Source of the DNA: Streptomyces niveus
Lineage (GTDB): Bacteria > Actinomycetota > Actinomycetes > Streptomycetales > Streptomycetaceae
Length of the DNA stretch: 64,000 nucleotides
Reading direction: 5' to 3'
Assembly: GCF_002009175.1 (NCBI RefSeq)
Contig: NZ_CP018047.1
Location: 5,518,001 to 5,582,000 of the forward strand
In this document: positions 1 to 64,000 of the stretch, piece by piece
How positions within the stretch are numbered: position 1 is the stretch's first letter
Layout of the letters: the number at the start of each line of letters is the position of its first letter
The notes under the pieces: model-generated
Seen by the model: only the letters and a program-made list of their open reading frames with translations
What the model was told of the DNA's origin: nothing
Database searches by the model: none
Translations under genes and position numbers: made by a program

Positions 1-3000
1 CCGCCCCGCCGCGTGCCCGGCGCCGTGCGACCCGTAAGGTCGCCGCTCCCGCCGAGACGGTCGCCGAACCGGTCGTCGAGCCCGTGGTCGAGCCCGCCGC
101 TCCCGCGGCCGTCGCCGCCCCGGAGTCCGCCGAGCCGGTGGCCGAGGAGGCCGCGCCGCCGCGTGCGCGCCGTCGTGCCACCCGTAAGGTCGCCGCCCCC
201 GCCGAGAGTGTGCCGGAGCCGGTCGCCGAGACCGCTCCCGAGCCCGTCGCCGAGCCGGTGGCCGAGGAGGCCGCGCCGCCGCGGGCCCGCCGCCGCGCGA
301 CCCGGAAGGTGACCGCGCCGGCCGCCGCCCCCGCCGCCGAGGCGGACGAAGAGACCACGCAGGGCGAGACGCTGCCCGCGAACACCGTCACGCAGATCAC
401 CGCCGACGAGGAGCGGGTCGAGGCCGCCGAGAAGGCCGCGACCCGTGGCCGCGGGCGCCGCAAGGCCGGCGGATCGCCGGAGCCCACCGCCGAGCCGGCG
501 CCCGAGCCGAAGGCCGAGTCGAAGTCCGAACCCAGGAGCAGGAAGGCCGAGCAGCGCAACGGCTCCGGCCCCGCCGCCGCGAAGGACAGCGAGACGGAGG
601 CGCCCGAGCGGTCGCGCCGCCGCGCCAACCGGCCCGCCGTGGCCGTCTTCCAGGCACCCGTCTTCGCCGAGCCGATGTTCCAGACCCCGGAGACGGCCGC
701 CGCGATGGCCGCCGCCGGTGACGTCGAGGACGAGGACGAGGACGATCTCGACATCGAGGACGAGACGACGGCAGAGCCCGCGCCCGCCCCCGAGCCTTCG
801 GGCCGCCGCCGTCGCCGTCGCCGCGGTGAGGCCGCCGAAGCGGCCGAGCCCGCGCAGGCCCCCGCCGCTGAGCGGGACGCCGACGACGAGTCCGACACCG
901 AGCAGTCCGCCGAGGGCGACGAGTCCGATTCGGACGAGTCCGACGACTTCGACCGTCCCTCGCGCCGCCGCCGCAGGGGCGGCCGTCGCCGTCGCCGCGG
1001 CGAGTCCGCCGACGCCGACGAGCAGTCGGACGAGCAGTCCGAGGACGCGCCCGAGGAGCGGACCCGGGAGCGCGGCAGGAAGCAGGTGTCGCAGGAAGGT
1101 GCCGACGGCGACGGCGACGCCGCTGTCGAGGGCGACTCCGACGAGCAGGACGACGACGACTCCGCCGGCCAGTCGGGCGGTGGGAGCAGCAGCAGCCGTC
1201 GGCGCCGCCGCAGGCGTCGTCGCAGCGGTGACGGCGGCTCCGACACCGAGAACAACGGCGTGGACGACCCGGAGCGTACGGTCGTCAAGGTCCGCGAGCC
1301 GCGTGAACGCCGTGCGAAGGAGACCGAGCCCGGCACCGGCGCGGACGAGGTCCAGTCCATCAAGGGCTCGACCCGTCTCGAAGCGAAGAAGCAGCGCCGC
1401 CGTGAGGGGCGCGAGCAGGGCCGCCGCCGTGTGCCGATCATCACCGAGGCGGAGTTCCTGGCGCGCCGCGAGGCCGTCGAGCGTGTGATGGTCGTCCGCC
1501 AGAGCGGCGAGCGCACCCAGATCGGCGTTCTCGAGGACGACGTGCTCGTCGAGCACTACGTCAACAAGGAGCAGGCCACCAGCTACGTCGGCAACGTCTA
1601 CCTGGGCAAGGTGCAGAACGTACTGCCGTCCATGGAGGCCGCCTTCGTCGACATCGGCAAGGGACGCAACGCCGTCCTGTACGCCGGTGAGGTCAACTTC
1701 GAGGCGCTGGGCATGGCCAACGGCCCACGCCGTATCGAGACCGCGCTCAAGTCCGGCCAGTCGGTCCTCGTCCAGGTGACGAAGGACCCGATCGGCCACA
1801 AGGGCGCGCGCCTCACCAGCCAGGTCTCGCTCCCCGGCCGTTACCTCGTGTACGTTCCCGAGGGCTCGATGACCGGCATCAGCCGCAAGCTCCCGGACAC
1901 CGAGCGGGCCCGGCTGAAGACCATCCTGAAGAAGATCGTCCCCGAGGACGCGGGCGTCATCGTCCGTACGGCCGCCGAGGGCGCGAGCGAGGACGAGCTG
2001 CGCCGCGATGTCGAGCGCCTCCAGTCGCAGTGGGAGGACATCCAGAAGAAGGCGAAGAGCGGCAACGCCCCGACCCTTCTCTACGGTGAGCCGGACATGA
2101 CCGTCCGGGTCGTGCGCGACATCTTCAACGAGGACTTCACCAAGGTCATCGTCAGCGGTGACGAGGCGTGGCAGACCATCCACGGCTATGTGGCGCACGT
2201 GGCGCCCGACCTGTCCGACCGGCTGAACCGCTGGACGAGCGAGGTCGACGTCTTCGCCTCGTACCGGATCGACGAGCAGCTGATGAAGGCGCTGGACCGC
2301 AAGGTCTGGCTGCCGAGCGGTGGCTCGCTGGTCATCGACAAGACCGAGGCCATGATCGTGGTCGACGTCAACACCGGGAAGTTCACCGGTCAGGGCGGCA
2401 ACCTCGAGGAGACCGTCACCAGGAACAACCTGGAGGCGGCCGAGGAGATCGTGCGTCAGCTGCGGCTGCGCGACCTGGGCGGCATCGTCGTCATCGACTT
2501 CATCGACATGGTCCTCGAATCGAACAGGGACCTGGTGCTGCGGCGGCTGCTGGAGTGCCTGGGCCGGGACCGTACGAAGCATCAGGTCGCCGAAGTGACA
2601 TCGCTGGGCCTGGTCCAGATGACCCGTAAGCGGGTCGGCCAGGGTCTGCTGGAGTCGTTCTCCGAGACCTGTGTCCACTGCAACGGGCGTGGCGTCATCG
2701 TCCACATGGAGCAGCCGACCGGCTCCGGTGGCGGCGGCAACGGCGGCGGTGGCAAGCGCGCGAAGAAGCGCCGCGGTGGGGCCGGCGCGGACCACGACCA
2801 CAGCCATGACCACGACCACGAGACGGCCGAGGGCCCGGCGGAGGCCGAGTCCGAGGCCGAGGTGGCGGCGGAGGTCGCCGCCCCGGTGGCGCTGCCCGCG
2901 CCGGAGTTCGTGCCGGACGAGGAGCTGTACAGCAGCGTCGCGGAGGCCGAGACGGCCGCCCGTGGCGGGCGTTCGCGCCGCCGGGCCTCGCGCAAGGCGT

Positions 3001-3716
3001 CGGCTCCGGCCGGTTCGCCGCGTTCGACGGAGCCCGAGCAGCAGGTGCGATCCGACGAGCAGGCGCAGGTGCCCGTCCCGGTCGCCTCGTCCGTGCCGGT
3101 GGCCGAGCCCGAGGAGATCGTGGAGGAGGCGGCCCCGCAGGGCCGTACCCGCCGCCGGGCCACCCGTAAGGCGTCGGCTCCGGCCGGTTCGCCGAAGGCT
3201 GCCGGGTCGGACGAGGCTGCCGAGCAGGCGGCCGAGGTCGTCGTCGAGCAGTCGGCGGCGCCGGTCGCGGCGGAGCCGGAGGCCGTACCGGCCGAGCCCG
3301 CGGGTGACGCGCCGTCCGGCGACACGCCCGAGGCGGCGCCGCCGCGGACCCGCCGCAGGGCGACCCGTAAGGCGTCGGCCCCGGCCGGTTCGCCGGCGGG
3401 CGCCGAGGAGGCGGCGGTCCTCGTGGTGGACTCGGCGTCCGAGCCGGCGTCGGCCTCCGCGGAATCGGCCGAGGCCGAGGGACACGCCGAGCGGTCCGAG
3501 GGCGACGCGGAGTCTTCCGCCCCGGCCAAGAAGGCGGCTCGAAAGACCGCCAAGAAGGCCCCGGCCAAGAAGGCGGCCACGAAGAAGACGGCCGCCAAGA
3601 AGACCGCCGCGAAGAAGACCACCACCAAGAAGGCGGCCACGAAGTCCGCGGCCAAGAAGACATCGGCGGCCGAGCAGCAGACGGCCCCGGCCGTGTCGGT
3701 CCCCACGGATGGCTGA
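1..3716 (+). CDS. rne: Ribonuclease E/G family protein, 5'-truncated
   Basis: Endoribonuclease for mRNA decay and rRNA/tRNA processing. The frame is open from base 3 and the first visible residues already belong to a repeat that recurs downstream, so the gene starts left of the window. About 1237 residues are visible. Order: an Ala/Pro/Glu/Arg-rich low-complexity N-terminal extension to about base 1430; an S1 domain (GNVYLGKVQNV near base 1590); the catalytic DNase I-like domain with the metal-binding aspartates in VDVNTG (about 2361) and IDFIDM (about 2491); the Zn-link CVHC (about 2669); a His/Asp-rich patch; then a long tail ending in Lys/Ala repeats like those of histone H1-like proteins. 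An Arg-rich ATRK motif is repeated at both ends. The family is certain; the choice between RNase E and G rests on the long extensions, as in Streptomyces RNase E. Confidence 0.95.
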   Translation, partial: APPRARRRATRKVAAPAETVAEPVVEPVVEPAAPAAVAAPESAEPVAEEAAPPRARRRATRKVAAPAESVPEPVAETAPEPVAEPVAEEAAPPRARRRATRKVTAPAAAPAAEADEETTQGETLPANTVTQITADEERVEAAEKAATRGRGRRKAGGSPEPTAEPAPEPKAESKSEPRSRKAEQRNGSGPAAAKDSETEAPERSRRRANRPAVAVFQAPVFAEPMFQTPETAAAMAAAGDVEDEDEDDLDIEDETTAEPAPAPEPSGRRRRRRRGEAAEAAEPAQAPAAERDADDESDTEQSAEGDESDSDESDDFDRPSRRRRRGGRRRRRGESADADEQSDEQSEDAPEERTRERGRKQVSQEGADGDGDAAVEGDSDEQDDDDSAGQSGGGSSSSRRRRRRRRRSGDGGSDTENNGVDDPERTVVKVREPRERRAKETEPGTGADEVQSIKGSTRLEAKKQRRREGREQGRRRVPIITEAEFLARREAVERVMVVRQSGERTQIGVLEDDVLVEHYVNKEQATSYVGNVYLGKVQNVLPSMEAAFVDIGKGRNAVLYAGEVNFEALGMANGPRRIETALKSGQSVLVQVTKDPIGHKGARLTSQVSLPGRYLVYVPEGSMTGISRKLPDTERARLKTILKKIVPEDAGVIVRTAAEGASEDELRRDVERLQSQWEDIQKKAKSGNAPTLLYGEPDMTVRVVRDIFNEDFTKVIVSGDEAWQTIHGYVAHVAPDLSDRLNRWTSEVDVFASYRIDEQLMKALDRKVWLPSGGSLVIDKTEAMIVVDVNTGKFTGQGGNLEETVTRNNLEAAEEIVRQLRLRDLGGIVVIDFIDMVLESNRDLVLRRLLECLGRDRTKHQVAEVTSLGLVQMTRKRVGQGLLESFSETCVHCNGRGVIVHMEQPTGSGGGGNGGGGKRAKKRRGGAGADHDHSHDHDHETAEGPAEAESEAEVAAEVAAPVALPAPEFVPDEELYSSVAEAETAARGGRSRRRASRKASAPAGSPRSTEPEQQVRSDEQAQVPVPVASSVPVAEPEEIVEEAAPQGRTRRRATRKASAPAGSPKAAGSDEAAEQAAEVVVEQSAAPVAAEPEAVPAEPAGDAPSGDTPEAAPPRTRRRATRKASAPAGSPAGAEEAAVLVVDSASEPASASAESAEAEGHAERSEGDAESSAPAKKAARKTAKKAPAKKAATKKTAAKKTAAKKTTTKKAATKSAAKKTSAAEQQTAPAVSVPTDG
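3..325 (+). repeat. N-terminal ATRK coding repeats in the RNase E/G gene
   Basis: Three copies of a unit encoding PPRARRRATRKV followed by APA occur at about 3-50, 150-208 and 267-325, separated by Val/Glu/Pro/Ala linkers. Variants of the same unit recur in the C-terminal tail. They lie outside the catalytic core, in sequence expected to be disordered. Confidence 0.8.
2961..3398 (+). repeat. C-terminal ATRK coding repeats in the RNase E/G gene
   Basis: Three copies encoding (S/T)RRRA(S/T)RKASAPAGSP at about 2961-3020, 3133-3200 and 3331-3398. They share the RRRATRK core with the N-terminal copies but carry the ending KASAPAGSP instead of KV(A/T)APA. Confidence 0.8.
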
Positions 3717-3753
3717 GCTGTTCAGCTGAACGTTTGGTGACAGCCGGTTGAAC

Positions 3754-3800
3754 GGCCCGTGCCCATCACTGGGAATCCAGTGATGGGCACGGGCCTTTTT
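3754..3800 (+). terminator. Intrinsic terminator after the RNase E/G gene
   Basis: A near-perfect hairpin with about 20-bp arms (left arm GGCCCGTGCCCATCACTGG) lies 38 nt after the stop codon and is followed by TTTTTG. It separates the RNase gene from the sugar-gene operon. Confidence 0.9.
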
Positions 3801-4066
3801 GTTTCGGAACTGACGCGATTGACGGTTAACAGGGCCGAAATTCGGTCGGAAATCCCTGATAATGTGACTGCCGGTCCCCGCCGTTGACAGTCTCCGCCCG
3901 GAACCTGCGGTCGGAGACCGGCCCGTCCAGGGACAGCGGTCCCACATTCCTCGGCAGGGCGTCGGCCAAGCGCGCCGTAGGAGTGCACGCGGCCTCGTGA
4001 GACGCCCGCTGCACTCCCGGCCTCTGCCACACAGAGCTTTCGCGGTGTTCAAGGAGGACGACGTCC
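3801..4066 (+). other. Upstream region of the sugar operon
   Basis: No gene seen. Possible promoter parts are a good -10-like GATAAT at 3858-3863 and a perfect -35-like TTGACA at 3884-3889. Neither has a convincing partner at 16-18 bp, so the start of transcription cannot be assigned. A strong ribosome binding site AAGGAGG is at 4051-4057. Confidence 0.4.
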
Positions 4067-5185
4067 ATGTCGAGCAGTGAAGCGCAGCCCATTCCCGCGG
4101 CCCGCCCGGTCATCGGGGAAGAGGAGATCGAGGCCGCGGTACGCGTACTGCGCACCGGCCGGGTCGTTCAGGGCCCCGAGGTGGCCGCGTTCGAAGAAGG
4201 CTTCGCCGAGATCGTCGCCGGCCGCCACTGCGTGGCCGTGAACTCCGGCACCTCGGCGCTCCATCTCCTGCTGCTCGCCCTCGGTATCGGCCCGGGCGAC
4301 GAGGTGATCGTGCCCTCGTTCTCGTTCGCCGCGTCGGCCAACGCCGTCCGCCTCGTCGGCGCCGACGTCGTCTTCGCCGACATCGAGCCCGGCAACTTCG
4401 GTCTCGACCCGGCGGCCGTCGAGGCCGCGATCACCCCGCGCACCGCCGCGATCATGCCGGTGCACCTCTACGGCAACCCGGCGTCGATGGACAAGCTGAT
4501 GCCCATCGCCGACAAGCACAAGCTCGCCGTCGTGGAGGACGCCTGCCAGGCGCACGCCGCGTCGCTGCACGGCACGCCGGTCGGCGCCTTCGGATCCGGC
4601 GGCACCTTCAGCTTCTACCCGACGAAGAACATGCACTCCCTCGAAGGCGGCATGATCTCCACCGGTGACGCCGAGGTCGCCCGCACCCTGCGCCTGCTGC
4701 GCAACCAGGGCATGGAGCAGCGGTACGCGAACGAGATCGTCGGCGCCAACATGCGCCTCACGGACGTGGCCGCCGCCGTCGGCCGGGTGCAGCTCACCAA
4801 GCTCGCCGGCTGGACCGAGCAGCGCCGCGCCAACGCCGCGTACCTGAACGAGCACATCACCGCGCCCGGTGTGGTGACGCCGCCGGTCGCCGAAGGCGCG
4901 TACCACGTCTACCACCAGTACACCGTCCGGATCACCGGTGACCGCGACGCCGCGATGGCGAAGCTCACCGAGGCGGGCGTCGGCAACGCCGTGTACTACC
5001 CGACCCCCATCCACCGGCTGCGGCCGTTCTGGGAGCCGGACCAGAAGGCCGGCCGTAACTGGGACCTGCCGGAGACCGAGCGGGCGGCCGCCGAGGTCGT
5101 CTCGCTCCCGGTGCACCCCTCGCTGTCCGACTCGGACCTGGAGCGAATCGTTTCCGCCGTGAACGAGCTGGGAGAGAACCTGTGA
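4067..5185 (+). CDS. DegT/DnrJ/EryC1/StrS aminotransferase (WbpE-like)
   Basis: PLP-dependent nucleotide-sugar aminotransferase, 372 aa, the usual size for the family. Visible marks are the substrate-binding start PAARPVIGEEE, the segment VEDACQAHAA and the PLP-lysine motif SFYPTKNM. The start has AAGGAGG 10 nt upstream. The stop overlaps the GTG of the next gene by 4 nt (GTGA), so the two are translationally coupled. With the adjacent Gfo/Idh dehydrogenase it forms the pair that installs a 3-amino group on a UDP-2-acetamido uronic acid (WbpB/WbpE type). The exact sugar is inferred from context; the aminotransferase class is clear. Confidence 0.92.
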   Translation: MSSSEAQPIPAARPVIGEEEIEAAVRVLRTGRVVQGPEVAAFEEGFAEIVAGRHCVAVNSGTSALHLLLLALGIGPGDEVIVPSFSFAASANAVRLVGADVVFADIEPGNFGLDPAAVEAAITPRTAAIMPVHLYGNPASMDKLMPIADKHKLAVVEDACQAHAASLHGTPVGAFGSGGTFSFYPTKNMHSLEGGMISTGDAEVARTLRLLRNQGMEQRYANEIVGANMRLTDVAAAVGRVQLTKLAGWTEQRRANAAYLNEHITAPGVVTPPVAEGAYHVYHQYTVRITGDRDAAMAKLTEAGVGNAVYYPTPIHRLRPFWEPDQKAGRNWDLPETERAAAEVVSLPVHPSLSDSDLERIVSAVNELGENL

Positions 5186-6210
5186 CCACCGGGGGACTGC
5201 GCGCCGGCCTGATCGGCCTGGGCTCCATGGGGCGCCACCACGCACGCGTACTGGCCGGCCTCGACGGCGTCACGCTCGTCGGTGTCGTCGACCCGCTCGG
5301 CGACAAGAACGGACTCGCGCAGGGCGCGCCCGTCCTCGCCACCGTCGAGGAACTGCTCGCGATCGGTGTCGACTACGCCGTCATCGCCTGCCCGACCGCA
5401 CTGCACGAGGAAGTCGGCCTCCAGCTCGCCGAGGCCGGGGTCAGCGCGCTCATCGAGAAGCCGCTGGCCGACACCGTCGACGGCGCGCGCCGTCTGGTCG
5501 AGGCCTTCGAATCGCGCGACCTCGTCGCGGGCGTCGGCCACATCGAGCGCTGCAACCCCGCGCTGCGCAGCCTGCGCGCCCGGCTGGAGGCCGGTGAACT
5601 CGGCGACGTGTACCAGGTGGTGACGCGCCGTCAGGGACCGTTCCCGCACCGGATCGCCGATGTCGGCGTGGTCAAGGACCTCGCCACCCACGACATCGAC
5701 CTGACCGGCTGGGTGACCGGCCAGACGTACACCTCGATCTCCGCCCACACGGTCTCCAAGAGCGGCCGCCCGCACGAGGACATGGTGTCCGCCGTGGGCC
5801 GGCTCTCCGACGGCACGATGGTCAACCACCTGGTGAACTGGCTGAGCCCGCTCAAGGAGCGCTTCACCTCGGTCACCGGCGAGCGCGGCTGCTTCATCGC
5901 CGACACGCTGACCGCCGACCTGACCTTCTACTCCAACGCGGCGGTGACCACCGAGTGGGAGGCGCTGCGCGCGTTCCGCGGTGTCGCCGAGGGCGACATG
6001 ATCCGCTACGCCATCCCCAAGCGCGAGCCGCTGCTGGTGGAGCACGAGCTGTTCCGCGACGCCGTACTCGGCGAGTCGCACGACATCTGCACACTGCGGC
6101 AGGGTCTGCGCACGGTGGAGGTGGCGGCGTCCGTTCTGGAATCGGCCGCGAACGGTCGCACGGTGAATCCCCCCACCGAGGGGAACGTCATTCAGGAGAT
6201 GACCAGTTGA
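5182..6210 (+). CDS. Gfo/Idh/MocA-family oxidoreductase (WbpB-like)
   Basis: NAD(P)-dependent sugar dehydrogenase, 342 aa. An N-terminal Rossmann fold (GLIGLGSMGRHHARVL) is followed by the family motif EKPL near residue 93 and the C-terminal substrate domain with HDIDLTGW. GTG start in a 4-nt overlap with the aminotransferase; its own stop overlaps the TTG start of the next gene. Next to a DegT aminotransferase, and with WbpA-, WbpD- and WbpI-like genes nearby, the likely job is oxidising C3 of UDP-GlcNAc-uronic acid before transamination. Other Gfo/Idh reactions cannot be excluded from sequence. Confidence 0.88.
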   Translation: MTTGGLRAGLIGLGSMGRHHARVLAGLDGVTLVGVVDPLGDKNGLAQGAPVLATVEELLAIGVDYAVIACPTALHEEVGLQLAEAGVSALIEKPLADTVDGARRLVEAFESRDLVAGVGHIERCNPALRSLRARLEAGELGDVYQVVTRRQGPFPHRIADVGVVKDLATHDIDLTGWVTGQTYTSISAHTVSKSGRPHEDMVSAVGRLSDGTMVNHLVNWLSPLKERFTSVTGERGCFIADTLTADLTFYSNAAVTTEWEALRAFRGVAEGDMIRYAIPKREPLLVEHELFRDAVLGESHDICTLRQGLRTVEVAASVLESAANGRTVNPPTEGNVIQEMTS

Positions 6211-7838
6211 CCGTTCCCGATGTCAGTGTGGTCGTGGCCGTCTACAACACCATGCCGTATCTGACCGAGTGTCTGAACTCGCTCGTCGGGCAGAGCATCG
6301 GTCTCGGGCGGCTCGAGATCGTAGCTGTGAACGACGGTTCGACGGACGACAGCGGCGCGGAGCTCGACCGGTTCGCCGAGCGCTACCCCGACACGTTCAA
6401 GGTCGTCCACCAGGCGAACTCCGGGGGCCCGGCGGTGCCGAGCAACCGAGCCCTGGAGATCGCCACCGGCCGTTTCGTCTACTTCGTCGGCTCCGACGAC
6501 CATCTCGGCGAAGAGGCACTGGAGCGCATGGTCGCCTGCGCCGACGAGCACGGGTCGGACGTGGTGATCGGCAAGATGGTCGGCACCAACGGCCGCTACG
6601 TCCGGCAGACGATGTACAAGAAGAACGATCCGGACGTCAGTCTGTACGGCTCCGACCTGCCGTTCACCCTCGCCAACACCAAGCTCTTCCGGCGTGAACT
6701 GGTGGAGAGACACAAGCTCCGCTTCCCCGAGGACCTGCCGGTCGGCAGCGACCAGCCGTTCACCATCGAGGCGTGCGTACGGGCCGAGCGGATCTCGGTC
6801 CTCGGTGACTACACGTACTACTACGCGGTCAAGCGCGGCGACGCGAGCAACATCACCTACCGGGCCGATCACCTGACCAGACTGCGCTGCACCAGCCGCA
6901 TCATGCGGCACACGGCCACTCTGATCGAGGCGGGCCCGCAGCGCGACGCCGTCCTCAAGCGGCACTTCACCTGGGAGCTGGCCAAGCTCGTCCAGGACGA
7001 CTTCCCGACGCTCACCCCCACGACGCAGCGCGAGCTCTGCGCCGGGATCGCCGAACTCGCCGACGACTACCTGACGGACGAGCTGCGTGACTCGCTCGAC
7101 GTCAAACGACGGGTACGGATAATGCTGGCCCAGCGTGGCGCTGTGGCCGAACTCACCAAGGCCATCGCCGACGAGACCGAGCACGGCGCGCCGCCGTTCC
7201 TGCTCGACGACGGGCGGGCGTTCGCCGCCTACCCCGGCCTGCGCGACCCGGCTGTCCAACTGCCCGACCGCGGTTACGAGTTGGTGGGGGAGAAGGTTCC
7301 CGGCCGGCTCGCCAACGGCACCCGGCTGATCTCCGCCGGCTGGGAGCGGAGCGGCGACACGCTCTTCGCGGTGTTCACCGTACGGATCGGCGTCACCGGA
7401 GAGACCGACTCCGCCGTGATCCGGCTGGCCCGGACCGCGATGCCGAGCAGCGCGGACAAGGCGGCGGCCCGCCGACTGTCTCCCGGACATGAACTCCCCG
7501 CCCCGGTGGGCGAGTTCACCCGTGTACCGGAGCCCGACGGCGGTGGCGGCACCATCCTGACCGCCCGGATCCCGCTCACGGCGGCCCGGATCAAGGCGGG
7601 CGCCCGGGTCTACGTCGACGTCGCCGGATCGACCTACGAGATCCCGATCCGCACGCGGGGTCTGCCGATGCCGCTGGCCCGCCGGTGGGGCGACGCCGTC
7701 CCTTACCGGGCGTCGGCCAATGTGAATCCCAAGGGGCGACTGGTGATCACCACGGCTCCGCTGTGGGAGCCGACACCGACCTTCCGCGCGCGGGTACGAC
7801 GCTTGCTGCCCCGGTTCAAGAGGAAAGTAATCCGATGA
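6207..7838 (+). CDS. TarS/TarP-like family 2 glycosyltransferase
   Basis: 543 aa from a TTG start that overlaps the preceding stop (TTGA), with AGGAG at 6194-6198, 8 nt upstream. Starts further upstream would lie inside the previous gene. Residues 1-330 are a GT-A domain (VSVVVAVYNTMPYL, VNDGSTDDS, NSGGPAVPSNRAL, GSDDHLG, PVGSDQPF, TYYYAVKR). The order and spacing strongly recall S. aureus TarS/TarP, which add GlcNAc to poly(ribitol phosphate) wall teichoic acid. The first Asp of the DXD motif is Gly here (GSDD). Residues 380-543 form a beta-rich C-terminal domain; the C-terminus is Arg/Lys-rich. It is predicted to act on a cytoplasmic polymer before export. TarS likeness is from remembered motifs, not an alignment. 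Confidence 0.85.
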   Translation: MTVPDVSVVVAVYNTMPYLTECLNSLVGQSIGLGRLEIVAVNDGSTDDSGAELDRFAERYPDTFKVVHQANSGGPAVPSNRALEIATGRFVYFVGSDDHLGEEALERMVACADEHGSDVVIGKMVGTNGRYVRQTMYKKNDPDVSLYGSDLPFTLANTKLFRRELVERHKLRFPEDLPVGSDQPFTIEACVRAERISVLGDYTYYYAVKRGDASNITYRADHLTRLRCTSRIMRHTATLIEAGPQRDAVLKRHFTWELAKLVQDDFPTLTPTTQRELCAGIAELADDYLTDELRDSLDVKRRVRIMLAQRGAVAELTKAIADETEHGAPPFLLDDGRAFAAYPGLRDPAVQLPDRGYELVGEKVPGRLANGTRLISAGWERSGDTLFAVFTVRIGVTGETDSAVIRLARTAMPSSADKAAARRLSPGHELPAPVGEFTRVPEPDGGGGTILTARIPLTAARIKAGARVYVDVAGSTYEIPIRTRGLPMPLARRWGDAVPYRASANVNPKGRLVITTAPLWEPTPTFRARVRRLLPRFKRKVIR

Positions 7839-9118
7839 ATATCTGTGTAGTCGCGCTCGGCAAGATCGGTCTGCCGCTCGCCGTGCAGTTCGCCGCCAAG
7901 GGCCACCGCGTCTTCGGCGCCGACGTCAACGAGAAGGTCGTCGATCTGGTCAACGCCGGTACGGAGCCCTTCCCCGGCGAGCACGACCTCGACGTCAAGC
8001 TCAAGCAGTGCGTCGACGCCGGGCTGCTGACGGCCACGACCGACACCACCGCCGCCGTCGCGCAGTCCGACGCCGTCGTGGTCGTCGTCCCGCTCTTCGT
8101 GGACGCCGAGGGCGTGCCCGACTTCGGCTGGATGGACTCGGCGACGAAGGCGATCGCCAAGGGCCTCAAGCCCGGCACCCTCGTCAGCTACGAGACCACC
8201 CTGCCCGTCGGCACCACCCGCACCCGCTGGGCGCCGATGCTCCAGGAGGGCTCCGGCCTCACCCCCGGCGAGGACTTCCACCTCGTCTTCTCACCCGAAC
8301 GCGTCCTGACCGGCCGGGTCTTCGCCGACCTGCGCCGCTACCCCAAGCTCGTCGGCGGCATCGACGAGGCGTCGGCCAGGCACGGCGTCGACTTCTACGA
8401 GGCCGTGCTCGACTTCGACGTACGCGAGGACCTGCCGCGCGAGAACGGCGTGTGGGACCTCGGCACCGCCGAGGCCTCCGAGCTGGCGAAGCTCGCCGAG
8501 ACCACGTACCGCGACGTCAACATCGGCCTGGCGAACCAGTTCGCGCGCTTCGCCGACCAGAACGACATCGACATCAAGAAGGTCATCGAGGCCTGCAACA
8601 GCCAGCCGTACAGCCACATCCACCAGCCCGGCATCGCCGTCGGCGGCCACTGCATCCCGATCTACCCCCGGATGTACCTGTGGAACGACCCGGCGGCGAC
8701 CGTCGTGCGCTCGGCGCGCGAGGCGAACGCCGCGATGCCCGAGTACGCGGTGGACCTGCTGGCCGCGGCGTACGGCGACCTGACCGGCGTCAACGTGCTC
8801 GTGCTGGGCGCGGCCTACCGCGGCGGCGTGAAGGAGACTGCGTTCTCCGGTGTCTTCCCGACCGTGGAGGCGTTGCGGGCGCGGGGCGCCGTGCCCTACG
8901 TCTCCGACCCGATGTACACCTCGGAGGAGCTGACGGCGCACGGCCTGCCGCCGCACGAGGGCCAGAAGGTCACGGCGGCGGTGCTCCAGGCGGACCACGC
9001 CGAGTACCGCGACCTGAAGCCGGCCGACCTGCCCGACGTCACGGTGCTCGTCGACGGCCGGCGCACCACCGACCCGGAGGCCTGGCGCGGCGTTCGCCGC
9101 GTCGTCATCGGCGGCTGA
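7835..9118 (+). CDS. UDP-N-acetylhexosamine 6-dehydrogenase (WbpA/WecC-like)
   Basis: NAD-dependent four-electron oxidation of the C6 hydroxyl of a UDP-HexNAc to a uronic acid. 427 aa. ATG at 7835 overlaps the preceding stop (ATGA), with AGAGGAAAG upstream. Features: N-terminal Rossmann motif VVALGKIGLPLA, the FSPERV segment, the linker helix with KLAETTYRDVNI, and the catalytic cysteine in GGHCIPIYP, which marks the HexNAc branch rather than UDP-glucose dehydrogenase. It is the expected first step of the diacetamido-uronic acid pathway. GlcNAc versus ManNAc as substrate cannot be settled; a WbpI-type 2-epimerase acting late favours GlcNAc. Confidence 0.92.
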   Translation: MNICVVALGKIGLPLAVQFAAKGHRVFGADVNEKVVDLVNAGTEPFPGEHDLDVKLKQCVDAGLLTATTDTTAAVAQSDAVVVVVPLFVDAEGVPDFGWMDSATKAIAKGLKPGTLVSYETTLPVGTTRTRWAPMLQEGSGLTPGEDFHLVFSPERVLTGRVFADLRRYPKLVGGIDEASARHGVDFYEAVLDFDVREDLPRENGVWDLGTAEASELAKLAETTYRDVNIGLANQFARFADQNDIDIKKVIEACNSQPYSHIHQPGIAVGGHCIPIYPRMYLWNDPAATVVRSAREANAAMPEYAVDLLAAAYGDLTGVNVLVLGAAYRGGVKETAFSGVFPTVEALRARGAVPYVSDPMYTSEELTAHGLPPHEGQKVTAAVLQADHAEYRDLKPADLPDVTVLVDGRRTTDPEAWRGVRRVVIGG

Positions 9119-9201
9119 TTCCCGCACACGCGAAGAGAGACATCGACAACGGCCGTACCTCGCCGTCCGGCGGGTACGGCCTGTTCGCGGAAGGCCACCG
9201 A

Positions 9202-10170
9202 ATGACCTGGTTGATCACGGGCGGCGCCGGATACATCGGCTCCCACGTGGTGAAGGCGATGACCGACGCCGGTGAGAGCGTCGTCGTGCTCGACGATCTG
9301 AGTACGGGCCGCAAGGAGCGTCTGCCCGACGGCGTGCCGCTGGAGGTCGGCAGCGTACTGGACGGCGAGCTGACGGGCAGGGTGATCGAGCGCCACTCGG
9401 TCACCGGCATCGTGCACATCGCGGGAAAGAAGCAGGTCGCCGAATCCGTCGCCAGACCGCTCCACTACTACCGCGAGAACGTCGAGGGTCTCCGTACCCT
9501 CCTCGACGCCGCGGTCCGCGCCGATGTCGCTCGATTCGTGTTCTCGTCCTCGGCCGCCGTCTACGGTATGCCGGACACGGACCTCGTCACCGAGCGAACG
9601 CCATGTCTGCCGCTCAGTCCCTACGGTGAGACGAAACTGGCGGGCGAACGCCTCGTCGCCGCGGCGGGTGCCGCGCACTCCATGGCCACCGTGTCGCTGC
9701 GCTACTTCAACGTCGCCGGAGCCGTCTCACCGGAACTGGGGGACGACGGTGTCTTCAACCTGGTGCCCATGGTCTTCGAACGCCTGGAGGCGGGTGAGTC
9801 CCCGCGTGTCTTCGGTGCCGACTACCCGACCGCTGACGGCACTTGCGTACGCGACTACATCCACGTCGAGGACATCGCCTCGGCGCATCTCGCGGCGGTA
9901 CGGCGGCTCACCGACGACACCACGGCTTCCCTGGTCCTCAACATCGGGCGTGGTGAGGGGGTCTCCGTCGCCGAGATGATCACGGTGATCCAGGACATCG
10001 CCGGCCGCGCGGACCTCGTGCCCGAGGTGGTGGAGCGCCGTCCGGGCGATCCGGCACGGGTGGTGGCCTCGGCCGGCCGCATCCGCGAAGAGCTGGGCTG
10101 GACGGCGCGCCACGCCGTACGCGAGATGGTCGCGTCGGCCTGGGAGGGCTGGCGGCTTCGCCACCTCTGA
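9202..10170 (+). CDS. UDP-glucose 4-epimerase-like SDR (GalE family)
   Basis: 322 aa extended SDR. NAD-binding GGAGYIGSH at the N-terminus, DDLSTG, the catalytic Ser region FSSSAAVYG and the catalytic YxxxK in SPYGETK; also DGTCVRDYIHVED, typical of GalE. The ATG at 9202 is chosen because the GalE fold begins there; upstream sequence of the same frame lies in the dehydrogenase gene. An 83-nt gap separates it from the dehydrogenase. It probably supplies UDP-Gal or UDP-GalNAc for the glycan made by this block. Specificity is not decidable here. Confidence 0.88.
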   Translation: MTWLITGGAGYIGSHVVKAMTDAGESVVVLDDLSTGRKERLPDGVPLEVGSVLDGELTGRVIERHSVTGIVHIAGKKQVAESVARPLHYYRENVEGLRTLLDAAVRADVARFVFSSSAAVYGMPDTDLVTERTPCLPLSPYGETKLAGERLVAAAGAAHSMATVSLRYFNVAGAVSPELGDDGVFNLVPMVFERLEAGESPRVFGADYPTADGTCVRDYIHVEDIASAHLAAVRRLTDDTTASLVLNIGRGEGVSVAEMITVIQDIAGRADLVPEVVERRPGDPARVVASAGRIREELGWTARHAVREMVASAWEGWRLRHL

Positions 10171-10193
10171 GCGTCCCTGGGCGGACGCCCGAG

Positions 10194-10242
10194 GAGACGG
10201 GCAAGGGGTTCACGGATCATCCGTGAACCCCTTGCCCGTCTC
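10194..10242. terminator. Bidirectional palindromic terminator
   Basis: A perfect inverted repeat of two 24-nt arms around one central base (left arm begins GAGACGGGCAAGGGG, turn GGATCATCC). It lies 23 nt after the GalE-like stop and 15 nt from the stop of the converging gene. No U-run follows on either strand, so it would be a U-less terminator serving both operons. Confidence 0.8.
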
Positions 10243-10257
10243 AGTCCCGGTCGGCCA

Positions 10258-12399
10258 CTACCGCCGGTCGAGCAGCAGCTTCTCGAACTGCTTGCGCACC
10301 ACGGGCCAGTCCCAGGCGGACACGGCGTGATCGGCGGCGAGCTTGCCCGCCTGCTGCCACGCCTCCTCGGTGGCCGTGTGCTCGATGATCCGCCGCGCGG
10401 CGTCCTCGGGGGAGTCGACGATCCAGGAATCGGGATAGAGGGTACGGGCGCTGTTGGGACGGCCCGCGTAGAAAGGCCAGTCCCGTACGACGGGAAGCGC
10501 TCCGCTCGCGGCGCCCTCCATCAGACCGACGTGGCAGCCCTCACGGACCGACGAGCTCAGAACCGTCCCGACGCCGGTGAGCGCGGAGGGGACGTCGTTC
10601 GTCGGACCGAGCTGCACGACCGCTCCCGACTCCACCAACGGGACGAGTGCCTGGTCCAGTTCCTGACGGTACTCCCGCGTCGCACGGCTGTTCTTCGGGT
10701 TCATGTCACCGCCGATCAGCAGCAGCCGGTACCGGTCGTCCTGCTCGCGTACCCGGCGCAGGACATCGATGGCCCACAGCGGGTCCTTGGCGACCTGACT
10801 GATGCCGATCAGGCCGAGGGTGAACCGCGCGTCGGGGGACTTGGGCCGCCGGAAAGCCGTCAGATCCATGGCGTTGTCGAGGACATGCGTACGAGGTGCG
10901 TGCTCACCGCGCAGCTGCGGGGTCAGCGAGGTCACCAGATCGCGGACGTGCGGCGCCACGAACACCATGTCGTCGACGCGCGAGAAATCCGTCATGTGGG
11001 GCCAGCGGGTGAACGCCTCGTAGCTGTGCAGGCGCAGGACGATGCGCGTGTCCCCGGGATCGATCGTCGTGAACATCGCGGCGGGTCCCACGGACCAGTC
11101 GATGAACACGGTGTCCGCCCAGTCCAGATGCGGGCGGATCAGCCGCTCGACCTCTTCCTGGTAATCGGTCGACCCACCCGCAAGCCGGTCCGCCAGTATC
11201 CGCCGTGCCGCCCACGCGATCTGCTTGAGGGACTTCTGCGTGGCCAGGTCCAGGAAGCGCAGCTCGACCCCTGGGTGGTTCCCGAAGTGCGCCAGGATGT
11301 GGTGGAGGAAGTTGTCGTTGCCGCTCGTGGTCACCAGCAGCCGGAGCGGGCGGTCCGTGGGTGCCGGCGCGGCCGGGACCTCTCTGCCCCGGGGGGTGGC
11401 GACGGCCCGCATGGCCTTCGAGGCGTAGAGCGGCTTGACGAAGCCTTCCGCGTCCTTCGCCAGCGGGGAGGAGAGCTGGTCGAGGTGGATCACGCGGTGG
11501 AACGCGAGTGTGAGAGCGCGGTTGAGGGCCCCCGCCGCCTCGTCGTGCTCGCCCGCGGCGAACTGTGTGTCGGCGTGGGCGAGTTGCGCCCCGACCGCCT
11601 GGGAGAGCTCCTGCGGGCTGAGCCCCTTGGAGATCTCCTTCATCACCGACTCGTCCAGCAGCTTGGCCCTGCGCCCCTGGTCCGGAATCTTGGCCGCGGC
11701 GGCGGCCAGGGCTATCGCGGCGCCGCTGGTGCGGCCGGCCGAGAGCATGCCCTCGGCGACGTACCGCGAGACGTTGATCCGCATCTGTGCCGGAATACCC
11801 GGTGCGGTCACCGCGCCGCGCCACAGCCGGGCGCCGATCGCGGAGCGCATCAGTGGCCTCGCGGTGACCGTACGCATGACCGCGGCCGGTACGCCGTTCA
11901 CGGAGCGCCGGACATCGCGTGCGACGACGGCGGGGGACGGAATGACGGCCAGGGCGTTGCGGGGCTTGACGGCACCGCTCCGCGCCAGCTCCTCGACGGC
12001 CTTCAGGGCGGGCGCGAGACCGAAGACGGCCTTGGCGCCGCGGTTGTACTGGGCCAGTCGCCACACGGTGTAGACGGCGCCGGGGTCCAGAGCCACCAGC
12101 ACATGAGCCCCGCGTGCGCGTGTGCGCATCCACGAGTCGCCCTTGACCTGTATCCATGCCCGCATTCCCGCGGGCAACTGCTCGGCTTTGCGCCGCACGG
12201 CCGAGCTGCGCTGGGCCAGACTCCGGGGAAGCTGGTGCGCCTCGGTGAGGTCGATCGGGGCGAGTTCCGAGGCAGCCGCGTCCAGGTTGAAGGTCCCGGC
12301 CAGGCGCACGCTGGCGCCATGCTCCTGGAACTTCCGTACCGAGTCGGCGAGCACACCGAACTGGGGCCGGGTCGAGGCGATGAACAGGACTTCGGTCAC
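10258..12399 (-). CDS. GT-B glycosyltransferase, 713 aa, with long N-terminal extension
   Basis: The C-terminal half (about residues 345-713) is a GT-B fold of the GT4 type: a nucleotide-binding core around TLGLIGISQVAKDPLWAIDVL and the donor site VREGCHVGLMEGAASGALPVV. The N-terminal half opens with a Rossmann-like strand (VLFIASTRPQFGVLADSVRKF), possibly a second GT-B-like domain, and a helical stretch. The start overlaps the stop of the upstream glycosyltransferase gene by 4 nt, so both are co-translated. The cytoplasmic substrate is unknown; the setting suggests a step in a cell-wall glycopolymer. Confidence 0.8.
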   Translation of the reverse strand: MTEVLFIASTRPQFGVLADSVRKFQEHGASVRLAGTFNLDAAASELAPIDLTEAHQLPRSLAQRSSAVRRKAEQLPAGMRAWIQVKGDSWMRTRARGAHVLVALDPGAVYTVWRLAQYNRGAKAVFGLAPALKAVEELARSGAVKPRNALAVIPSPAVVARDVRRSVNGVPAAVMRTVTARPLMRSAIGARLWRGAVTAPGIPAQMRINVSRYVAEGMLSAGRTSGAAIALAAAAAKIPDQGRRAKLLDESVMKEISKGLSPQELSQAVGAQLAHADTQFAAGEHDEAAGALNRALTLAFHRVIHLDQLSSPLAKDAEGFVKPLYASKAMRAVATPRGREVPAAPAPTDRPLRLLVTTSGNDNFLHHILAHFGNHPGVELRFLDLATQKSLKQIAWAARRILADRLAGGSTDYQEEVERLIRPHLDWADTVFIDWSVGPAAMFTTIDPGDTRIVLRLHSYEAFTRWPHMTDFSRVDDMVFVAPHVRDLVTSLTPQLRGEHAPRTHVLDNAMDLTAFRRPKSPDARFTLGLIGISQVAKDPLWAIDVLRRVREQDDRYRLLLIGGDMNPKNSRATREYRQELDQALVPLVESGAVVQLGPTNDVPSALTGVGTVLSSSVREGCHVGLMEGAASGALPVVRDWPFYAGRPNSARTLYPDSWIVDSPEDAARRIIEHTATEEAWQQAGKLAADHAVSAWDWPVVRKQFEKLLLDRR

Positions 12400-13895
12400 G
12401 AGCTTGTTCCTCCGCTGACGCTCGACTTCTCGGTGAGAGGGGCCACGTCGACGCCCTTCGTGCTGGTGGTCCGCTCGCCGGTGCTCGTATCCGTGGTCTC
12501 CGGGCCGTGTGCCGGCTTGGCCGCGTCGAAAGCCTCGACGAGCTCGCGGACGGCGACGGTCATCAGCTTCTCGCGGGTGAACCGGTCGGCGTGGGCCATC
12601 GCTTCGGCGTGCAGTTCATCGCTGGTCCTGATCGCCATGCGCGCCGCCTCGGCGAACGCCTCGGCCATCTTCTCCTCGTCCATGCCGATGGCCCCCGTCC
12701 ACAGGGGATGCCCGTTCAGCACGTTCGAGGCGTCGTGCTCGACGACATGGGCCGAGACGATCGGCAGACCGGTCGCCATGTACTCGTACACCTTGCCTGA
12801 GGTCACGAAGCGACCGCCTATGAGAATGAGCACCAGCGCGTCCCAGCTCGCGTAGACCGACGCCACCTCGGCCTTCGCGGCGGGGCCGCCGAAGACGACG
12901 CCGTCGGCCGCGGCCTGCTTGAGGAGCTCCGTGTGGCGGTTCGCCTCGCGCCCGGCGCCGTTGCCGATGTGACCGCGTACCTCGAAGCGCGCGTTGGCGA
13001 GCAGCGGCTCGTGTTCGCGTGCAGTCCGCCAGGCGTTGAGCACCGTCTCCAGGTGCTGGGCCGAGAAGTTGACCGTTCCCAGGTAGCCGAACCTCAGGCC
13101 GGACTCGACATCGGGGGTGTGGGCGCGGCCCGGCGCGCTGTCCGCGTCGTATCCGTTGCGCACGACGTGCACACGGTCGGCGAACTCCGGGTAGCGCGCG
13201 CGGTAGTGGTCCGCGATGGGGTCGTTGACGACCCAGAGGGAGAGCGCGTTGTCGAGTATCTTCTTCTCCCACTGTGCCTCCTCGGAGTCACGGGAGAAGG
13301 CCTCGACACCGTCGATGACGTCGATGGACCAGCCGTCGCGGAAGTCCACCGCGTAGGGCACCCGGGCCTCTTCCCAGAGTTTCCAGGCCGCTGCCAGGGT
13401 CACGTACGGAACGCAGCTCGCGAGCAGCAGATCCGCGGGGTGCTCCGCGTGGATGTCCACAACGGCCCGCTCCAGGTCGCCCCGCCACTCACCGAAGTTG
13501 GGCTCGGGGAACGTCAGACGCTGGCGATTGCGCAGCTTCGTCAGCCAGCCGTTGGGGCTCGCGGCCCGTTCTTCGTCGAAGAGCCGTATGTCCGTTTCGA
13601 GGTCGAGGCGTGACAGCGGCAGCTCGACGGTCCTGACCCGGGAGTCGACCTCGTTCAGAAGAGTGGGGTCGATACCGGAGTCCCGCTCCCAGGAATCCTG
13701 GGCGATGGTGACGACCGTGACGTCCCAGCCCGCGTGGATGAACTGATTGGCGGTCTCGCGCATGCGGTAGGCGCAGCTCTTGGCGGCAGGCGGGAATCCG
13801 ATGGCGAGATAGATCAGATGAGGGCGCGTGGGGTTCGAAGGCGGCCCGGATCGGGGAGACGTTGACATATTGGCTGACGCCGGCACTGTGCACAT
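12396..13895 (-). CDS. Group 1 (GT4) glycosyltransferase
   Basis: 499 aa from the first ATG; an in-frame ATG at 13868 would give 490 aa. Neither has a clear ribosome binding site, so the start is uncertain. The N-terminal acceptor domain begins LIYLAIGFPPAAKSCAYRM, resembling WbuB-type transferases. The C-terminal domain has RFGYLGTVNFSAQHLETVL and, near the end, YEYMATGLPIVSAHV, the typical donor-site helix. A 50-residue polar tail follows. It lies between a UDP-sugar 2-epimerase gene (upstream) and another glycosyltransferase (downstream, 4-nt overlap). Confidence 0.85.
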   Translation of the reverse strand: MCTVPASANMSTSPRSGPPSNPTRPHLIYLAIGFPPAAKSCAYRMRETANQFIHAGWDVTVVTIAQDSWERDSGIDPTLLNEVDSRVRTVELPLSRLDLETDIRLFDEERAASPNGWLTKLRNRQRLTFPEPNFGEWRGDLERAVVDIHAEHPADLLLASCVPYVTLAAAWKLWEEARVPYAVDFRDGWSIDVIDGVEAFSRDSEEAQWEKKILDNALSLWVVNDPIADHYRARYPEFADRVHVVRNGYDADSAPGRAHTPDVESGLRFGYLGTVNFSAQHLETVLNAWRTAREHEPLLANARFEVRGHIGNGAGREANRHTELLKQAAADGVVFGGPAAKAEVASVYASWDALVLILIGGRFVTSGKVYEYMATGLPIVSAHVVEHDASNVLNGHPLWTGAIGMDEEKMAEAFAEAARMAIRTSDELHAEAMAHADRFTREKLMTVAVRELVEAFDAAKPAHGPETTDTSTGERTTSTKGVDVAPLTEKSSVSGGTSS

Positions 13896-13931
13896 CAGGA
13901 ATCGCTGGGAGTCGCCTCCCTCATCCGTGTG

Positions 13932-15035
13932 TCACGCGCGTCGGCTACCTACCTTCCACTCTTCTATAAGTCGGATGACGTTCTGTGCTGCCAGTCCGTC
14001 GCCGTAAGGGGCGCCCGGGTCCTCGGTGGGAGTGGCCCGCGTCACCGTGGCGGCCCACTCCTCGGCTGTGAGTTCTTGGGGATCGGGGACCAGGACGTTC
14101 CAGCCGGTCGTCACTGTCTCGATCCACTCGGTCTCGGGGCGTACCGTCGTGCAGATCCGCTCCAGAAGAAAAGCCTCCTTCTGGAGACCTCCGGAGTCGG
14201 TCACCACCCCGGACGAGGCGAGAGCGGCGGCGACAAGTCCGGCGTAGGGCAGCGGACGGCCGACATGGACGGAACCTCGCGCGAGTGTGATGCCGTGCTG
14301 TTCGGCGCGTGCGACCAGGCGCGGGTGGGCCAGCAGGGCCACCGGAAGGGGAAGCCCGGCGAGGGAGTCGAGGATGGCGGCGAGCCGTGCGGGATCGTCG
14401 GTGTTGTCCGGGCGGTGCAGCGTCGCGAGCAGGAACGGCTGTGACGGATCGATGCCCGGGGGCAGCGCGGGCGCGGGGTGCTCCCCGGCACGTACGGAGT
14501 CGCGGATCCGCAGACAGATGTCGACCATGACATCACCGGCGAGCCTCGCGCGGTCGGCGAGCCCTTCGGCGGCGAGATGCCGCATGGCCTCCTCGGTGGG
14601 AGCCAGGAGCAGATCGGCGCAGTGGTCGGTGAGTACGCGGTTGTGCTCCTCCGGCATCCGCCTGTTGAAGGAGCGGAGTCCCGCCTCCAGGTGCGCCACC
14701 GGGAGATGCATCTTCACCGCGGAAAGGGCCCCGGCGACAGTGGAGTTGGTGTCGCCGTACACCAGGACCCAGTCCGGCCGCTCGGACTCGAAGACCGGAT
14801 CGAGCGCGGTGAGGACCGCGCCGGTCTGGGCACCGTGGCTGCCGGATCCGACACCGAGATGGATGTCCGGAGCGGGGATGCCCAGCCCGTCGAAGAACAC
14901 ATCGGAAAGGTCGGCGTCGTAGTGCTGCCCCGTGTGGACAATGACGTGCTGGTGGTCCGTTCCGGCGAAGGCCGCGGCCATGGGAGCCAGCTTCACCAGT
15001 TGGGGACGCGCTCCAACGATGCTGATCACTTTCAT
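13932..15035 (-). CDS. Non-hydrolysing UDP-sugar 2-epimerase (WbpI-like)
   Basis: 367 aa. The ATG at 15035 begins the fold (MKVISIVGARPQLVKLAP); a longer open frame upstream is not family sequence. Conserved marks: VHTGQHYD, VYGDTNST, HLEAGLRSFNRRMPEEHNR, ATLHRPDNTDD and VVTDSGGLQKEA. The RSFNRRMPEE version is the one I associate with WbpI (epimerising UDP-GlcNAc3NAcA to UDP-ManNAc3NAcA) rather than WecB, which normally has a different sequence there. With the dehydrogenase, oxidoreductase, aminotransferase and acetyltransferase it would complete the pathway. The split from WecB is an inference. Confidence 0.88.
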   Translation of the reverse strand: MKVISIVGARPQLVKLAPMAAAFAGTDHQHVIVHTGQHYDADLSDVFFDGLGIPAPDIHLGVGSGSHGAQTGAVLTALDPVFESERPDWVLVYGDTNSTVAGALSAVKMHLPVAHLEAGLRSFNRRMPEEHNRVLTDHCADLLLAPTEEAMRHLAAEGLADRARLAGDVMVDICLRIRDSVRAGEHPAPALPPGIDPSQPFLLATLHRPDNTDDPARLAAILDSLAGLPLPVALLAHPRLVARAEQHGITLARGSVHVGRPLPYAGLVAAALASSGVVTDSGGLQKEAFLLERICTTVRPETEWIETVTTGWNVLVPDPQELTAEEWAATVTRATPTEDPGAPYGDGLAAQNVIRLIEEWKVGSRRA

Positions 15036-15198
15036 CGGACACTCTTCTTCTGGGCAAGGGTCGCGGCGGCCGGGGCTCCGGCACGGCCAGGTTCTCGTCC
15101 GCGCGTACTCTCTCGCCGCACGACGGGTCAGGGGATCGCCGACTTGGCTCGACCGGCAGATGCGGCTCGGCAGGCGTTCGAACGGGTGTTGCCGGACC

Positions 15199-15226
15199 AT
15201 GATAGGCAATCACGACCGGAGTCCAC
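15199..15226 (-). promoter_or_regulatory. Possible promoter for the minus-strand sugar genes
   Basis: On the minus strand GTGGAC and TATCAT are 16 nt apart. Transcription would start near 15192 and leave a leader of about 155 nt. The rest of 15036-15348 shows no gene. Confidence 0.35.
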
Positions 15227-15348
15227 GCCCTGAGCCCACGCCATGGGCCCGCCTTCGACCGCCGCTCGCGCGGAACCGCGCGCTCAGCTTTTCCGGCGGG
15301 CGGCCACCGCGCGCACCGCCGGCTGGGGCCTCTTCGCTGTCCGGGCGT

Positions 15349-15948
15349 TCAGAGGCGCTCGGTGAGGACGCCGTCCTTCTCGTCGTGCAGCGCGCCGGTC
15401 CTGGGGCACTCCCACACACCGGGCTCCCCGTTCCGCTCCACGAGCTTCACACCGGCGCGCCCGGCCCAGCCGATCCGGCGGGCCGGGACTCCCACGACCA
15501 GCCCGAAGTCCGGTACGTCCTTCGTGACGACGGCCCCGGCGGCGATCATCGCCCACCGGCCGATCCGTACGGGCGCGACGCAGACCGACCGGGCGCCCAG
15601 CGAGGCGCCCTCCGCGATCTTCACACCGACCGCCTCCCAGTCGGAGCCGCGCTTGAGCTTGCCGTCGGGGTCCACGGAGCGGGGGTTCATGTCATTGGTG
15701 AGGACGACTGCGGGCCCGATGAAGACACCGTCGGCCAGCTCGGCGGGCTCGTACACCAGCGCGTAGTTCTGGATCTTGACGTTGTCGCCGATCCGCACCC
15801 CGGTCCCGACATAGGCACCACGCCCGACGACGCAGTTCTCGCCCAGGCGCGCGTTCTCCCGGATCTGCGCGAGCTCCCAGACGCTGCTGCCGTCACCGAC
15901 CACCGCGGTCCCGTCGACCTGGGCGGTTGGCTGGACCCTGTAGTTCAC
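15349..15948 (-). CDS. Left-handed beta-helix N-acetyltransferase (WbpD-like)
   Basis: 199 aa from GTG at 15948, with AAAGG 7 nt upstream. Hexapeptide-repeat acyltransferase: VWELAQIRENARLGENC, VRIGDNVKIQNYALVY, the substrate loop GPAVVLTNDMNPRS, then APVRIGRWAMIAAGAVV and VVGVPARRIGW. This is the pattern of WbpD/WlbB enzymes that acetylate the 3-amino group of UDP-2-acetamido-3-amino-2,3-dideoxy-glucuronic acid using acetyl-CoA. The gene is 313 nt downstream of the 2-epimerase gene on the same strand, with no strong terminator between. Confidence 0.88.
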   Translation of the reverse strand: MNYRVQPTAQVDGTAVVGDGSSVWELAQIRENARLGENCVVGRGAYVGTGVRIGDNVKIQNYALVYEPAELADGVFIGPAVVLTNDMNPRSVDPDGKLKRGSDWEAVGVKIAEGASLGARSVCVAPVRIGRWAMIAAGAVVTKDVPDFGLVVGVPARRIGWAGRAGVKLVERNGEPGVWECPRTGALHDEKDGVLTERL

Positions 15949-16079
15949 GCTGTCGCCTTTCGGATTTCCGATCACGTCTCCGACGGCTGAGCATACGTCG
16001 CGGCGCACACCCGCCGACTGCGGGAACGGGCCCGGTGAGGTCGCGCGAAACGGGGGGGCGGGAGCGAAGGCCGGCGCGC

Positions 16080-17162
16080 CTACGCCTTGCTGTCGTCCCG
16101 GCGCAGCGCCCACCGCATCCTCGGCTCCACGACGTACCTGAACACCCGTCGTACGGGGGGCGTGCACAGCGCCGTCACCAGCAGCGCGGCGGCCAGCGTC
16201 ACCGCGATCCGGCCCGACGGGGTCTCGAAGAACGGGTCGTCGTAGCCGCCGAGATACTGCGCGCCGCGGATGAGGAAGCCGTGCAGCAGGTAGCCGTAGA
16301 GCGTTCCGGCGCCCAGCGCGGTCATCCACAGGCGGCGGCTCGGGACCCAGGCCAGGAAGCACGCGCCCAGCACGAGCGCAGCGGCGAACAGGAGCAGGGT
16401 CATCGCCGCGCCCGTCCAGACCGGCTCGTTCAGCTCGCGGGCGCCGTAACTCTTGAAGAGCCACGAGGTGCTCATGCGCGGGACCGACCAGTACGCCACC
16501 AGCAGGGCGGCCAGGGCGACGGGCAGCGCCGCGACCCGTACCCGGGTCCGGCGCAGATACGCGAAGTGCTCGGGGCGCAGCCGCAGTCCCAGGACGAAGA
16601 ACGGCAGGAACTGAAGGACGCGCATGAGCTGGAGGTCGTCGCCGATCCCGGTCGACATCGACGCCAGCGCGGCCACGGCCAGGGCCAGGGGCACCGGCCA
16701 CCGCACCAGCTGCCAGAACGGTGTCGTGATCCGCCACAGGAACAGGGCGGGCAGGAACCAGAGGATCCAGTACGGGTCGGTGGGCGTGAGCGGAAAGCCC
16801 GGTGTCTGCACCGTGCGGTGGAAGAGCGTGTACGCCACCTCGAAGACGGCGTACGGCACCAGGACCCCGGTGACCAGCCGCCACACCCGCTTCGGGCTCA
16901 TGTCGAAGCCGCGCGAGAAGTAGCCCGCGATCACGATGAAGACGGGCATGTGGAACACGTACACGAAGGTGTAGAGGGCCTCGACCACCCGCCCGCTGCC
17001 CGGCAACGGCTCCCACGAGTGCCCGACGGCGACCAGGACGATGGCCAGGTACTTCGCGTTGTCGAAGAACGGATCCCGCGCCGTGACACCGGTACCGCCA
17101 CCGACGGGAGCGGGGTCCGATGACGGAGTTCCGGTCCGGGCGGGCGACAGAGGTGAGACCAT
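16080..17162 (-). CDS. Acyltransferase family 3 membrane protein
   Basis: 360 aa integral membrane protein with about ten hydrophobic helices. The motif [19 protein letters not shown] near the N-terminus carries the catalytic-type His, and [13 protein letters not shown] follows: the pattern of fucose O-acetylase-like membrane acyltransferases, which move acyl groups onto sugars at the membrane. ATG at 17162 preferred over GTG at 17165: TAGTGT on the minus strand at 17169-17174 sits exactly 6 nt before this ATG (leaderless pattern). Probably O-acetylates the envelope glycan made by the neighbouring genes. Confidence 0.85.
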
Positions 17163-17168
17163 CACGAC

Positions 17169-17174
17169 ACACTA
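17169..17174 (-). promoter_or_regulatory. TANNNT -10 box, leaderless start of the acyltransferase gene
   Basis: TAGTGT read on the minus strand, 6 nt before ATG 17162; the predicted transcript begins at the A of the start codon. Confidence 0.5.
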
Positions 17175-17199
17175 GGGGGTGCCCCCGCCCCCACCTGGT

Positions 17200-17229
17200 T
17201 TGACCCCCCGCGCGGCCGCCCCGTACTCT
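17200..17229 (+). promoter_or_regulatory. Promoter of rplU-rpmA-obg
   Basis: TTGACC at 17200-17205 and TACTCT at 17224-17229 are 18 nt apart, a good housekeeping-sigma match. The transcript would start near 17236 with a leader of about 140 nt before rplU. Confidence 0.65.
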
Positions 17230-17378
17230 TGACCGTCGGCGTGTCTCTGTGCGCGCCTACTCCTGAGCACCTCACCTTCCGGTGGCTGTCCTCGACGCCG
17301 TCGGCGGAGGCCGCTCGTCACCATCCGGTTGCGGCGGCTGGCTTCAGGAGTTCCGTTCCGAGCGAGAGTGAGATCCGC

Positions 17379-17702
17379 GTGTACGCCATCGTGCGCAGCG
17401 GTGGTCGTCAGCACAAGGTTGCTGTTGACGACATCGTTGAGGTTGACAAGATTCCCACTGCCAAGGTTGGCGACACGGTCGAGCTCTCGACCCTGCTCGT
17501 GGTCGACGGCGACGCCGTGACCAGCGACCCGTGGGTCCTGAACGGCATCAAGGTCACCGCCGAGGTCGTGGACCACCACAAGGGCGCGAAGATCGACATC
17601 CTTCGCTACAAGAACAAGACCGGTTACCGCCGTCGCCAGGGTCACCGCCAGCAGTACACGGCGATCAAGGTCACCGCTATTCCCGCGGCCGCGAAGAAGT
17701 AA
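17379..17702 (+). CDS. rplU: 50S ribosomal protein L21
   Basis: 107 aa; binds 23S rRNA in the large subunit. [14 protein letters not shown] at the N-terminus and [20 protein letters not shown] near the C-terminus are diagnostic. The GTG at 17379 is the family start; upstream in-frame codons are not conserved sequence. The gene is 14 nt before rpmA, the universal rplU-rpmA pair. Confidence 0.98.
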
Positions 17703-17716
17703 GGGACTGAGGAGAC

Positions 17717-17974
17717 ATGGCACACAAGAAGGGCGCATCGTCCACCCGTAACGGGCGCGACTCGAACGCTCAGCGGCTCGGCGTGAAGCGCTTCGGCGGT
17801 CAGGTCGTGCTCGCCGGTGAGATCCTCGTCCGCCAGCGTGGCACCCACTTCCACCCCGGTTCGGGTGTGGGCCGTGGTGGCGACGACACGCTGTTCGCCC
17901 TCGCCCCCGGCGCGGTCGAGTTCGGCAAGAGCCGTGGCCGCAAGGTCGTGAACATCGTTCCGGTCGCCGAGTAG
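17717..17974 (+). CDS. rpmA: 50S ribosomal protein L27
   Basis: 85 aa large-subunit protein whose N-terminus reaches the peptidyl transferase centre. [24 protein letters not shown] is the standard start without the cleavable leader seen in Firmicutes. GGAG lies just upstream. Second gene of the rplU-rpmA-obg cluster. Confidence 0.98.
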
Positions 17975-18014
17975 TTCGGTACCCGTTGGAGCGAATTCGA
18001 TCGGTTTCTCGCGA

Positions 18015-18062
18015 GGGCGGACCTCACTTCCCCTAGGGGAAGCGGGTCCGCCCTTCGCTTGT
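18015..18062 (+). terminator. Hairpin between rpmA and obg
   Basis: GGGCGGACC pairs with GGTCCGCCC and encloses a second stem CTTCCCC/GGGGAAG; TTCGCTTGTT follows. It probably ends most rplU-rpmA transcripts, leaving obg partly read through or with its own start. Confidence 0.7.
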
Positions 18063-18114
18063 TGCAACCGATGAAGTCAACGCAGGATTTTCCGTATGTA
18101 CTGGAGGCACCACC

Positions 18115-19551
18115 ATGACCACCTTCGTGGACCGCGTCGAGCTGCATGTCGCCGCGGGTAGCGGAGGCCACGGCTGCGCCTCCGTGCACCGGGAGAAGTT
18201 CAAGCCCCTCGGCGGCCCCGACGGCGGCACCGGCGGCCGTGGCGGCGACGTCATCCTGGTCGTCGACCAGTCCGTGACCACGCTGCTCGAATACCACCAC
18301 TCGCCGCACCGCAAGGCCACCAACGGCAGGCCCGGCGAGGGCGCCAACCGTTCCGGCAAGGACGGCCAGGACCTCGTCCTGCCGGTCCCGGACGGCACGG
18401 TGATCCTCGACAAGAAGGGCAACGTGCTCGCCGACCTCGTCGGCCAGGGCACCACCTTCGTCGCCGCCGAGGGCGGCCGCGGCGGCCTCGGCAACGCCGC
18501 TCTCGCCTCCGCCCGCCGCAAGGCCCCCGGCTTCGCGCTGCTCGGCGAGCCCGGCCGCTCGGGCGACATCGTCCTGGAGCTCAAGACCGTCGCCGACGTC
18601 GCGCTCGTCGGCTACCCGAGCGCCGGCAAGTCGTCGCTGATCTCCGTGCTCTCCGCGGCCAAGCCCAAGATCGCCGACTACCCGTTCACGACGCTCGTGC
18701 CCAACCTGGGCGTCGTCACCGCGGGCTCGACCGTCTACACCATCGCGGACGTCCCCGGCCTGATCCCGGGCGCCAGCCAGGGCCGCGGCCTCGGCCTGGA
18801 GTTCCTGCGCCACGTGGAGCGCTGCTCGGTCCTCGTGCACATCCTGGACACCGCCACGCTGGAGTCCGACCGTGACCCCATCTCCGACCTCGACATGATC
18901 GAGGAGGAGCTGAAGCAGTACGGCGGTCTCGACGACCGTCCGCGCATCGCGGTCCTCAACAAGATCGACATCCCGGACGGACTGGATCTGGCCGAGATGA
19001 TCCGTCCCGAGCTGGAGGCGCGCGGCCTGCGCGTGTACGAGGTCTCCGCCGTGGCCCGTACCGGCCTCAAGGAGCTCTCCTTCGCGCTCGCCGAGATCAT
19101 CGCCGCCCAGCGCGCGGCGAAGCCCGTGGAGGAGGCGACCAGGGTTGTCATCCGGCCGAAGGCGGTCGACGACACGGGCTTCACCGTCTCGCTGGAGGAG
19201 GACGGCCTGTACCGCGTACGCGGCGAGAAGCCCGAACGCTGGGTCAGGCAGACCGACTTCAGCAACGACGAGGCGGTCGGCTATCTCGCGGACCGGCTCA
19301 GCCGGCTCGGCGTCGAGGGCGAACTGATGAAGGCCGGGGCCCGCTCCGGTGACGGCGTCGCGATCGGCCCCGAGGACGACGCGGTCGTCTTCGACTGGGA
19401 GCCGACCGTGATGGCCGGCGCCGAGATGCTCGGGCGCCGTGGCGAGGACCACCGGCTCGACGCGCCGCGGCCGGCCGCCGTACGCCGCAGGGACCGGGAC
19501 GCGGAGCGGGACGAAGCGGACAAGGAGTACGACGACTTCAAGCCGTTCTAG
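18115..19551 (+). CDS. obg: GTPase Obg
   Basis: 478 aa. N-terminal glycine-rich Obg fold ([23 protein letters not shown]), G domain with P-loop [10 protein letters not shown], switch region [17 protein letters not shown] and NKID, then the C-terminal OCT domain (about residues 340-420). It binds the large ribosomal subunit; in streptomycetes Obg is linked to the onset of differentiation. ATG preceded by GGAGG. An acidic, charged C-terminal tail ends the protein. Confidence 0.97.
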
Positions 19552-19693
19552 CGGTATCGGGGCGGATTTCGTCCGGCTCGGGCCCGGTTTCTTAAAGGTC
19601 GTTTTCGAGCAGTGACCGGTGCGTCACGCGCTGTCGCTCCCCCGTTCGCTCCCGTCCGCCATCGCCGGCCCCGTCCGGCGCCGCACGTAACAG

Positions 19694-19733
19694 GGCCGCG
19701 GTCCACTCCATCCGGAGCGGACCGCGGCCTTTG
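19694..19733 (+). terminator. Terminator after obg
   Basis: GGCCGCGGTCC pairs with GGACCGCGGCC, extended inside by CTCC/GGAG across one mismatch; TTTG follows. Confidence 0.8.
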
Positions 19734-19760
19734 TCGTGCGCGGACCGCGCGACGCGTGGG

Positions 19761-19788
19761 TTGGCCGAAAGCCATCTACGGGTATTAA
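19761..19788 (+). promoter_or_regulatory. Possible promoter for the teichoic acid genes
   Basis: TTGGCC and TATTAA are 16 nt apart in a locally AT-rich stretch. It would give a leader of about 170 nt before ATG 19965. The 19552-19964 gap otherwise holds only the obg terminator; no gene was seen. Confidence 0.3.
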
Positions 19789-19964
19789 GCGATATGGGCG
19801 GAATAATGAGTCATGCGGTTTCTTTTCAAGTGCTCGCACAACTGCCGGTCGGCTTCGCCCGTCTTGTCCTGTGAGGGCGGCCGGGGCGCCGCGTGAACCC
19901 GTCCGGACCCGAAGGGGAACTTGGGAATGACCGCCCGGGATTCCGAACACCGAACGGAGCGTTG

Positions 19965-22001
19965 ATGAAGATCTCCTTCCTCATCCACACCATCTATGGC
20001 ATCGGCGGCACCATCCGCACCACACTGAACCTCGCGGAGGAGTTCGCCGAGCAGCATGAGGTGGAGATCGTCTCGGTCTTCCGGCACCGGCCCGTCCCGC
20101 TCTTCGACGTGGACCCCCGCATCACCCTCGTACCGCTCATCCACACCTGGAAGGAGTCCCCGGCGTACGAGAAGGACCATCCGCTCCATCTCCAGCCCGC
20201 CGAGTACTTTCCGCGCAACGAGGCGCGCTACCGCGAGTACAGCAAGCTGACCGACGAGCGGGTCAGGGACCACTACGCGGACTCGGACGCCGACGTCGTC
20301 ATCGGGACCAGGCCCGGACTCGCCGCGTACGTCGCCCAGTTCGCCCCCGCGAGCGCCGTGCTCATCGGCCAGGAGCACATGACGTACAACCACCACAAGC
20401 CCGCCCTGCGCAACGAGATGTACCAGCACATCGACGCGCTCGACGCCTACGTCACCGTCTCCGAGGGCGACGCCGCCGTCTACCGCGCGCAGATGCCGCT
20501 GCCCGCGACCCGGGTGCTCGCCATCTCCAACAGCGTGCCCGAGCCGTCGATCGAGCCGTCCACGGGTTCCGGCACCACCATCGTCGCCGCCGGGCGGCTG
20601 TCCTCCGAGAAGCAGTACAGCGTGCTCGTCGACGCCTTCGCCAAGGTTGTCGCCGAGCGCCCGGAGTGGGACCTGAGGATCTACGGCGGGGGGCCGGAGA
20701 AGGAGAACCTCCGCAAGCAGATCGACAGGCTCGGCCTCTACAACAGCGTGCGGCTGATGGGCTCGGTCTCGCCCATCGAGCCGGAGTGGGCGAAGGGCGC
20801 CGTCGCCGCGTCCACCTCGCGCCACGAGTCGTTCGGCATGACCCTCGTGGAGGCCATGCGCTGCGGCCTGCCCGTCGTCAGCAGCGACTGCGACTACGGC
20901 CCCCGGGAGATCCTCCAGCCCGGTGTGGACGGCCTGTTGGTGCCCGTCTCGGACCCCGACGCCGTCGCGCGTGCCCTGCTCACCCTCATCGACGACGAGC
21001 CGCTGCGCCGCCGGATGAGCGCGGCGGCCGTCAAGAACGCCTCACGGTTCGACCCCGGCCAGGTCGCCAAGAAGTACGAGGAACTCTTCGGCGAACTGCG
21101 GACCGTCTCCGCCCAGCGCGCGGCCGTCGGTGACTTCGCGCCGGTCGCCGACTGTGTGGTGGAGTCCGGTGGCGCGGTCGCCTTCTCCCTCGTCGCCCCG
21201 CAGGCCGCGGCGGTCGTCCACGAGGGCCTGAAGCTGGTCTGTGTGCGCTCCGACATCCGTACCCAGGAGCGCGTCTTCCCGATGTCCGGCAACGGCACGG
21301 TCACGATTCCGGCGGACGCCGCGTTCACCGAGGGCGTCTGGGAGTGCTTCGCCGAACTCCCGGAATCCGGACGGCGGGTACGGATCGGCGCCCGCTCCAT
21401 CGACCAGCGCGGCGCCATGAGCGCCTGCGAACGCGCGCGCCACGGTGAGCCCGTTCACAATCTCGTCCCGTACGCGACCCGGCCCCAGAAGCAGCTCACT
21501 CTCCGCTCATGGGTCCGGCCGATCCACGCGGAGGCCGGGGACATCCGGGTCGAGGGCAAGCGCATCACGGTCGCGGGTGAGCTGTTCGGCGCCGGCGTGA
21601 TGGCCCAGGACCCGTCACTGGTGGTACGCAGACGGGGCAAGCCCGCCGAGGAGTTGACGTACGCGGGCAGCCGGCAGGGGGAGCGCGGGTTCCGTTTCAC
21701 CTTCCCCGTATCGGGACCGGCCGGGCGGCAGATCGCCAGGTCGGAGTCGTGGGACCTGCTGCTGAAGTACGCCCCGGACGCGGCGCCGGTGAAGGTCGCG
21801 CGGGTGCTCGACGACGTCGTGGAGAAGCGGCCGATCTACGAGTACCCGGTCACGGAGGTGCGCAAGAGCAGGCCCTGGGGACCGCTGCGCAGAGTGGTCC
21901 GTAAACTGAGGAGCCGGCCGGCCCAGTGGGTGCGGGTGCGGATCATGTACATGGGGACCAACGACCTCGTCGTCAATGTGGCGGACGCGCCGCGGAAATA
22001 G
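19965..22001 (+). CDS. Large GT4 glycosyltransferase with C-terminal beta-rich domain
   Basis: 678 aa from ATG 19965, with CGGAGC upstream; the fold starts at MKISFLIHTIYGIGGTIRT. Residues 1-385 are a GT-B retaining transferase: IVAAGRLSSEKQYSVLVDAF, LRIYGGGPEKENL and the EX7E donor motif ESFGMTLVE. Residues 395-678 are a beta-rich accessory region like that of the TarS-like protein at 6207, ending in a basic segment. The two following genes belong to teichoic acid synthesis, so this enzyme probably glycosylates or links a wall polymer in the cytoplasm. Exact donor and acceptor unknown. Confidence 0.85.
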   Translation: MKISFLIHTIYGIGGTIRTTLNLAEEFAEQHEVEIVSVFRHRPVPLFDVDPRITLVPLIHTWKESPAYEKDHPLHLQPAEYFPRNEARYREYSKLTDERVRDHYADSDADVVIGTRPGLAAYVAQFAPASAVLIGQEHMTYNHHKPALRNEMYQHIDALDAYVTVSEGDAAVYRAQMPLPATRVLAISNSVPEPSIEPSTGSGTTIVAAGRLSSEKQYSVLVDAFAKVVAERPEWDLRIYGGGPEKENLRKQIDRLGLYNSVRLMGSVSPIEPEWAKGAVAASTSRHESFGMTLVEAMRCGLPVVSSDCDYGPREILQPGVDGLLVPVSDPDAVARALLTLIDDEPLRRRMSAAAVKNASRFDPGQVAKKYEELFGELRTVSAQRAAVGDFAPVADCVVESGGAVAFSLVAPQAAAVVHEGLKLVCVRSDIRTQERVFPMSGNGTVTIPADAAFTEGVWECFAELPESGRRVRIGARSIDQRGAMSACERARHGEPVHNLVPYATRPQKQLTLRSWVRPIHAEAGDIRVEGKRITVAGELFGAGVMAQDPSLVVRRRGKPAEELTYAGSRQGERGFRFTFPVSGPAGRQIARSESWDLLLKYAPDAAPVKVARVLDDVVEKRPIYEYPVTEVRKSRPWGPLRRVVRKLRSRPAQWVRVRIMYMGTNDLVVNVADAPRK

Positions 22002-22305
22002 CGCGGTGGCTTCGGAAAGCGCGCAAACAGCCGACGAGCAGGGGATTTCCCTTACGTAGTACTTACAACGCGAACGCGAAATAGCGGTCGCGAAGTAGAG
22101 GTCCCGTGGAGGTACATACCGGTTCGGCGTGCCGATGTGGTGTCGGTCACGCCGCACTTGGCCGGATGACGCCTCAATGTGGCTGGCCAGAGGGTGAACA
22201 GATGGTTTCCTGTGGGTGAGGGGCATCGGGCGTCCGCCTTGCGAGACGGTCACGGAGAGTGCGACCATCGCAGCGTCCCCCACTCATCTCAAGGTAGGTC
22301 GTTCT
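22002..22305 (+). other. Gene-free region before the CDP-ribitol gene
   Basis: 304 nt of lower GC than the flanks with no credible ORF. CGCGAA occurs three times, at 22069, 22075 and 22089. No promoter pair could be assigned. A ribosome binding site (AAGGTAGG) at the right end serves the next gene. Confidence 0.5.
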
Positions 22306-23808
22306 GTGTCTGTGCCGCATGCAGCCCATCCCCGCACCACGGCAGTCGTGCTCGCCGGTGGTACCGGTCAGCGCGTGGGCCTGTCGATCCCCAAGCAGCT
22401 GCTGAAGATCGCGGGGAAGGCTGTCATCGAGCACACGCTGTCGATCTTCGAGCAGTCCGACTCGATCGACGACGTGATCGTGCTGATGGCACCGGGTTTC
22501 GTGCCCGACGTGGAGAAGATCGTCGCCAAGGCCGGTCTCACCAAGGTCACGAAGGTCATCGAGGGCGGCCAGACCCGGAACGAGACCACCGAGCGTGCCA
22601 TTTCGGCCCTCGGCGAGGGCCTCGCGGAGGGTGAGGACCGCAACGTCCTGTTCCATGACGCGGTCCGCCCGCTCCTGTCACAGCGTGTCATCAAGGACTG
22701 CGTGGACGCGCTCGACCGCTACGAGGCCGTCGACGTCGCGATCTCGTCAGCCGACACCATCATCGTGACCCGTACCCACGGTGGTGACGGCGAGTTCATC
22801 ACCGAGGTCCCCGACCGCTCGCGGCTGCGGCGCGGCCAGACGCCCCAGGCGTTCAAGCTGTCCACGATCCGCAAGGCGTACGAGATCGCCGCGGGCGACC
22901 CCAACTTCCAGGCCACCGACGACTGTTCGGTGGTCCTGCGCTATTTGCCCGACGTGCCGATCTATGTCGTCGCGGGCGACGAGTACAACATGAAGGTGAC
23001 GCAGCCGGTCGACGTCTTCATCGCCGACAAGCTGTTCCAGCTCGCCTCCACCGCCGCCCCCGTCCAGGCGGACGAGGCGGCGTACCGCGAACTGCTCTCC
23101 GGCAAGACACTGGTGGTCTTCGGCGGTTCGTACGGCATCGGCGCCGACATCGCCGCCCTCGCCGAGCAGTACGGCGCGAAGGTGTACGCGCTGGGCCGCT
23201 CCACCACCGGCACCCATGTCGAGAACCCGGAGCACGTCGACGACGCGCTGTCGAAGGCGTACTCGGCCACCGGCCGGATCGACTACGTGATCAACACCGC
23301 GGGCGTACTGCGCATCGGCAAGCTGGCCGAGACGGACAACACGACGATTCAGGAAGCGCTGAACGTCAATTACCTGGCGCCCGTCCAGATCGCCCGCGCC
23401 TCGTACAAGTATCTGGCCGAGACCAAGGGCCAGCTGCTCCTCTACACATCGAGCAGCTACACCCGCGGTCGCGCCGAATACAGCCTCTATTCGTCGACCA
23501 AGGCGGCCATGGTGAATCTCACCCAGGCCCTCTCGGACGAATGGGCCGGGGACGGCATCCGGGTGAATTGCGTCAATCCGGAGCGCACCGCGACCCCGAT
23601 GCGCACCAAGGCGTTCGGCACCGAGCCCGCGGGCTCGCTGCTCTCCTCCGAGGCCGTCGCCCGTACCTCGCTCGACGTTCTGCTCTCCGAACTCACCGGC
23701 CATGTGATCGACGTGCGGCAGCAGGACCCGACCCGGGAAGCCTCCGCCGCCGGCTCGGGATTCGAGCAGGCCCTGGCCTCGGTCCTTGACCGTCAGGAAG
23801 ATGTGTAA
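22306..23808 (+). CDS. Bifunctional cytidylyltransferase/SDR reductase (CDP-ribitol synthesis, Bcs1/Acs1-like)
   Basis: 500 aa fusion. Residues 1-235 are an IspD/TarI-type cytidylyltransferase (VVLAGGTGQRVG, SIPKQLLKIAGK, FHDAVRPL, RRGQTPQAFK). Residues 265-500 are a short-chain reductase (GGSYGIG, NTAGV, catalytic YSSTK). This order matches Haemophilus Bcs1/Acs1-type enzymes, which reduce ribulose 5-phosphate to ribitol 5-phosphate and couple it to CTP. The product CDP-ribitol is the monomer donor for poly(ribitol phosphate). The GTG start has AAGGTAGG upstream. A related polyol cannot be excluded. The genes before and after act on wall polymers. Confidence 0.88.
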   Translation: MSVPHAAHPRTTAVVLAGGTGQRVGLSIPKQLLKIAGKAVIEHTLSIFEQSDSIDDVIVLMAPGFVPDVEKIVAKAGLTKVTKVIEGGQTRNETTERAISALGEGLAEGEDRNVLFHDAVRPLLSQRVIKDCVDALDRYEAVDVAISSADTIIVTRTHGGDGEFITEVPDRSRLRRGQTPQAFKLSTIRKAYEIAAGDPNFQATDDCSVVLRYLPDVPIYVVAGDEYNMKVTQPVDVFIADKLFQLASTAAPVQADEAAYRELLSGKTLVVFGGSYGIGADIAALAEQYGAKVYALGRSTTGTHVENPEHVDDALSKAYSATGRIDYVINTAGVLRIGKLAETDNTTIQEALNVNYLAPVQIARASYKYLAETKGQLLLYTSSSYTRGRAEYSLYSSTKAAMVNLTQALSDEWAGDGIRVNCVNPERTATPMRTKAFGTEPAGSLLSSEAVARTSLDVLLSELTGHVIDVRQQDPTREASAAGSGFEQALASVLDRQEDV

Positions 23809-23831
23809 TAATTCTCCACAAGTTTGCATTT

Positions 23832-23875
23832 ACGGGCCTTTGTGTTCACCTAATCGGTGAATTGCAGAGGCCCGT
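23832..23875. repeat. Nested hairpin between the CDP-ribitol and polymerase genes
   Basis: ACGGGCCT pairs with AGGCCCGT; inside, TTCACC pairs with GGTGAA around TAATC. No T-run follows, so it may be a U-less terminator, a processing site or an operator. Confidence 0.6.
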
Positions 23876-23879
23876 GTGC

Positions 23880-23897
23880 GTGAAGCCCCGGCTTCAC
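23880..23897. repeat. Second short palindrome before the polymerase gene
   Basis: GTGAAGCC-CC-GGCTTCAC, 4 nt after the previous hairpin, in a stretch of lower GC than the rest of the window. Confidence 0.6.
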
Positions 23898-23949
23898 AAT
23901 TCCCGCCAAATGTGAAATAACCGGCACCCTCTCCTGGAGCAGGTTCTTC

Positions 23950-26094
23950 GTGATTTCGACCGCCATCCGCCTGGCCCGCGTGGGCAGCCGAGCCGAGCTG
24001 GCCGCGGCTGCCCTGCTGGGGCTGGGATACCCGTGCGTCATGCTCGCAGCGCTGATCCCGAACCTCTGGTTCTTCGCGGCGGCCTGTGCCGTGACCTACG
24101 GCGCGGACCGATTCCTGCATCAGCGCAACAGCTACCTCATCAACCGGCTCAACAAGGTCCGGGCCGGTCTGTCGATCCGCTTCCTGGTGCGCCAGTTGCT
24201 GCTCGTGCTGCTCCTGGCCCGGATGGATCTGGCCGAACAGCCCCTGTTCTACGCGGCGGTCGCCGGTTTCCTGCTCTTCTACGGCCTCCAGGCACCCCAG
24301 GGCGCGCTGGCGACCCTGATCCGGCTGCGCCGCGGGATGCCGGTCGTCGCGCGCAACGTGGACCTGCACGCCCTGCGCATCCCGGACGCCCCGCCGAACT
24401 ACCTGGTGAACCGCTCCGCCGAGAAGATGCTCCACCTCGACGTGTTCGCGATCGCCGGACTGCTCGTCGCCGCCGGGACCGGCACCGACCTCTACGGCTA
24501 CGCGGGACTCGGCATCACCCTCGTCCTCGGCACGGTCTACATCCTGCTGCTCGTGCCGTACCTGCGCCGCAGCCGCCGCGTGCCCGCGCCGCCCGCGGTC
24601 CTCGGCGCCGTCGACAACTGGCTGCGGGAGTACCAGCCTTCGGTTGTCCTGTACTTCTCCGGCTCCAAGGAGTCCGCCTACCAGGTCAACATGTGGCTGG
24701 AGACCCTGGAGCAGTCCGAGGGCCGGCCGCTGGTCGTGCTGCGCGAGCGGGCCATCATGACCCAACTCGCCCCGACCTGGCTGCCGGTGCTCTGCGTCCC
24801 CGGCGGCACGCATCTGATGAACCTCGACCTGTCGTCGGTCCGGGTCGCGCTCTACGCGGCCAACGTCGGCAAGAACATCCACCTGCTGCGCGTACCGACC
24901 ATGAAGCACGTCTTCATCGGCCACGGCGACAGCGACAAGATCGCCAGCGTCAACCCGTTCAGCAAGGTGTACGACGAGGTGTGGACCGCCGGCCGGGCCG
25001 GCCGCGACCGGTACGCGCTGGCCGACGTCGGCGTCCGTGACGACGACATCGTCGAGGTGGGCCGCCCGCAGCTCGCGCCGATCAGGACCGGCTCGGGCAC
25101 GCCCGGAAAGCCCGTACCGACGATTCTGTACGCCCCCACCTGGGAGGGCTGGGACGACAACCCCGGCAACACCTCGCTCCTGCTGGCCGGCGAGAACATC
25201 GTCAAGCGGCTGCTGAAGGCCGAGAAGCCCGTCCGGGTCATCTACAAGCCGCACCCCTTCACCGGCATCCGTGACAAGAAGGCCAAGGCCGTCCACGACC
25301 GGATCACCGCGATGGTGAACGCCGCGAACGTGGCACGCGCCGCCGAACCCCGCTGGACGAAGGAAGCCGCCGACGCGCAGGCCGGACAGGCCGCCGCCCG
25401 CGCCGAGTTGACCCGTATCGAGGGCCAACTGGCCGCGCTCACCGCGCCCGGCCGCTCCGGCGGCGACGAGTCGGAGGAGTCGCGCGTCTCGCTCGCCGAC
25501 CCGGAGCGCCTGGACCGCGCGAAGGTGCTGCGGGCCGAGTGGAACGACGCCTACTGGCGCACCTTCGGCTGGTGGGAGCACAAGGTCGTCACGGGCGCCG
25601 AGCCCAAGCTGTACGACTGCTTCAACGAGTCCGACGGCATGGTTTCGGACATCTCGAGTGTGGTGTCGGACTTCATCGCGAGCGGCAAGCCGTACGCGGT
25701 GACCGACTCCGCGCAGCTCGGCGTGGAGGAGTTCAAGCGGCAGAACACCGCCGTACGGGCCGCCGTCGTCCTGTCCAACAGCGCGGCGGAACTGGACGAG
25801 CTGCTCAAGGCGGTCGCCGACCCGGCGGCCGACCGGCTGGCCCCGGCCAGGCGCGAGCTGAAGACATATCTGCTCGGGCCCGACGAGCCGACGTCGATCC
25901 AGCAGTTCAACGCCGCCGTGGCCGCCCTCGGCGCCAAGGCCGTCGCCCGTAACGTCGGCGTGCAGCAGCGGCTGAGCGCCCAGGAGCAGCCCGGCACGGA
26001 GCCGGAGCGCGAGCCCGCCGCCGACCCCGAGGCGGCGACGGTCGCGGCCGACGCGACGGAGCCGAACGGCGCGCAGGCCCCGGTCGCGCGCTGA
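23950..26094 (+). CDS. TagF/TarL-like polyol-phosphate polymerase with N-terminal membrane domain
   Basis: 714 aa. About five hydrophobic helices in residues 1-205, then a CDP-glycerol/ribitol phosphotransferase domain (about 225-640) with HVFIGHGDSDKI, LYAPTWEGWD, IYKPHPFTG and VSDISSVVSDF, the conserved family segments. It should transfer polyol phosphate from the CDP-polyol (made by the preceding gene) to a growing chain at the inner membrane face. Unlike TagF, the N-terminus is membrane-embedded, and an Ala/Arg-rich insertion (about 455-520) splits the domain. GTG start with GGAGCAGG upstream. The acidic C-terminal tail is low-complexity. Chain chemistry is inferred from the neighbour. 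Confidence 0.88.
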   Translation: MISTAIRLARVGSRAELAAAALLGLGYPCVMLAALIPNLWFFAAACAVTYGADRFLHQRNSYLINRLNKVRAGLSIRFLVRQLLLVLLLARMDLAEQPLFYAAVAGFLLFYGLQAPQGALATLIRLRRGMPVVARNVDLHALRIPDAPPNYLVNRSAEKMLHLDVFAIAGLLVAAGTGTDLYGYAGLGITLVLGTVYILLLVPYLRRSRRVPAPPAVLGAVDNWLREYQPSVVLYFSGSKESAYQVNMWLETLEQSEGRPLVVLRERAIMTQLAPTWLPVLCVPGGTHLMNLDLSSVRVALYAANVGKNIHLLRVPTMKHVFIGHGDSDKIASVNPFSKVYDEVWTAGRAGRDRYALADVGVRDDDIVEVGRPQLAPIRTGSGTPGKPVPTILYAPTWEGWDDNPGNTSLLLAGENIVKRLLKAEKPVRVIYKPHPFTGIRDKKAKAVHDRITAMVNAANVARAAEPRWTKEAADAQAGQAAARAELTRIEGQLAALTAPGRSGGDESEESRVSLADPERLDRAKVLRAEWNDAYWRTFGWWEHKVVTGAEPKLYDCFNESDGMVSDISSVVSDFIASGKPYAVTDSAQLGVEEFKRQNTAVRAAVVLSNSAAELDELLKAVADPAADRLAPARRELKTYLLGPDEPTSIQQFNAAVAALGAKAVARNVGVQQRLSAQEQPGTEPEREPAADPEAATVAADATEPNGAQAPVAR

Positions 26095-26223
26095 CGCGGC
26101 CGCCCTCGATCGCCGCAGGGCTGTATGTCCTCAACGCCGGACGGGCTCCACAGGCCCGTCCGGCACGCCGCGCACCCCTGTCCAGCGCGTGAAACGACCG
26201 CGCGCCGACGACGCCCGCTGGCA

Positions 26224-26229
26224 TAGATT
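26224..26229 (+). promoter_or_regulatory. TANNNT -10 box, leaderless proB
   Basis: TAGATT ends 6 nt before GTG 26236, and no ribosome binding site is present. Confidence 0.5.
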
Positions 26230-26235
26230 CGGCCC

Positions 26236-27363
26236 GTGACAGTGGCAAGGCAGTACGTAACGCAAGCCCGCAGGATCGTCGTCAAGGTCGGCTCCTCCTC
26301 GCTCACCACCGCCTCCGGCGGGCTCGACGCCGACCGCGTCGACGCCCTCGTCGACGTACTCGCCAAGGCCCGCGGCGGCGGCGAGAAGGAGATCGTCCTC
26401 GTCTCCAGCGGCGCCATCGCCGCCGGCCTCGCCCCGCTCGGCCTCGCCCGCCGCCCCCGCGACCTCGCCCGCCAGCAGGCTGCGGCCAGCGTCGGACAGG
26501 GGCTGCTCGTCGCCCGCTACGCCTCGTCCTTCTCGCGCTACGGGCTGCGCGTCGGCCAGGTCCTGCTCACCACGGACGACACCAGCCGCCGCTCCCACTA
26601 CCGCAACGCCTACCGCACCCTCGACCAGTTGCTCACGATGGGCACCGTCCCCGTCGTCAACGAGAACGACACCGTCGCCACCGAGGAGATCCGCTTCGGC
26701 GACAACGACCGGCTGGCCGCGCTCGTCGCCCATCTCGTCCGCGCCGACCTGCTCGTCCTGCTCTCGGACGTCGACGGCCTGTACGACGGCGACCCCGCCA
26801 AACCGGGCGCCGCACGGATCGCACGTGTCGACGGCCCCGCCGACCTGGTCGGCGTCTCCATGGGCAGCGCGGGCAAGGCCGGACTCGGCACCGGCGGCAT
26901 GGTCACCAAGGTCGAGGCGGCCAGGATCGCCGCAGCCGCGGGCATCCCCGTCGTACTGACATCGGCCGGCCGCGCGGGCGACGCCCTCGCCGGCCGCGAC
27001 ACGGGCACGTACTTCGGCCGAACCGGGCGCCGGTCCGCCGACCGGCTGCTCTGGCTCGCCCACGCGTCCACGCCCCAGGGCGCGCTGACCCTCGACGAGG
27101 GCGCCGTACGGGCCGTCGTGGAGCGCCGCACCTCGCTGCTGCCCGCCGGGATCGCCTCGGTCGAGGGCGAGTTCAGCGCCGGTGACCCGGTCGAACTCCG
27201 TGACACGGCGGGCCGGGCGGTGGCCCGCGGGCTGGTCAACTTCGACGCCAAGGAGATTCCCCAGCTCCTCGGCCGCTCCACCCGGGATCTGGCACGGGAT
27301 CTGGGACCCGCCTACGAGCGGGAGGTCGTACACAGGGACGATCTGGTCATCCTGCATCCGTGA
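26236..27363 (+). CDS. proB: Glutamate 5-kinase
   Basis: 375 aa; ATP-dependent phosphorylation of glutamate, first step of proline synthesis. Amino-acid kinase domain (VVKVGSSSLT, VSSGAIAAGL, NENDTVATEEI, FGDNDRLAALVA, SDVDGLYDGDP) followed by a C-terminal PUA domain (about residues 285-365). GTG start in a leaderless context. proA, the next enzyme, lies 767 nt downstream beyond one small gene. Confidence 0.97.
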   Translation: MTVARQYVTQARRIVVKVGSSSLTTASGGLDADRVDALVDVLAKARGGGEKEIVLVSSGAIAAGLAPLGLARRPRDLARQQAAASVGQGLLVARYASSFSRYGLRVGQVLLTTDDTSRRSHYRNAYRTLDQLLTMGTVPVVNENDTVATEEIRFGDNDRLAALVAHLVRADLLVLLSDVDGLYDGDPAKPGAARIARVDGPADLVGVSMGSAGKAGLGTGGMVTKVEAARIAAAAGIPVVLTSAGRAGDALAGRDTGTYFGRTGRRSADRLLWLAHASTPQGALTLDEGAVRAVVERRTSLLPAGIASVEGEFSAGDPVELRDTAGRAVARGLVNFDAKEIPQLLGRSTRDLARDLGPAYEREVVHRDDLVILHP

Positions 27364-27694
27364 CCCGCGCCCGAAACGGCTGAAAGTCCGGTTTTTTGGA
27401 AGGGACCTTTACCGAAAGCACCCCATGCCCCCTCCCGGGCTGGTCAACTTTGTCTCAGGGGTACGAGGCGGGGTAGCAGTAGGACGACGCAGCAACAGGA
27501 GGCCGCCGGTGAGACGAACGCGCCCGGGGGCGGGGTCCCTCGGGTCAGGAGGAGGCACCGTGCACGCCCGGAGGGCCGCGGGGGAAGAGCGGACGCTGAC
27601 CAGCGTCGGAGCGGGGCCGGACTTCGACGACTTCGACGACGTACAGGATCCGGGCACGTCCCGCAGGACACAGGCGCGCGGCGAGGACCGCGCG

Positions 27695-28036
27695 GTGTCG
27701 AAGCTCTGGCACATCACGCTCAGCGTGTCGGGTTCCGAGGCGCCGCTCACCGAGGTCAGACGGGGCCTCGAACAGCTCGCCCACGACCATCCGTTCCTGC
27801 TGACCAGCAGATACGCCAACGACCACGCCGAGATCCGCTACTGGGAAGAGGCCAGGGACCTGCACGACGCGGCGGCGGTCGCGCTGCGGCTCTGGGGCGA
27901 GCACCGGTCGAGCGCCAGGCTGCCTCCCTGGGAGATCGTCGGGCTCGAAGTCATCGACCGGGAGACCTACCACCTGCGCATCGCGGAGGGCTACGGCCCG
28001 CCACCGGCCGCGCCGGTGGGCGTCCACCCGTTCTGA
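27695..28036 (+). CDS. Conserved hypothetical protein between proB and proA
   Basis: 113 aa from GTG 27695 (GAGGA upstream). Compact and well-folded in composition: [20 protein letters not shown], then a helix, [31 protein letters not shown] (shown split here only for its acidic and aromatic content), and a C-terminal [12 protein letters not shown]. No family function recognised. Two further in-frame GTG codons, 27509 and 27560, each have a full AGGAGG at proper distance, so forms of 175 or 158 aa with a disordered acidic N-terminus are possible. Its place inside the proline genes is the only functional hint. Confidence 0.75.
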
Positions 28037-28118
28037 CCGCGGGGCCGCGGCCCGCACCGGAGAGGTCGCGGCCGTCTCGCAGTACGGGATACGGGGGAAG
28101 TGCCCGCAGCGCGCGCAT

Positions 28119-28124
28119 TACCCT
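28119..28124 (+). promoter_or_regulatory. TANNNT -10 box, leaderless proA
   Basis: TACCCT ends exactly 6 nt before ATG 28131, without a ribosome binding site. Confidence 0.5.
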
Positions 28125-28130
28125 GCGGGC

Positions 28131-29423
28131 ATGACCTCGCTCTCGCCGTACGACAACCTGACACCGGTCACCAGGACCGCCTACCGCGCCCGCTCCGCAG
28201 CCGCGGACCTCGCCCCACTGCCGCGCTCGGTCAAGGACGACGCGCTGCTGGCGATCGCCGACGCCCTGGAAGTCCGTACGCAGGAGATCATCAAGGCGAA
28301 CGGCGAGGACGTCGAGCGTGCCAGGGAAGCCGGCACCAGCGAGGCGATCATCGACCGGCTGACCCTCACGCCCGAGCGGGTGCGGGCGATCGCCGCCGAC
28401 GTACGGGACGTGGCCGCGCTGCCCGATCCGGTCGGCGAGGTCGTGCGCGGATCGACGCTCCCCAACGGGATCGACCTGCGCCAGGTGCGCGTCCCGCTCG
28501 GCGTGGTCGGGATCATCTACGAGGCCCGCCCCAACGTCACCGTCGACGCGGCGGCGCTCTGCCTGAAGTCCGGCAACGCCGTCCTGCTGCGCGGCTCGTC
28601 CTCCGCGTACTCCTCCAACACCGCGCTCGTGCGCGTGCTGCGCGACGCCGTCGGCGGGGCCGGGCTGCCGGCCGACGCCGTCCAGCTCGTGCCCGGCGAG
28701 AACCGCGACTCCGTACGCGAACTGATGCGCGCCCGCGGTCTGGTCGACGTGCTGATCCCGCGCGGCGGCGCCTCGCTGATCCGCACCGTCGTGGAGGAGT
28801 CCACCGTCCCCGTCATCGAGACCGGCACCGGGAACTGCCACGTCTACGTGGACGCCGAGACCGACCTCGACATGGCCGTCGAGATCCTCATCAACTCCAA
28901 GGCGCAGCGCCCCAGCGTCTGCAACGCCGCCGAGACGCTCCTCGTCCACCAGGACATCGCCGCCGAGTTCCTGCCGCGCGCGCTGGACGCGCTCGCCGGG
29001 GCCGGGGTCACCGTGCACGCCGACGAGCGGGTGCTGGAGTTCGCGGAGGCGGCCGGCGGTACGAAGGCCACCGTCGTGGCGGCCACCGCCGAGGACTGGG
29101 AGACCGAGTACCTGTCGTACGACATCGCCGCCGCCGTGGTCGACTCGCTCGACGCGGCCGTCGCCCACATCCGGCTCTGGTCCTCCGGCCACACCGAGGC
29201 CATCGTCACCACCTCGCAGGCGGCGGCCCGCCGATTCACCCAGTTGGTCGATTCCACGACGGTCGCGGTCAACGTGTCGACGCGGTTCACGGACGGCGGC
29301 CAGTTCGGCTTCGGCGCCGAGATCGGCATCTCCACCCAGAAACTGCACGCGCGGGGACCGATGGGACTGCCCGAGCTGACCTCGACCAAATACATCGTGA
29401 CGGGCGACGGTCACACACGGTAG
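28131..29423 (+). CDS. proA: Gamma-glutamyl phosphate reductase
   Basis: 430 aa NADPH-dependent reductase, second step of proline synthesis, aldehyde dehydrogenase fold. [18 protein letters not shown] and [12 protein letters not shown] are characteristic; the catalytic Cys lies in [13 protein letters not shown]-terminal [18 protein letters not shown] is conserved. The ATG sits in a leaderless context, so proA can be transcribed apart from proB. Confidence 0.97.
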
Positions 29424-29483
29424 CCGCACTGTCCGAATCCGGGGGAATCTCCGCTGTCCCTGCCGAAAACGGCCCACCCGGTC

Positions 29484-29489
29484 TACTCT
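29484..29489 (+). promoter_or_regulatory. TANNNT -10 box before the 29496 gene
   Basis: TACTCT ends 6 nt before GTG 29496. Confidence 0.5.
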
Positions 29490-29495
29490 GAGAAG

Positions 29496-30092
29496 GTGCC
29501 GGACGACGTGGGGGGCAAGCCGTTCCCGGACGGCTGGGAGCCCGACGACGACCGCGGAGGCGCGGACGAGGACTTCGCCTCCGTGGTGTTCGACGAGGAC
29601 TTCATCCGGTCCGCACCCGTTCATGAACCGACCGCCGTCGAGCGGCTGCTGGCCGCCGCGCAGGCGCGCGCCGACGCCGAGGCGGCCCGCGCGCGCTCCT
29701 ACGGCGGCCCGTCCGACGACGACCGCTACGAGGACGGCTTCGGCCCCGCGGGCGAGTACGGCGGCCAACGGCCCTACGACGCCGCGTACGACCCGGACGA
29801 CCCGCACGGCGACTTCGGCCCGTACGGACGCCACGGCGGCGCTCTGCGCCCCTACCGGGGAAGCGCCCGCTGGCACCGGCCCGTCGCCTGGATCCTCGCC
29901 GTGGTGATGGGCATCGGGATGGTCGCCCTCGCGTTCACCGCCGTCTACCGGGGCGCCTCGGGCAACCGCCAGGACCGGGTGCCGCCGCCCGCCACGACCG
30001 GCCTGGACACCTCGCGCGACGGAGGCGGATCCGCGTCCTCGACCGAGTACTCGGTCCCCGAGGTCTCGGCCGTGCCGCGCAGCACTCCATGA
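29496..30092 (+). CDS. Single-pass membrane protein with SVVFDE motif (SCO2584-position homologue)
   Basis: 198 aa. Residues 1-125 are acidic, Gly/Tyr/Asp-rich and probably disordered; one membrane helix (about 130-150, VAWILAVVMGIGMVALAFTAVY); a short Ser/Thr/Pro-rich outside tail. Residues 28-50 contain FASVVFDEDFIRSAPVHEPTAVERLL, recurring in altered form in the next gene. No enzymatic motif. From memory, the S. coelicolor gene just after proA was reported as a partner of the MreB spore-wall complex; if synteny holds, this is its homologue. The GTG start is the one placed 6 nt after a TANNNT box. Confidence 0.75.
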   Translation: MPDDVGGKPFPDGWEPDDDRGGADEDFASVVFDEDFIRSAPVHEPTAVERLLAAAQARADAEAARARSYGGPSDDDRYEDGFGPAGEYGGQRPYDAAYDPDDPHGDFGPYGRHGGALRPYRGSARWHRPVAWILAVVMGIGMVALAFTAVYRGASGNRQDRVPPPATTGLDTSRDGGGSASSTEYSVPEVSAVPRSTP

Positions 30093-30183
30093 GCCCACTG
30101 CCCCGCCGCCCGGGCCTGTGACGCTCCGTGGCGGGGGTCGCTCCTGAGGACGCCGCCCGCGTTTATGTTCGGCCCTGCCGACC

Positions 30184-30189
30184 TAACCT
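30184..30189 (+). promoter_or_regulatory. TANNNT -10 box before the 30196 gene
   Basis: TAACCT ends 6 nt before ATG 30196; AAGG lies in the same gap. Confidence 0.45.
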
Positions 30190-30195
30190 GAAGGT

Positions 30196-31302
30196 ATGGC
30201 AGCGCGCGGAGACCCACCCGAGGGCACGCCTGAGGGAACACCCGGCGGTGGCGATGACGAGTACCGGTCCGTCGTCTTCGACGAATCGTTCGTCCGGGCT
30301 GCCCGGCTCCAGGAGTTCTCCGCCAAGGAGCGGATGGGCGACCACTCCCACGCCGTACGCCGTCGTGACCCCGCCGAGAAGCCCGGCGTGGGCTCGGGGA
30401 CCCCCCGCAGGGGATCGCTCCAGGTACTGCTGCTGGTGCTGGTGATCGCGGTGGCCTTCGGCACCGCCGTCTACGTCGGTGTCCGCCCCCCGTACCGGCC
30501 GGCGGTCACCCGATCGGCGGAACCGCTGCGTATGACAGTCATTCCGCTCGCCCCGGCCGGCGTGGTGCCGGGCGACGACCCCGAGAGACTGCTGCGGCAG
30601 AGCCCCGCCGCGAAATTCCCCACCGGCGCCTCGGGGATCCCACTGCCCCTGGCCCGGCGGACACCGCACTTCACCGAGAACGAGGTGATGACCGCGCTGA
30701 CCAACGCGAAGGACTACCTCGTCGCCTCGTCCGTCGACCCGAACGTCCTGACCGGTGCCGAGCGGCGCTCGGTGCGGGCACTGCTCGACCCGGAACAGCT
30801 CGCCCAGTTCGACGCGAGCTTCGCCGACCCCGCCGACGACGGCAGACACGCGCCCGCGGGCTGGCTGGTGCGCTTCGACCCGGCGAAGGTGGCGCTCGCC
30901 GACTCGGCCGTACATGTCCGGGGCACGCTCCGGTTCGCGGAGTCGACGCCCGGCACGATCGACGTGATGTCGGACCACACGTTCGTCTACGCGCTGCGTC
31001 CGGCCGGGCGGTCGGTGGGGGAGTCGGGGAAGCAGGACGCCTCGCTGTTCACCGTCCGCCGGACACTGCACTTCCGCTTCGACCGCGACGATCTGCCCGG
31101 ACACCGGGTCGAGTTGCTGACCAGCCAGGTCCAGGCGGGACCGCAGGCGTGCTCCACGGAGGCGTCGAGCACACTGACGCCCTTGCTGGCGGGGGCCAGG
31201 GCGAAGCCCGCGGGTCCGGCGGGGACCGATCCGTACGCGACGGGACCGCCCACCGCCGGACTGTGCGGCGTGCTGGACAGCGGCGCGCAGCCAGGCGGTT
31301 AG
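30196..31302 (+). CDS. Single-pass membrane protein with SVVFDE motif and large extracytoplasmic domain
   Basis: 368 aa. The cytoplasmic N-terminus has YRSVVFDESFVRAARLQEFSAKER, the same pattern as the preceding protein. One membrane helix at about residues 75-95 (LQVLLLVLVIAVAFGTAVYV). The external part (about 100-368) is a mixed alpha/beta domain of unrecognised fold containing ENEVMTALTNAKDYLVASSV. No signal cleavage site or catalytic motif seen. Probably partners the previous protein; separate leaderless-type starts suggest separate transcripts. It converges on the M48 protease gene. Confidence 0.75.
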   Translation: MAARGDPPEGTPEGTPGGGDDEYRSVVFDESFVRAARLQEFSAKERMGDHSHAVRRRDPAEKPGVGSGTPRRGSLQVLLLVLVIAVAFGTAVYVGVRPPYRPAVTRSAEPLRMTVIPLAPAGVVPGDDPERLLRQSPAAKFPTGASGIPLPLARRTPHFTENEVMTALTNAKDYLVASSVDPNVLTGAERRSVRALLDPEQLAQFDASFADPADDGRHAPAGWLVRFDPAKVALADSAVHVRGTLRFAESTPGTIDVMSDHTFVYALRPAGRSVGESGKQDASLFTVRRTLHFRFDRDDLPGHRVELLTSQVQAGPQACSTEASSTLTPLLAGARAKPAGPAGTDPYATGPPTAGLCGVLDSGAQPGG

Positions 31303-31337
31303 CGGGCGTCCTCGCCGGCCCCGCGGTCGTGCCGGGG

Positions 31338-32456
31338 CTACTTGCCGGAGTCGTCCGCGGGCCTGCCGCCGTTGCCCTCGGAGCCGGAGCCGGAGCCCCC
31401 GCCGCTGTTTGTGCCGCCGCCGTTGCCGGTGAACCTGTCCCGGAGCTTGCCGCCCAGATCGCCCGCGCCGCCCGCGATGTCGCCGACCAGCTTCATCAGC
31501 GGGTCCTTGCTCGTGCGGACCGTGTCCGCGTAGTGCGCGGCGGAGTCCCGGATCGAGTCGCTGACCGAGGTGTCCTTGTCCTCCGAACGGCGCGGGTAGT
31601 GGCCGTCCATGATCCGCTGGAAGTCGCGGCTCTCGCCCCACTTCTTCAGCTCGGCGGCGCGCACCGTCGTGAACGGGTGCGTACGCGGCAGGACGTTGAG
31701 GATCTTGAGTACGGAGTCGCGCAGATCGCCCCCCGCCTCGTACTCCGCCGCCTGCTCCAGGAACGCGTCGACGTTCATCTCGTGCAGATGATTGCCGCCC
31801 GCGATCTTCATCAGACCGCGCATCGACGCCTGCGGGTCCTGGCCGACCAGCAGCCCCGCCCGGTCCGCCGACAGCTCCGACTTGCGGAACCACTCGCGCA
31901 GCGCCGACACGATCGCCATGATCGCGACATTGCCGAGCGGGATCCAGGCGACCTTGAGCGCGAGATTCGTCAGGAACAGCAGGATCGTGCGGTAGACGGA
32001 GTGCCCGGACAGCGCGTGGCCCACCTCGTGGCCGACGACCGCCCGCATCTCCTCCTCGTCCAGCAGCTCGACGAGACCTGTGTTCACCACGATGATCGGC
32101 TCGTCGAGACCGATGCACATCGCGTTGGGCATCGGGTTCTGCGCGACGTACATCGTGGGGACCTTCTCCAGGTCCAGGATGTAACAGGCGTCCAGCAGCA
32201 TCGTGTGCAGATGCGCGAACTGCACGTCGCTGACCCGGACCGAGTCGGAGAGGAAGAGAAGGCGCAGGCTGCGCTCCGGCAGCAGGGCGCTCATCGCCTT
32301 GAAGACCGTGTCGAAACCGCTCAGCTTGCGCAGCGCGACCAGGGCCGAGCGGTCCGCGGGATGTTCGTACGCCCGGGAGGAGATACCGGGGAAGCGCTTG
32401 CGCTGCCGGCTCGGCACATTCTCGTGACTGGCTGCCTCGTGGCTGTCTTCGGTCAT
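31338..32456 (-). CDS. M48 family zinc metalloprotease
   Basis: 372 aa. [10 protein letters not shown] is the HExxH zinc motif; the third ligand is the Glu in [11 protein letters not shown]. Hydrophobic segments around residues 190-235 suggest membrane association, as in HtpX-like proteases that degrade faulty membrane proteins. The C-terminal 45 residues are Gly/Ser/Asn-rich low complexity. ATG start with AGGGGA upstream. The family is certain; the substrate is unknown. Confidence 0.9.
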
Positions 32457-32602
32457 GGAAATCCCCTGTTCGTACGAGTCGTCGGCTCGTCCCCCTGACA
32501 GGCCCCACCGTATGTGGTGCGGATACGGTTGTGAGTGGGCCGCGGTGCGCCGTCGTCGACATCAACGTCCGAGTCGGCGTGAGGGTGCCCGAAGGGCCCG
32601 CA

Positions 32603-32608
32603 TACGAT
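32603..32608 (+). promoter_or_regulatory. -10 box before the 54-aa membrane protein
   Basis: TACGAT overlaps the upstream in-frame ATG 32607, which rules that ATG out as a start and supports ATG 32652. Confidence 0.4.
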
Positions 32609-32651
32609 GTGCGCGAAGTCTCCGCCCCCGATCGGATGGGTCCTGCCGAAG

Positions 32652-32816
32652 ATGAGCCTCTACACCACCGCAGCCAACATGGTCACCGTCGCCGCCGAGG
32701 GCGGCGAGCACGGCGGCAACCACGAGAGCCTCAACGCCTACCTCACGGGCGGCGGTGCCCTGTTCGCGCTGCTTCTCATGCTGTGGATCACCACCCGCTT
32801 CAACCGCGATCGCTGA
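32652..32816 (+). CDS. Small single-pass membrane protein
   Basis: 54 aa: a short Gly/His/Asn-containing N-terminus ([20 protein letters not shown]), one hydrophobic helix ([14 protein letters not shown]) and a basic RFNRDR end, predicting a cytoplasmic C-terminus. The start is not firmly fixed; only a weak GAAG precedes the ATG. No known function; it sits directly before nadD. Confidence 0.7.
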
Positions 32817-32840
32817 GACGGAGCCGTAACGCCGTGCCGG

Positions 32841-32846
32841 TAGGCT
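32841..32846 (+). promoter_or_regulatory. TANNNT -10 box, near-leaderless nadD
   Basis: TAGGCT ends 8 nt before ATG 32855, with no good ribosome binding site. Confidence 0.4.
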
Positions 32847-32854
32847 CCGCAGGC

Positions 32855-33484
32855 ATGGGAGAGCAGGAAGCGCCGGCCGCCGGCGCGAAAGGCGGCGCGA
32901 GGCGCCGTCTCGGCGTGATGGGCGGGACGTTCGACCCGATCCACCACGGGCACCTGGTGGCGGCCAGCGAGGTGGCCGCGCTGTTCGACCTCGACGAGGT
33001 GGTGTTCGTACCGACGGGACAGCCGTGGCAGAAGAGCCAGTCGGCGGTCTCTCCGGCGGAGGACCGCTATCTGATGACGGTCATCGCGACGGCCTCCAAC
33101 CCGCAGTTCTCGGTCAGCCGTATCGACATCGACCGTGGCGGCAAGACCTACACCACCGATACGCTGCGGGATCTGCACTCCCTGCACGGCGACGCGGATC
33201 TCTTCTTCATCACCGGGGCGGACGCGCTGTCCCAGATCCTCAGCTGGCGGGACGCCGAAGAGCTGTTCGCGCTGGCCCACTTCATCGGTGTCACCCGGCC
33301 CGGACACGATCTGACGGACGACGGACTGCCCAAGGGCGGCGTCTCGTTGGTGGAGGTGCCCGCGCTCGCGATCTCGTCGACCGACTGCCGGGGAAGGGTC
33401 GCGCAGGGCGATCCGGTCTGGTATCTGGTGCCGGACGGTGTGGTGCGCTACATCGACAAGCGCCAGTTGTACCGCGGCGAATGA
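32855..33484 (+). CDS. nadD: Nicotinate-nucleotide adenylyltransferase
   Basis: 209 aa; makes deamido-NAD from nicotinate mononucleotide and [18 protein letters not shown] holds the nucleotidyltransferase HxGH motif; the C-terminal [13 protein letters not shown] corresponds to ISSTxIR. The ATG gives a 21-residue polar N-terminus before the fold, usual in streptomycetes. It leads a nadD, LCP-like, rsfS, phosphatase order that is widely conserved in actinobacteria. Confidence 0.95.
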
Positions 33485-33503
33485 GCCGCGGAGAGGGGCA
33501 CCG

Positions 33504-35192
33504 GTGAACGACCAGCAGCCGTACGACCCGTACGACCCGTATTACCAGCAGCCGCAGATCGTGGGCTACGACGAGTACGGGCAGCCGGTGTATCAGCAAC
33601 AGCAACAGCAGGAGCCGCAGCAACAACAGCAGCCGCAGGCGCAGCAGTACGACCCGTACACACAGCAACAGGGTTACGGCTACGACCCGTACGGTCAGCA
33701 GCAGGCTCCGTACGACCCGTACGCCCAGCAACAACAGCCACAGCAGGGTTACGGCTACGACACCGGCCAGCAGCAGGCGGCCGTCGACACCACGCAGTGG
33801 AACATTCCGCAGCAGCAGCAACAACAGCAGTCCGCGCCGGTCGAGGAGCCTGCGGCCGCAGCCGCTCCCGCGGCCCCGCCCGCCCCGGCTCCCGAGCGCG
33901 CAGTCCCCGGGCAGCGGCGGTCCGCGCCCGACGGCGAGTACAAGACCGAGCAGTTCTCCTTCATAGAAGAGCCGGACGCCGACTCCGAAGACGTCATCGA
34001 CTGGCTCAAGTTCACCGAAAGCCGCTCCGAGCGCCGCGAGGAGGCCCGCCGCCGCGGCCGCAGCCGTGTCGTCGCCCTGGTCGTCGTCATGGCGCTGGTG
34101 GTCGCCGGCGGCGTCGGCTATCTCTGGTCCGCGGGCAAGCTGCCCGGATTCTCGGCGGACGAGGAGAAGCAGAACACCGCCACCGGGCCGCAGAAGCGCG
34201 ACGTGATCATGGTGAATCTGCACAACACCAAGAACAAGGACACCTCCACGGCGCTGCTCGTCAACAACGCGACGACCAAGCAGGGCACCACCGTCCTGCT
34301 GCCCAACTCCCTCGGCGTGGCCGACGGGGAGACCGGCACCACCGGCACCCTCGCCAAGTCCATCGCCGACAGCGGCTCCCAGTCCACCCGCGAGTCCGTC
34401 GACACCCTGCTCGGCACCAAGATCTCCGGCACCTGGCGGCTCGACACCCCGTATCTGGAGAACCTGGTCGAGCTGGTCGGCAACATCGACATCACCACGA
34501 ACGCCGAGGTCCCGGCCGCCAAGAAGGGCGAGGACCCGCTGGTCACCAAGGGCGAGGAACAGTCGCTGAACGGCCAGGCGGCCGTCGCGTACGCCACGTA
34601 CCTCGGTGAAGGTGAGCCCGAGGTGAAGCAGCTGGAGCGCTTCGGCGCGGTCATCCAGGGCGTCCTGCGGAAGATCTCCGAGGACCCGAAGGGCGCGACG
34701 ATCACCGTCGAGACCCTGGCGCAGATCCTCGAACCGCCGATGACCGAGCAGGACCTCGGCGCGGCACTGGCGAACCTCGCGGCGCACGCCAAGGTCGGCG
34801 ACTACAAGACGACCGTCCTGCCCGTCGCCGAGGACGGCACCCTCGGTGAGAAGGCGACCGAGACCGTCGTCAAGGACATCCTCGGCGGCACCGTCAGCGC
34901 CCCCGAGCAGGGCGCCGCCCTGCGGGTCGGTGTGAAGAACGCCACGGGCGACAAGGCGGACAGGGACGCCGCGCGGGTCTCGGTCATCAACGGCGGCTAC
35001 ACCTTCGTCGACGGCGGTACGGCCGACCTGGCCGCGTCGTCGCAGGTCACCTACGGTGACGCGAAGAACAAGGCGCAGGCGGAAGAGGTCGCCAAGACCC
35101 TCGGACTGCCGGTGAGCGCGGTCAAGAAGGGCAAGGCCGCGCCCAACGCCGATGTCTCGGTCACGCTCGGTGGGGACTACGAAAGCGGCTGA
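33504..35192 (+). CDS. Degenerate LytR-CpsA-Psr (LCP) family protein with LytR_C domain
   Basis: 562 aa. Residues 1-120 are Gln/Tyr/Pro-rich repeats (YDPY, QQQQ); an acidic/basic linker; one membrane helix (about 189-212). Residues 230-420 follow the LCP layout (DVIMVNLHNTK, TTVLLPNSLGV, STRESVDTLLG, LENLVELVGNIDI, LNGQAAVAYATYL, EVKQLERFGAVIQGVL). The Arg/Asp residues expected at RSDT, PRDS and YAR are missing. The last 100 residues match the LytR C-terminal domain. LCP enzymes attach wall polymers to peptidoglycan; this copy may be non-catalytic. From memory it corresponds to S. coelicolor SCO2578 (PdtA). Confidence 0.8.
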   Translation: MNDQQPYDPYDPYYQQPQIVGYDEYGQPVYQQQQQQEPQQQQQPQAQQYDPYTQQQGYGYDPYGQQQAPYDPYAQQQQPQQGYGYDTGQQQAAVDTTQWNIPQQQQQQQSAPVEEPAAAAAPAAPPAPAPERAVPGQRRSAPDGEYKTEQFSFIEEPDADSEDVIDWLKFTESRSERREEARRRGRSRVVALVVVMALVVAGGVGYLWSAGKLPGFSADEEKQNTATGPQKRDVIMVNLHNTKNKDTSTALLVNNATTKQGTTVLLPNSLGVADGETGTTGTLAKSIADSGSQSTRESVDTLLGTKISGTWRLDTPYLENLVELVGNIDITTNAEVPAAKKGEDPLVTKGEEQSLNGQAAVAYATYLGEGEPEVKQLERFGAVIQGVLRKISEDPKGATITVETLAQILEPPMTEQDLGAALANLAAHAKVGDYKTTVLPVAEDGTLGEKATETVVKDILGGTVSAPEQGAALRVGVKNATGDKADRDAARVSVINGGYTFVDGGTADLAASSQVTYGDAKNKAQAEEVAKTLGLPVSAVKKGKAAPNADVSVTLGGDYESG

Positions 35193-35214
35193 TCAAAAGG
35201 CTGCGTCGGCTTGT

Positions 35215-35252
35215 CGGCGGTCCGTGAGACCCTGGGGGTCTCCAGACCGCCG
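35215..35252 (+). terminator. Strong hairpin just upstream of rsfS
   Basis: CGGCGGTC pairs with GACCGCCG, enclosing GAGACCC/GGGTCTC around TGG: 15 bp with a small internal loop. No U-run follows. It lies 22 nt after the LCP-like stop and 15 nt before the rsfS GTG, so it may be a U-less terminator or a regulator of rsfS translation. Confidence 0.6.
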
Positions 35253-35267
35253 ACGAAAGCATCGCCT

Positions 35268-35699
35268 GTGACCGCCACGGACCGCGCCATCGAGCTCATC
35301 AACACCGCCGCTCAGGCGGCAGCAGACCGGCTCGCGCACGACATCATCGCGTACGACGTCAGTGACGTGCTGTCGATCACCGACGCGTTCCTGCTCGCCT
35401 CCGCTCCCAACGACCGTCAGGTCAAGTCGATCGTGGACGAGATCGAGGAGCGTCTCAACAAGGAGCTCGGCGCCAAGCCGGTGCGCCGTGAGGGCGACCG
35501 TGACGCCCGCTGGATCCTCCTGGACTACGTCGACATCGTGGTCCACGTCCAGCACAGCGAGGAGCGGGTCTTCTACGCGCTCGAACGCCTCTGGAAGGAC
35601 TGCCCGGAGCTGCCGCTGCCGGAGGACGCCGTCAAGACCCGCGGCAAGGGCGCCGAACACGCCGAGGTGAACGGCTCCATGGACGGTGAGCTGAGCTGA
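35268..35699 (+). CDS. rsfS: Ribosomal silencing factor RsfS
   Basis: 143 aa. Binds L14 on the large subunit and blocks subunit joining under stress. Characteristic IIAYDVSDVLSITDAFLLAS and WILLDYVDIVVHV. The GTG at 35268 is chosen by family length; only a weak GAAAG precedes it. The stop TGA lies inside the CTGA overlap with the following phosphatase gene. Confidence 0.94.
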   Translation: MTATDRAIELINTAAQAAADRLAHDIIAYDVSDVLSITDAFLLASAPNDRQVKSIVDEIEERLNKELGAKPVRREGDRDARWILLDYVDIVVHVQHSEERVFYALERLWKDCPELPLPEDAVKTRGKGAEHAEVNGSMDGELS

Positions 35700-36349
35700 A
35701 CGGCAGCAGAGGCGGCAGAGGCCGCCGCGTCATTCTGTGGAGGCACGGCCAGACGTCCTGGAATCTGGAGCGCCGCTTCCAGGGCACCACGGACATCGAG
35801 CTGACGGCGGACGGCGTGGCACAGGCCCGTCGCTCCGCCCGGCTGCTCGCCTCGCTGCGGCCGGACGCGATCGTCGCCTCCGATCTCCAGAGGGTCGTCG
35901 CCACGGCCAACGAGCTGGCCTCGCTGACCGGCGTTCCCGTCAGCTACGACTCCGCGCTCCGCGAGACCTACGCGGGCGCCTGGCAGGGCCTGACCCACGA
36001 AGAGATCGTGGAGCGGTTCGGCGAGCAGTATCTGGCGTGGAAGCGCGGTGAGCCCGTACGGCGCGGGGGCGGCGAGCTGGAGACCGAGGTCGCCGACCGG
36101 GCCGCGCCCGTCGTGCTCCACCACGCGGACAAGCTCCCCGACGGCGGCACGCTCGTCGTGGTCAGCCACGGTGGCACGATCCGTACGACGATCGGCCGAC
36201 TGCTCGGTCTGGAGGCGCACCACTGGGAAGGACTCGGCGGGCTCTCCAACTGCTGCTGGTCCGTCCTGGGCGAGGGCGCGCGGGGCTGGCGTCTCCAGGA
36301 GCACAACGCGGGGACGCTCCCCGAGCCGGTGCTCGGCGACGACGACTGA
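35696..36349 (+). CDS. Histidine phosphatase family protein, apparent CTG start
   Basis: 217 aa. Catalytic RHG in VILWRHGQTSWNLERRF, second His in VVSHGGTIRTT, both needed for the phosphoglycerate mutase-like phosphatase mechanism. An in-frame TGA is at 35687, and between it and the RHG motif there is no ATG, GTG or TTG. The only plausible initiator is CTG 35696, which overlaps the rsfS stop (CTGA) and has GGTGAG 5 nt upstream. The next internal GTG would delete the active site. Substrate unknown; conserved next to rsfS in actinobacteria. Confidence 0.85.
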   Translation: MNGSRGGRGRRVILWRHGQTSWNLERRFQGTTDIELTADGVAQARRSARLLASLRPDAIVASDLQRVVATANELASLTGVPVSYDSALRETYAGAWQGLTHEEIVERFGEQYLAWKRGEPVRRGGGELETEVADRAAPVVLHHADKLPDGGTLVVVSHGGTIRTTIGRLLGLEAHHWEGLGGLSNCCWSVLGEGARGWRLQEHNAGTLPEPVLGDDD

Positions 36350-36423
36350 GCGAGGTCCGAGCGGCGGTCGAACGACTGCGGGGCGACGGCGGCCTGAGGC
36401 TGCCGGACCTCGTCGGAGGGGAT

Positions 36424-36453
36424 TTCACTTTCCGGCTGATCGCAGGCTAAAGT
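36424..36453 (+). promoter_or_regulatory. Promoter of the first tRNA-Ala
   Basis: TTCACT and TAAAGT are 18 nt apart; transcription would start about 30 nt before the tRNA. Confidence 0.45.
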
Positions 36454-36489
36454 TCCTCTTGTTCACAGCGCGGAGCGCGGAGAACATGA

Positions 36490-36562
36490 GGGGCTATAGC
36501 TCAGTTGGTAGAGCGCCTGCATGGCATGCAGGAGGTCAGGAGTTCAATTCTCCTTAGCTCCA
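36490..36562 (+). tRNA. tRNA-Ala (GGC)
   Basis: 73 nt. Acceptor GGGGCTA/TAGCTCC with one G-T pair; D-loop AGCTCAGTTGGTAGAGC; anticodon stem CCTGC/GCAGG with loop ATGGCAT giving anticodon GGC; T-arm GGAGTTCAATTCTCC. Discriminator A; the CCA end is not encoded. Identical to the copy at 38693. Confidence 0.97.
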
Positions 36563-36578
36563 CACATATCCACCCCGA

Positions 36579-36612
36579 ATCCCGTCCTCCTCAAGAGGGC
36601 GGGATTTCTCGT
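36579..36612 (+). terminator. Terminator after the first tRNA-Ala
   Basis: ATCCCGTCCTC pairs with GAGGGCGGGAT (one G-T pair), then TTCTCGTT. Confidence 0.75.
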
Positions 36613-36687
36613 TGGGGGCGCAGCTCCCGCAGCACGGCCGTCCGCCGCGTGCCGGAACGTCTTCACCCGGGGCCCGGGCGGCACCAC

Positions 36688-36882
36688 GTCACCGCTCGAC
36701 CACAGCTCGGCGTCGGGGTCTTCGGCACGCTCTTCCTCGCCGGGCTCGACGGGCCGGGGCCCGTCGCCTCGGGCGACGCACTGTGGATCTGCGCACTGGC
36801 GCTGGCGGGCGCCGCGGTTCTCGCCGCGGTGGCCGGTCCCGGGCGCCGGCGCCGTACGCCGGATGGTAAAGGCCCGGCCTGA
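36688..36882 (+). pseudogene. Possible remnant of an MFS transporter C-terminus
   Basis: The translation RPQLGVGVFGTLFLAGLDG, then an alternating hydrophobic stretch LWICALALAGAAVLAAVAG and a basic end, resembles the last two helices of a drug:H+ antiporter (DHA2 type). There is no start, no N-terminal part and no ribosome binding site, and it begins soon after a tRNA gene. The likeness is based on composition and a short motif, so it could be chance. The rest of 36563-36963 holds the tRNA terminator and nothing else recognised. Confidence 0.3.
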
Positions 36883-36963
36883 TCATGCTGCCCCGCTTGC
36901 CATGCCATGACAGAATCGGACGGCCGGAGGGGACGACGGCACGGACGGGGAGGAGAGAGCGCG

Positions 36964-37128
36964 ATGCCCGCCAGCAGCATCGACGAGGTCGGTGATCTGC
37001 TCGCGGCGGCGGAGTCGGCCACCGGCCTGAGCTGTCCGTCGTGCGGTTCGTTCCATGTGGCCCAAGTACTCGGCGACAACGGCGGAGTTTCCTACGTGTG
37101 CACGGCCTGCGGCCACAGCTGGAGCTGA
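36964..37128 (+). CDS. Small zinc-ribbon protein
   Basis: 54 aa. A helical N-terminus (SSIDEVGDLLAAAESATG) and a C-terminal zinc ribbon LSCPSCGSFHVA...VCTACGHSWS with two CxxC pairs. ATG 36964 is preceded by GGGGAGGAGAG, a strong ribosome binding site. It probably binds nucleic acid or a protein partner. The stop is directly followed by the next small gene, so the two are co-translated. Confidence 0.8.
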   Translation: MPASSIDEVGDLLAAAESATGLSCPSCGSFHVAQVLGDNGGVSYVCTACGHSWS

Positions 37129-37131
37129 GTG

Positions 37132-37365
37132 ATGGGTGCGCACAGGAGAAAATGCGACTGGTGCGGCAGCGGTACGCCCATCGTCCGGGACATGGATCCG
37201 CTCAACGCCTCGTTCCAGTACTGGTGCGAGGAGTGCGCCCGCGCGCTCATCATAAAAGGCGACCCCATCGAGACCTACCGGGAGTTGGAGGGCGAGCCCA
37301 TCTACGGCCGGCTCCTGGACGAGCACTGCACGCTCAAGCGCTTCTACTCCTTCGCCACCGCGTAA
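37132..37365 (+). CDS. Small cysteine-rich protein
   Basis: 77 aa from ATG 37132 (GTG 37129 would add one residue). CDWCGSG and YWCEECARALI form two CxxC pairs, probably one zinc site; the remainder is a mixed helix with YRELEGEPIYGRLLDEH. GGAG lies 9 nt upstream, within the end of the preceding zinc-ribbon gene. Function unknown; likely acts with its neighbour. Its 3' end overlaps the converging GT87 gene by 22 nt. Confidence 0.75.
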   Translation: MGAHRRKCDWCGSGTPIVRDMDPLNASFQYWCEECARALIIKGDPIETYRELEGEPIYGRLLDEHCTLKRFYSFATA

Positions 37366-38573
37366 CCGGCGGGCTCCCGCTCCCTCCGGTCGGCCACCGC
37401 CAGATACACCAGCATCCCCAGCGCCATCGTCGGATAGAGCGCCGTGAGCACCATCTGCGACCGGTTCTGGGCGAGTTCAAGCCGTTCCGCCGCGCCGTGC
37501 GGGACCCGCCACAGCGCGTACGACCAGAAGCCCACCCCCACCGCCACCGCCCACTCCGTCCTGCCGTGCGCCACCAGGAGCAGCACCATCGGCACGCACC
37601 ACACCCAGTGGTGCGACCAGGAGATCGGGCTGATCAGCAGTGCCGTGGCCGCGCAGGCGACGGTGGCCTCCGCCGTCCTCCCGCGACGGGCCGCGGTCAC
37701 CGCGACGGCCAGCCCGCCCACGGCGACCACCGTGGCCACCGGGAGCCACCAGTGCGAGGGATCGACGGTGTGCAGGAGCCGCGCGAACACACCGCGCAGC
37801 GACTGGTTCGCGGCGCCCTCCACGCGCCCCACCCGGTCGGCTCGGAAGACGATCTCGGTCCAGAAGCGGCGGGAGTCGGACGGCAGGAGGGCCGCCGACG
37901 CGACGGTCGCGGCGAGGAACGCGCCCACCGCCACGGCCGCCTGCCGCAGCCAGGGGTTCCAGCCGGCCTCGCGGAACCGCAGCAGACCGGTGATCAGCAG
38001 CATGACGGCGAAGAGCGCGGGCGTCAGTTTGATGGCCGCGGCGAGACCGATGCCGACCCCCGCCCAGCGGTGGCCGTCACGGCGGGTGAGGTCCCACAGG
38101 ACGGCCACGCCGATCAGCAGATTGATCTGCCCGTAGCGCAGGGTCGTCCACACCGGCTCGCACCAGACGGCGACCGCGGCCACCCACAGGGCGGCGCCCG
38201 GCCGTACCGCGTCCCGGAACGTCAGCTTCAGTGAGAGGTGGACGAACGCCACGAGGAGCAGGAGATTGCCCACCGTGGCGAGGGTGCGCATCTCCGGGAC
38301 GGGCAGCAGGGTCAGCGGTGTGAACAGCAGTGCCGCGAACGGCGGATACGTCGTCGGCAGACCCGCCCGGGTCGCGCGCATCGCGTAGAGGTCGAGCCCT
38401 TCGAGCACCGTCCGGCCCTCGGCCCGGTAGACCATCAGGTCGATCATCGAGACCGCGGCGAGCCGCTGCGCGATCCAGAATCCCGCGAAGGACAACAGAC
38501 AGACACCGGCGCCCGCGAGGACGGACCGCCGGCCGGCGGTCACCCGCGTGAGCACGGGAGTGGATACGGTCAC
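37344..38573 (-). CDS. GT87-family (DUF2029) membrane mannosyltransferase
   Basis: 409 aa with about ten hydrophobic helices. The first outside loop has MIDLMVYRAEGRTVLEGLDLY, containing the Asp conserved in polyprenyl-phosphate-mannose-dependent transferases, and TTYPPFAALLFTPL follows. These GT-C enzymes add mannose on the outer face of the membrane, as in actinobacterial lipomannan/arabinogalactan-type glycans. GTG 38573 has no ribosome binding site but TACTGT lies 8 nt upstream on that strand, so it may be leaderless. Acceptor unknown. Confidence 0.85.
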   Translation of the reverse strand: MTVSTPVLTRVTAGRRSVLAGAGVCLLSFAGFWIAQRLAAVSMIDLMVYRAEGRTVLEGLDLYAMRATRAGLPTTYPPFAALLFTPLTLLPVPEMRTLATVGNLLLLVAFVHLSLKLTFRDAVRPGAALWVAAVAVWCEPVWTTLRYGQINLLIGVAVLWDLTRRDGHRWAGVGIGLAAAIKLTPALFAVMLLITGLLRFREAGWNPWLRQAAVAVGAFLAATVASAALLPSDSRRFWTEIVFRADRVGRVEGAANQSLRGVFARLLHTVDPSHWWLPVATVVAVGGLAVAVTAARRGRTAEATVACAATALLISPISWSHHWVWCVPMVLLLVAHGRTEWAVAVGVGFWSYALWRVPHGAAERLELAQNRSQMVLTALYPTMALGMLVYLAVADRREREPAGYAVAKE

Positions 38574-38581
38574 GAAGGGTG

Positions 38582-38587
38582 ACAGTA
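38582..38587 (-). promoter_or_regulatory. TANNNT -10 box for the GT87 gene
   Basis: TACTGT on the minus strand ends 8 nt before GTG 38573. Confidence 0.4.
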
Positions 38588-38617
38588 GCAGTCCTATCGG
38601 TGCATACCGGAAACGAT

Positions 38618-38646
38618 TTGGCGGTGGGCCTCGGGGACCGTGTAAT
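38618..38646 (+). promoter_or_regulatory. Promoter of the second tRNA-Ala
   Basis: TTGGCG (38618-38623), 17-nt spacer, TGTAAT (38641-38646). Start expected about 40 nt before the tRNA. Confidence 0.6.
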
Positions 38647-38692
38647 GTTGGCACCGCCGCCGAGGGGATGCCCCCGGTGCGGTACATCGCAA

Positions 38693-38765
38693 GGGGCTAT
38701 AGCTCAGTTGGTAGAGCGCCTGCATGGCATGCAGGAGGTCAGGAGTTCAATTCTCCTTAGCTCCA
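38693..38765 (+). tRNA. tRNA-Ala (GGC), second identical copy
   Basis: All 73 nt are identical to the copy at 36490, in the same orientation, 2203 nt downstream. Same anticodon GGC and no encoded CCA. Confidence 0.97.
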
Positions 38766-38777
38766 CATCTCGAAGTT

Positions 38778-38810
38778 CCCGTCCGGACATCACGTCCGGG
38801 CGGGTTCTTC
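38778..38810 (+). terminator. Terminator after the second tRNA-Ala
   Basis: CCCGTCCGGAC pairs with GTCCGGGCGGG (one G-T pair), then TTCTTC. Confidence 0.75.
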
Positions 38811-38839
38811 TCGTTGACAGCCCGTCGCGGAGGAACGCC

Positions 38840-39739
38840 GTGTCCAACTCGCTCACCGCGTCCGGCCTTTGGCGCCGGCTGCTCCATGTGCTCAGGTGCC
38901 CCCTGTGCGAGGGACCGCTCGCACCTGCGCACGGCGTCCCGGCATCCCTCGACACCCTCCGGGGCGTCAAGTCCCTCGGCTGCCCGGCGGGCCACTCGTT
39001 CGACGTCGCCCGCCAGGGCTATCTCAGCCTGCTGACCGGCAACACGAACACGGCCAACGCCGACAACGCGGCCATGGTGACGGCCCGGACGCTGTTCCTG
39101 GAGGCCGGGCACTACGAACCGCTCGCCCGCGCGCTGGCCGGTGCCGTCGCGGAACTGTGCCCGCCGGACGGCACCGTCGTCGACGCCGGGGCGGGCACCG
39201 GGTACTACCTGGCGGCCGTCCTCGACGCCCTGCCCGACGCCGTGGGCCTCGGCCTCGACGCGTCCAAGTTCGCGCTGCGCCGGGCCGCGGGCGCCCATCC
39301 ACGGGCCGGTGCGGCGACCGGCGACATCTGGAAACCGCTGCCCGTCGTGAGCGGCGCCGCCGACGTCGTGATCAACGTCTTCGCACCCCGCAACGGCCCG
39401 GAGTTCCAGCGCGTCCTGCGACCGGGCAGCGCCCTCGTCGTCGTCACCCCGACCGCCCGCCACCTCGCGGAACTCCCCGCGAGCCTGGGCATGTTGTCGG
39501 TCGACTCCACCAAGGAGGACCGGCTGCACCGCACCCTGTCCGGCCACTTCCGACGGGAGCGCGGCGACGTCGTGGAGCGCGAGGCCACCATGACCGGCCA
39601 GGACGTGCGCAATCTGATCCTGATGGGACCGAGCGCCCACCACCTCGGTACGGAAGACGTGCACCGGAGCGTCGCGTCCCTCGACACGCCGCTCCCGGTG
39701 ACCGTCTCCTTCCTCGTCTCGGTCTACCGGCCGCTCTGA
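38840..39739 (+). CDS. RlmA/TlrB-type 23S rRNA (guanine-N1) methyltransferase
   Basis: 299 aa. An N-terminal zinc finger (CPLC ... LGCPAGHSFD), the family segment ARQGYLSLL, then DNAAMVTARTLFLEAGHYEPL and a SAM-binding domain with VVDAGAGTGYYL. This is the pattern of RlmA(I)/RlmA(II) enzymes, which methylate G745 or G748 in domain II of 23S rRNA. The actinobacterial relative TlrB gives tylosin resistance, so a role in macrolide tolerance is possible but unproven. GTG start with GGAGGA 6 nt upstream, just beyond the tRNA terminator. Confidence 0.85.
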   Translation: MSNSLTASGLWRRLLHVLRCPLCEGPLAPAHGVPASLDTLRGVKSLGCPAGHSFDVARQGYLSLLTGNTNTANADNAAMVTARTLFLEAGHYEPLARALAGAVAELCPPDGTVVDAGAGTGYYLAAVLDALPDAVGLGLDASKFALRRAAGAHPRAGAATGDIWKPLPVVSGAADVVINVFAPRNGPEFQRVLRPGSALVVVTPTARHLAELPASLGMLSVDSTKEDRLHRTLSGHFRRERGDVVEREATMTGQDVRNLILMGPSAHHLGTEDVHRSVASLDTPLPVTVSFLVSVYRPL

Positions 39740-39785
39740 CACCCGAGTCCGGGCGGCCGTGACCGGCCTCCTTACGAGGGACGCG

Positions 39786-41381
39786 TCAGCGCCCCATGCC
39801 GAGGGCCTTCCTGCCACCGCCCGGCGGCAGGGCCGCCGGACCTCCCTGCCGCGCGGGGCGCTGCGGCGCCGGCTGCTCGATACGGAGCGCGAGCGCCGGG
39901 CAGCGCCGTACGGCGCGCTGGGCGCGGCCCCGCAGATGCATCGGTACGGAGGCGTCGGCGAGCGCCGGGAAGCCGTCGGCGCCCAGGCGGATCAACTCGG
40001 GCACGATGTCCGCGCAGAGCCCGTGGCCTTGGCAGAGCGTCCAGTCCACGGCCAGCTTCTCGCCGCTCGGGATGGACTCCTCCGCGGTCTGGTAGCCGGG
40101 CCCCGGCAGCGGCAGCACACCCGTGGTGTCGCGACCGCAGCCGCCGTCCAGCACATGCGCGGCGAGGTCGTCGGTGAAGGCGGAGAGGGTGGACATGAAG
40201 AACCGCGCGGACCCGTCGGGGTGCTTGCACGCTCCCCGCCCCCGTACCGCCTGGGTGACCTCGCGCAGGGCCTCCAGGGCCGCGGGGCCGCCCCCGTTCA
40301 GCACGTCGCTCAGGCCGCCCGCGGCGGCCGGCAGGCCGAGCCTGCAGGGACCGCACTGACCGGATGTCTCGGCGGCGAGCCAGTTGGCCACCCGCAGCGC
40401 CTCACCGAGCGGGCAGGTCTCGGGGCCGATCGGCAGGATCGCGCCGGCGCCGAGCGAACCCCCCACCGCCGCGAGGGATTCGCGCGAGACGACCGCGTCG
40501 TGCGCGGCCACGGAGTCGATCCAGTTGCCGTGGTAGCCGCCGGTCAGCACGCCCTGGGGGAGCGGCGGCGCCCCGGCGAGCTGGAGCACGTACCGCAGTG
40601 GCACCCCCGTGGGCACCTCCACGACCATCGGTCGCGCGACGGCGCCCGAGACGGTGAGCATGACGGTGCCGGGCTCCGCGTCGAGCCCCGTGTGCCCGTA
40701 GCGGCGCGCGCCGATCCTGGCGCCGATGGCCAGTTGGGCGTACGTCTCGGCGTTGGAGAGCAGCGTCGGGGCGCCCCCGATGCCCGACTCGGCGGCCCGC
40801 TCGCGGCGGCCGGGCGGCAGGGCGGGCCCGCCGTTCGCCGCGCGGATGACGGACGACGCCTCGCCGGAGACCATCCGCTCGGGCGTACGGACCACCCGTG
40901 CCCGCAGTTGCTGCCCGCGCCGGTCGGACAGACCGCGTTCGGCGAGCGCAGCCCGCATCGATATCTCGGTGGAGTTGCGGGTGACGGCGACGACCAGGGT
41001 GCGCGCGCCCAGCGCCTCGGCCGCCAACAGGGCGCCGTCCAGGATGAGATGGGGTGCGCGGTTGAGCAGCACCGTGTCCTTGCGGCAGGCCGGTTCGCCC
41101 TCACTGCCGTTGATGACGACGACGGGGCGCACCCCGCGCCGGATCGACGCCTTGGCGACGGCGCGGAGCTTCTTGCCGAACGGGAAACCGGCGCCCCCGC
41201 GTCCGCGCAGGGTGATGTTCTCCGCGAGCTGGGCGAGCAGTTCCCCGGTGAGCGGCTCCAGCGGCCCGTGCACCTTCAGGTGCATGGAGAGGTCGAGTCG
41301 CTCGACGAGGTCGAATCCCTGTGTCAGCTGGGGAAGGCCGACGACACGGACTTCGGGGACATCGGGGAGAGGGGCGTTCAC
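39786..41381 (-). CDS. NuoF-like flavoprotein fused to a C-terminal ferredoxin
   Basis: 531 aa. An FMN/NADH-binding NuoF domain (LRGRGGAGFPFGKKL, NGSEGEPACRKDT, LLSNAETYAQLA), an SLBB segment, and a 4Fe-4S site with cysteines in SGQCGPCRLG and GACKH. The last 110 residues add a ferredoxin-like domain with WTLCQGHGLC and RRCPALALRI. It starts in a 4-nt overlap with the stop of the upstream heme-protein gene, so the two are made together. It is likely to pass electrons between a nicotinamide or ferredoxin pool and the membrane heme protein. It is not part of a complex I operon. Confidence 0.85.
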   Translation of the reverse strand: MNAPLPDVPEVRVVGLPQLTQGFDLVERLDLSMHLKVHGPLEPLTGELLAQLAENITLRGRGGAGFPFGKKLRAVAKASIRRGVRPVVVINGSEGEPACRKDTVLLNRAPHLILDGALLAAEALGARTLVVAVTRNSTEISMRAALAERGLSDRRGQQLRARVVRTPERMVSGEASSVIRAANGGPALPPGRRERAAESGIGGAPTLLSNAETYAQLAIGARIGARRYGHTGLDAEPGTVMLTVSGAVARPMVVEVPTGVPLRYVLQLAGAPPLPQGVLTGGYHGNWIDSVAAHDAVVSRESLAAVGGSLGAGAILPIGPETCPLGEALRVANWLAAETSGQCGPCRLGLPAAAGGLSDVLNGGGPAALEALREVTQAVRGRGACKHPDGSARFFMSTLSAFTDDLAAHVLDGGCGRDTTGVLPLPGPGYQTAEESIPSGEKLAVDWTLCQGHGLCADIVPELIRLGADGFPALADASVPMHLRGRAQRAVRRCPALALRIEQPAPQRPARQGGPAALPPGGGRKALGMGR

Positions 41382-43039
41382 GGTCGGTCTCCTGCGGGTG
41401 GGTACCAGGGTTCACCGGCGCTCGGGGTTCCCCCGCCGTTGGCGGGAGGTTGCCGGGACGTGTCGTCCGACTGCCGGTACAGGTCGGCTTGTTGGTAGAG
41501 GCCGGGCCCTGGGGCGGCGTCGGGCTGTGGGTAGGGGGCCGACTGTAGGTACGTGTCGGACCGCTGGTTTGTCTCAGCCTGTTGGTATGTCTCCTGCCGC
41601 TGGTACTCCTGCTGGTACGGCGACGGCTGCTGATAGGGGTCGGTCGCGGGCGGCGGCGCGGCCCCGGCGGCCGGCTCGTGGGCGCGGGCCTGCACGGGGG
41701 CCGGGGGCGACGGCGTGGGCCACAGACCGGCCCCGGCTGCCGACGGTTCGCTGATGACCGGTATCTCCTCGGTCATGGGGATGCGCTCGGCGTACGGGAT
41801 CTCGGCCGACGTCAGCGGGTCGGGCGGGCCGCCGAAGGGGCCGGGCGGGGGCGCGGGGGCCGGTGTGCGGGCCGTGGGGTCGGCGCCGAACGAGACGGCC
41901 CGGTAGCCGGCCGACAGGCTCGTACCGGGACCCGTACCGGCACCGGCACCCGTACCGGAAACGCGTCCCGGGTCGACGAACGTGTCCGCCAGTGGGTCCG
42001 GATAGGGAGCCGCGGGCGGCGTCGGCGGGGCGGCGGCGTACGGCGCGGCCGACGGCGGCGTGAAGGAGCCGGGGACGAAGGTGTCCGCGAACGGGTCCGC
42101 GCTCGGCGGGCGCCCCGCCTCGTAAAGAGGAGGCGACGGCGGAGCGATGCGCGGCGGTACACGCGTCGCGCCCAGCGGCGGACCGAGCGGCAGCGCGGAG
42201 GCCGGGGGAGAGGCCGGATCGGACGCGGACCGCTGGCGCGGGAACCGCTGCTCGAACTCCACCCGCGGCAGACCGGCCGTACCCGGCAGCGGTTCGCGGG
42301 TCAGGTCGCGGCGCTCCGGCTGCTCCGGCTCGGGAATCTCGCGTACGCCGCCGGTCAGCGTGAGGATCTTGTCCGCGATACGGCGCTGGACCGGGCGCGG
42401 CAGCAGCCGTACGGAGACGGCGCCGATGACACCGATGAGCGCCAGGCAGTACAGGGTCATCACCCACGTCGCGGCGGCGCGCCCCGCGTACAGCCCGTGC
42501 ATCAGCGCGAAGCACCAGGCCGGGTACGCCAGCATGTGCAGCGCGCGCCAGCGGCCGGCGACCTTGCCGGGGACGGCGAAGGCACTGCGCAGCGCGCCCG
42601 TCGATGCGGCGACGACCATCAGGAACCCGGCGAGCGAGCCGAGGCCGATGAGGCCGCTGGTGCCGGTGATCCCGAGGCTGAAGGGCAGCACGGCGCCGAT
42701 CAGCGCCACATGCCCGAGCGAGACCTTCACCGTGGCGTGCAGCAGCAGGAAACCGAGGGAGGCCATCGCCGTGAACCGGTGGATGCCCTGGGCGAGCAGC
42801 CGGTGGCGCGGAGAGAGCAGCAGCCGGTCCGTGGCCATGAGCCCCCAGGCGACGGCCGCCGTCAGGGAGACCAGCGACAGGACGCCGGTGGTGAAGTCGA
42901 GCATCGCGCGGAACCCGTCACTCCCCGCGACGGCCAGGAGGGGGACGAGCACCAGTGCGGCGACCGACAGCCCTCCCTGGACCGAGCGGCTCATGCCGTG
43001 GCTCGGGGGAAGCGATGAACGGATCTTGTGAAAGTTCAT
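41378..43039 (-). CDS. Ferric reductase-like heme-b membrane protein with long Pro/Gln tail
   Basis: 553 aa from ATG 43039 (CGGAG upstream). Residues 15-230 hold about six helices with histidines suited to b-type heme: GIHRFTAMASLGFLLLHATVK and WRALHMLAYPAWCFALMHGLY. This is a ferric reductase/cytochrome b-like membrane core. Residues 240-553 form a Pro/Ala-rich then Gln/Tyr-rich disordered tail (PYQQ, YQQEYQRQ repeats). There is no FAD/NAD domain; that role is probably taken by the overlapping NuoF-ferredoxin gene. The true acceptor (metal, quinone, heme) is unknown. Confidence 0.82.
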   Translation of the reverse strand: MNFHKIRSSLPPSHGMSRSVQGGLSVAALVLVPLLAVAGSDGFRAMLDFTTGVLSLVSLTAAVAWGLMATDRLLLSPRHRLLAQGIHRFTAMASLGFLLLHATVKVSLGHVALIGAVLPFSLGITGTSGLIGLGSLAGFLMVVAASTGALRSAFAVPGKVAGRWRALHMLAYPAWCFALMHGLYAGRAAATWVMTLYCLALIGVIGAVSVRLLPRPVQRRIADKILTLTGGVREIPEPEQPERRDLTREPLPGTAGLPRVEFEQRFPRQRSASDPASPPASALPLGPPLGATRVPPRIAPPSPPLYEAGRPPSADPFADTFVPGSFTPPSAAPYAAAPPTPPAAPYPDPLADTFVDPGRVSGTGAGAGTGPGTSLSAGYRAVSFGADPTARTPAPAPPPGPFGGPPDPLTSAEIPYAERIPMTEEIPVISEPSAAGAGLWPTPSPPAPVQARAHEPAAGAAPPPATDPYQQPSPYQQEYQRQETYQQAETNQRSDTYLQSAPYPQPDAAPGPGLYQQADLYRQSDDTSRQPPANGGGTPSAGEPWYPPAGDRP

Positions 43040-43376
43040 AGGGGCAACTCCGAATGGCTCGGCAAAGCGGTCCCGTTGCCGCATGCTAAGTCGCTCCATA
43101 CTGGGCAGTACGCCGTTTGAAGGTTTAGCGGGCGGACGATGCGTCAACTGCCCCTGGGGATGCCCCGGATAGGGTCGATACGCGGGGTAACTCGGGCGCC
43201 GAAGGTTCGATGAATCACATAGCCGCCAATGGCCTGTTCCCGGCTCGAACGATCCTGTATGGCCGTCGAACGTCCCGTCGCTGTCGCGAATCGCCGTCCC
43301 CTCCGCCGGGCCGCTCTCCCCGTACCGCCTCGAATGCGGCATGCGAGCCCTGTGCCCGCTGCGGTACCCTGCTCGC
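43040..43376. other. Gene-free region between the heme protein and leuS leader
   Basis: The region must hold the promoter of the minus-strand heme-protein gene. A short inverted repeat, TACTGGGCAGTA, is at 43098-43109 and could be an operator or -10 area. TTGACG on the minus strand (43142-43147) has no clear -10 partner. The long plus-strand frame here is not credible coding. Confidence 0.4.
43365..43370 (+). promoter_or_regulatory. TANNNT -10 box of the leuS leader
   Basis: TACCCT ends 6 nt before ATG 43377, so the leader mRNA would start at the leader-peptide start codon. Confidence 0.5.
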
Positions 43377-43415
43377 ATGCGTGCCGTACGCCTTCTGCTT
43401 GGCGAGCCGCGCTGA
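43377..43415 (+). CDS. leuS leader peptide (12 aa, Leu-Leu-Leu)
   Basis: Encodes [12 protein letters not shown]. The three successive Leu codons are CTT-CTG-CTT; CTT is rare in such GC-rich genomes. The stop is 45 nt before an intrinsic terminator and 109 nt before leuS. No ribosome binding site, but a TANNNT box lies 6 nt upstream (leaderless). Shape and placement fit a classical attenuation leader that senses charged tRNA-Leu. Confidence 0.7.
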
Positions 43416-43484
43416 TCAGTACCGACGGATGACGGATCCGGTCGGAATCAGCGTGGCTGCCCCCTCCTGTGCGAGGGGTTTTTT
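43401..43484 (+). promoter_or_regulatory. leuS transcription attenuator
   Basis: Terminator: CCCCTC (43461-43466) pairs with GAGGGG (43473-43478), then six T. Upstream hairpin: GCTGAT with ATCAGC and CCGAC with GTCGG (43411-43452), covering the leader stop codon. Competing pairing: GGCGAGCC (43401-43408) with GGCTGCC (43455-43461), which just reaches the terminator stem. A ribosome stalled at the Leu codons could shift the balance so that leuS is expressed when charged tRNA-Leu is low. Confidence 0.65.
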
Positions 43485-43524
43485 CATTCCCGCGGCAGAG
43501 ACGATCGATGGAGCTTCAGAGGAC

Positions 43525-46425
43525 ATGAGCGAGACGAATCCGGCCGCCGCCGGCGCGGAGACGACCGCACCGACCGCGCCGCACCGCTACACGGCTGCCA
43601 TGGCCGCCGACATCGAGGCACGCTGGCAGGACTTCTGGGACACGGACGGCACGTACGAGGCGCCGAACCCGGTGGGTGACCTGGCCGGTGACCCGGCCGT
43701 CGTCGGGCGCCCCAAGAAGTACGTCATGGACATGTTCCCGTACCCCTCCGGGACCGGACTGCACGTCGGGCACCCGCTCGGCTACATCGCTACCGACGTC
43801 TACGCCCGCCACCAGCGCATGAGCGGGTACAACGTGCTGCACACGCTGGGCTTCGACGCCTTCGGCCTGCCCGCCGAGCAGTACGCGATCAGCACCGGCA
43901 CCCACCCCCGGGAGTCGACCGAGGCCGCCATGGAGAACATGACGCGGCAGCTGCGCCGACTGGGCCTGGGGCACGACAAGCGGCGCTCGGTCGCCACGAT
44001 CGACCCCGAGTTCTACCGCTGGACGCAGTGGATCTTCGTACAGATCTTCAACTCCTGGTACGACCCGGAGGCCGGCGGGGCGCGCCCGATCACCGAGCTG
44101 GTGGCCCGCTTCGAGAGCGGCGAGCGCGCGACGCCGGACGGCCGGAGCTGGAGCGGGCTGACCGAGAACGAGCGGGCCGACATCCTGGGCGGGTACCGGC
44201 TGGCGTACGCCTCCGACGCCCCCGTCAACTGGTGTCCCGGCCTCGGCACCGTCCTGGCCAACGAGGAGGTCACCGCCGACGGACGCTCCGAGCGCGGCAA
44301 CTTCCCCGTCTTCAAGTCCAAGCTGCGCCAGTGGAACATGCGCATCACGGCCTACGCCGACCGGCTGCTGGACGACCTGGACGCGCTGGACTGGCCCGAC
44401 GCCATCAAGCAGCAGCAGCGCAACTGGATCGGGCGCAGCGAGGGCGCGCGCGTCGACTTCCCGGTCGGCGACGCGGGCGCCATCACCGTCTTCACGACCC
44501 GTCAGGACACCCTGTTCGGCGCCACGTACATGGTCCTGGCGCCGGAGCACGAGCTGGTCGAGAAGATCGTCCCGGCCGCCTGGCCCGCGGGCACGCACGA
44601 CGTGTGGACCGGCGGCCACGCGACGCCGGCCGACGCCGTCGACGCGTACCGCAAGCAGGCCGCGTCGAAGTCCGACGTCGAGCGGCAGGCCGAGGCCAAG
44701 GACAAGACGGGCGTCTTCACCGGCGGCTATGCCACCAATCCGGCCAACGGTGAGCGGATCCCGGTCTTCATCGCGGACTACGTCCTGATGGGATACGGCA
44801 CGGGCGCGATCATGGCCGTCCCGGCGCATGACAGCCGCGACTTCGCGTTCGCACGCGCTTTCGAGCTGTCGATGCGCTGCGTCGTGGAGCCGAAGGACGG
44901 CCGGAGCACCGACCCCGCGGAGTGGGACGACGCGTTCGTCGCGTACGACGCGAAGATCGTCAACTCGTCGGCACCCGCCGTCACCCTGGACGGTCTGGGC
45001 GTCGTCGATGCCAAGGCGAAGATCACCGAATGGCTGGTCGCCGAGGGTATCGGCGAGGGAACCGTCAACTTCCGGCTGCGCGACTGGCTGTTCAGCCGGC
45101 AGCGCTACTGGGGCGAGCCCTTCCCCGTCGTCTACGACGAGGACGGCATCGCCCACGCGCTGCCCGAGTCGATGCTGCCGCTGGCCCTGCCCGAGGTCGA
45201 CGACTACTCGCCGCGCACGTTCGACCCGGACGACGCGGACACCCGCCCCGAGACGCCGCTGTCGCGCAACGAGGACTGGGTCTCCGTAGAACTGGACCTG
45301 GGCGACGGCAAGGGCGTACGGCGCTACCGCCGCGAGACCAACACCATGCCGAACTGGGCCGGTTCGTGCTGGTACGAGCTGCGCTACCTGGACCCGCACA
45401 ACGCGGAGAAACTGGTCGACCCCACCGTCGAGCAGTACTGGATGGGCCCCCGCGAGGGCATGCCGCACGGCGGTGTCGACCTGTACGTGGGCGGCGCCGA
45501 GCACGCCGTACTGCACCTGCTGTACGCGCGCTTCTGGTCCAAGGTGCTGTTCGACCTCGGCCACGTCTCGTCGGTCGAGCCGTTCCACAAGCTGTACAAC
45601 CAGGGCATGATCCAGGCGTTCGTCTACCGCGACAGCCGCGGCATCGCGGTCGAGGCGGCCGAGGTCGAGGAGCGCGAGGACGGCCACTGGTTCCGCGGCG
45701 AGAAGGTCAGCAAGCTGCTGGGCAAGATGGGCAAGTCCCTGAAGAACGCGGTCACTCCGGACGAGATCTTCGCGGAGTACGGCGCCGACACCCTGCGGCT
45801 GTACGAGATGGCCATGGGCCCGCTGGACGTCTCACGGCCGTGGGACACCCGCGCGGTGGTGGGCCAGTACCGGCTGCTGCAGCGGCTGTGGCGCAACGTC
45901 GTGGACGAGGCGACCGGCGAGGTCACGGTCCTCGACGTCCCGGACGCCGACATCGACGTGGCGACGCTGCGTGCACTGCACAAGGCGATCGACGGCGTCG
46001 GCCAGGACATGGCCGCGCTGCGCTTCAACACCGCCATCGCCAAGATCACCGAGCTGAACAACCATCTGACCAAGACGGGCGCGCCGATCGCCCGCTCGGT
46101 CGCGGAGCGCCTGGTGCTGCTGGTGGCGCCGCTGGCGCCGCACGTCGCCGAGGAGCTGTGGCGCAAGCTGGGGCACACCGGCTCGGTCGTGCACGAGGCG
46201 TTCCCGGCCGCCGATCCGGCGTATGTGGTGGACGAGTCCGTCACCTGCGTCGTCCAGGTGAAGGGCAAGGTCAGGGCGAGGCTGGAGGTCTCCCCGTCGA
46301 TCTCGGACGCGGATCTGGAAGCGCTGGCGCTGGGCGACGCCGGGGTGGTCGCCGCGCTGGGCGGCGCGGGCATCCGCAAGGTGATCGTGCGGGCGCCGAA
46401 GCTGGTCAACATCGTGCCCGCGTGA
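43525..46425 (+). CDS. leuS: Leucyl-tRNA synthetase
   Basis: 966 aa class I synthetase. [22 protein letters not shown] carries the HIGH-type motif (HVGH); the KMSKS equivalent is KMGKS in [11 protein letters not shown], a bacterial LeuRS variant. The editing domain includes [22 protein letters not shown] 43525 with AGAGGA close upstream; the long in-frame extension to 43210 covers the attenuator and is not coding. Expression is probably controlled by the leader peptide and terminator upstream. Confidence 0.97.
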
Positions 46426-46449
46426 TCGCACGGGGGTAGTCGTGGCCGT

Positions 46450-46507
46450 GCGGGCCCGTCCGGGCTTCGAGGGGCATCGGGCCCCGAGAGGCCCCGGACG
46501 GGCCCGC
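46450..46507 (+). terminator. Terminator after leuS
   Basis: A perfect 15-bp stem (GCGGGCCCGTCCGGG with its complement) encloses a smaller GGGG/CCCC stem. No U-run. Confidence 0.7.
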
Positions 46508-46578
46508 TGTCGGCACAGGGCTTTCCCTTACGGGCAGTTTGGGGGTTCGGGCGGAACCCTCAGGCTGCCCGTTCCGTT

Positions 46579-46584
46579 TACCGT
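46579..46584 (+). promoter_or_regulatory. -10 box before the 46621 gene
   Basis: TACCGT; a start near 46591 would give a 30-nt leader containing GGAGAGG. No clear -35. Confidence 0.35.
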
Positions 46585-46620
46585 GGAGGTACCGACGTCG
46601 ACACCGGAGAGGCATCCACC

Positions 46621-47436
46621 ATGGAGGCCGTGCTTTTGATCGTGGCGCTGCTCTTTGTCGCATTCGTGGCCCTGGGCGTGTTCGTGAGCGTCAAGGCGGT
46701 CCGCGCGGCGAAGCGAGGCGTGGACCGTACGATCACGCAGGCCCGCCGGACCGTCGAGGACACCACCCTGAGAGCGAAGAGTCTCGGGCAGACGGGGGTG
46801 ACGGCCGAGCTGGCCCAGCTCCGTCTCTCGCTGCGCACGTCCATGCGCGCCACCCAGGAGGCGCTGCGGGCGAACGAGGCGGAGGACGCCTCGCTGTCGG
46901 AGTCGATCAGCCTCTTCCAGCGGCTGAGTGTGTACGGACGCGAGCTGGACGACGAGCTCAGGCGGCTGGAGCGGGACCCGGACCGGGCGACGCTCTCGCA
47001 GCGCCTCCCCGAGCTGCGGGACCGTACGGAACGGATCACGAAGTCGGCCGATTCGCTGCGGTGGGCGGCCAGGGACCGGGCGCGGAAGTTCTCCGAGGAC
47101 GAGCTGACGCTCCTGAGCGAACAGATCGACGTCGAGTCCGGCGCGCTGCGGCACTGGTCCGCGGTGGAACCGGATCCGCGGCAGGACGCGCAGTCCGGGC
47201 AGGCGCGGCCGCAGCCGATGGAGTGGCCGGAGCCGGAGACTTCCGCCCCTGAGCAGGCCGGGCAGTCCGGCGGGCGTACGGCGCGACCGGAGGGCGTGGA
47301 GCCCACGCTCGCCGACCAGACATGGCCCGCGCCGCCGCCGGCCGCCGAGAGGCCGCAGGCGATCGATCCGCCGGACCCCCGGCAGACGACCTATCCGTGG
47401 CAGGAGAAGTCGGCGCGGCCGGAGACGACGAACTGA
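46621..47436 (+). CDS. Membrane-anchored coiled-coil protein
   Basis: 271 aa. One N-terminal membrane helix (LLIVALLFVAFVALGVFVSV), then residues 25-165 of charged heptad-like helix (LSLRTSMRATQEALRANEAE, LFQRLSVYGRELDDELRRLE) and a Pro/Glu-rich disordered tail. GGAGAGG lies 9 nt before the ATG. No enzymatic motif and no recognised family; it looks like a scaffold facing the cytoplasm. It lies between leuS and degV on the same strand. Confidence 0.75.
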   Translation: MEAVLLIVALLFVAFVALGVFVSVKAVRAAKRGVDRTITQARRTVEDTTLRAKSLGQTGVTAELAQLRLSLRTSMRATQEALRANEAEDASLSESISLFQRLSVYGRELDDELRRLERDPDRATLSQRLPELRDRTERITKSADSLRWAARDRARKFSEDELTLLSEQIDVESGALRHWSAVEPDPRQDAQSGQARPQPMEWPEPETSAPEQAGQSGGRTARPEGVEPTLADQTWPAPPPAAERPQAIDPPDPRQTTYPWQEKSARPETTN

Positions 47437-47640
47437 CCGCTCGTATCAGTTTTTCCGCCGACGGGCGGTGGTTGCGGGTGACCGGACGGGGCACACGCAT
47501 GGCGGGTGGCGGACCGTCAGAGGTATGGACCCGCCGGGACCGGACACGTCGAAGCAAGCAAGAGGGCGGAAGCCGATGGGGACCTCTTCGAATTCGCTCG
47601 GCGAGGCGGGGCCGGGCGCCCGTCCGGTGGTCGCGCCGGG

Positions 47641-47646
47641 TAACCT
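47641..47646 (+). promoter_or_regulatory. TANNNT -10 box, leaderless degV
   Basis: TAACCT ends 7 nt before ATG 47654. Confidence 0.45.
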
Positions 47647-47653
47647 CCCGCTC

Positions 47654-48499
47654 ATGTCCCGCCATGTCGCGATCGTCACCGATTCAACGGCCTACCTGCC
47701 GCCGCAGGCGATGGAACGCCATGGCATCACCGCGGTGCCGCTGACCGTGGTGCTGGGCGACCGGGCACTCGAAGAGGGCACCGAGATCTCGGCCAGATCG
47801 CTCGCCCTGGCGCTGCAGAAACGGCGCTCCGTGACCACCTCGCGGCCGAGCCCCGAGGTCTTCGCCGCCGCCTACCGGGCCGCCGCCGAGGCCGGAGCGA
47901 AGGGCATCGTCTCGCTCCATCTGTCGGCGGAGTTCTCCGGGACGTACGACGCGGCGGTCCTCGCCGCACGCGATGCGCCCGTGCCGGTGCGGGTCGTGGA
48001 CACCGGCATGGTGGCGATGGCCCTCGGCTTCTGCGCCCTGGCGGCGGCCGAGACGGCGGAGTCGGACGGCTCGCTGGACGAGGCCGTGGCGGCGGCCGAG
48101 AAGCGGGCCGCCGGGACGTACGCGTACTTCTACGTCGACACGCTCGACTACCTGCGGCGCGGCGGCCGAATCGGCGCGGCGCAGGCGATCTTCGGCTCGG
48201 CGCTCGCCGTGAAGCCGTTGCTCCAACTGGACGGCGGCCGGATCGAGTTGCTGGAGAAGGTACGTACGGCGTCGAAGGCGATCGCGCGGCTCGAGGAGAT
48301 CGTCGCGGACCGGGCCGGGACCGGTCAGGTCGATATCGCCGTGCACCATCTCGCGGCGCCCGAACGGGCCGCCGCGCTCGCCGACCGGCTGCGGGAGCGG
48401 GTACCGGGCCTGGCCGAGATGCATGTGAGCGAGGTGGGTGCGGTGATCGGGGCGCACACCGGGCCGGGGCTGTTGGGGGCTGTGGTCTCACCGCGCTGA
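47654..48499 (+). CDS. DegV family fatty acid-binding protein
   Basis: 281 aa. VAIVTDSTAYLPP at the N-terminus, KRRSVTTSRPSPEVF, and LHLSAEFSGTYDAA are DegV family marks; YVDTLDYLRRGGRIGAAQA lies in the second half. DegV/FakB proteins bind a fatty acid and in Firmicutes present it to the kinase FakA; no kinase gene is nearby. The ATG is chosen at the start of the fold, in a leaderless context. Confidence 0.92.
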   Translation: MSRHVAIVTDSTAYLPPQAMERHGITAVPLTVVLGDRALEEGTEISARSLALALQKRRSVTTSRPSPEVFAAAYRAAAEAGAKGIVSLHLSAEFSGTYDAAVLAARDAPVPVRVVDTGMVAMALGFCALAAAETAESDGSLDEAVAAAEKRAAGTYAYFYVDTLDYLRRGGRIGAAQAIFGSALAVKPLLQLDGGRIELLEKVRTASKAIARLEEIVADRAGTGQVDIAVHHLAAPERAAALADRLRERVPGLAEMHVSEVGAVIGAHTGPGLLGAVVSPR

Positions 48500-48585
48500 G
48501 GTGGGGTGGTTGACGTTGTGGTCGTGGTCGTGGTCGTGGCTGTGGTGGGGGCGCGGGCGCGGAAGCACTCGTTCGGGTGGCCGAG

Positions 48586-48612
48586 TTATCCACAACTGGT
48601 GAGTTGTCCACC
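48586..48612 (+). promoter_or_regulatory. Pair of DnaA boxes upstream of comEA
   Basis: TTATCCACA (48586-48594) matches the DnaA box consensus exactly; TTGTCCACC (48604-48612) matches the Streptomyces-type TTGTCCACA at 8 of 9. Same strand, 18 bp start to start, 39-65 bp upstream of the predicted comEA -10 box. Confidence 0.6.
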
Positions 48613-48650
48613 GTAATTCGACCTCTTCGGCGGGATCGGGCGGGAGTGCC

Positions 48651-48656
48651 TACCGT
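48651..48656 (+). promoter_or_regulatory. TANNNT -10 box, leaderless comEA
   Basis: TACCGT ends 7 nt before ATG 48664. Confidence 0.45.
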
Positions 48657-48663
48657 CTGGGGC

Positions 48664-49848
48664 ATGACTCTCCGATCACACACCGTGACCAGCGGCCCCG
48701 GCCGATCCTCGACCTCCGACGGCCGAGCTCGCCGTGCATCCTCCGCACCACGCCCGCGCCACCGGCGCGCGGGGACGGCACCGGCCCCCGCCGCGCTGCG
48801 TCGTCGCGCCGACGCCCTGTTCGCCGTCACGTCGGGCGCTGCGACGCCCGCGGCCGGAGGGTTCGCCGACGCGGGCGCGGCGCGGACGGCCGGGACGGTG
48901 GGCGCGGGGGTGCCGGTTGCGGCCCCGGCTTCGGGACCGGCTCCGGCACCAACTCGGGCCGGGGCGGCGGGCGGTGGCGGCGTGGCGCCGCCGGGCGGGC
49001 GGGCGACGGTGGGCGTGAGCCCGCGACCAGCTCCGGTACCAACTCCGGTGCCAGTTGCGGCACCGGCTTCGGTGTCGGTGCCGCCACCAGCTGCGGCCGG
49101 GACGGCGGGCGGTGGCGCGGCGCCGCCGGGTGGGCGGCGGGAGCGGGCGTGGCTTGCGCTGCGGGACCGGTTACCGGTGTGGGTGCGGCTCAGATGTGGG
49201 CTGGAGCCGAAGACCCTGGCCGCGCTGACGGTGGTGCTGGTCGTCGCCGCCGTCCTGGCGGCCCAGCACTTCTGGTCCGGCAGGCCCCAGCCGGTCAGCG
49301 CGCCGGAGACCGTCCGCGAGGAGGTGGCAGCGACCGGTTCCACGCGGGAGCCGGGTCCGTCGCCGGGAGCACCGCCTTCCGCCGCCGCGGAGTCGCCGGC
49401 CAAGCGCGTGGTGATCGATGTCAGCGGCAAGGTGCGCAGCCCCGGCGTCCACCGGCTGCCCGCCGGGTCGAGGGTCACCGACGCGCTCCGGGCCGCAGGG
49501 GGAGTCAAGCCCGGCGCCGATCTGACCGGGCTCAACCGGGCGCGGGTACTGGTGGACGGCGAACAGGTGGTCGTGGGCGGCCCCGCGCCGCCCGGACAGG
49601 TCGCACCCGGCGGGGGAACGCCCGGGCAGGGCGTCGGCGGCGCCGGGCCCGCCGGGGCGCCGGTGAGTCTCAGCACGGCCACGGTGGAACAGCTCGACAC
49701 ACTCCCCGGCGTCGGCCCGGTGCTCGCGCAGCACATCATCGACTACCGCACCGAGCACGGCGGATACCGGTCCGTGGATGAGCTGCGCGAGGTGAACGGG
49801 ATCGGCGAACGCCGGTTCGCCGACATCGAGCCCCGTGTGCGGCCATGA
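48664..49848 (+). CDS. comEA: ComEA-like helix-hairpin-helix DNA-binding protein
   Basis: 394 aa. A cytoplasmic Ala/Pro/Gly-rich disordered region (1-165), one membrane helix (about 182-202, [21 protein letters not shown]), an SLBB domain (VVIDVSGKVRSPGVHRLPAG) and a C-terminal HhH pair (LSTATVEQLDTLPGVGPVLA, LREVNGIGERRFADI). In competent bacteria ComEA binds incoming DNA outside the membrane and hands it to ComEC, the next gene, which overlaps by 4 nt (ATGA). The start at 48664 is preferred; an upstream GTG at 48577 would translate through the DnaA boxes. Confidence 0.9.
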   Translation: MTLRSHTVTSGPGRSSTSDGRARRASSAPRPRHRRAGTAPAPAALRRRADALFAVTSGAATPAAGGFADAGAARTAGTVGAGVPVAAPASGPAPAPTRAGAAGGGGVAPPGGRATVGVSPRPAPVPTPVPVAAPASVSVPPPAAAGTAGGGAAPPGGRRERAWLALRDRLPVWVRLRCGLEPKTLAALTVVLVVAAVLAAQHFWSGRPQPVSAPETVREEVAATGSTREPGPSPGAPPSAAAESPAKRVVIDVSGKVRSPGVHRLPAGSRVTDALRAAGGVKPGADLTGLNRARVLVDGEQVVVGGPAPPGQVAPGGGTPGQGVGGAGPAGAPVSLSTATVEQLDTLPGVGPVLAQHIIDYRTEHGGYRSVDELREVNGIGERRFADIEPRVRP

Positions 49849-52361
49849 CCCGCGCGGCCGTACACGCCGCCGCGGGGCACCCGCTGGGTGCCGCTGACCC
49901 CCGTCAGGAGGGCCCGGCCGATCTGCGGCTGGTTCCGCCCGCGCTGGCGGCCTGGGCCGCCGCGGCCCTGGCGACGGGCGCGCCGGGTGACTGGACCGCC
50001 GCCGCGGTGCTGGTCGGGCTGGCCCTGGCGGGTGTGCTGCTGATGCGGGCGGCTGTTGTGCCGATACGGCGGGGGCGCCGGGCGGGCGCCGGGCCGAGTG
50101 GCGTGCGGCGGCGGGTGAACGGTGTCGCGGTCGCCGCGGTGCTGCTCTGCGCGGCGGCCGGGGCGGGGTCCGCCTGGCTGCACGGCGCCGACCGGCACCG
50201 GGGCCCGGTACCGGGACTCGCCGAGCGGTACGCACACGTCACCGTGGACCTGACGGTCACCTCCGACCCGCGCCCCACCCGACCGAGGGTCCGGGGCGAC
50301 ACGCTCTCGGCGGCCGGTCTCGTCCTCGACGCGGACCTCACGCGCGTGACATCCACGGACGGAGCCGTCACCACTCTCCGTACGCCGGTGCTCGTCTTCG
50401 CCCAGGCCGGGGCCGGGGGAGGAGCCGAGGCGTGGCAGCGGCTGCTGCCGTCCACCGGGCTCAGGCTGGCCGGGCGGCTCGCACCGCCCACGGAGGGGGA
50501 CGAGCGGTACGCGGGGGTCCTACGGGTGGAGGGGAGCGGGGCGCCGCAGGTCGTACGCCCGCCGACCGGTCCGCAGCGCACGGCCGGCGATCTGCGCGCG
50601 GGGCTGCGGGAGGCGACGGAAGGGCTTTCGCCGGACGCCCGGGCCCTGCTGCCCGGACTCGTCGTCGGGGACGTCTCCCGTATCCCGCCCGAGCTGCACG
50701 ACGCGTTCACCGCGACCGACCTCTCCCATCTGCTCGCCGTCTCCGGAAGCAACCTGACGATCGTCCTCGCCCTGCTCATCGGGCCTCCGGGGCTCGCCCT
50801 GAGAGCCGAGCGGCGTGGACTCGCACCGCGACTGGGGATCTCGCTGCGGTCGACCGCCGTGTTCGGCGGGGCGCTCACGCTCGCCTTCGTGGTGGTCTGC
50901 CGACCGGAGCCGAGCGTGCTGCGTGCGGCCGCCTGCGGACTGATCACCCTGCTCGCCATCGGCACCGGCCGGCGCAGATCGCTCATTCCGGCGCTGGCCG
51001 CCGCCGTACTGCTCCTCGTCCTCTGGGACCCGGCCCTGGCGCGCAGCTTCGGCTTCGTCCTGTCCGTGTCCGCCACCGGCGCGCTGCTCACCATCGGGCC
51101 GCGCTGGAGTGCGGCGATGCAGCGGCGCGGCGTGCCGCCCCGGCTCGCCGAGGTACTGGCGGCGGCCGCGTCGGCGCAGGCCGTGTGCGCACCGGTGGTG
51201 GCGGTGTTCGCCGCCCGGGTCAGCCTCGTCGCGATCCCCTGCAACCTGTTCGCCGAACTGGCCGTGGCGCCTGCGACGGTGCTCGGGTTCGCGGCGCTCG
51301 CCACGGCGACGGTGGCGATGCCGGTGGCCGAACTGCTGGCCCGGTGCGCGGGCTGGCCCGTCGAATGGATCGCCTCCGTCGCCCGCACCGGCGCCTCGCT
51401 GCCGGGAGCCGAGGCCGAATGGCCCGGCGGCTGGCGGGGCGGGGCGCTGCTCGCCGTCATCACCGTCCTCGTGGTGTGCGCGGTACGGCGGATACGCGGG
51501 CCCTGGGTCCCCGCCGGCTGCGTGGTGCTTCTGCTGCTGGCGGTCCTGCGGCCGGCTCCCTTCACCCGGATGGTCACCGGCTGGCCGCCGCCGGGCTGGG
51601 CGCTGGCGATGTGCGACGTCGGCCAGGGCGACACGATGGTGCTCGCGGCCGGTGAGGGGGCGGGTGTGGTCGTGGACGCCGGTCCCGATCCCAAGCTGGC
51701 CGACCGCTGTCTGCGGGACCTCGGGATCACCCGCGTACCGCTGCTCGTGGTCAGCCACTTCCATGCCGACCATGTCACCGGGCTGCCCGGGGTGCTGCGC
51801 GGCAGGAGGGTCGGTGCCATCCAGACGACGAGCCTTCAGGAGCCGTGGGAGCAGAGCGCGTTCGTGCGGCGGACGGCGGAGGCCGCGGACGTTCCGCTGG
51901 TGCGTGCGACACCGGGGGAACGGCGCCGGGTAGGGCCGCTCGACTGGCGGGTGCTGTGGCCGAGGGCGGGGCCGGGGCTGGGCGCGGGCGGGCCGAACGA
52001 CGCCAGCGTCACCTTGTTCGTCCGGACGGCGGGCGGTACGACGCTGCTGTTGCTCGGTGACCTCGAACCGCCCGCCCAGCAGGGCCTGTCCAGGGACCAT
52101 CCGACGCTGCCGCCGGTGGATGTGCTGAAGGTCGCCCACCACGGTTCGGCCTTCCAGGACCCCGGACTGCTCCGTACGGTGCGGCCCCGGCTGGCCCTGA
52201 TCTCCTGCGGCAGGGACAACCCGTACGGACATCCGTCGCCGCGCACGGTGGGTGCGCTGCGGGCCGGGGGAGCGGTGGTGATGCGGACCGACACCGACGG
52301 CGCCGTCGCGGTGACGGGTGCGGGGGAGGAGCTGCGGGCCGTGGCGCGCGGGCCGGGGTGA
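49845..52361 (+). CDS. comEC: ComEC/Rec2-family DNA translocation protein
   Basis: 838 aa polytopic protein. Two N-terminal hydrophobic helices, an OB-like outside loop, the competence membrane domain (about residues 270-560; HLLAVSGSNLTIVLALL is the family hallmark), and a C-terminal metallo-beta-lactamase domain with HFHADHVTG and VAHHGS. The channel and nuclease roles are known for Bacillus-type competence; transformation is not routinely seen in streptomycetes. Translationally coupled to comEA. No pilus genes are visible in the window. Confidence 0.93.
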   Translation: MTRAAVHAAAGHPLGAADPRQEGPADLRLVPPALAAWAAAALATGAPGDWTAAAVLVGLALAGVLLMRAAVVPIRRGRRAGAGPSGVRRRVNGVAVAAVLLCAAAGAGSAWLHGADRHRGPVPGLAERYAHVTVDLTVTSDPRPTRPRVRGDTLSAAGLVLDADLTRVTSTDGAVTTLRTPVLVFAQAGAGGGAEAWQRLLPSTGLRLAGRLAPPTEGDERYAGVLRVEGSGAPQVVRPPTGPQRTAGDLRAGLREATEGLSPDARALLPGLVVGDVSRIPPELHDAFTATDLSHLLAVSGSNLTIVLALLIGPPGLALRAERRGLAPRLGISLRSTAVFGGALTLAFVVVCRPEPSVLRAAACGLITLLAIGTGRRRSLIPALAAAVLLLVLWDPALARSFGFVLSVSATGALLTIGPRWSAAMQRRGVPPRLAEVLAAAASAQAVCAPVVAVFAARVSLVAIPCNLFAELAVAPATVLGFAALATATVAMPVAELLARCAGWPVEWIASVARTGASLPGAEAEWPGGWRGGALLAVITVLVVCAVRRIRGPWVPAGCVVLLLLAVLRPAPFTRMVTGWPPPGWALAMCDVGQGDTMVLAAGEGAGVVVDAGPDPKLADRCLRDLGITRVPLLVVSHFHADHVTGLPGVLRGRRVGAIQTTSLQEPWEQSAFVRRTAEAADVPLVRATPGERRRVGPLDWRVLWPRAGPGLGAGGPNDASVTLFVRTAGGTTLLLLGDLEPPAQQGLSRDHPTLPPVDVLKVAHHGSAFQDPGLLRTVRPRLALISCGRDNPYGHPSPRTVGALRAGGAVVMRTDTDGAVAVTGAGEELRAVARGPG

Positions 52362-52474
52362 CCGGGCCGACGACGGTGCCGGTCGTCACGTCGTCACGTC
52401 GTCCCGGTCCTTCGGACCAGGACGAACGACGCATGGTGGGAAGGGGGCCGCAGGGACAGACTGAGGTCATGGAC

Positions 52475-53314
52475 ATGTCTCGGACCATCTCCGACTATCT
52501 GCGCCGGATCGGCGCCGACCGCCCCGCCGTACCGGACGCCGTGGCACTGCGGGATCTTCAAGTGCGGCATCTGCGGACCGTGCCGTTCGAGAATCTGTCC
52601 GTGCATCTGGGCGAGGAGATCCTCCTTGAGGACGGGGCGCTGGCCGCCAAGGTCGTGGACAGGAGGAGGGGAGGTTTCTGCTACGAACTCAACGGCGCCT
52701 TCGCGGTGTTGCTGCGTGGGCTCGGCTTCCGGGTGACGCTCCTCCAGGCCCGGGTGTTCACGGCGGACGGGGGGCTGGGGATCCCGTACGACCACATGAC
52801 GCTCCTTGTCGAGACGCCCGCGCCGACCGGGTCGGGACGGGAGACGGACCGGTGGTTCGCCGATGTCGGCTTCGGGAGTCACAGCGCCCACCCGCTGGCC
52901 TGCGACGAGCGCGGTGACCAGGAGGACCCCGCAGGTACGTTCCGGATCGTGCCGGGCCCGGACGGGGACCTCGACGTCATACGGGACGGCAAGCCCCAGT
53001 TCAGGGTCGACCAACGGCCGCGCGCGCTGGCCGACTTCACCGCCGGGGCCTGGTACCACCGGACGTCGCCGGAATCCCATTTCACCCGCTCGCTGGTCTG
53101 TTCGCGGAACACCGCCGACGGCCGGATCACGCTCACCGGCAGCACGCTCATCACCACGGCGGCCGGTGAGCGGGACGAGCGCCCGCTGGAAGGGGACGCC
53201 GAGATCCTGGCCGCCTACCGGGAGCACTTCGGCCTGGACCTGGACCAGGTGCCGCGCGTCAGGCCCGACGAACGGCGAGAGGGACACAACTGGACGTCCG
53301 GCACTTGCGGCTAG
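52475..53314 (+). CDS. Arylamine N-acetyltransferase
   Basis: 279 aa. The catalytic triad is visible: Cys69 in RRGGFCYELNG, His107 in PYDHMTLLV and Asp130 in WFADVGFG. With ATG 52475 the Cys and His fall at the numbers usual for bacterial NAT enzymes, and GAGG lies 8 nt upstream, better than ATG 52469. Acetyl-CoA-dependent acetylation of arylamines or hydrazines; related actinomycete proteins act as amide synthases in ansamycin pathways, but no such cluster is nearby. Confidence 0.93.
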   Translation: MSRTISDYLRRIGADRPAVPDAVALRDLQVRHLRTVPFENLSVHLGEEILLEDGALAAKVVDRRRGGFCYELNGAFAVLLRGLGFRVTLLQARVFTADGGLGIPYDHMTLLVETPAPTGSGRETDRWFADVGFGSHSAHPLACDERGDQEDPAGTFRIVPGPDGDLDVIRDGKPQFRVDQRPRALADFTAGAWYHRTSPESHFTRSLVCSRNTADGRITLTGSTLITTAAGERDERPLEGDAEILAAYREHFGLDLDQVPRVRPDERREGHNWTSGTCG

Positions 53315-53451
53315 GTACCCGGCCGAACCCTGCCCGGCGTCCGCCGAGTTCAGGGAGCCGGGGTGTTGGGAGGCGACGGCGGCGGGCCCACCGGAAGCAG
53401 CGCGAGCCACCCTCGCGCAGCCGGGCGACGGTCAGCCCGTTGCGGGGACTC

Positions 53452-53706
53452 TCACCCCTGGGTCGGTGCTTCGAGCCATCCCTCGTACTCGGCGGCGAAG
53501 GCGTCCAGTGCCGTGGGGTCCAGGCGGGACCGTGCGTCCTCGATCACGACCAGCCACTGCGCGTCCTCGGCGTCGTCCTCGCCGGCCAGGGCGTCCCGTA
53601 CGAGCTGGGGCTCCTCCAGTACGCCGAAGCGGTCGGCGAGTTCGCCCGCGACCTCCTCGGCGGCGTCGCGGTCGGGCAGCACCAGTACATGTCGAACATC
53701 GCTCAC
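53452..53706 (-). CDS. Small acidic conserved hypothetical protein
   Basis: 84 aa, acidic. SDVRHVLVLPDRDAAEEVAGEL suggests a beta-alpha start like a small ferredoxin-like fold; DAQWLVVIEDA and LDAFAAEYEGWLEAPTQ follow. It is antiparallel between the NAT gene and holA and divergent from holA (56 nt between the start codons). No family recognised. Confidence 0.7.
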   Translation of the reverse strand: MSDVRHVLVLPDRDAAEEVAGELADRFGVLEEPQLVRDALAGEDDAEDAQWLVVIEDARSRLDPTALDAFAAEYEGWLEAPTQG

Positions 53707-53762
53707 CCGGCCATTCTCCCGTACGCGGGCGCTGTCGGTGGGCCGTGGGATGCTGGACCGCG

Positions 53763-54749
53763 ATGGCCACCAGGAAGACTTCCCAAGACGATCCGCTCGC
53801 CCCTCTCACGCTCGCCGTGGGCCAGGAGGACCTGCTGCTGGACCGCGCCGTCCAGCAGGTCGTGGCGGCGGCCCGTGCCGCCGACCCGGACACGGACGTG
53901 CGCGACCTTTCCTCCGACCAGCTCCATCCGGGCACCCTCGCCGAGCTGACGAGCCCGTCGCTGTTCGCGGAGCGCAAGGTCGTCGTCGTACGGAACGCGC
54001 ACGATCTCTCGGCGGACACGATCAAGGACGTCAAGGCGTACCTCGACGCACCCGCCGAGGAGATCACGCTCGTCCTGCTGCACGCGGGCGGGCCCAAGGG
54101 CAAGGCGCTGCTGGACGCGGCCCGCAAGGCCGGTGCCCGTGAGGTGCCCTGTCCGAAGACGACCAAGCCCGCCGAGCGGCTGGGCTTCGTACGGTCGGAG
54201 TTCCGCGCGCTGGGGCGCTCGGCCACGCCCGAGGCGTGCCAGGCGCTGGTCGACTCGATCGGCAGCGATCTGCGGGAGCTGGCGAGCGCGGTGTCCCAGC
54301 TGGTCGCCGACGTCGAAGGCGCGATCGACGACGCCGTCGTCGCCCGCTATTACACGGGCCGCGCCGAAGCCTCCAGCTTCACCGTCGCCGACCGGGCCGT
54401 GGAGGGCCGCGCGGCCGACGCGCTCGAAGCGCTGCGCTGGTCGCTGTCGACCGGCGTCGCGCCCGTACTGATCACCAGCGCCCTCGCGCAGGGCGTGCGA
54501 GCCATCGGCAAGCTGTCGTCGGCGCGGGGCGGCCGGCCCGCGGACCTCGCCCGTGAGCTGGGCATGCCGCCGTGGAAGATCGACAGGGTGCGCCAGCAGA
54601 TGCGGGGCTGGACCCCGGACGCGGTGGCGACGGCGCTGCGCGCGGTCGCGGAGGCCGACGAGGGCGTCAAGGGCGGCGGCGCCGACCCCGAGTACGCGCT
54701 GGAGAAGGCGGTCGTCACCATCGCCCGAGCGGCCCGCGCCGGCCGCTAG
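53763..54749 (+). CDS. holA: DNA polymerase III subunit delta
   Basis: 328 aa clamp-loader subunit. LTLAVGQEDLLLDRAVQQVV at the N-terminus, FAERKVVVVRNAHDLS, the helical C-terminal domain with LRWSLSTGVAPVLI and ELGMPPWKIDRVRQQ are family features. In actinobacteria it commonly follows comEC, as here. The TAG stop lies within CTAG, which borders a MITE-like element. Confidence 0.93.
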   Translation: MATRKTSQDDPLAPLTLAVGQEDLLLDRAVQQVVAAARAADPDTDVRDLSSDQLHPGTLAELTSPSLFAERKVVVVRNAHDLSADTIKDVKAYLDAPAEEITLVLLHAGGPKGKALLDAARKAGAREVPCPKTTKPAERLGFVRSEFRALGRSATPEACQALVDSIGSDLRELASAVSQLVADVEGAIDDAVVARYYTGRAEASSFTVADRAVEGRAADALEALRWSLSTGVAPVLITSALAQGVRAIGKLSSARGGRPADLARELGMPPWKIDRVRQQMRGWTPDAVATALRAVAEADEGVKGGGADPEYALEKAVVTIARAARAGR

Positions 54750-54915
54750 GCCGTGTCCGGAAAGTAGCGCCGTCCGCCCGCAGGGCGGGGCCCGCGGTGT
54801 CTGGTGCGGTGCATCGCGAGGCGGAGGATCGGCGTTGTGGATGGACTAGCCGTACTTGGCCGACTCCGACAACGCGGCGAGGTGCCATGCCAGGCGGGAT
54901 TTGCCGGACACGGTC
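54749..54915. mobile_element. MITE-like IS remnant (IS5-type ends)
   Basis: About 167 bp with imperfect terminal inverted repeats: left GGCCGTGTCCGGAAA, right (reverse complement) GACCGTGTCCGGCAAA. No transposase frame inside. CTAG borders the left end, a target seen with several IS5-type elements, but the right flank lacks a copy. The left end touches the holA stop codon. A short non-autonomous derivative or a deletion remnant is most likely. Confidence 0.55.
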
Positions 54916-54945
54916 TGGGCCGGGGATCGCGACTGACCCGCATGC

Positions 54946-54978
54946 CGAAGGCCCCGGTACGCCGTACCGGGGCCTTCG
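54946..54978. terminator. Bidirectional terminator downstream of holA
   Basis: A perfect 15-bp stem, CGAAGGCCCCGGTAC with its complement around GCC. It lies between holA and the converging rpsT. The rest of 54916-55126 has no gene. Confidence 0.75.
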
Positions 54979-55126
54979 TCGTCAAACCTGGTTGGATCCG
55001 CACCCGCGTGGCGAACGCAGTCGTGTGCGAATCCGTAAGACACCGGTCAGGAGCGGTAGAGAGGGCCCGCTGAGTCCGTTCCGGCGGTTGGAATCAAGAG
55101 TTGATCAAGAGTGAGCGAGAATCCGC

Positions 55127-55393
55127 TCAGCCCTGAAGGGCGGCGACCTTGGACGCCAGCGCCGACTTCTTGTTGGCGGCGGCGTTCTTGTGGATGACAC
55201 CCTTCGAGGCGGCCTTGTCGAGCTTGCGCGACGCCTCGCGGACGGCCACGTTGGCCGCCTCGACGTCACCGGCGACGACAGCCTCGCGGGCCTTGCGGAT
55301 CGCGGTCTTGAGCGACGACTTGACGGCCTTGTTGCGCAGGCGCGCCTTCTCGTTGGTCTTGTTCCGCTTGATCTGGGACTTGATGTTCGCCAC
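55127..55393 (-). CDS. rpsT: 30S ribosomal protein S20
   Basis: 88 aa, basic and helical. [20 protein letters not shown] and [16 protein letters not shown] are diagnostic. GTG 55393 with AAAAGG 7 nt upstream is the family start; codons further upstream are leader. Divergent from lepA. Confidence 0.97.
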
Positions 55394-55464
55394 GAAATGC
55401 CTTTTCAGGTTCGATGATCTTTGAATGAGCGTCCGCGCCGAGACAGCAGCAGACACAGCCGCCC

Positions 55465-55494
55465 ACGCTACCAGTCACCGTCCGACCGGCCCAA
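55465..55494 (-). promoter_or_regulatory. Promoter of rpsT
   Basis: On the minus strand TTGGGC and TAGCGT are 18 nt apart; the transcript would start near 55458 with a 65-nt leader. Confidence 0.45.
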
Positions 55495-55594
55495 ACCGGG
55501 CGCAGCCCCGTACCCGTGGGACGATGGAGCCTACGTATCGATCCGATGTCGACCCGAGACGAGACGCCGCGCGTCTCAAGAATCAGGACCCTGC

Positions 55595-57460
55595 GTGCCC
55601 GCGACCCCTACCCACGTGCCCGAGCCGAGCCGTACGGACCCGGCGCTGCTCCGTAATTTCTGCATCATCGCGCACATCGACCACGGCAAGTCGACGCTCG
55701 CCGACCGGATGCTCCAGCTGACGGGAGTGGTCGACCAGCGGCAGATGCGCGCTCAGTATCTCGACCGGATGGACATCGAGCGCGAGCGCGGCATCACGAT
55801 CAAGTCCCAGGCGGTCCGGCTGCCGTGGGCCCCCAACGAGGGTCCGGACCAGGGAACGACCCATGTCCTGAACATGATCGACACTCCGGGCCACGTGGAC
55901 TTCACCTACGAGGTCTCCCGTTCGCTCGCCGCCTGCGAGGGTACGGTCCTGCTGGTGGACGCCGCCCAGGGCATCGAGGCGCAGACCCTCGCCAACCTCT
56001 ATCTGGCGATGGAGAACGACCTCACCATCGTCCCGGTGCTCAACAAGATCGACCTGCCGGCCGCGCAGCCCGAGAAGTTCTCCGAGGAACTGGCGAACCT
56101 GATCGGCTGCCAGCCCGAGGACGTCCTGAAGGTCTCCGCGAAGACCGGTGTCGGCGTGGACGTGCTGCTCGACCGCGTGGTCAAGGACGTGCCCCCGCCG
56201 GTCGGCGTCGCGGACGCCCCGGCGCGCGCGATGATCTTCGACTCGGTGTACGACTCCTACCGGGGTGTCGTCACGTACGTCCGTGTCATCGACGGCCAGC
56301 TCAACAAGCGCGAGCGCATCCGGATGATGTCGACCGGCGCCACCCACGAGCTGCTGGAGATCGGTGTCTCGTCACCCGAGATGACCCCGGCCGACGGCAT
56401 CGGGGTCGGCGAGGTCGGCTACCTCATCACCGGCGTGAAGGATGTCCGGCAGTCCAAGGTCGGTGACACGATCACGTCCCTCAACAAGGGCGCGACCGAG
56501 GCGCTGGGCGGCTACAAGGACCCCAAGCCGATGGTGTTCTCCGGCCTCTATCCGCTGGACGGTTCGGACTACCCCGAGCTGCGCGACGCCCTCGACAAGC
56601 TCCAGCTCAACGACGCGGCGCTGGTCTACGAGCCGGAGACCTCCGCGGCCCTCGGCTTCGGCTTCCGTGTCGGCTTCCTCGGGCTGCTGCATCTCGATGT
56701 GATCCGGGAGCGGCTGGAGCGTGAGTTCAATCTCGACCTGATCGCGACCGCGCCGAACGTGGTCTACCGGGTGGAGATGGAGGACGGCAAGGAGCACATC
56801 GTCACCAACCCGAGCGAGTTCCCCGAGGGGAAGATCGACTCGGTGCACGAGCCCGTCGTGCGGGCGACGATCCTGGCGCCCAGCGAGTTCATCGGCTCGA
56901 TCATGGAGCTGTGCCAGACCCGCCGCGGCACGCTCCTCGGCATGGACTACCTCTCCGCCGACCGGGTCGAGATCCGCTACACCCTCCCGCTCGCCGAGAT
57001 CGTCTTCGACTTCTTCGACCAGCTGAAGTCCAAGACCCGCGGCTACGCGTCGCTGGACTACGAGCCCACCGGCGAGCAGAGCGCCCAGCTCGTCAAGGTC
57101 GACATCCTGCTGCACGGCGACAAGGTCGACGCCTTCTCCGCCATCACGCACCGGGACCAGGCGTACGCGTACGGCGTACGGCTCGTCGCCAAGCTCAGGG
57201 AACTCATCCCGCGCCAGGCCTTCGAGGTGCCCATCCAGGCGGCCATCGGCTCCCGGGTCATCGCCCGCGAGACGATCCGCGCCATCCGCAAGGACGTCCT
57301 CGCCAAGTGCTACGGCGGCGACATCTCCCGGAAGCGCAAGTTGCTGGAGAAGCAGAAGGAGGGCAAGAAGCGGATGAAGATGGTCGGCAGCGTGGAGGTC
57401 CCGCAGGAGGCGTTCATCGCGGTGCTCTCCAGCGACGAGTCGTCGAGCAAGAAGAAGTGA
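55595..57460 (+). CDS. lepA: Elongation factor 4 (LepA)
   Basis: 621 aa translational GTPase. [17 protein letters not shown] (P-loop), [12 protein letters not shown] (switch I), [19 protein letters not shown]; then EF-G-like domains and the LepA-specific C-terminal domain ([19 protein letters not shown]). It back-translocates or remodels stalled ribosomes. GTG start with AGGA 8 nt upstream gives an 18-residue N-terminus before the G domain. Confidence 0.97.
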
Positions 57461-57535
57461 CCGAAGGCGTGACACGTCAGCGGTGATCCTCGGCAGTGGC
57501 CGGGATGTGACGACCGGGAAGTGACTCGCGAGTAG

Positions 57536-57576
57536 GCCGGTCGGGCCCGTGCGCTCAGGCGCCGGGCCCGACCGGC
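57536..57576 (+). terminator. Terminator after lepA
   Basis: A perfect 13-bp stem GCCGGTCGGGCCC with its complement, 15-nt loop, no U-run. Confidence 0.75.
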
Positions 57577-57619
57577 GTCCACGGGTCCGGTTCGTTATGA
57601 AGCGGCTGCACGCGTCCTC

Positions 57620-57648
57620 TTACGCACCGGGCGGGTGCACTCTAGTCT
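57620..57648 (+). promoter_or_regulatory. Promoter of the acyl-CoA ligase gene
   Basis: TTACGC and TAGTCT are 17 nt apart; start expected near 57655. Confidence 0.5.
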
Positions 57649-57662
57649 GATCACTGCTCGAT

Positions 57663-57681
57663 GGTTACTCACCAGTTAAAC
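57663..57681 (+). promoter_or_regulatory. Possible operator before the acyl-CoA ligase gene
   Basis: GGTTACTCACCAGTTAAAC is an imperfect inverted repeat (GTTACT against AGTTAAC) in an AT-rich stretch, directly after the predicted transcription start. It resembles TetR-type lipid-regulator sites. Confidence 0.35.
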
Positions 57682-57723
57682 AACAAACCAGTCGCGCAAG
57701 CTTTGCGGGGCCCGGAGGACGTC

Positions 57724-59613
<1,890 letters not shown>

Positions 59614-59664
59614 AGGCGTCTACGCGTCGTACATGAGTACGCGGGCGGGGCTGTCGGCCGGGAA

Positions 59665-60360
59665 CTACGGCTGAGGGCTCCGTCCGCGTCGTAATTCCCG
59701 CAGTATGTTGTCCAGCCCGGCCACATGGCCGCGCAGTGCCGCCAACTCGCCGGGGCCGCGCAGGGTGTTCGCGTCGCCGTCACCTCCGCCGTCATCTCCG
59801 TCGACGTGGCCTTCCTCCGTACCGATGTCGCCGCCGTCGGCCTCGCCGAGCAGGGACCCGATCGCGGAGAGCCGACGGGCCATCTCCGCGAGCTGTACGT
59901 GATCCCGCGCGAGCAGGGCCTCCAACTGGCGGTTCTTGCGGTGCAGTTCGAGGAAGACGCTCGCCTTGGCACGCAGCACCCAGGGATCGAAAGGCTTCGG
60001 GATGAAGTCGGCGGCCCCCGTCGAGTAGCCTCGGAACGTGAAGCCGCTGTCGGGGTCGCTCCCGGTCAGAAAGATGATCGGGACGTCCTTGGCCTGATCC
60101 AGGCGCTTGATGCCGGCGGCGGTGTCGAAGCCGTCCATGCCCGGCATCCGGACGTCCAGCAGGACCAGGGCGAACCGCTCGCGGCGCAGGGCCCGTATCG
60201 CCTCCTCGCCCGAACGGGCCCGTACCAGCGGTACGTTGAGCGATGCCAGCACCGCTTCCAGGGCGAGAAGGTTCTCCTCCATGTCGTCGACGAGGAGGAT
60301 GCCGGCGCGGTCGGTGACCGGTGTGTCGGCGGGCGGTTCGGTGGGTATCGGGTTGCTCAT
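59665..60360 (-). CDS. Response regulator without DNA-binding domain
   Basis: 231 aa. Receiver domain (about 17-140): LLVDDMEEN acidic pair, phosphorylation Asp in LVLLDVRMPGMDGF, Thr in IIFLTGSD, Lys in FIPKPFD. Then a coiled coil (VFLELHRKNRQLEALLARDH) and an Asp/Gly-rich linker. With no output domain it probably works through protein contact. It is divergent from the SpoIIE-type phosphatase gene, so both may form one partner-switching pathway. No histidine kinase was seen nearby. Confidence 0.88.
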   Translation of the reverse strand: MSNPIPTEPPADTPVTDRAGILLVDDMEENLLALEAVLASLNVPLVRARSGEEAIRALRRERFALVLLDVRMPGMDGFDTAAGIKRLDQAKDVPIIFLTGSDPDSGFTFRGYSTGAADFIPKPFDPWVLRAKASVFLELHRKNRQLEALLARDHVQLAEMARRLSAIGSLLGEADGGDIGTEEGHVDGDDGGGDGDANTLRGPGELAALRGHVAGLDNILRELRRGRSPQP

Positions 60361-60574
60361 CGTGGGTGGCGTCCGAGTGCGTGATGGCCGGGTGCGGGGA
60401 ATCCGGGTGGGTGGTGTGCCGGGGGTGCGGGGCGATCGGGAAGTGGCGTTCAAGCTCCGTTCTTCGTTCACTTCTTCGCCCATTTTCGATGACTCGACGC
60501 TTATGGGCACGCTCAGTCTGTCACTCTGTCGGGGTGGTAAGCGGCGCAACGAAGGAAACAACCAGGAGCCGCAC

Positions 60575-62770
60575 GTGGGGCCTATAGGGGACCGTTGGAA
60601 CGTGGACGATCCGGAAGTACCGACTCCGGCTCGGAGCCGGACGTTCCGGAACGACGAGCGACGCACGGCACGCACCAGCCTGCCGGGGAACCCGCTCGCC
60701 CCGTCCGCCGCGCGCCGTTTCGTGCGCGCGGCGCTCGCCGAGTGGACCAGCCTCGGGCTGCTCACCACCTGTGCCCTGTGCCAGGGCGACGAGGCGTGCC
60801 CGCCGGGCGGGCACAGTACGGACGGGCTGGCCGACGACGCGGTGCTGATCGTCGACGAACTCGTGACCAACGCGGTCGTGCACGCGGGCACCAACGTGGA
60901 ACTGCTCTGCCGTCTCGAAGCACCGCGTGAGCCGGACGGCGAGAGACCCGGCGCCGCCTCCGGACCGGGGGCCGAGTCCGGCGACGACACGGCGGCCGAG
61001 CCGGAGCCCGCCGCGCTCGTCATCGAGGTGTCCGACCACCACCCCGCCCGCTCCGTACGCAGCGACGCGCACGGCCCGGAGAGCGGCTCCCCCGAGTACG
61101 GCCGGGGCCTCCAGCTCATCGCCGCCCTCGCGGAACGCTGGGGCATCACCTACCGCACCGGCCTCAAGACCGTCTGGGCCCGCCTCCCGCTCGACGGACC
61201 GACCGCCGAAACCCCGGCGGGCGGCGCCGACGGAGCCGCGGCGGTCAACGGAGTCGTCGGCGAACCCGCCCTCCGGCGCGGCCTGCGCGCCGCCGAGATC
61301 CTCGCCCCCGCACCGCGCGGAACGGCGCGCGAGGACCCGGACTGGATCAGCCGGGGCGCCCTCTCCTTCCTCGCCGAAGCCTCCGACCTGCTGGCCGGAC
61401 AGCTCGACGAGGACCTGGTCGCCGCCCTCGCCGGACAACTGCTCGTGCCCCGCCTCGCCGACTGGTGCGCGATCTGGCTCGACGGCGAGGGCGAAGGCCA
61501 CGGCAGGGGCGCCACACCGCGACTGGCCCGCGTCTGGCACGCCGACGAGTCCCGTATCGAGCTCCTGCGCGCCCTCCTGGAGAAGGAGCCGCCCCGGCTG
61601 CTCGACTCCCCGCACACCCAGGACGCGACGGGCTCGGGCCCCGGGCGGAACGTTCCTGTGCCCGTCCCCTGGCCCGGCTCGGGCCAGACCGGCGCGCACG
61701 ACGGGGCGGCCGTTTCCTGCCGGCTCGTCGCGGGCGACCGCCACCTCGGCACCCTGGTCCTCGGACGGCGCCGCCTCGCCCGGATGCCCGACGAAGTCAT
61801 CGCGCTCATCGAGGACTTCGCCCGCCGGGTCGGCCTCGCGATCGGCGCCGCCCGCCGCTACACCCGGCAGGCCACCATCAGCCGGATCCTGCAACGCGGT
61901 CTGCTGCCCAGCCAGGTCGCCCGGATCCCCGGCGTCGAGAGCCACCTCGTCTACGAGCCCGCCGACGACGGCGTGGTCGGCGGCGACTTCTACGACGTCT
62001 TCCCCGCGCCGCCCGGCGGCCGCTGGTGCTTCATGCTCGGCGACGTCCAGGGCAGCGGCCCCGAGGCCGCCGTCGTCACCGGCCTGGCCCGGCCCTGGCT
62101 GCGGCTCCTCGCCCGCGAGGGGTACGGCGTCGGCGAAGTCCTCGACCGGCTCAACCGGCTCCTGCTGGACGACGCGATGGAGGCCGCCGAGGCCGCCGCG
62201 CTGATGGTCGCCGTCGCCGGCGGACAGGACCTCTCCGGCGGCGAGAGCGGTCTCCCGGGCCTCAGCGACCTGGGCCCGCTCGGTGACATCCGCGACATCG
62301 GGAAGAGCCTGGACGACGGCCGGGGCGGCGGGCTCGCCGACGGTGGCCAGTCCCGCTTCCTGTCCCTGCTCTACGGCCAGCTGGAGCCGCTTCCCGGCAC
62401 CGGCGGCGGCGCCCGCTGCACCCTCGCGAGCGCCGGCCACCCCCTGCCGCTGCTGCTGCGGCCCGACGGGACGGTACGGGTGGCGGCCGAGCCGCAACTG
62501 CTCCTCGGGGTCGACGAGCACGTCGCCTACGAGAGCCTCAGCTTCGATTTGGAGTCCGGGGACACGCTCCTGTGCGTCACCGACGGCGTCACCGAGCGCC
62601 GCTCGGGGCGGCTGCTCCTGGACGACGACGACGGCCTCGCCGCGATCCTGGCGGGCTGCACGGGACTGAACGCGCAGGGCGTCGCCGAGCGGATCAGACG
62701 CGCCGTGCACGACTTCGACCCGAGCCCGCCCTCGGACGACCTGGCGATGCTGGTGCTGCGCGCGGTGTAG
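60575..62770 (+). CDS. SpoIIE-type PP2C phosphatase with N-terminal HATPase domain
   Basis: 731 aa from GTG 60575 (AGGAG 7 nt upstream). Residues 40-210 are an anti-sigma-type kinase domain (N box IVDELVTNAVVHAG, G box YGRGLQLIAALAERWG) with a Cys/His cluster CALCQGDEACPPGGH before it. The middle (about 260-430) is a GAF-like sensor region. The C-terminal PP2C domain has VGGDFYDVF, MLGDVQGSG, TDGVTERR and SDDLAMLV, with the metal-binding aspartates. It is expected to act in a partner-switching pathway, adding and removing phosphate on an anti-anti-sigma factor. Confidence 0.9.
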   Translation: MGPIGDRWNVDDPEVPTPARSRTFRNDERRTARTSLPGNPLAPSAARRFVRAALAEWTSLGLLTTCALCQGDEACPPGGHSTDGLADDAVLIVDELVTNAVVHAGTNVELLCRLEAPREPDGERPGAASGPGAESGDDTAAEPEPAALVIEVSDHHPARSVRSDAHGPESGSPEYGRGLQLIAALAERWGITYRTGLKTVWARLPLDGPTAETPAGGADGAAAVNGVVGEPALRRGLRAAEILAPAPRGTAREDPDWISRGALSFLAEASDLLAGQLDEDLVAALAGQLLVPRLADWCAIWLDGEGEGHGRGATPRLARVWHADESRIELLRALLEKEPPRLLDSPHTQDATGSGPGRNVPVPVPWPGSGQTGAHDGAAVSCRLVAGDRHLGTLVLGRRRLARMPDEVIALIEDFARRVGLAIGAARRYTRQATISRILQRGLLPSQVARIPGVESHLVYEPADDGVVGGDFYDVFPAPPGGRWCFMLGDVQGSGPEAAVVTGLARPWLRLLAREGYGVGEVLDRLNRLLLDDAMEAAEAAALMVAVAGGQDLSGGESGLPGLSDLGPLGDIRDIGKSLDDGRGGGLADGGQSRFLSLLYGQLEPLPGTGGGARCTLASAGHPLPLLLRPDGTVRVAAEPQLLLGVDEHVAYESLSFDLESGDTLLCVTDGVTERRSGRLLLDDDDGLAAILAGCTGLNAQGVAERIRRAVHDFDPSPPSDDLAMLVLRAV

Positions 62771-62810
62771 TGCGCGCCGGCGCACCCGCGACGTGCGGGA
62801 CACTGGGGGC

Positions 62811-64000
62811 ATGCCTTCCGCACTGCCCGACGGTGACCCCATACCCGAGTCCGGCGCGCTGCCCCCGCACGCCCTCCAGGGCGCGGCGGACCGGCCGCTC
62901 GGGTTCTATCTGCACGTGCCGTACTGCGCCACCCGCTGCGGCTACTGCGACTTCAACACCTACACGGCGACCGAGCTGCGCGGCTCGGGCGGCGTGCTGG
63001 CCTCCCGCGACAACTACGCCGACACCCTGACCGACGAGATCCGGCTCGCCCGGAAGGTCCTCGGCGACGACCCCAGGCCGGTGCGCACGGTCTTCGTCGG
63101 CGGCGGTACGCCCACGCTGCTGGCCGCGTCCGATCTCGTACGGATGCTGGGCGCCGTACGCGAGGAGTTCGGCCTCGCCGACGACGCCGAGATCACCACC
63201 GAGGCGAACCCGGAGTCCGTCGACCCGGCGTACCTCGCGGAGCTGCGCGAAGGCGGCTTCAACCGGATCTCCTTCGGCATGCAGAGCGCCAGGCAGCACG
63301 TCCTGAAGGTCCTCGACCGCACGCACACCCCCGGGCGGCCCGAGGCGTGCGTGGCCGAGGCCCGCGCGGCCGGGTTCGACCATGTGAACCTCGACCTGAT
63401 CTACGGCACACCCGGCGAGAGCGACGACGACTGGCGCGCGTCGCTGGCGGCGGCGGTGGGCGCCGGGCCCGACCACATCTCGGCGTACGCGCTGATCGTC
63501 GAGGAGGGCACGGGGCTGGCCCGCCGTATCCGCCGGGGCGAGGTCCCCATGACCGACGACGACGAGCACGCCGACCGCTATCTGATCGCGGACGAGACGC
63601 TTGGGGCGGCGGGGTTCTCCTGGTACGAGGTCTCCAACTGGGCCACCACTCCGGCCGGGCGCTGCCTGCACAACGAGCTGTACTGGCGCGGCGCGGACTG
63701 GTGGGGCGCGGGGCCGGGCGCCCACAGCCATGTCGGCGGGGTGCGGTGGTGGAACGTGAAGCACCCCGGCGCGTACGCGGCGGCGCTGGCGGAGGGGCGG
63801 TCGCCGGGCGCGGGCCGTGAGGTCCTCACGGAGGAGGACCGGCGCGTCGAGCGGATCCTGCTGGAACTGCGGCTGTCGGACGGGGTGGAGCTGTCCCTGC
63901 TGCGGCCGGCCGGGCTGGCGGCGGCGGGGCGGGCGCGGTCCGAGGGGCTGCTGGAGGAGGGGCCGTACGGGGAGGGGCGGGCGGTGCTGACGCTGCGGGG
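62811..64000 (+). CDS. hemW: HemW-like radical SAM protein, 3'-truncated
   Basis: 396 codons visible; runs off the window. YLHVPYCATRCGYCDFNTY holds the CxxxCxxC cluster site; the lack of the extra Cys found in HemN (Phe follows Asp) favours HemW, a heme chaperone, over coproporphyrinogen oxidase. VFVGGGTPTLL, NPESVDPAYL, RISFGMQSA and NLDLIYGTPGES are typical. The ATG at 62811 follows GGGGGC with little ribosome binding site. Begins 40 nt after the phosphatase gene. Confidence 0.93.
   Translation, partial: MPSALPDGDPIPESGALPPHALQGAADRPLGFYLHVPYCATRCGYCDFNTYTATELRGSGGVLASRDNYADTLTDEIRLARKVLGDDPRPVRTVFVGGGTPTLLAASDLVRMLGAVREEFGLADDAEITTEANPESVDPAYLAELREGGFNRISFGMQSARQHVLKVLDRTHTPGRPEACVAEARAAGFDHVNLDLIYGTPGESDDDWRASLAAAVGAGPDHISAYALIVEEGTGLARRIRRGEVPMTDDDEHADRYLIADETLGAAGFSWYEVSNWATTPAGRCLHNELYWRGADWWGAGPGAHSHVGGVRWWNVKHPGAYAAALAEGRSPGAGREVLTEEDRRVERILLELRLSDGVELSLLRPAGLAAAGRARSEGLLEEGPYGEGRAVLTLR

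Follow-up and report, generated by a model that had tools for sequence, protein, structure and literature searches.

Ten clustered genes of Streptomyces niveus very probably direct the synthesis of a rare diamino sugar acid and its assembly into a polymer on the cell wall. The cluster is flanked by rne and rplU, with its two operons facing each other, within the window (the whole stretch of DNA that was analysed, 64,000 nucleotides), and it is highly likely to be the utr locus of this species, with the sugar, the polymer and the attachment proposed below. A wall polymer containing ManNAc3NAcA is already published for Streptomyces griseus, where utr was described as the teichuronic acid (TUA) locus (Zhao et al., Cell 2025, PMC13274773), and the S. 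niveus locus is a further copy. According to that paper, NMR revealed ribitol teichoic acid bearing a polymer of GalNAc and ManNAc3NAcA, genetics together with NMR tied the locus to ManNAc3NAcA in the wall polymer, and utrC was needed for the polymer. Newly found here are the census counts, the comparison with a close relative (genome G353) and the block exchange that it suggests, and the clustering of the sugar genes outside Streptomyces.

Layout of the locus

The genes, their families, the diagnostic residues of the epimerase, the position of the cluster and its conservation were observed directly. The features are as follows (coordinates in the window, strand, description):

84..3716, +, rne/rng-type ribonuclease gene, left anchor (ORF; presumed identity, from its translation)
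3754..3795, +, terminator-like stem of intrinsic type, 19 pairs, in the rne/utrA gap (terminator scan)
4067..5185, +, utrA, DegT-family sugar 3-aminotransferase, predicted WbpE-like role (PF01041)
5182..6210, +, utrB, Gfo/Idh/MocA sugar 3-dehydrogenase (PF01408)
6207..7838, +, utrC, GT2 glycosyltransferase with TarS linker (PF00535, PF22181; TTG start assumed)
7835..9118, +, utrD, UDP-sugar 6-dehydrogenase (TIGR03026)
9202..10170, +, utrE, GalE-type 4-epimerase, predicted UDP-GalNAc supply (TIGR01179)
10194..10242, no strand, perfect 24-bp inverted repeat where the operons meet, possible bidirectional terminator
10258..12399, -, utrF, 713-aa GT-B glycosyltransferase, predicted GalNAc transferase (weak PF13692)
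12396..13895, -, utrG, GT4-type glycosyltransferase, predicted ManNAc3NAcA transferase (PF13579, PF13692)
13932..15035, -, utrH, predicted WbpI-type UDP-GlcNAc3NAcA 2-epimerase (Epimerase_2; start at the ATG ahead of the conserved MKVISIVGARPQ, full ORF extending to 15209)
15349..15948, -, hexapeptide N-acetyltransferase of WbpD/WlbB type (called utrJ in S. griseus; PF00132)
16080..17165, -, membrane O-acyltransferase, putative utrI role in terminal 4-O-acetylation (PF01757, 84 bits)
17379..17702, +, rplU, right anchor
22303..23808, +, TarIJ-type IspD-SDR fusion that would supply ribitol phosphate to wall teichoic acid (PF01128 and PF00106; start assumed inside an ORF beginning at 22216)
23950..26094, +, TagF-like polyol-phosphate polymerase, weak match (PF04464, 27.2 bits, cut-off 22.1)
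9128..15354, no strand, utrE-utrH segment of 6.2 kb missing in genomes G353 and G044, the nearest two of the relatives examined (blastn breakpoints, gene content)

The initial annotation had placed five sugar enzyme types here, and all five are open frames whose Pfam and NCBIfam assignments agree; the RSFNRRMPEE motif that it reported is present in the 2-epimerase. The two converging operons were also found, meeting at the inverted repeat, which is absent from the terminator-scan listing and has a loop outside the loop limit of the scan. The three glycosyltransferases and the O-acyltransferase are all present, with the correction that the latter lies just outside the interval 4067..15948 to which it had been assigned. 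The terminator scan gave two sites in total against 4.2 expected in shuffles, so that what speaks for 3754..3795 as a terminator is its stem length only.

Four gene junctions have 4-bp overlaps, which together with the recurrence of the set in other species rules out a chance grouping. A secondary-metabolite cluster was likewise ruled out, since only the ten genes lie between rne and rplU and the same set is found at the same core-genome place in many species. Among the 33 regions fetched from genus genomes with utrB at at least 80% identity, a relative of rne stands next to utrA in 32, and the other is cut by a contig end.

Compared by its published description, S. griseus has these ten gene types too, likewise split between two operons that converge (utrA-E and utrF-J). 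The S. niveus cluster is also beside the L21/L27 genes, with TarIJ (SGR_4956 in S. griseus; PMC13274773) and a weakly matched TagF nearby, and this shared organisation is the first reason for reading it as the utr locus. Two differences were noted: umbA is missing from the 213 bp between the cluster and rplU (that gap only), and the acyltransferase is outermost with the N-acetyltransferase by utrH, whereas the published names imply the opposite order.

Proposed synthesis of the sugar and order of steps

We infer each single reaction in S. niveus and a repeat unit equal to that of S. griseus. UDP-GlcNAc would be converted to UDP-GlcNAc3NAcA by UtrD, UtrB, UtrA and the N-acetyltransferase, and inversion at C2 by UtrH would then give UDP-ManNAc3NAcA. 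The same five enzyme types serve for UDP-ManNAc3NAcA in Pseudomonas aeruginosa (WbpA/B/E/D/I) and in a Thermus counterpart (PMC10622841), with which S. niveus shares the WbpI-type epimerase residues and a WlbB-like acetyltransferase. Unlike the P. aeruginosa product, the one made here is predicted to enter a Gram-positive wall polymer and not O-antigen.

UtrA belongs to PF01041 (398 bits) and matches WbpE at 234 bits in the PDB, where its top match is 7b0d (299 bits); its specificity for the 3-position is a predicted role. UtrD exceeds the cut-off of TIGR03026 (278.8 bits, cut-off 189.8) and matches PDB 4r16 at 194 bits; no WbpA-specific model or chain was found among its matches in NCBIfam and PDB sequence searches. 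The best PDB match of the N-acetyltransferase is 3mqg, which we take to be Bordetella WlbB, at 143 bits against 91 for the next, so the grouping with another family that had been considered for this enzyme did not appear.

By sequence the 3-dehydrogenase resembles GnnA, a UDP-GlcNAc 3-dehydrogenase, more than WbpB/WlbA. Its best PDB match is GnnA 7bvj (84 bits; WlbA 3q2k has 52.5 and WbpB 3o9z 25), and the model of UtrB has 30% identity to GnnA against 22% to WlbA, these two being tied in the fold comparison. Its best NCBIfam model is the UDP-GlcNAc 3-dehydrogenase NF040723 (191 bits, below the cut-off of 450), which matched 18/18 UtrB relatives scanned, its best E-value being lower than that of any other model. 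The WbpA/B/E/D/I-type set of the initial annotation stands as five enzyme types, with the reservation that the Gfo/Idh member shows no specific likeness to WbpB.

This closeness to GnnA means that the steps could run in either order. The same product might tentatively be reached by a pathway in which UtrB oxidises UDP-GlcNAc at C3 first, followed by amination and acetylation, then oxidation at C6 by UtrD, with UtrH last. Archaeal UDP-GlcNAc 3-dehydrogenases oxidise UDP-GlcNAc at C3 first, as GnnA does, and the top equivalog model of UtrD, the archaeal UDP-ManNAc dehydrogenase (238 bits, below the cut-off of 750), also points this way. The literature search returned general passages only, in which the step order of the archaeal pathway was not found.

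In either order the manno form would depend on UtrH. Its best solved-structure match by sequence is the Thermus UDP-2,3-diacetamido-2,3-dideoxy-glucuronic acid 2-epimerase, at 323 bits against 226 for the family that follows, and it has Trp304 and Tyr93, diagnostic residues of the UDP-GlcNAc3NAcA 2-epimerases (named in PMC10622841). This match and the kept Trp and Tyr are a second reason for the utr-locus reading, and they answer the concern that the 2-epimerase might group elsewhere; of all the tests made, the one on these residues is the sharpest. Trp307 and Tyr96 are present in all 11 UtrH-type proteins compared, whereas none of ten distant Streptomyces 2-epimerases has the Trp and all ten carry Arg there, the residue of UDP-GlcNAc enzymes. 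In place of the third marker, Ala18 of the Thermus enzyme, UtrH and the ten relatives compared carry Leu, which UDP-GlcNAc enzymes also have at that site. Both Tyr96 and Ala18 occur in four of the ten distant epimerases, so that Trp alone separates the groups cleanly. A 2-epimerase specific for UDP-GlcNAc3NAcA is the predicted function that these comparisons support. The 2-epimerases at 40-46% identity were rejected as utrH orthologues, since the ten compared carry the Arg and their fetched surroundings held no utrA, utrB or utrC matches.

Proposed building and attachment of the polymer

UtrC would place the first GlcNAc3NAcA on the ribitol phosphate of wall teichoic acid, after which GalNAc and ManNAc3NAcA would be added alternately by UtrF and UtrG, with UDP-GalNAc supplied by UtrE (TIGR01179, 320 bits, cut-off 262), and the chain end would be capped with O-acetyl by the acyltransferase. 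The role predicted for UtrC agrees with its domains (PF00535 and the TarS linker PF22181) and its best PDB match, 5tze/5tz8 (161 bits), which is presumably TarS; the linker and this match are a third reason for the utr-locus reading. The UtrF profile had no PDB sequence match at E 0.01, and the best Foldseek matches of its AlphaFold model were GT-B OGT/SPY folds at a TM-score of about 0.3. Its published likeness to TarM was not reproduced by the profile or by this model (pLDDT 71); UtrF orthologues were found in other loci. The ManNAc3NAcA-transferase role of utrG is taken from PMC13274773. The O-acyltransferase was matched in 2/46 genus loci searched (E 1e-8; G044 and G353, 85-89% identity) and in 1/80 named loci (1e-10), that of an Actinomadura (44%).

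A separate teichuronic acid attached directly to peptidoglycan, as described in PMC13274773 for Micrococcus luteus and Bacillus licheniformis, is improbable here: utrC with its TarS linker lies within the operon, TarIJ and a TagF-like gene are nearby, and a TUA-teichoic acid hybrid was demonstrated in S. griseus (same source). It is very improbable that UtrH is an ordinary UDP-GlcNAc 2-epimerase for the ManNAc linkage unit of teichoic acid, with the diamino sugar left as GlcNAc3NAcA, for despite its passing the general wecB model (246 bits, cut-off 210) and being the sole Epimerase_2 match in the genome (E 0.001), it bears the Trp304/Tyr93 signature, its nearest solved relative acts on UDP-GlcNAc3NAcA, and G044 and G353 keep TarIJ and TagF with no genomic Epimerase_2 match in either (0/2 at E 0.001; 11/14 control genomes gave matches), so their teichoic acid needs none. 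The diamino-uronic sugar for a wall polymer proposed by the initial annotation is supported by the UtrH and acetyltransferase matches and by the genetics and NMR available for S. griseus.

Distribution and possible exchange of blocks

The five sugar genes are together in 47/80 named loci carrying the epimerase (flank of at most 10 kb per locus), the fourth reason for the utr-locus reading, and all five are clustered in 34/65 non-Streptomyces loci examined. Within the genus, utrB and utrC occur together in 62/392 genomes.

The nearest relative among the census genomes, G353, is about 97% identical to S. niveus in the DNA that surrounds the locus. Nevertheless it lacks utrE-H and has another glycosyltransferase instead, and the divergence from S. 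niveus is mainly over utrC and the acyltransferase end. This extra glycosyltransferase of the relatives is placed at the utrB-utrC junction, and in two genomes (G358 and G053, loci L165 and L057) it is present together with utrH. Between G353 and G044 the extra gene and utrC differ (87%) as much as utrC of S. niveus does from either, so presence or absence of utrE-H does not by itself account for the divergence of utrC. Five more UtrB entries on other contigs, 99-100% identical to that of S. niveus in a protein search, mean that relatives closer than G353 exist. Base composition gave no signal of foreign origin (69.0% GC in 9128-15354 against 68.5-71.7% in neighbouring genes).

G353 and G044 share the absence of utrE, utrF and utrH with Streptomyces antibioticus and additionally have no utrG match. 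PMC13274773 gives S. antibioticus utrC, utrG and utrI and a GlcNAc3NAcA homopolymer built on ribitol teichoic acid; a covalent bond of TUA to ribitol phosphate was demonstrated for this species and for S. griseus.

These comparisons suggest that genes for building the polymer have been exchanged as blocks while the core that makes the sugar stayed constant. The core would be utrA, utrB and utrD, and the exchangeable, polymer-deciding blocks would be the junction glycosyltransferase, utrC, utrE-H and the acyltransferases. Gain of utrE-H in the S. niveus lineage is the simplest reading of the three genomes, with G353 closest and G044 outside; loss in both G353 and G044 is possible. Chances are about even that the locus has these two layers and that the block was exchanged into the S. 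niveus lineage, so that a GalNAc/ManNAc3NAcA polymer replaced one of GlcNAc3NAcA. This would be a change of surface type comparable to capsule switching, for which selection by lectin-guided toxins or by phages is plausible.

A search for the umbrella-toxin ALF repeat family had no match in the S. niveus genome nor in any control genome and is hence uninformative.

According to PMC13274773, umbrella toxins use TUA-teichoic acid hybrids as receptors, and the structure of the hybrid determines the species attacked. The 2-epimerase decides between the gluco and the manno form, and it is near utrB and utrC in 31 of the 62 census genomes and missing there in the other 31. S. niveus, G353 and G044 also provide a natural comparison, with a near-identical sugar-making core and a differing polymer-building part, in which it is directly testable how one block affects wall structure and the binding of toxins or phages.

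Gene content of the locus

The window (positions 5,518,001-5,582,000) comes from a complete genome of 7.99 Mb and carries two convergent operons between rne (84-3716) and rplU (17379-17702):

Plus-strand operon (+): DegT aminotransferase (utrA), Gfo/Idh oxidoreductase (utrB), GT2 glycosyltransferase with TarS linker domain (utrC), UDP-sugar 6-dehydrogenase (utrD), GalE-type epimerase (utrE)
Minus-strand operon (-), in transcription order: acyltransferase, hexapeptide acetyltransferase, Epimerase_2 protein (utrH), two glycosyltransferases (utrG, utrF)

The first four plus-strand genes, from the aminotransferase to the 6-dehydrogenase, are joined by three 4-bp overlaps. Between the ends of the two operons lies a perfect inverted repeat of 24 bp, and rne is followed by a long stem that resembles a terminator. 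The start of utrH is probably at 15035. A 9-bp perfect inverted repeat is also present in the utrD-utrE gap (9151-9181), within the segment that is missing from relatives. The initial annotation had proposed a WbpA/B/E/D/I-type gene set here, and the five enzyme types in two convergent operons are borne out by the open reading frames and their family matches.

In Streptomyces griseus, utrA-E and utrF-J have been reported with the L21/L27 genes, TarIJ and TagF near them, each Utr protein being given a step modelled on the Pseudomonas pathway (Zhao et al., Cell 2025, PMC13274773). According to that paper, the polymer of GalNAc and diacetamido-dideoxy mannuronic acid (ManNAc3NAcA) requires utrC, starts with the glucuronic counterpart (GlcNAc3NAcA) on ribitol phosphate and is mostly capped by 4-O-acetyl-ManNAc3NAcA, the capped polymer being the receptor of an umbrella-toxin lectin; utr loci are said to differ among species. 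Of the best 15 of 120 papers from 2024 on that mention umbrella toxins, teichuronic compounds or utrC, it alone mentions all three. Because the window has every S. griseus utr gene type adjoining the same ribosomal genes, the earlier suggestion of a diamino-uronic wall polymer is very probably right, and the kind of locus is already known.

Other genes of this genome deserve mention. A LytR-CpsA-Psr family protein encoded not far from the locus (33504-35192, +; weak PF03816, with LytR_C) may be a ligase for wall polymers; seven stronger matches to the family exist elsewhere in the genome. Three strong PF04464 (TagF/TagB type) genes lie outside the window (G000:C1:5073834-5089062), and the weak PF04464 gene at 23950 is separate from these and was missed by the genome search that found them. 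Two tRNA-Ala (ggc) genes (36490-36563 and 38693-38766) are placed about 2 kb apart.

Assignment of the sugar enzymes

The 2-epimerase and the acetyltransferase had been assigned to the diacetamido-uronic acid pathway, and both group there. Among solved structures, UtrH is by sequence nearest to the Thermus UDP-2,3-diacetamido-2,3-dideoxy-glucuronic acid 2-epimerase (323 bits), followed by a UDP-GlcNAc 2-epimerase (226 bits), and the acetyltransferase to 3mqg, which we take to be Bordetella WlbB (143 bits; next 91). The matches of the aminotransferase are to enzymes that aminate sugars (WbpE 234 bits, 7b0d 299 bits), and for the 6-dehydrogenase the general model is the one whose cut-off it clears.

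The Thermus epimerase is described as differing from UDP-GlcNAc enzymes at three residues, Trp307 for Arg, Tyr96 for His/Gln and Ala18 for Leu/Met (PMC10622841). UtrH keeps the Trp and the Tyr and has Leu at the third position. The comparison took in 22 proteins from loci in hand, namely the Thermus enzyme, 11 UtrH-type proteins (the window, two other Streptomyces and eight other genera) and 10 distant 2-epimerases with fetched surroundings. The combination of Trp, Tyr and Leu is shared by all 11 UtrH-type proteins; the 10 distant enzymes all carry Arg in place of the Trp, and four of them have Tyr with Ala. In one genome of the genus sample (G107) the utrH stretch (L060 4786-5874, +) holds one in-frame stop, and the gene may only end early. 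Another type of Streptomyces cluster is seen in two loci (L070 9302-14447; L071 9690-14777), where the N-acetyltransferase shares 76-77% identity with the window enzyme but the neighbouring 2-epimerase and 6-dehydrogenase are both distant.

The assignment of the Gfo/Idh enzyme is the least settled of these: it belongs to the proposed family, and by sequence it resembles GnnA more than WlbA or WbpB. Among curated models it scores highest with that of the archaeal UDP-GlcNAc 3-dehydrogenase, at a score far under the cut-off, and this model is matched by all 18 relatives scanned. In the PDB the top match is the UDP-GlcNAc 3-dehydrogenase GnnA (84 bits, against 52.5 for WlbA and 25 for WbpB); on the predicted model (pLDDT 85), fold comparison fails to tell GnnA from WlbA.

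Distribution in Streptomyces and other genera

The genus census covered 392 genomes including the window's, with utrB taken at at least 80% identity and E 1e-60, utrC at at least 60% within 12 kb and utrH at E 1e-100 within 16 kb; 15 further utrB matches below 80% were excluded, six with a nearby utrC match at 50-55% and two with utrH. Relatives of utrB were found in 65 genomes, 62 with utrC near, the other three having no utrC (at least 60%) within 12 kb of utrB. Among the 62, utrH is near in 31 and not near in 31, the latter being an upper figure for its absence because two genomes hold it elsewhere (G062 on another short contig, and G110) and several are fragmented. Among the 33 regions fetched from the genus sample that carry utrB at or above 80%, rne adjoins utrA in 32, the 33rd ending at a contig edge, and rplU or obg lies within the fetched stretch on the opposite side in 17.

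In line with the genus of the window, nearly all named UtrB relatives among the protein matches listed come from Streptomyces. The survey of the named collection comprised 80 loci among the matches listed, requiring all five sugar genes at at least 40% identity within the fetched stretch. The five occur together in 47 of these listed loci (13 of 15 Streptomyces and 34 of 65 others), all at at least 50% identity in 42. Outside Streptomyces, the listed genera include Actinoplanes, Salinispora, Actinomadura, Nocardioides, Kribbella, Microbacterium, Arthrobacter, Actinomyces and one Sporosarcina. Among these 34 listed loci the acetyltransferase match lies at just 41-46% in five (Actinoplanes, Salinispora), and seven have a utrC-like gene (42-53% identity). 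Since Streptomyces paralogues away from utrB reach 47%, those of the seven genes that fall below this value may or may not be orthologues.

Some relatives have extra genes in the N-acetyltransferase-utrH gap (L048 3024-4802, +; L049 3500-4996, +; L053 1785-2918, +). By eye, that of L048 encodes a large secreted-looking protein and those of other loci are acyltransferase-like, of at least two kinds; none of the extra genes in these loci and others matches the window acyltransferase.

Possible block exchange seen against the nearest relatives

Judged by utrB, G353 and G044 are the closest genomes of the genus sample; both carry this locus at the corresponding place, with one architecture in common. 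Flanks and core of the window and G353 are 96-99% identical.

DNA identity (%) between the window and G353
rne 96.1
utrA 97.2
utrB 97.2
utrD 97.9
rplU 99.1
obg 97.1
TarIJ 97.1

Window positions 9128-15354 (utrE, F, G and H) are missing in G353, which has 88 bases instead, and Epimerase_2 gave no match at E 0.001 anywhere in the G353 or G044 genomes (11 of 14 control genomes were positive). The utrB-utrC gap is 50 bases in the window versus 1.6 kb in G353, where the stretch encodes a 526-aa glycosyltransferase with no match among the 17 window proteins tested; Pfam places the G044 copy in the GT4 type. This gene was matched in 35 of 126 loci searched (E 1e-40, 31-100% identity), some also with utrH, a count that takes in G353 and some organisms entered twice. 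Identity is 83-92% in utrC, 97-98% in most of utrD, 85-95% over the stretch that runs from the N-acetyltransferase to the end of the acyltransferase, and 96-100% from rplU onward. On this profile and the gene content, the genes that make the sugar stay constant, and those expected to decide the polymer vary.

Recombination at the teichuronic acid locus is not treated in the passages of PMC13274773 on recombination, horizontal transfer or hypervariability. Five UtrB entries on other contigs are 99-100% identical to that of the window, so these closer relatives may refine the block-exchange picture. The locus is ordinary in kind, well supported and known in principle, and what is added here is the epimerase residue test, the doubt on the type of 3-dehydrogenase, the genome census and the comparison that bears on block exchange. 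Comparison of the window with G353 and G044 suggests that the utrE-H block may have been gained in the window lineage. The polymer may have changed along with it, which is supported by the structure reported for S. antibioticus, a species without utrE, utrF and utrH whose product is described as a GlcNAc3NAcA homopolymer (PMC13274773).
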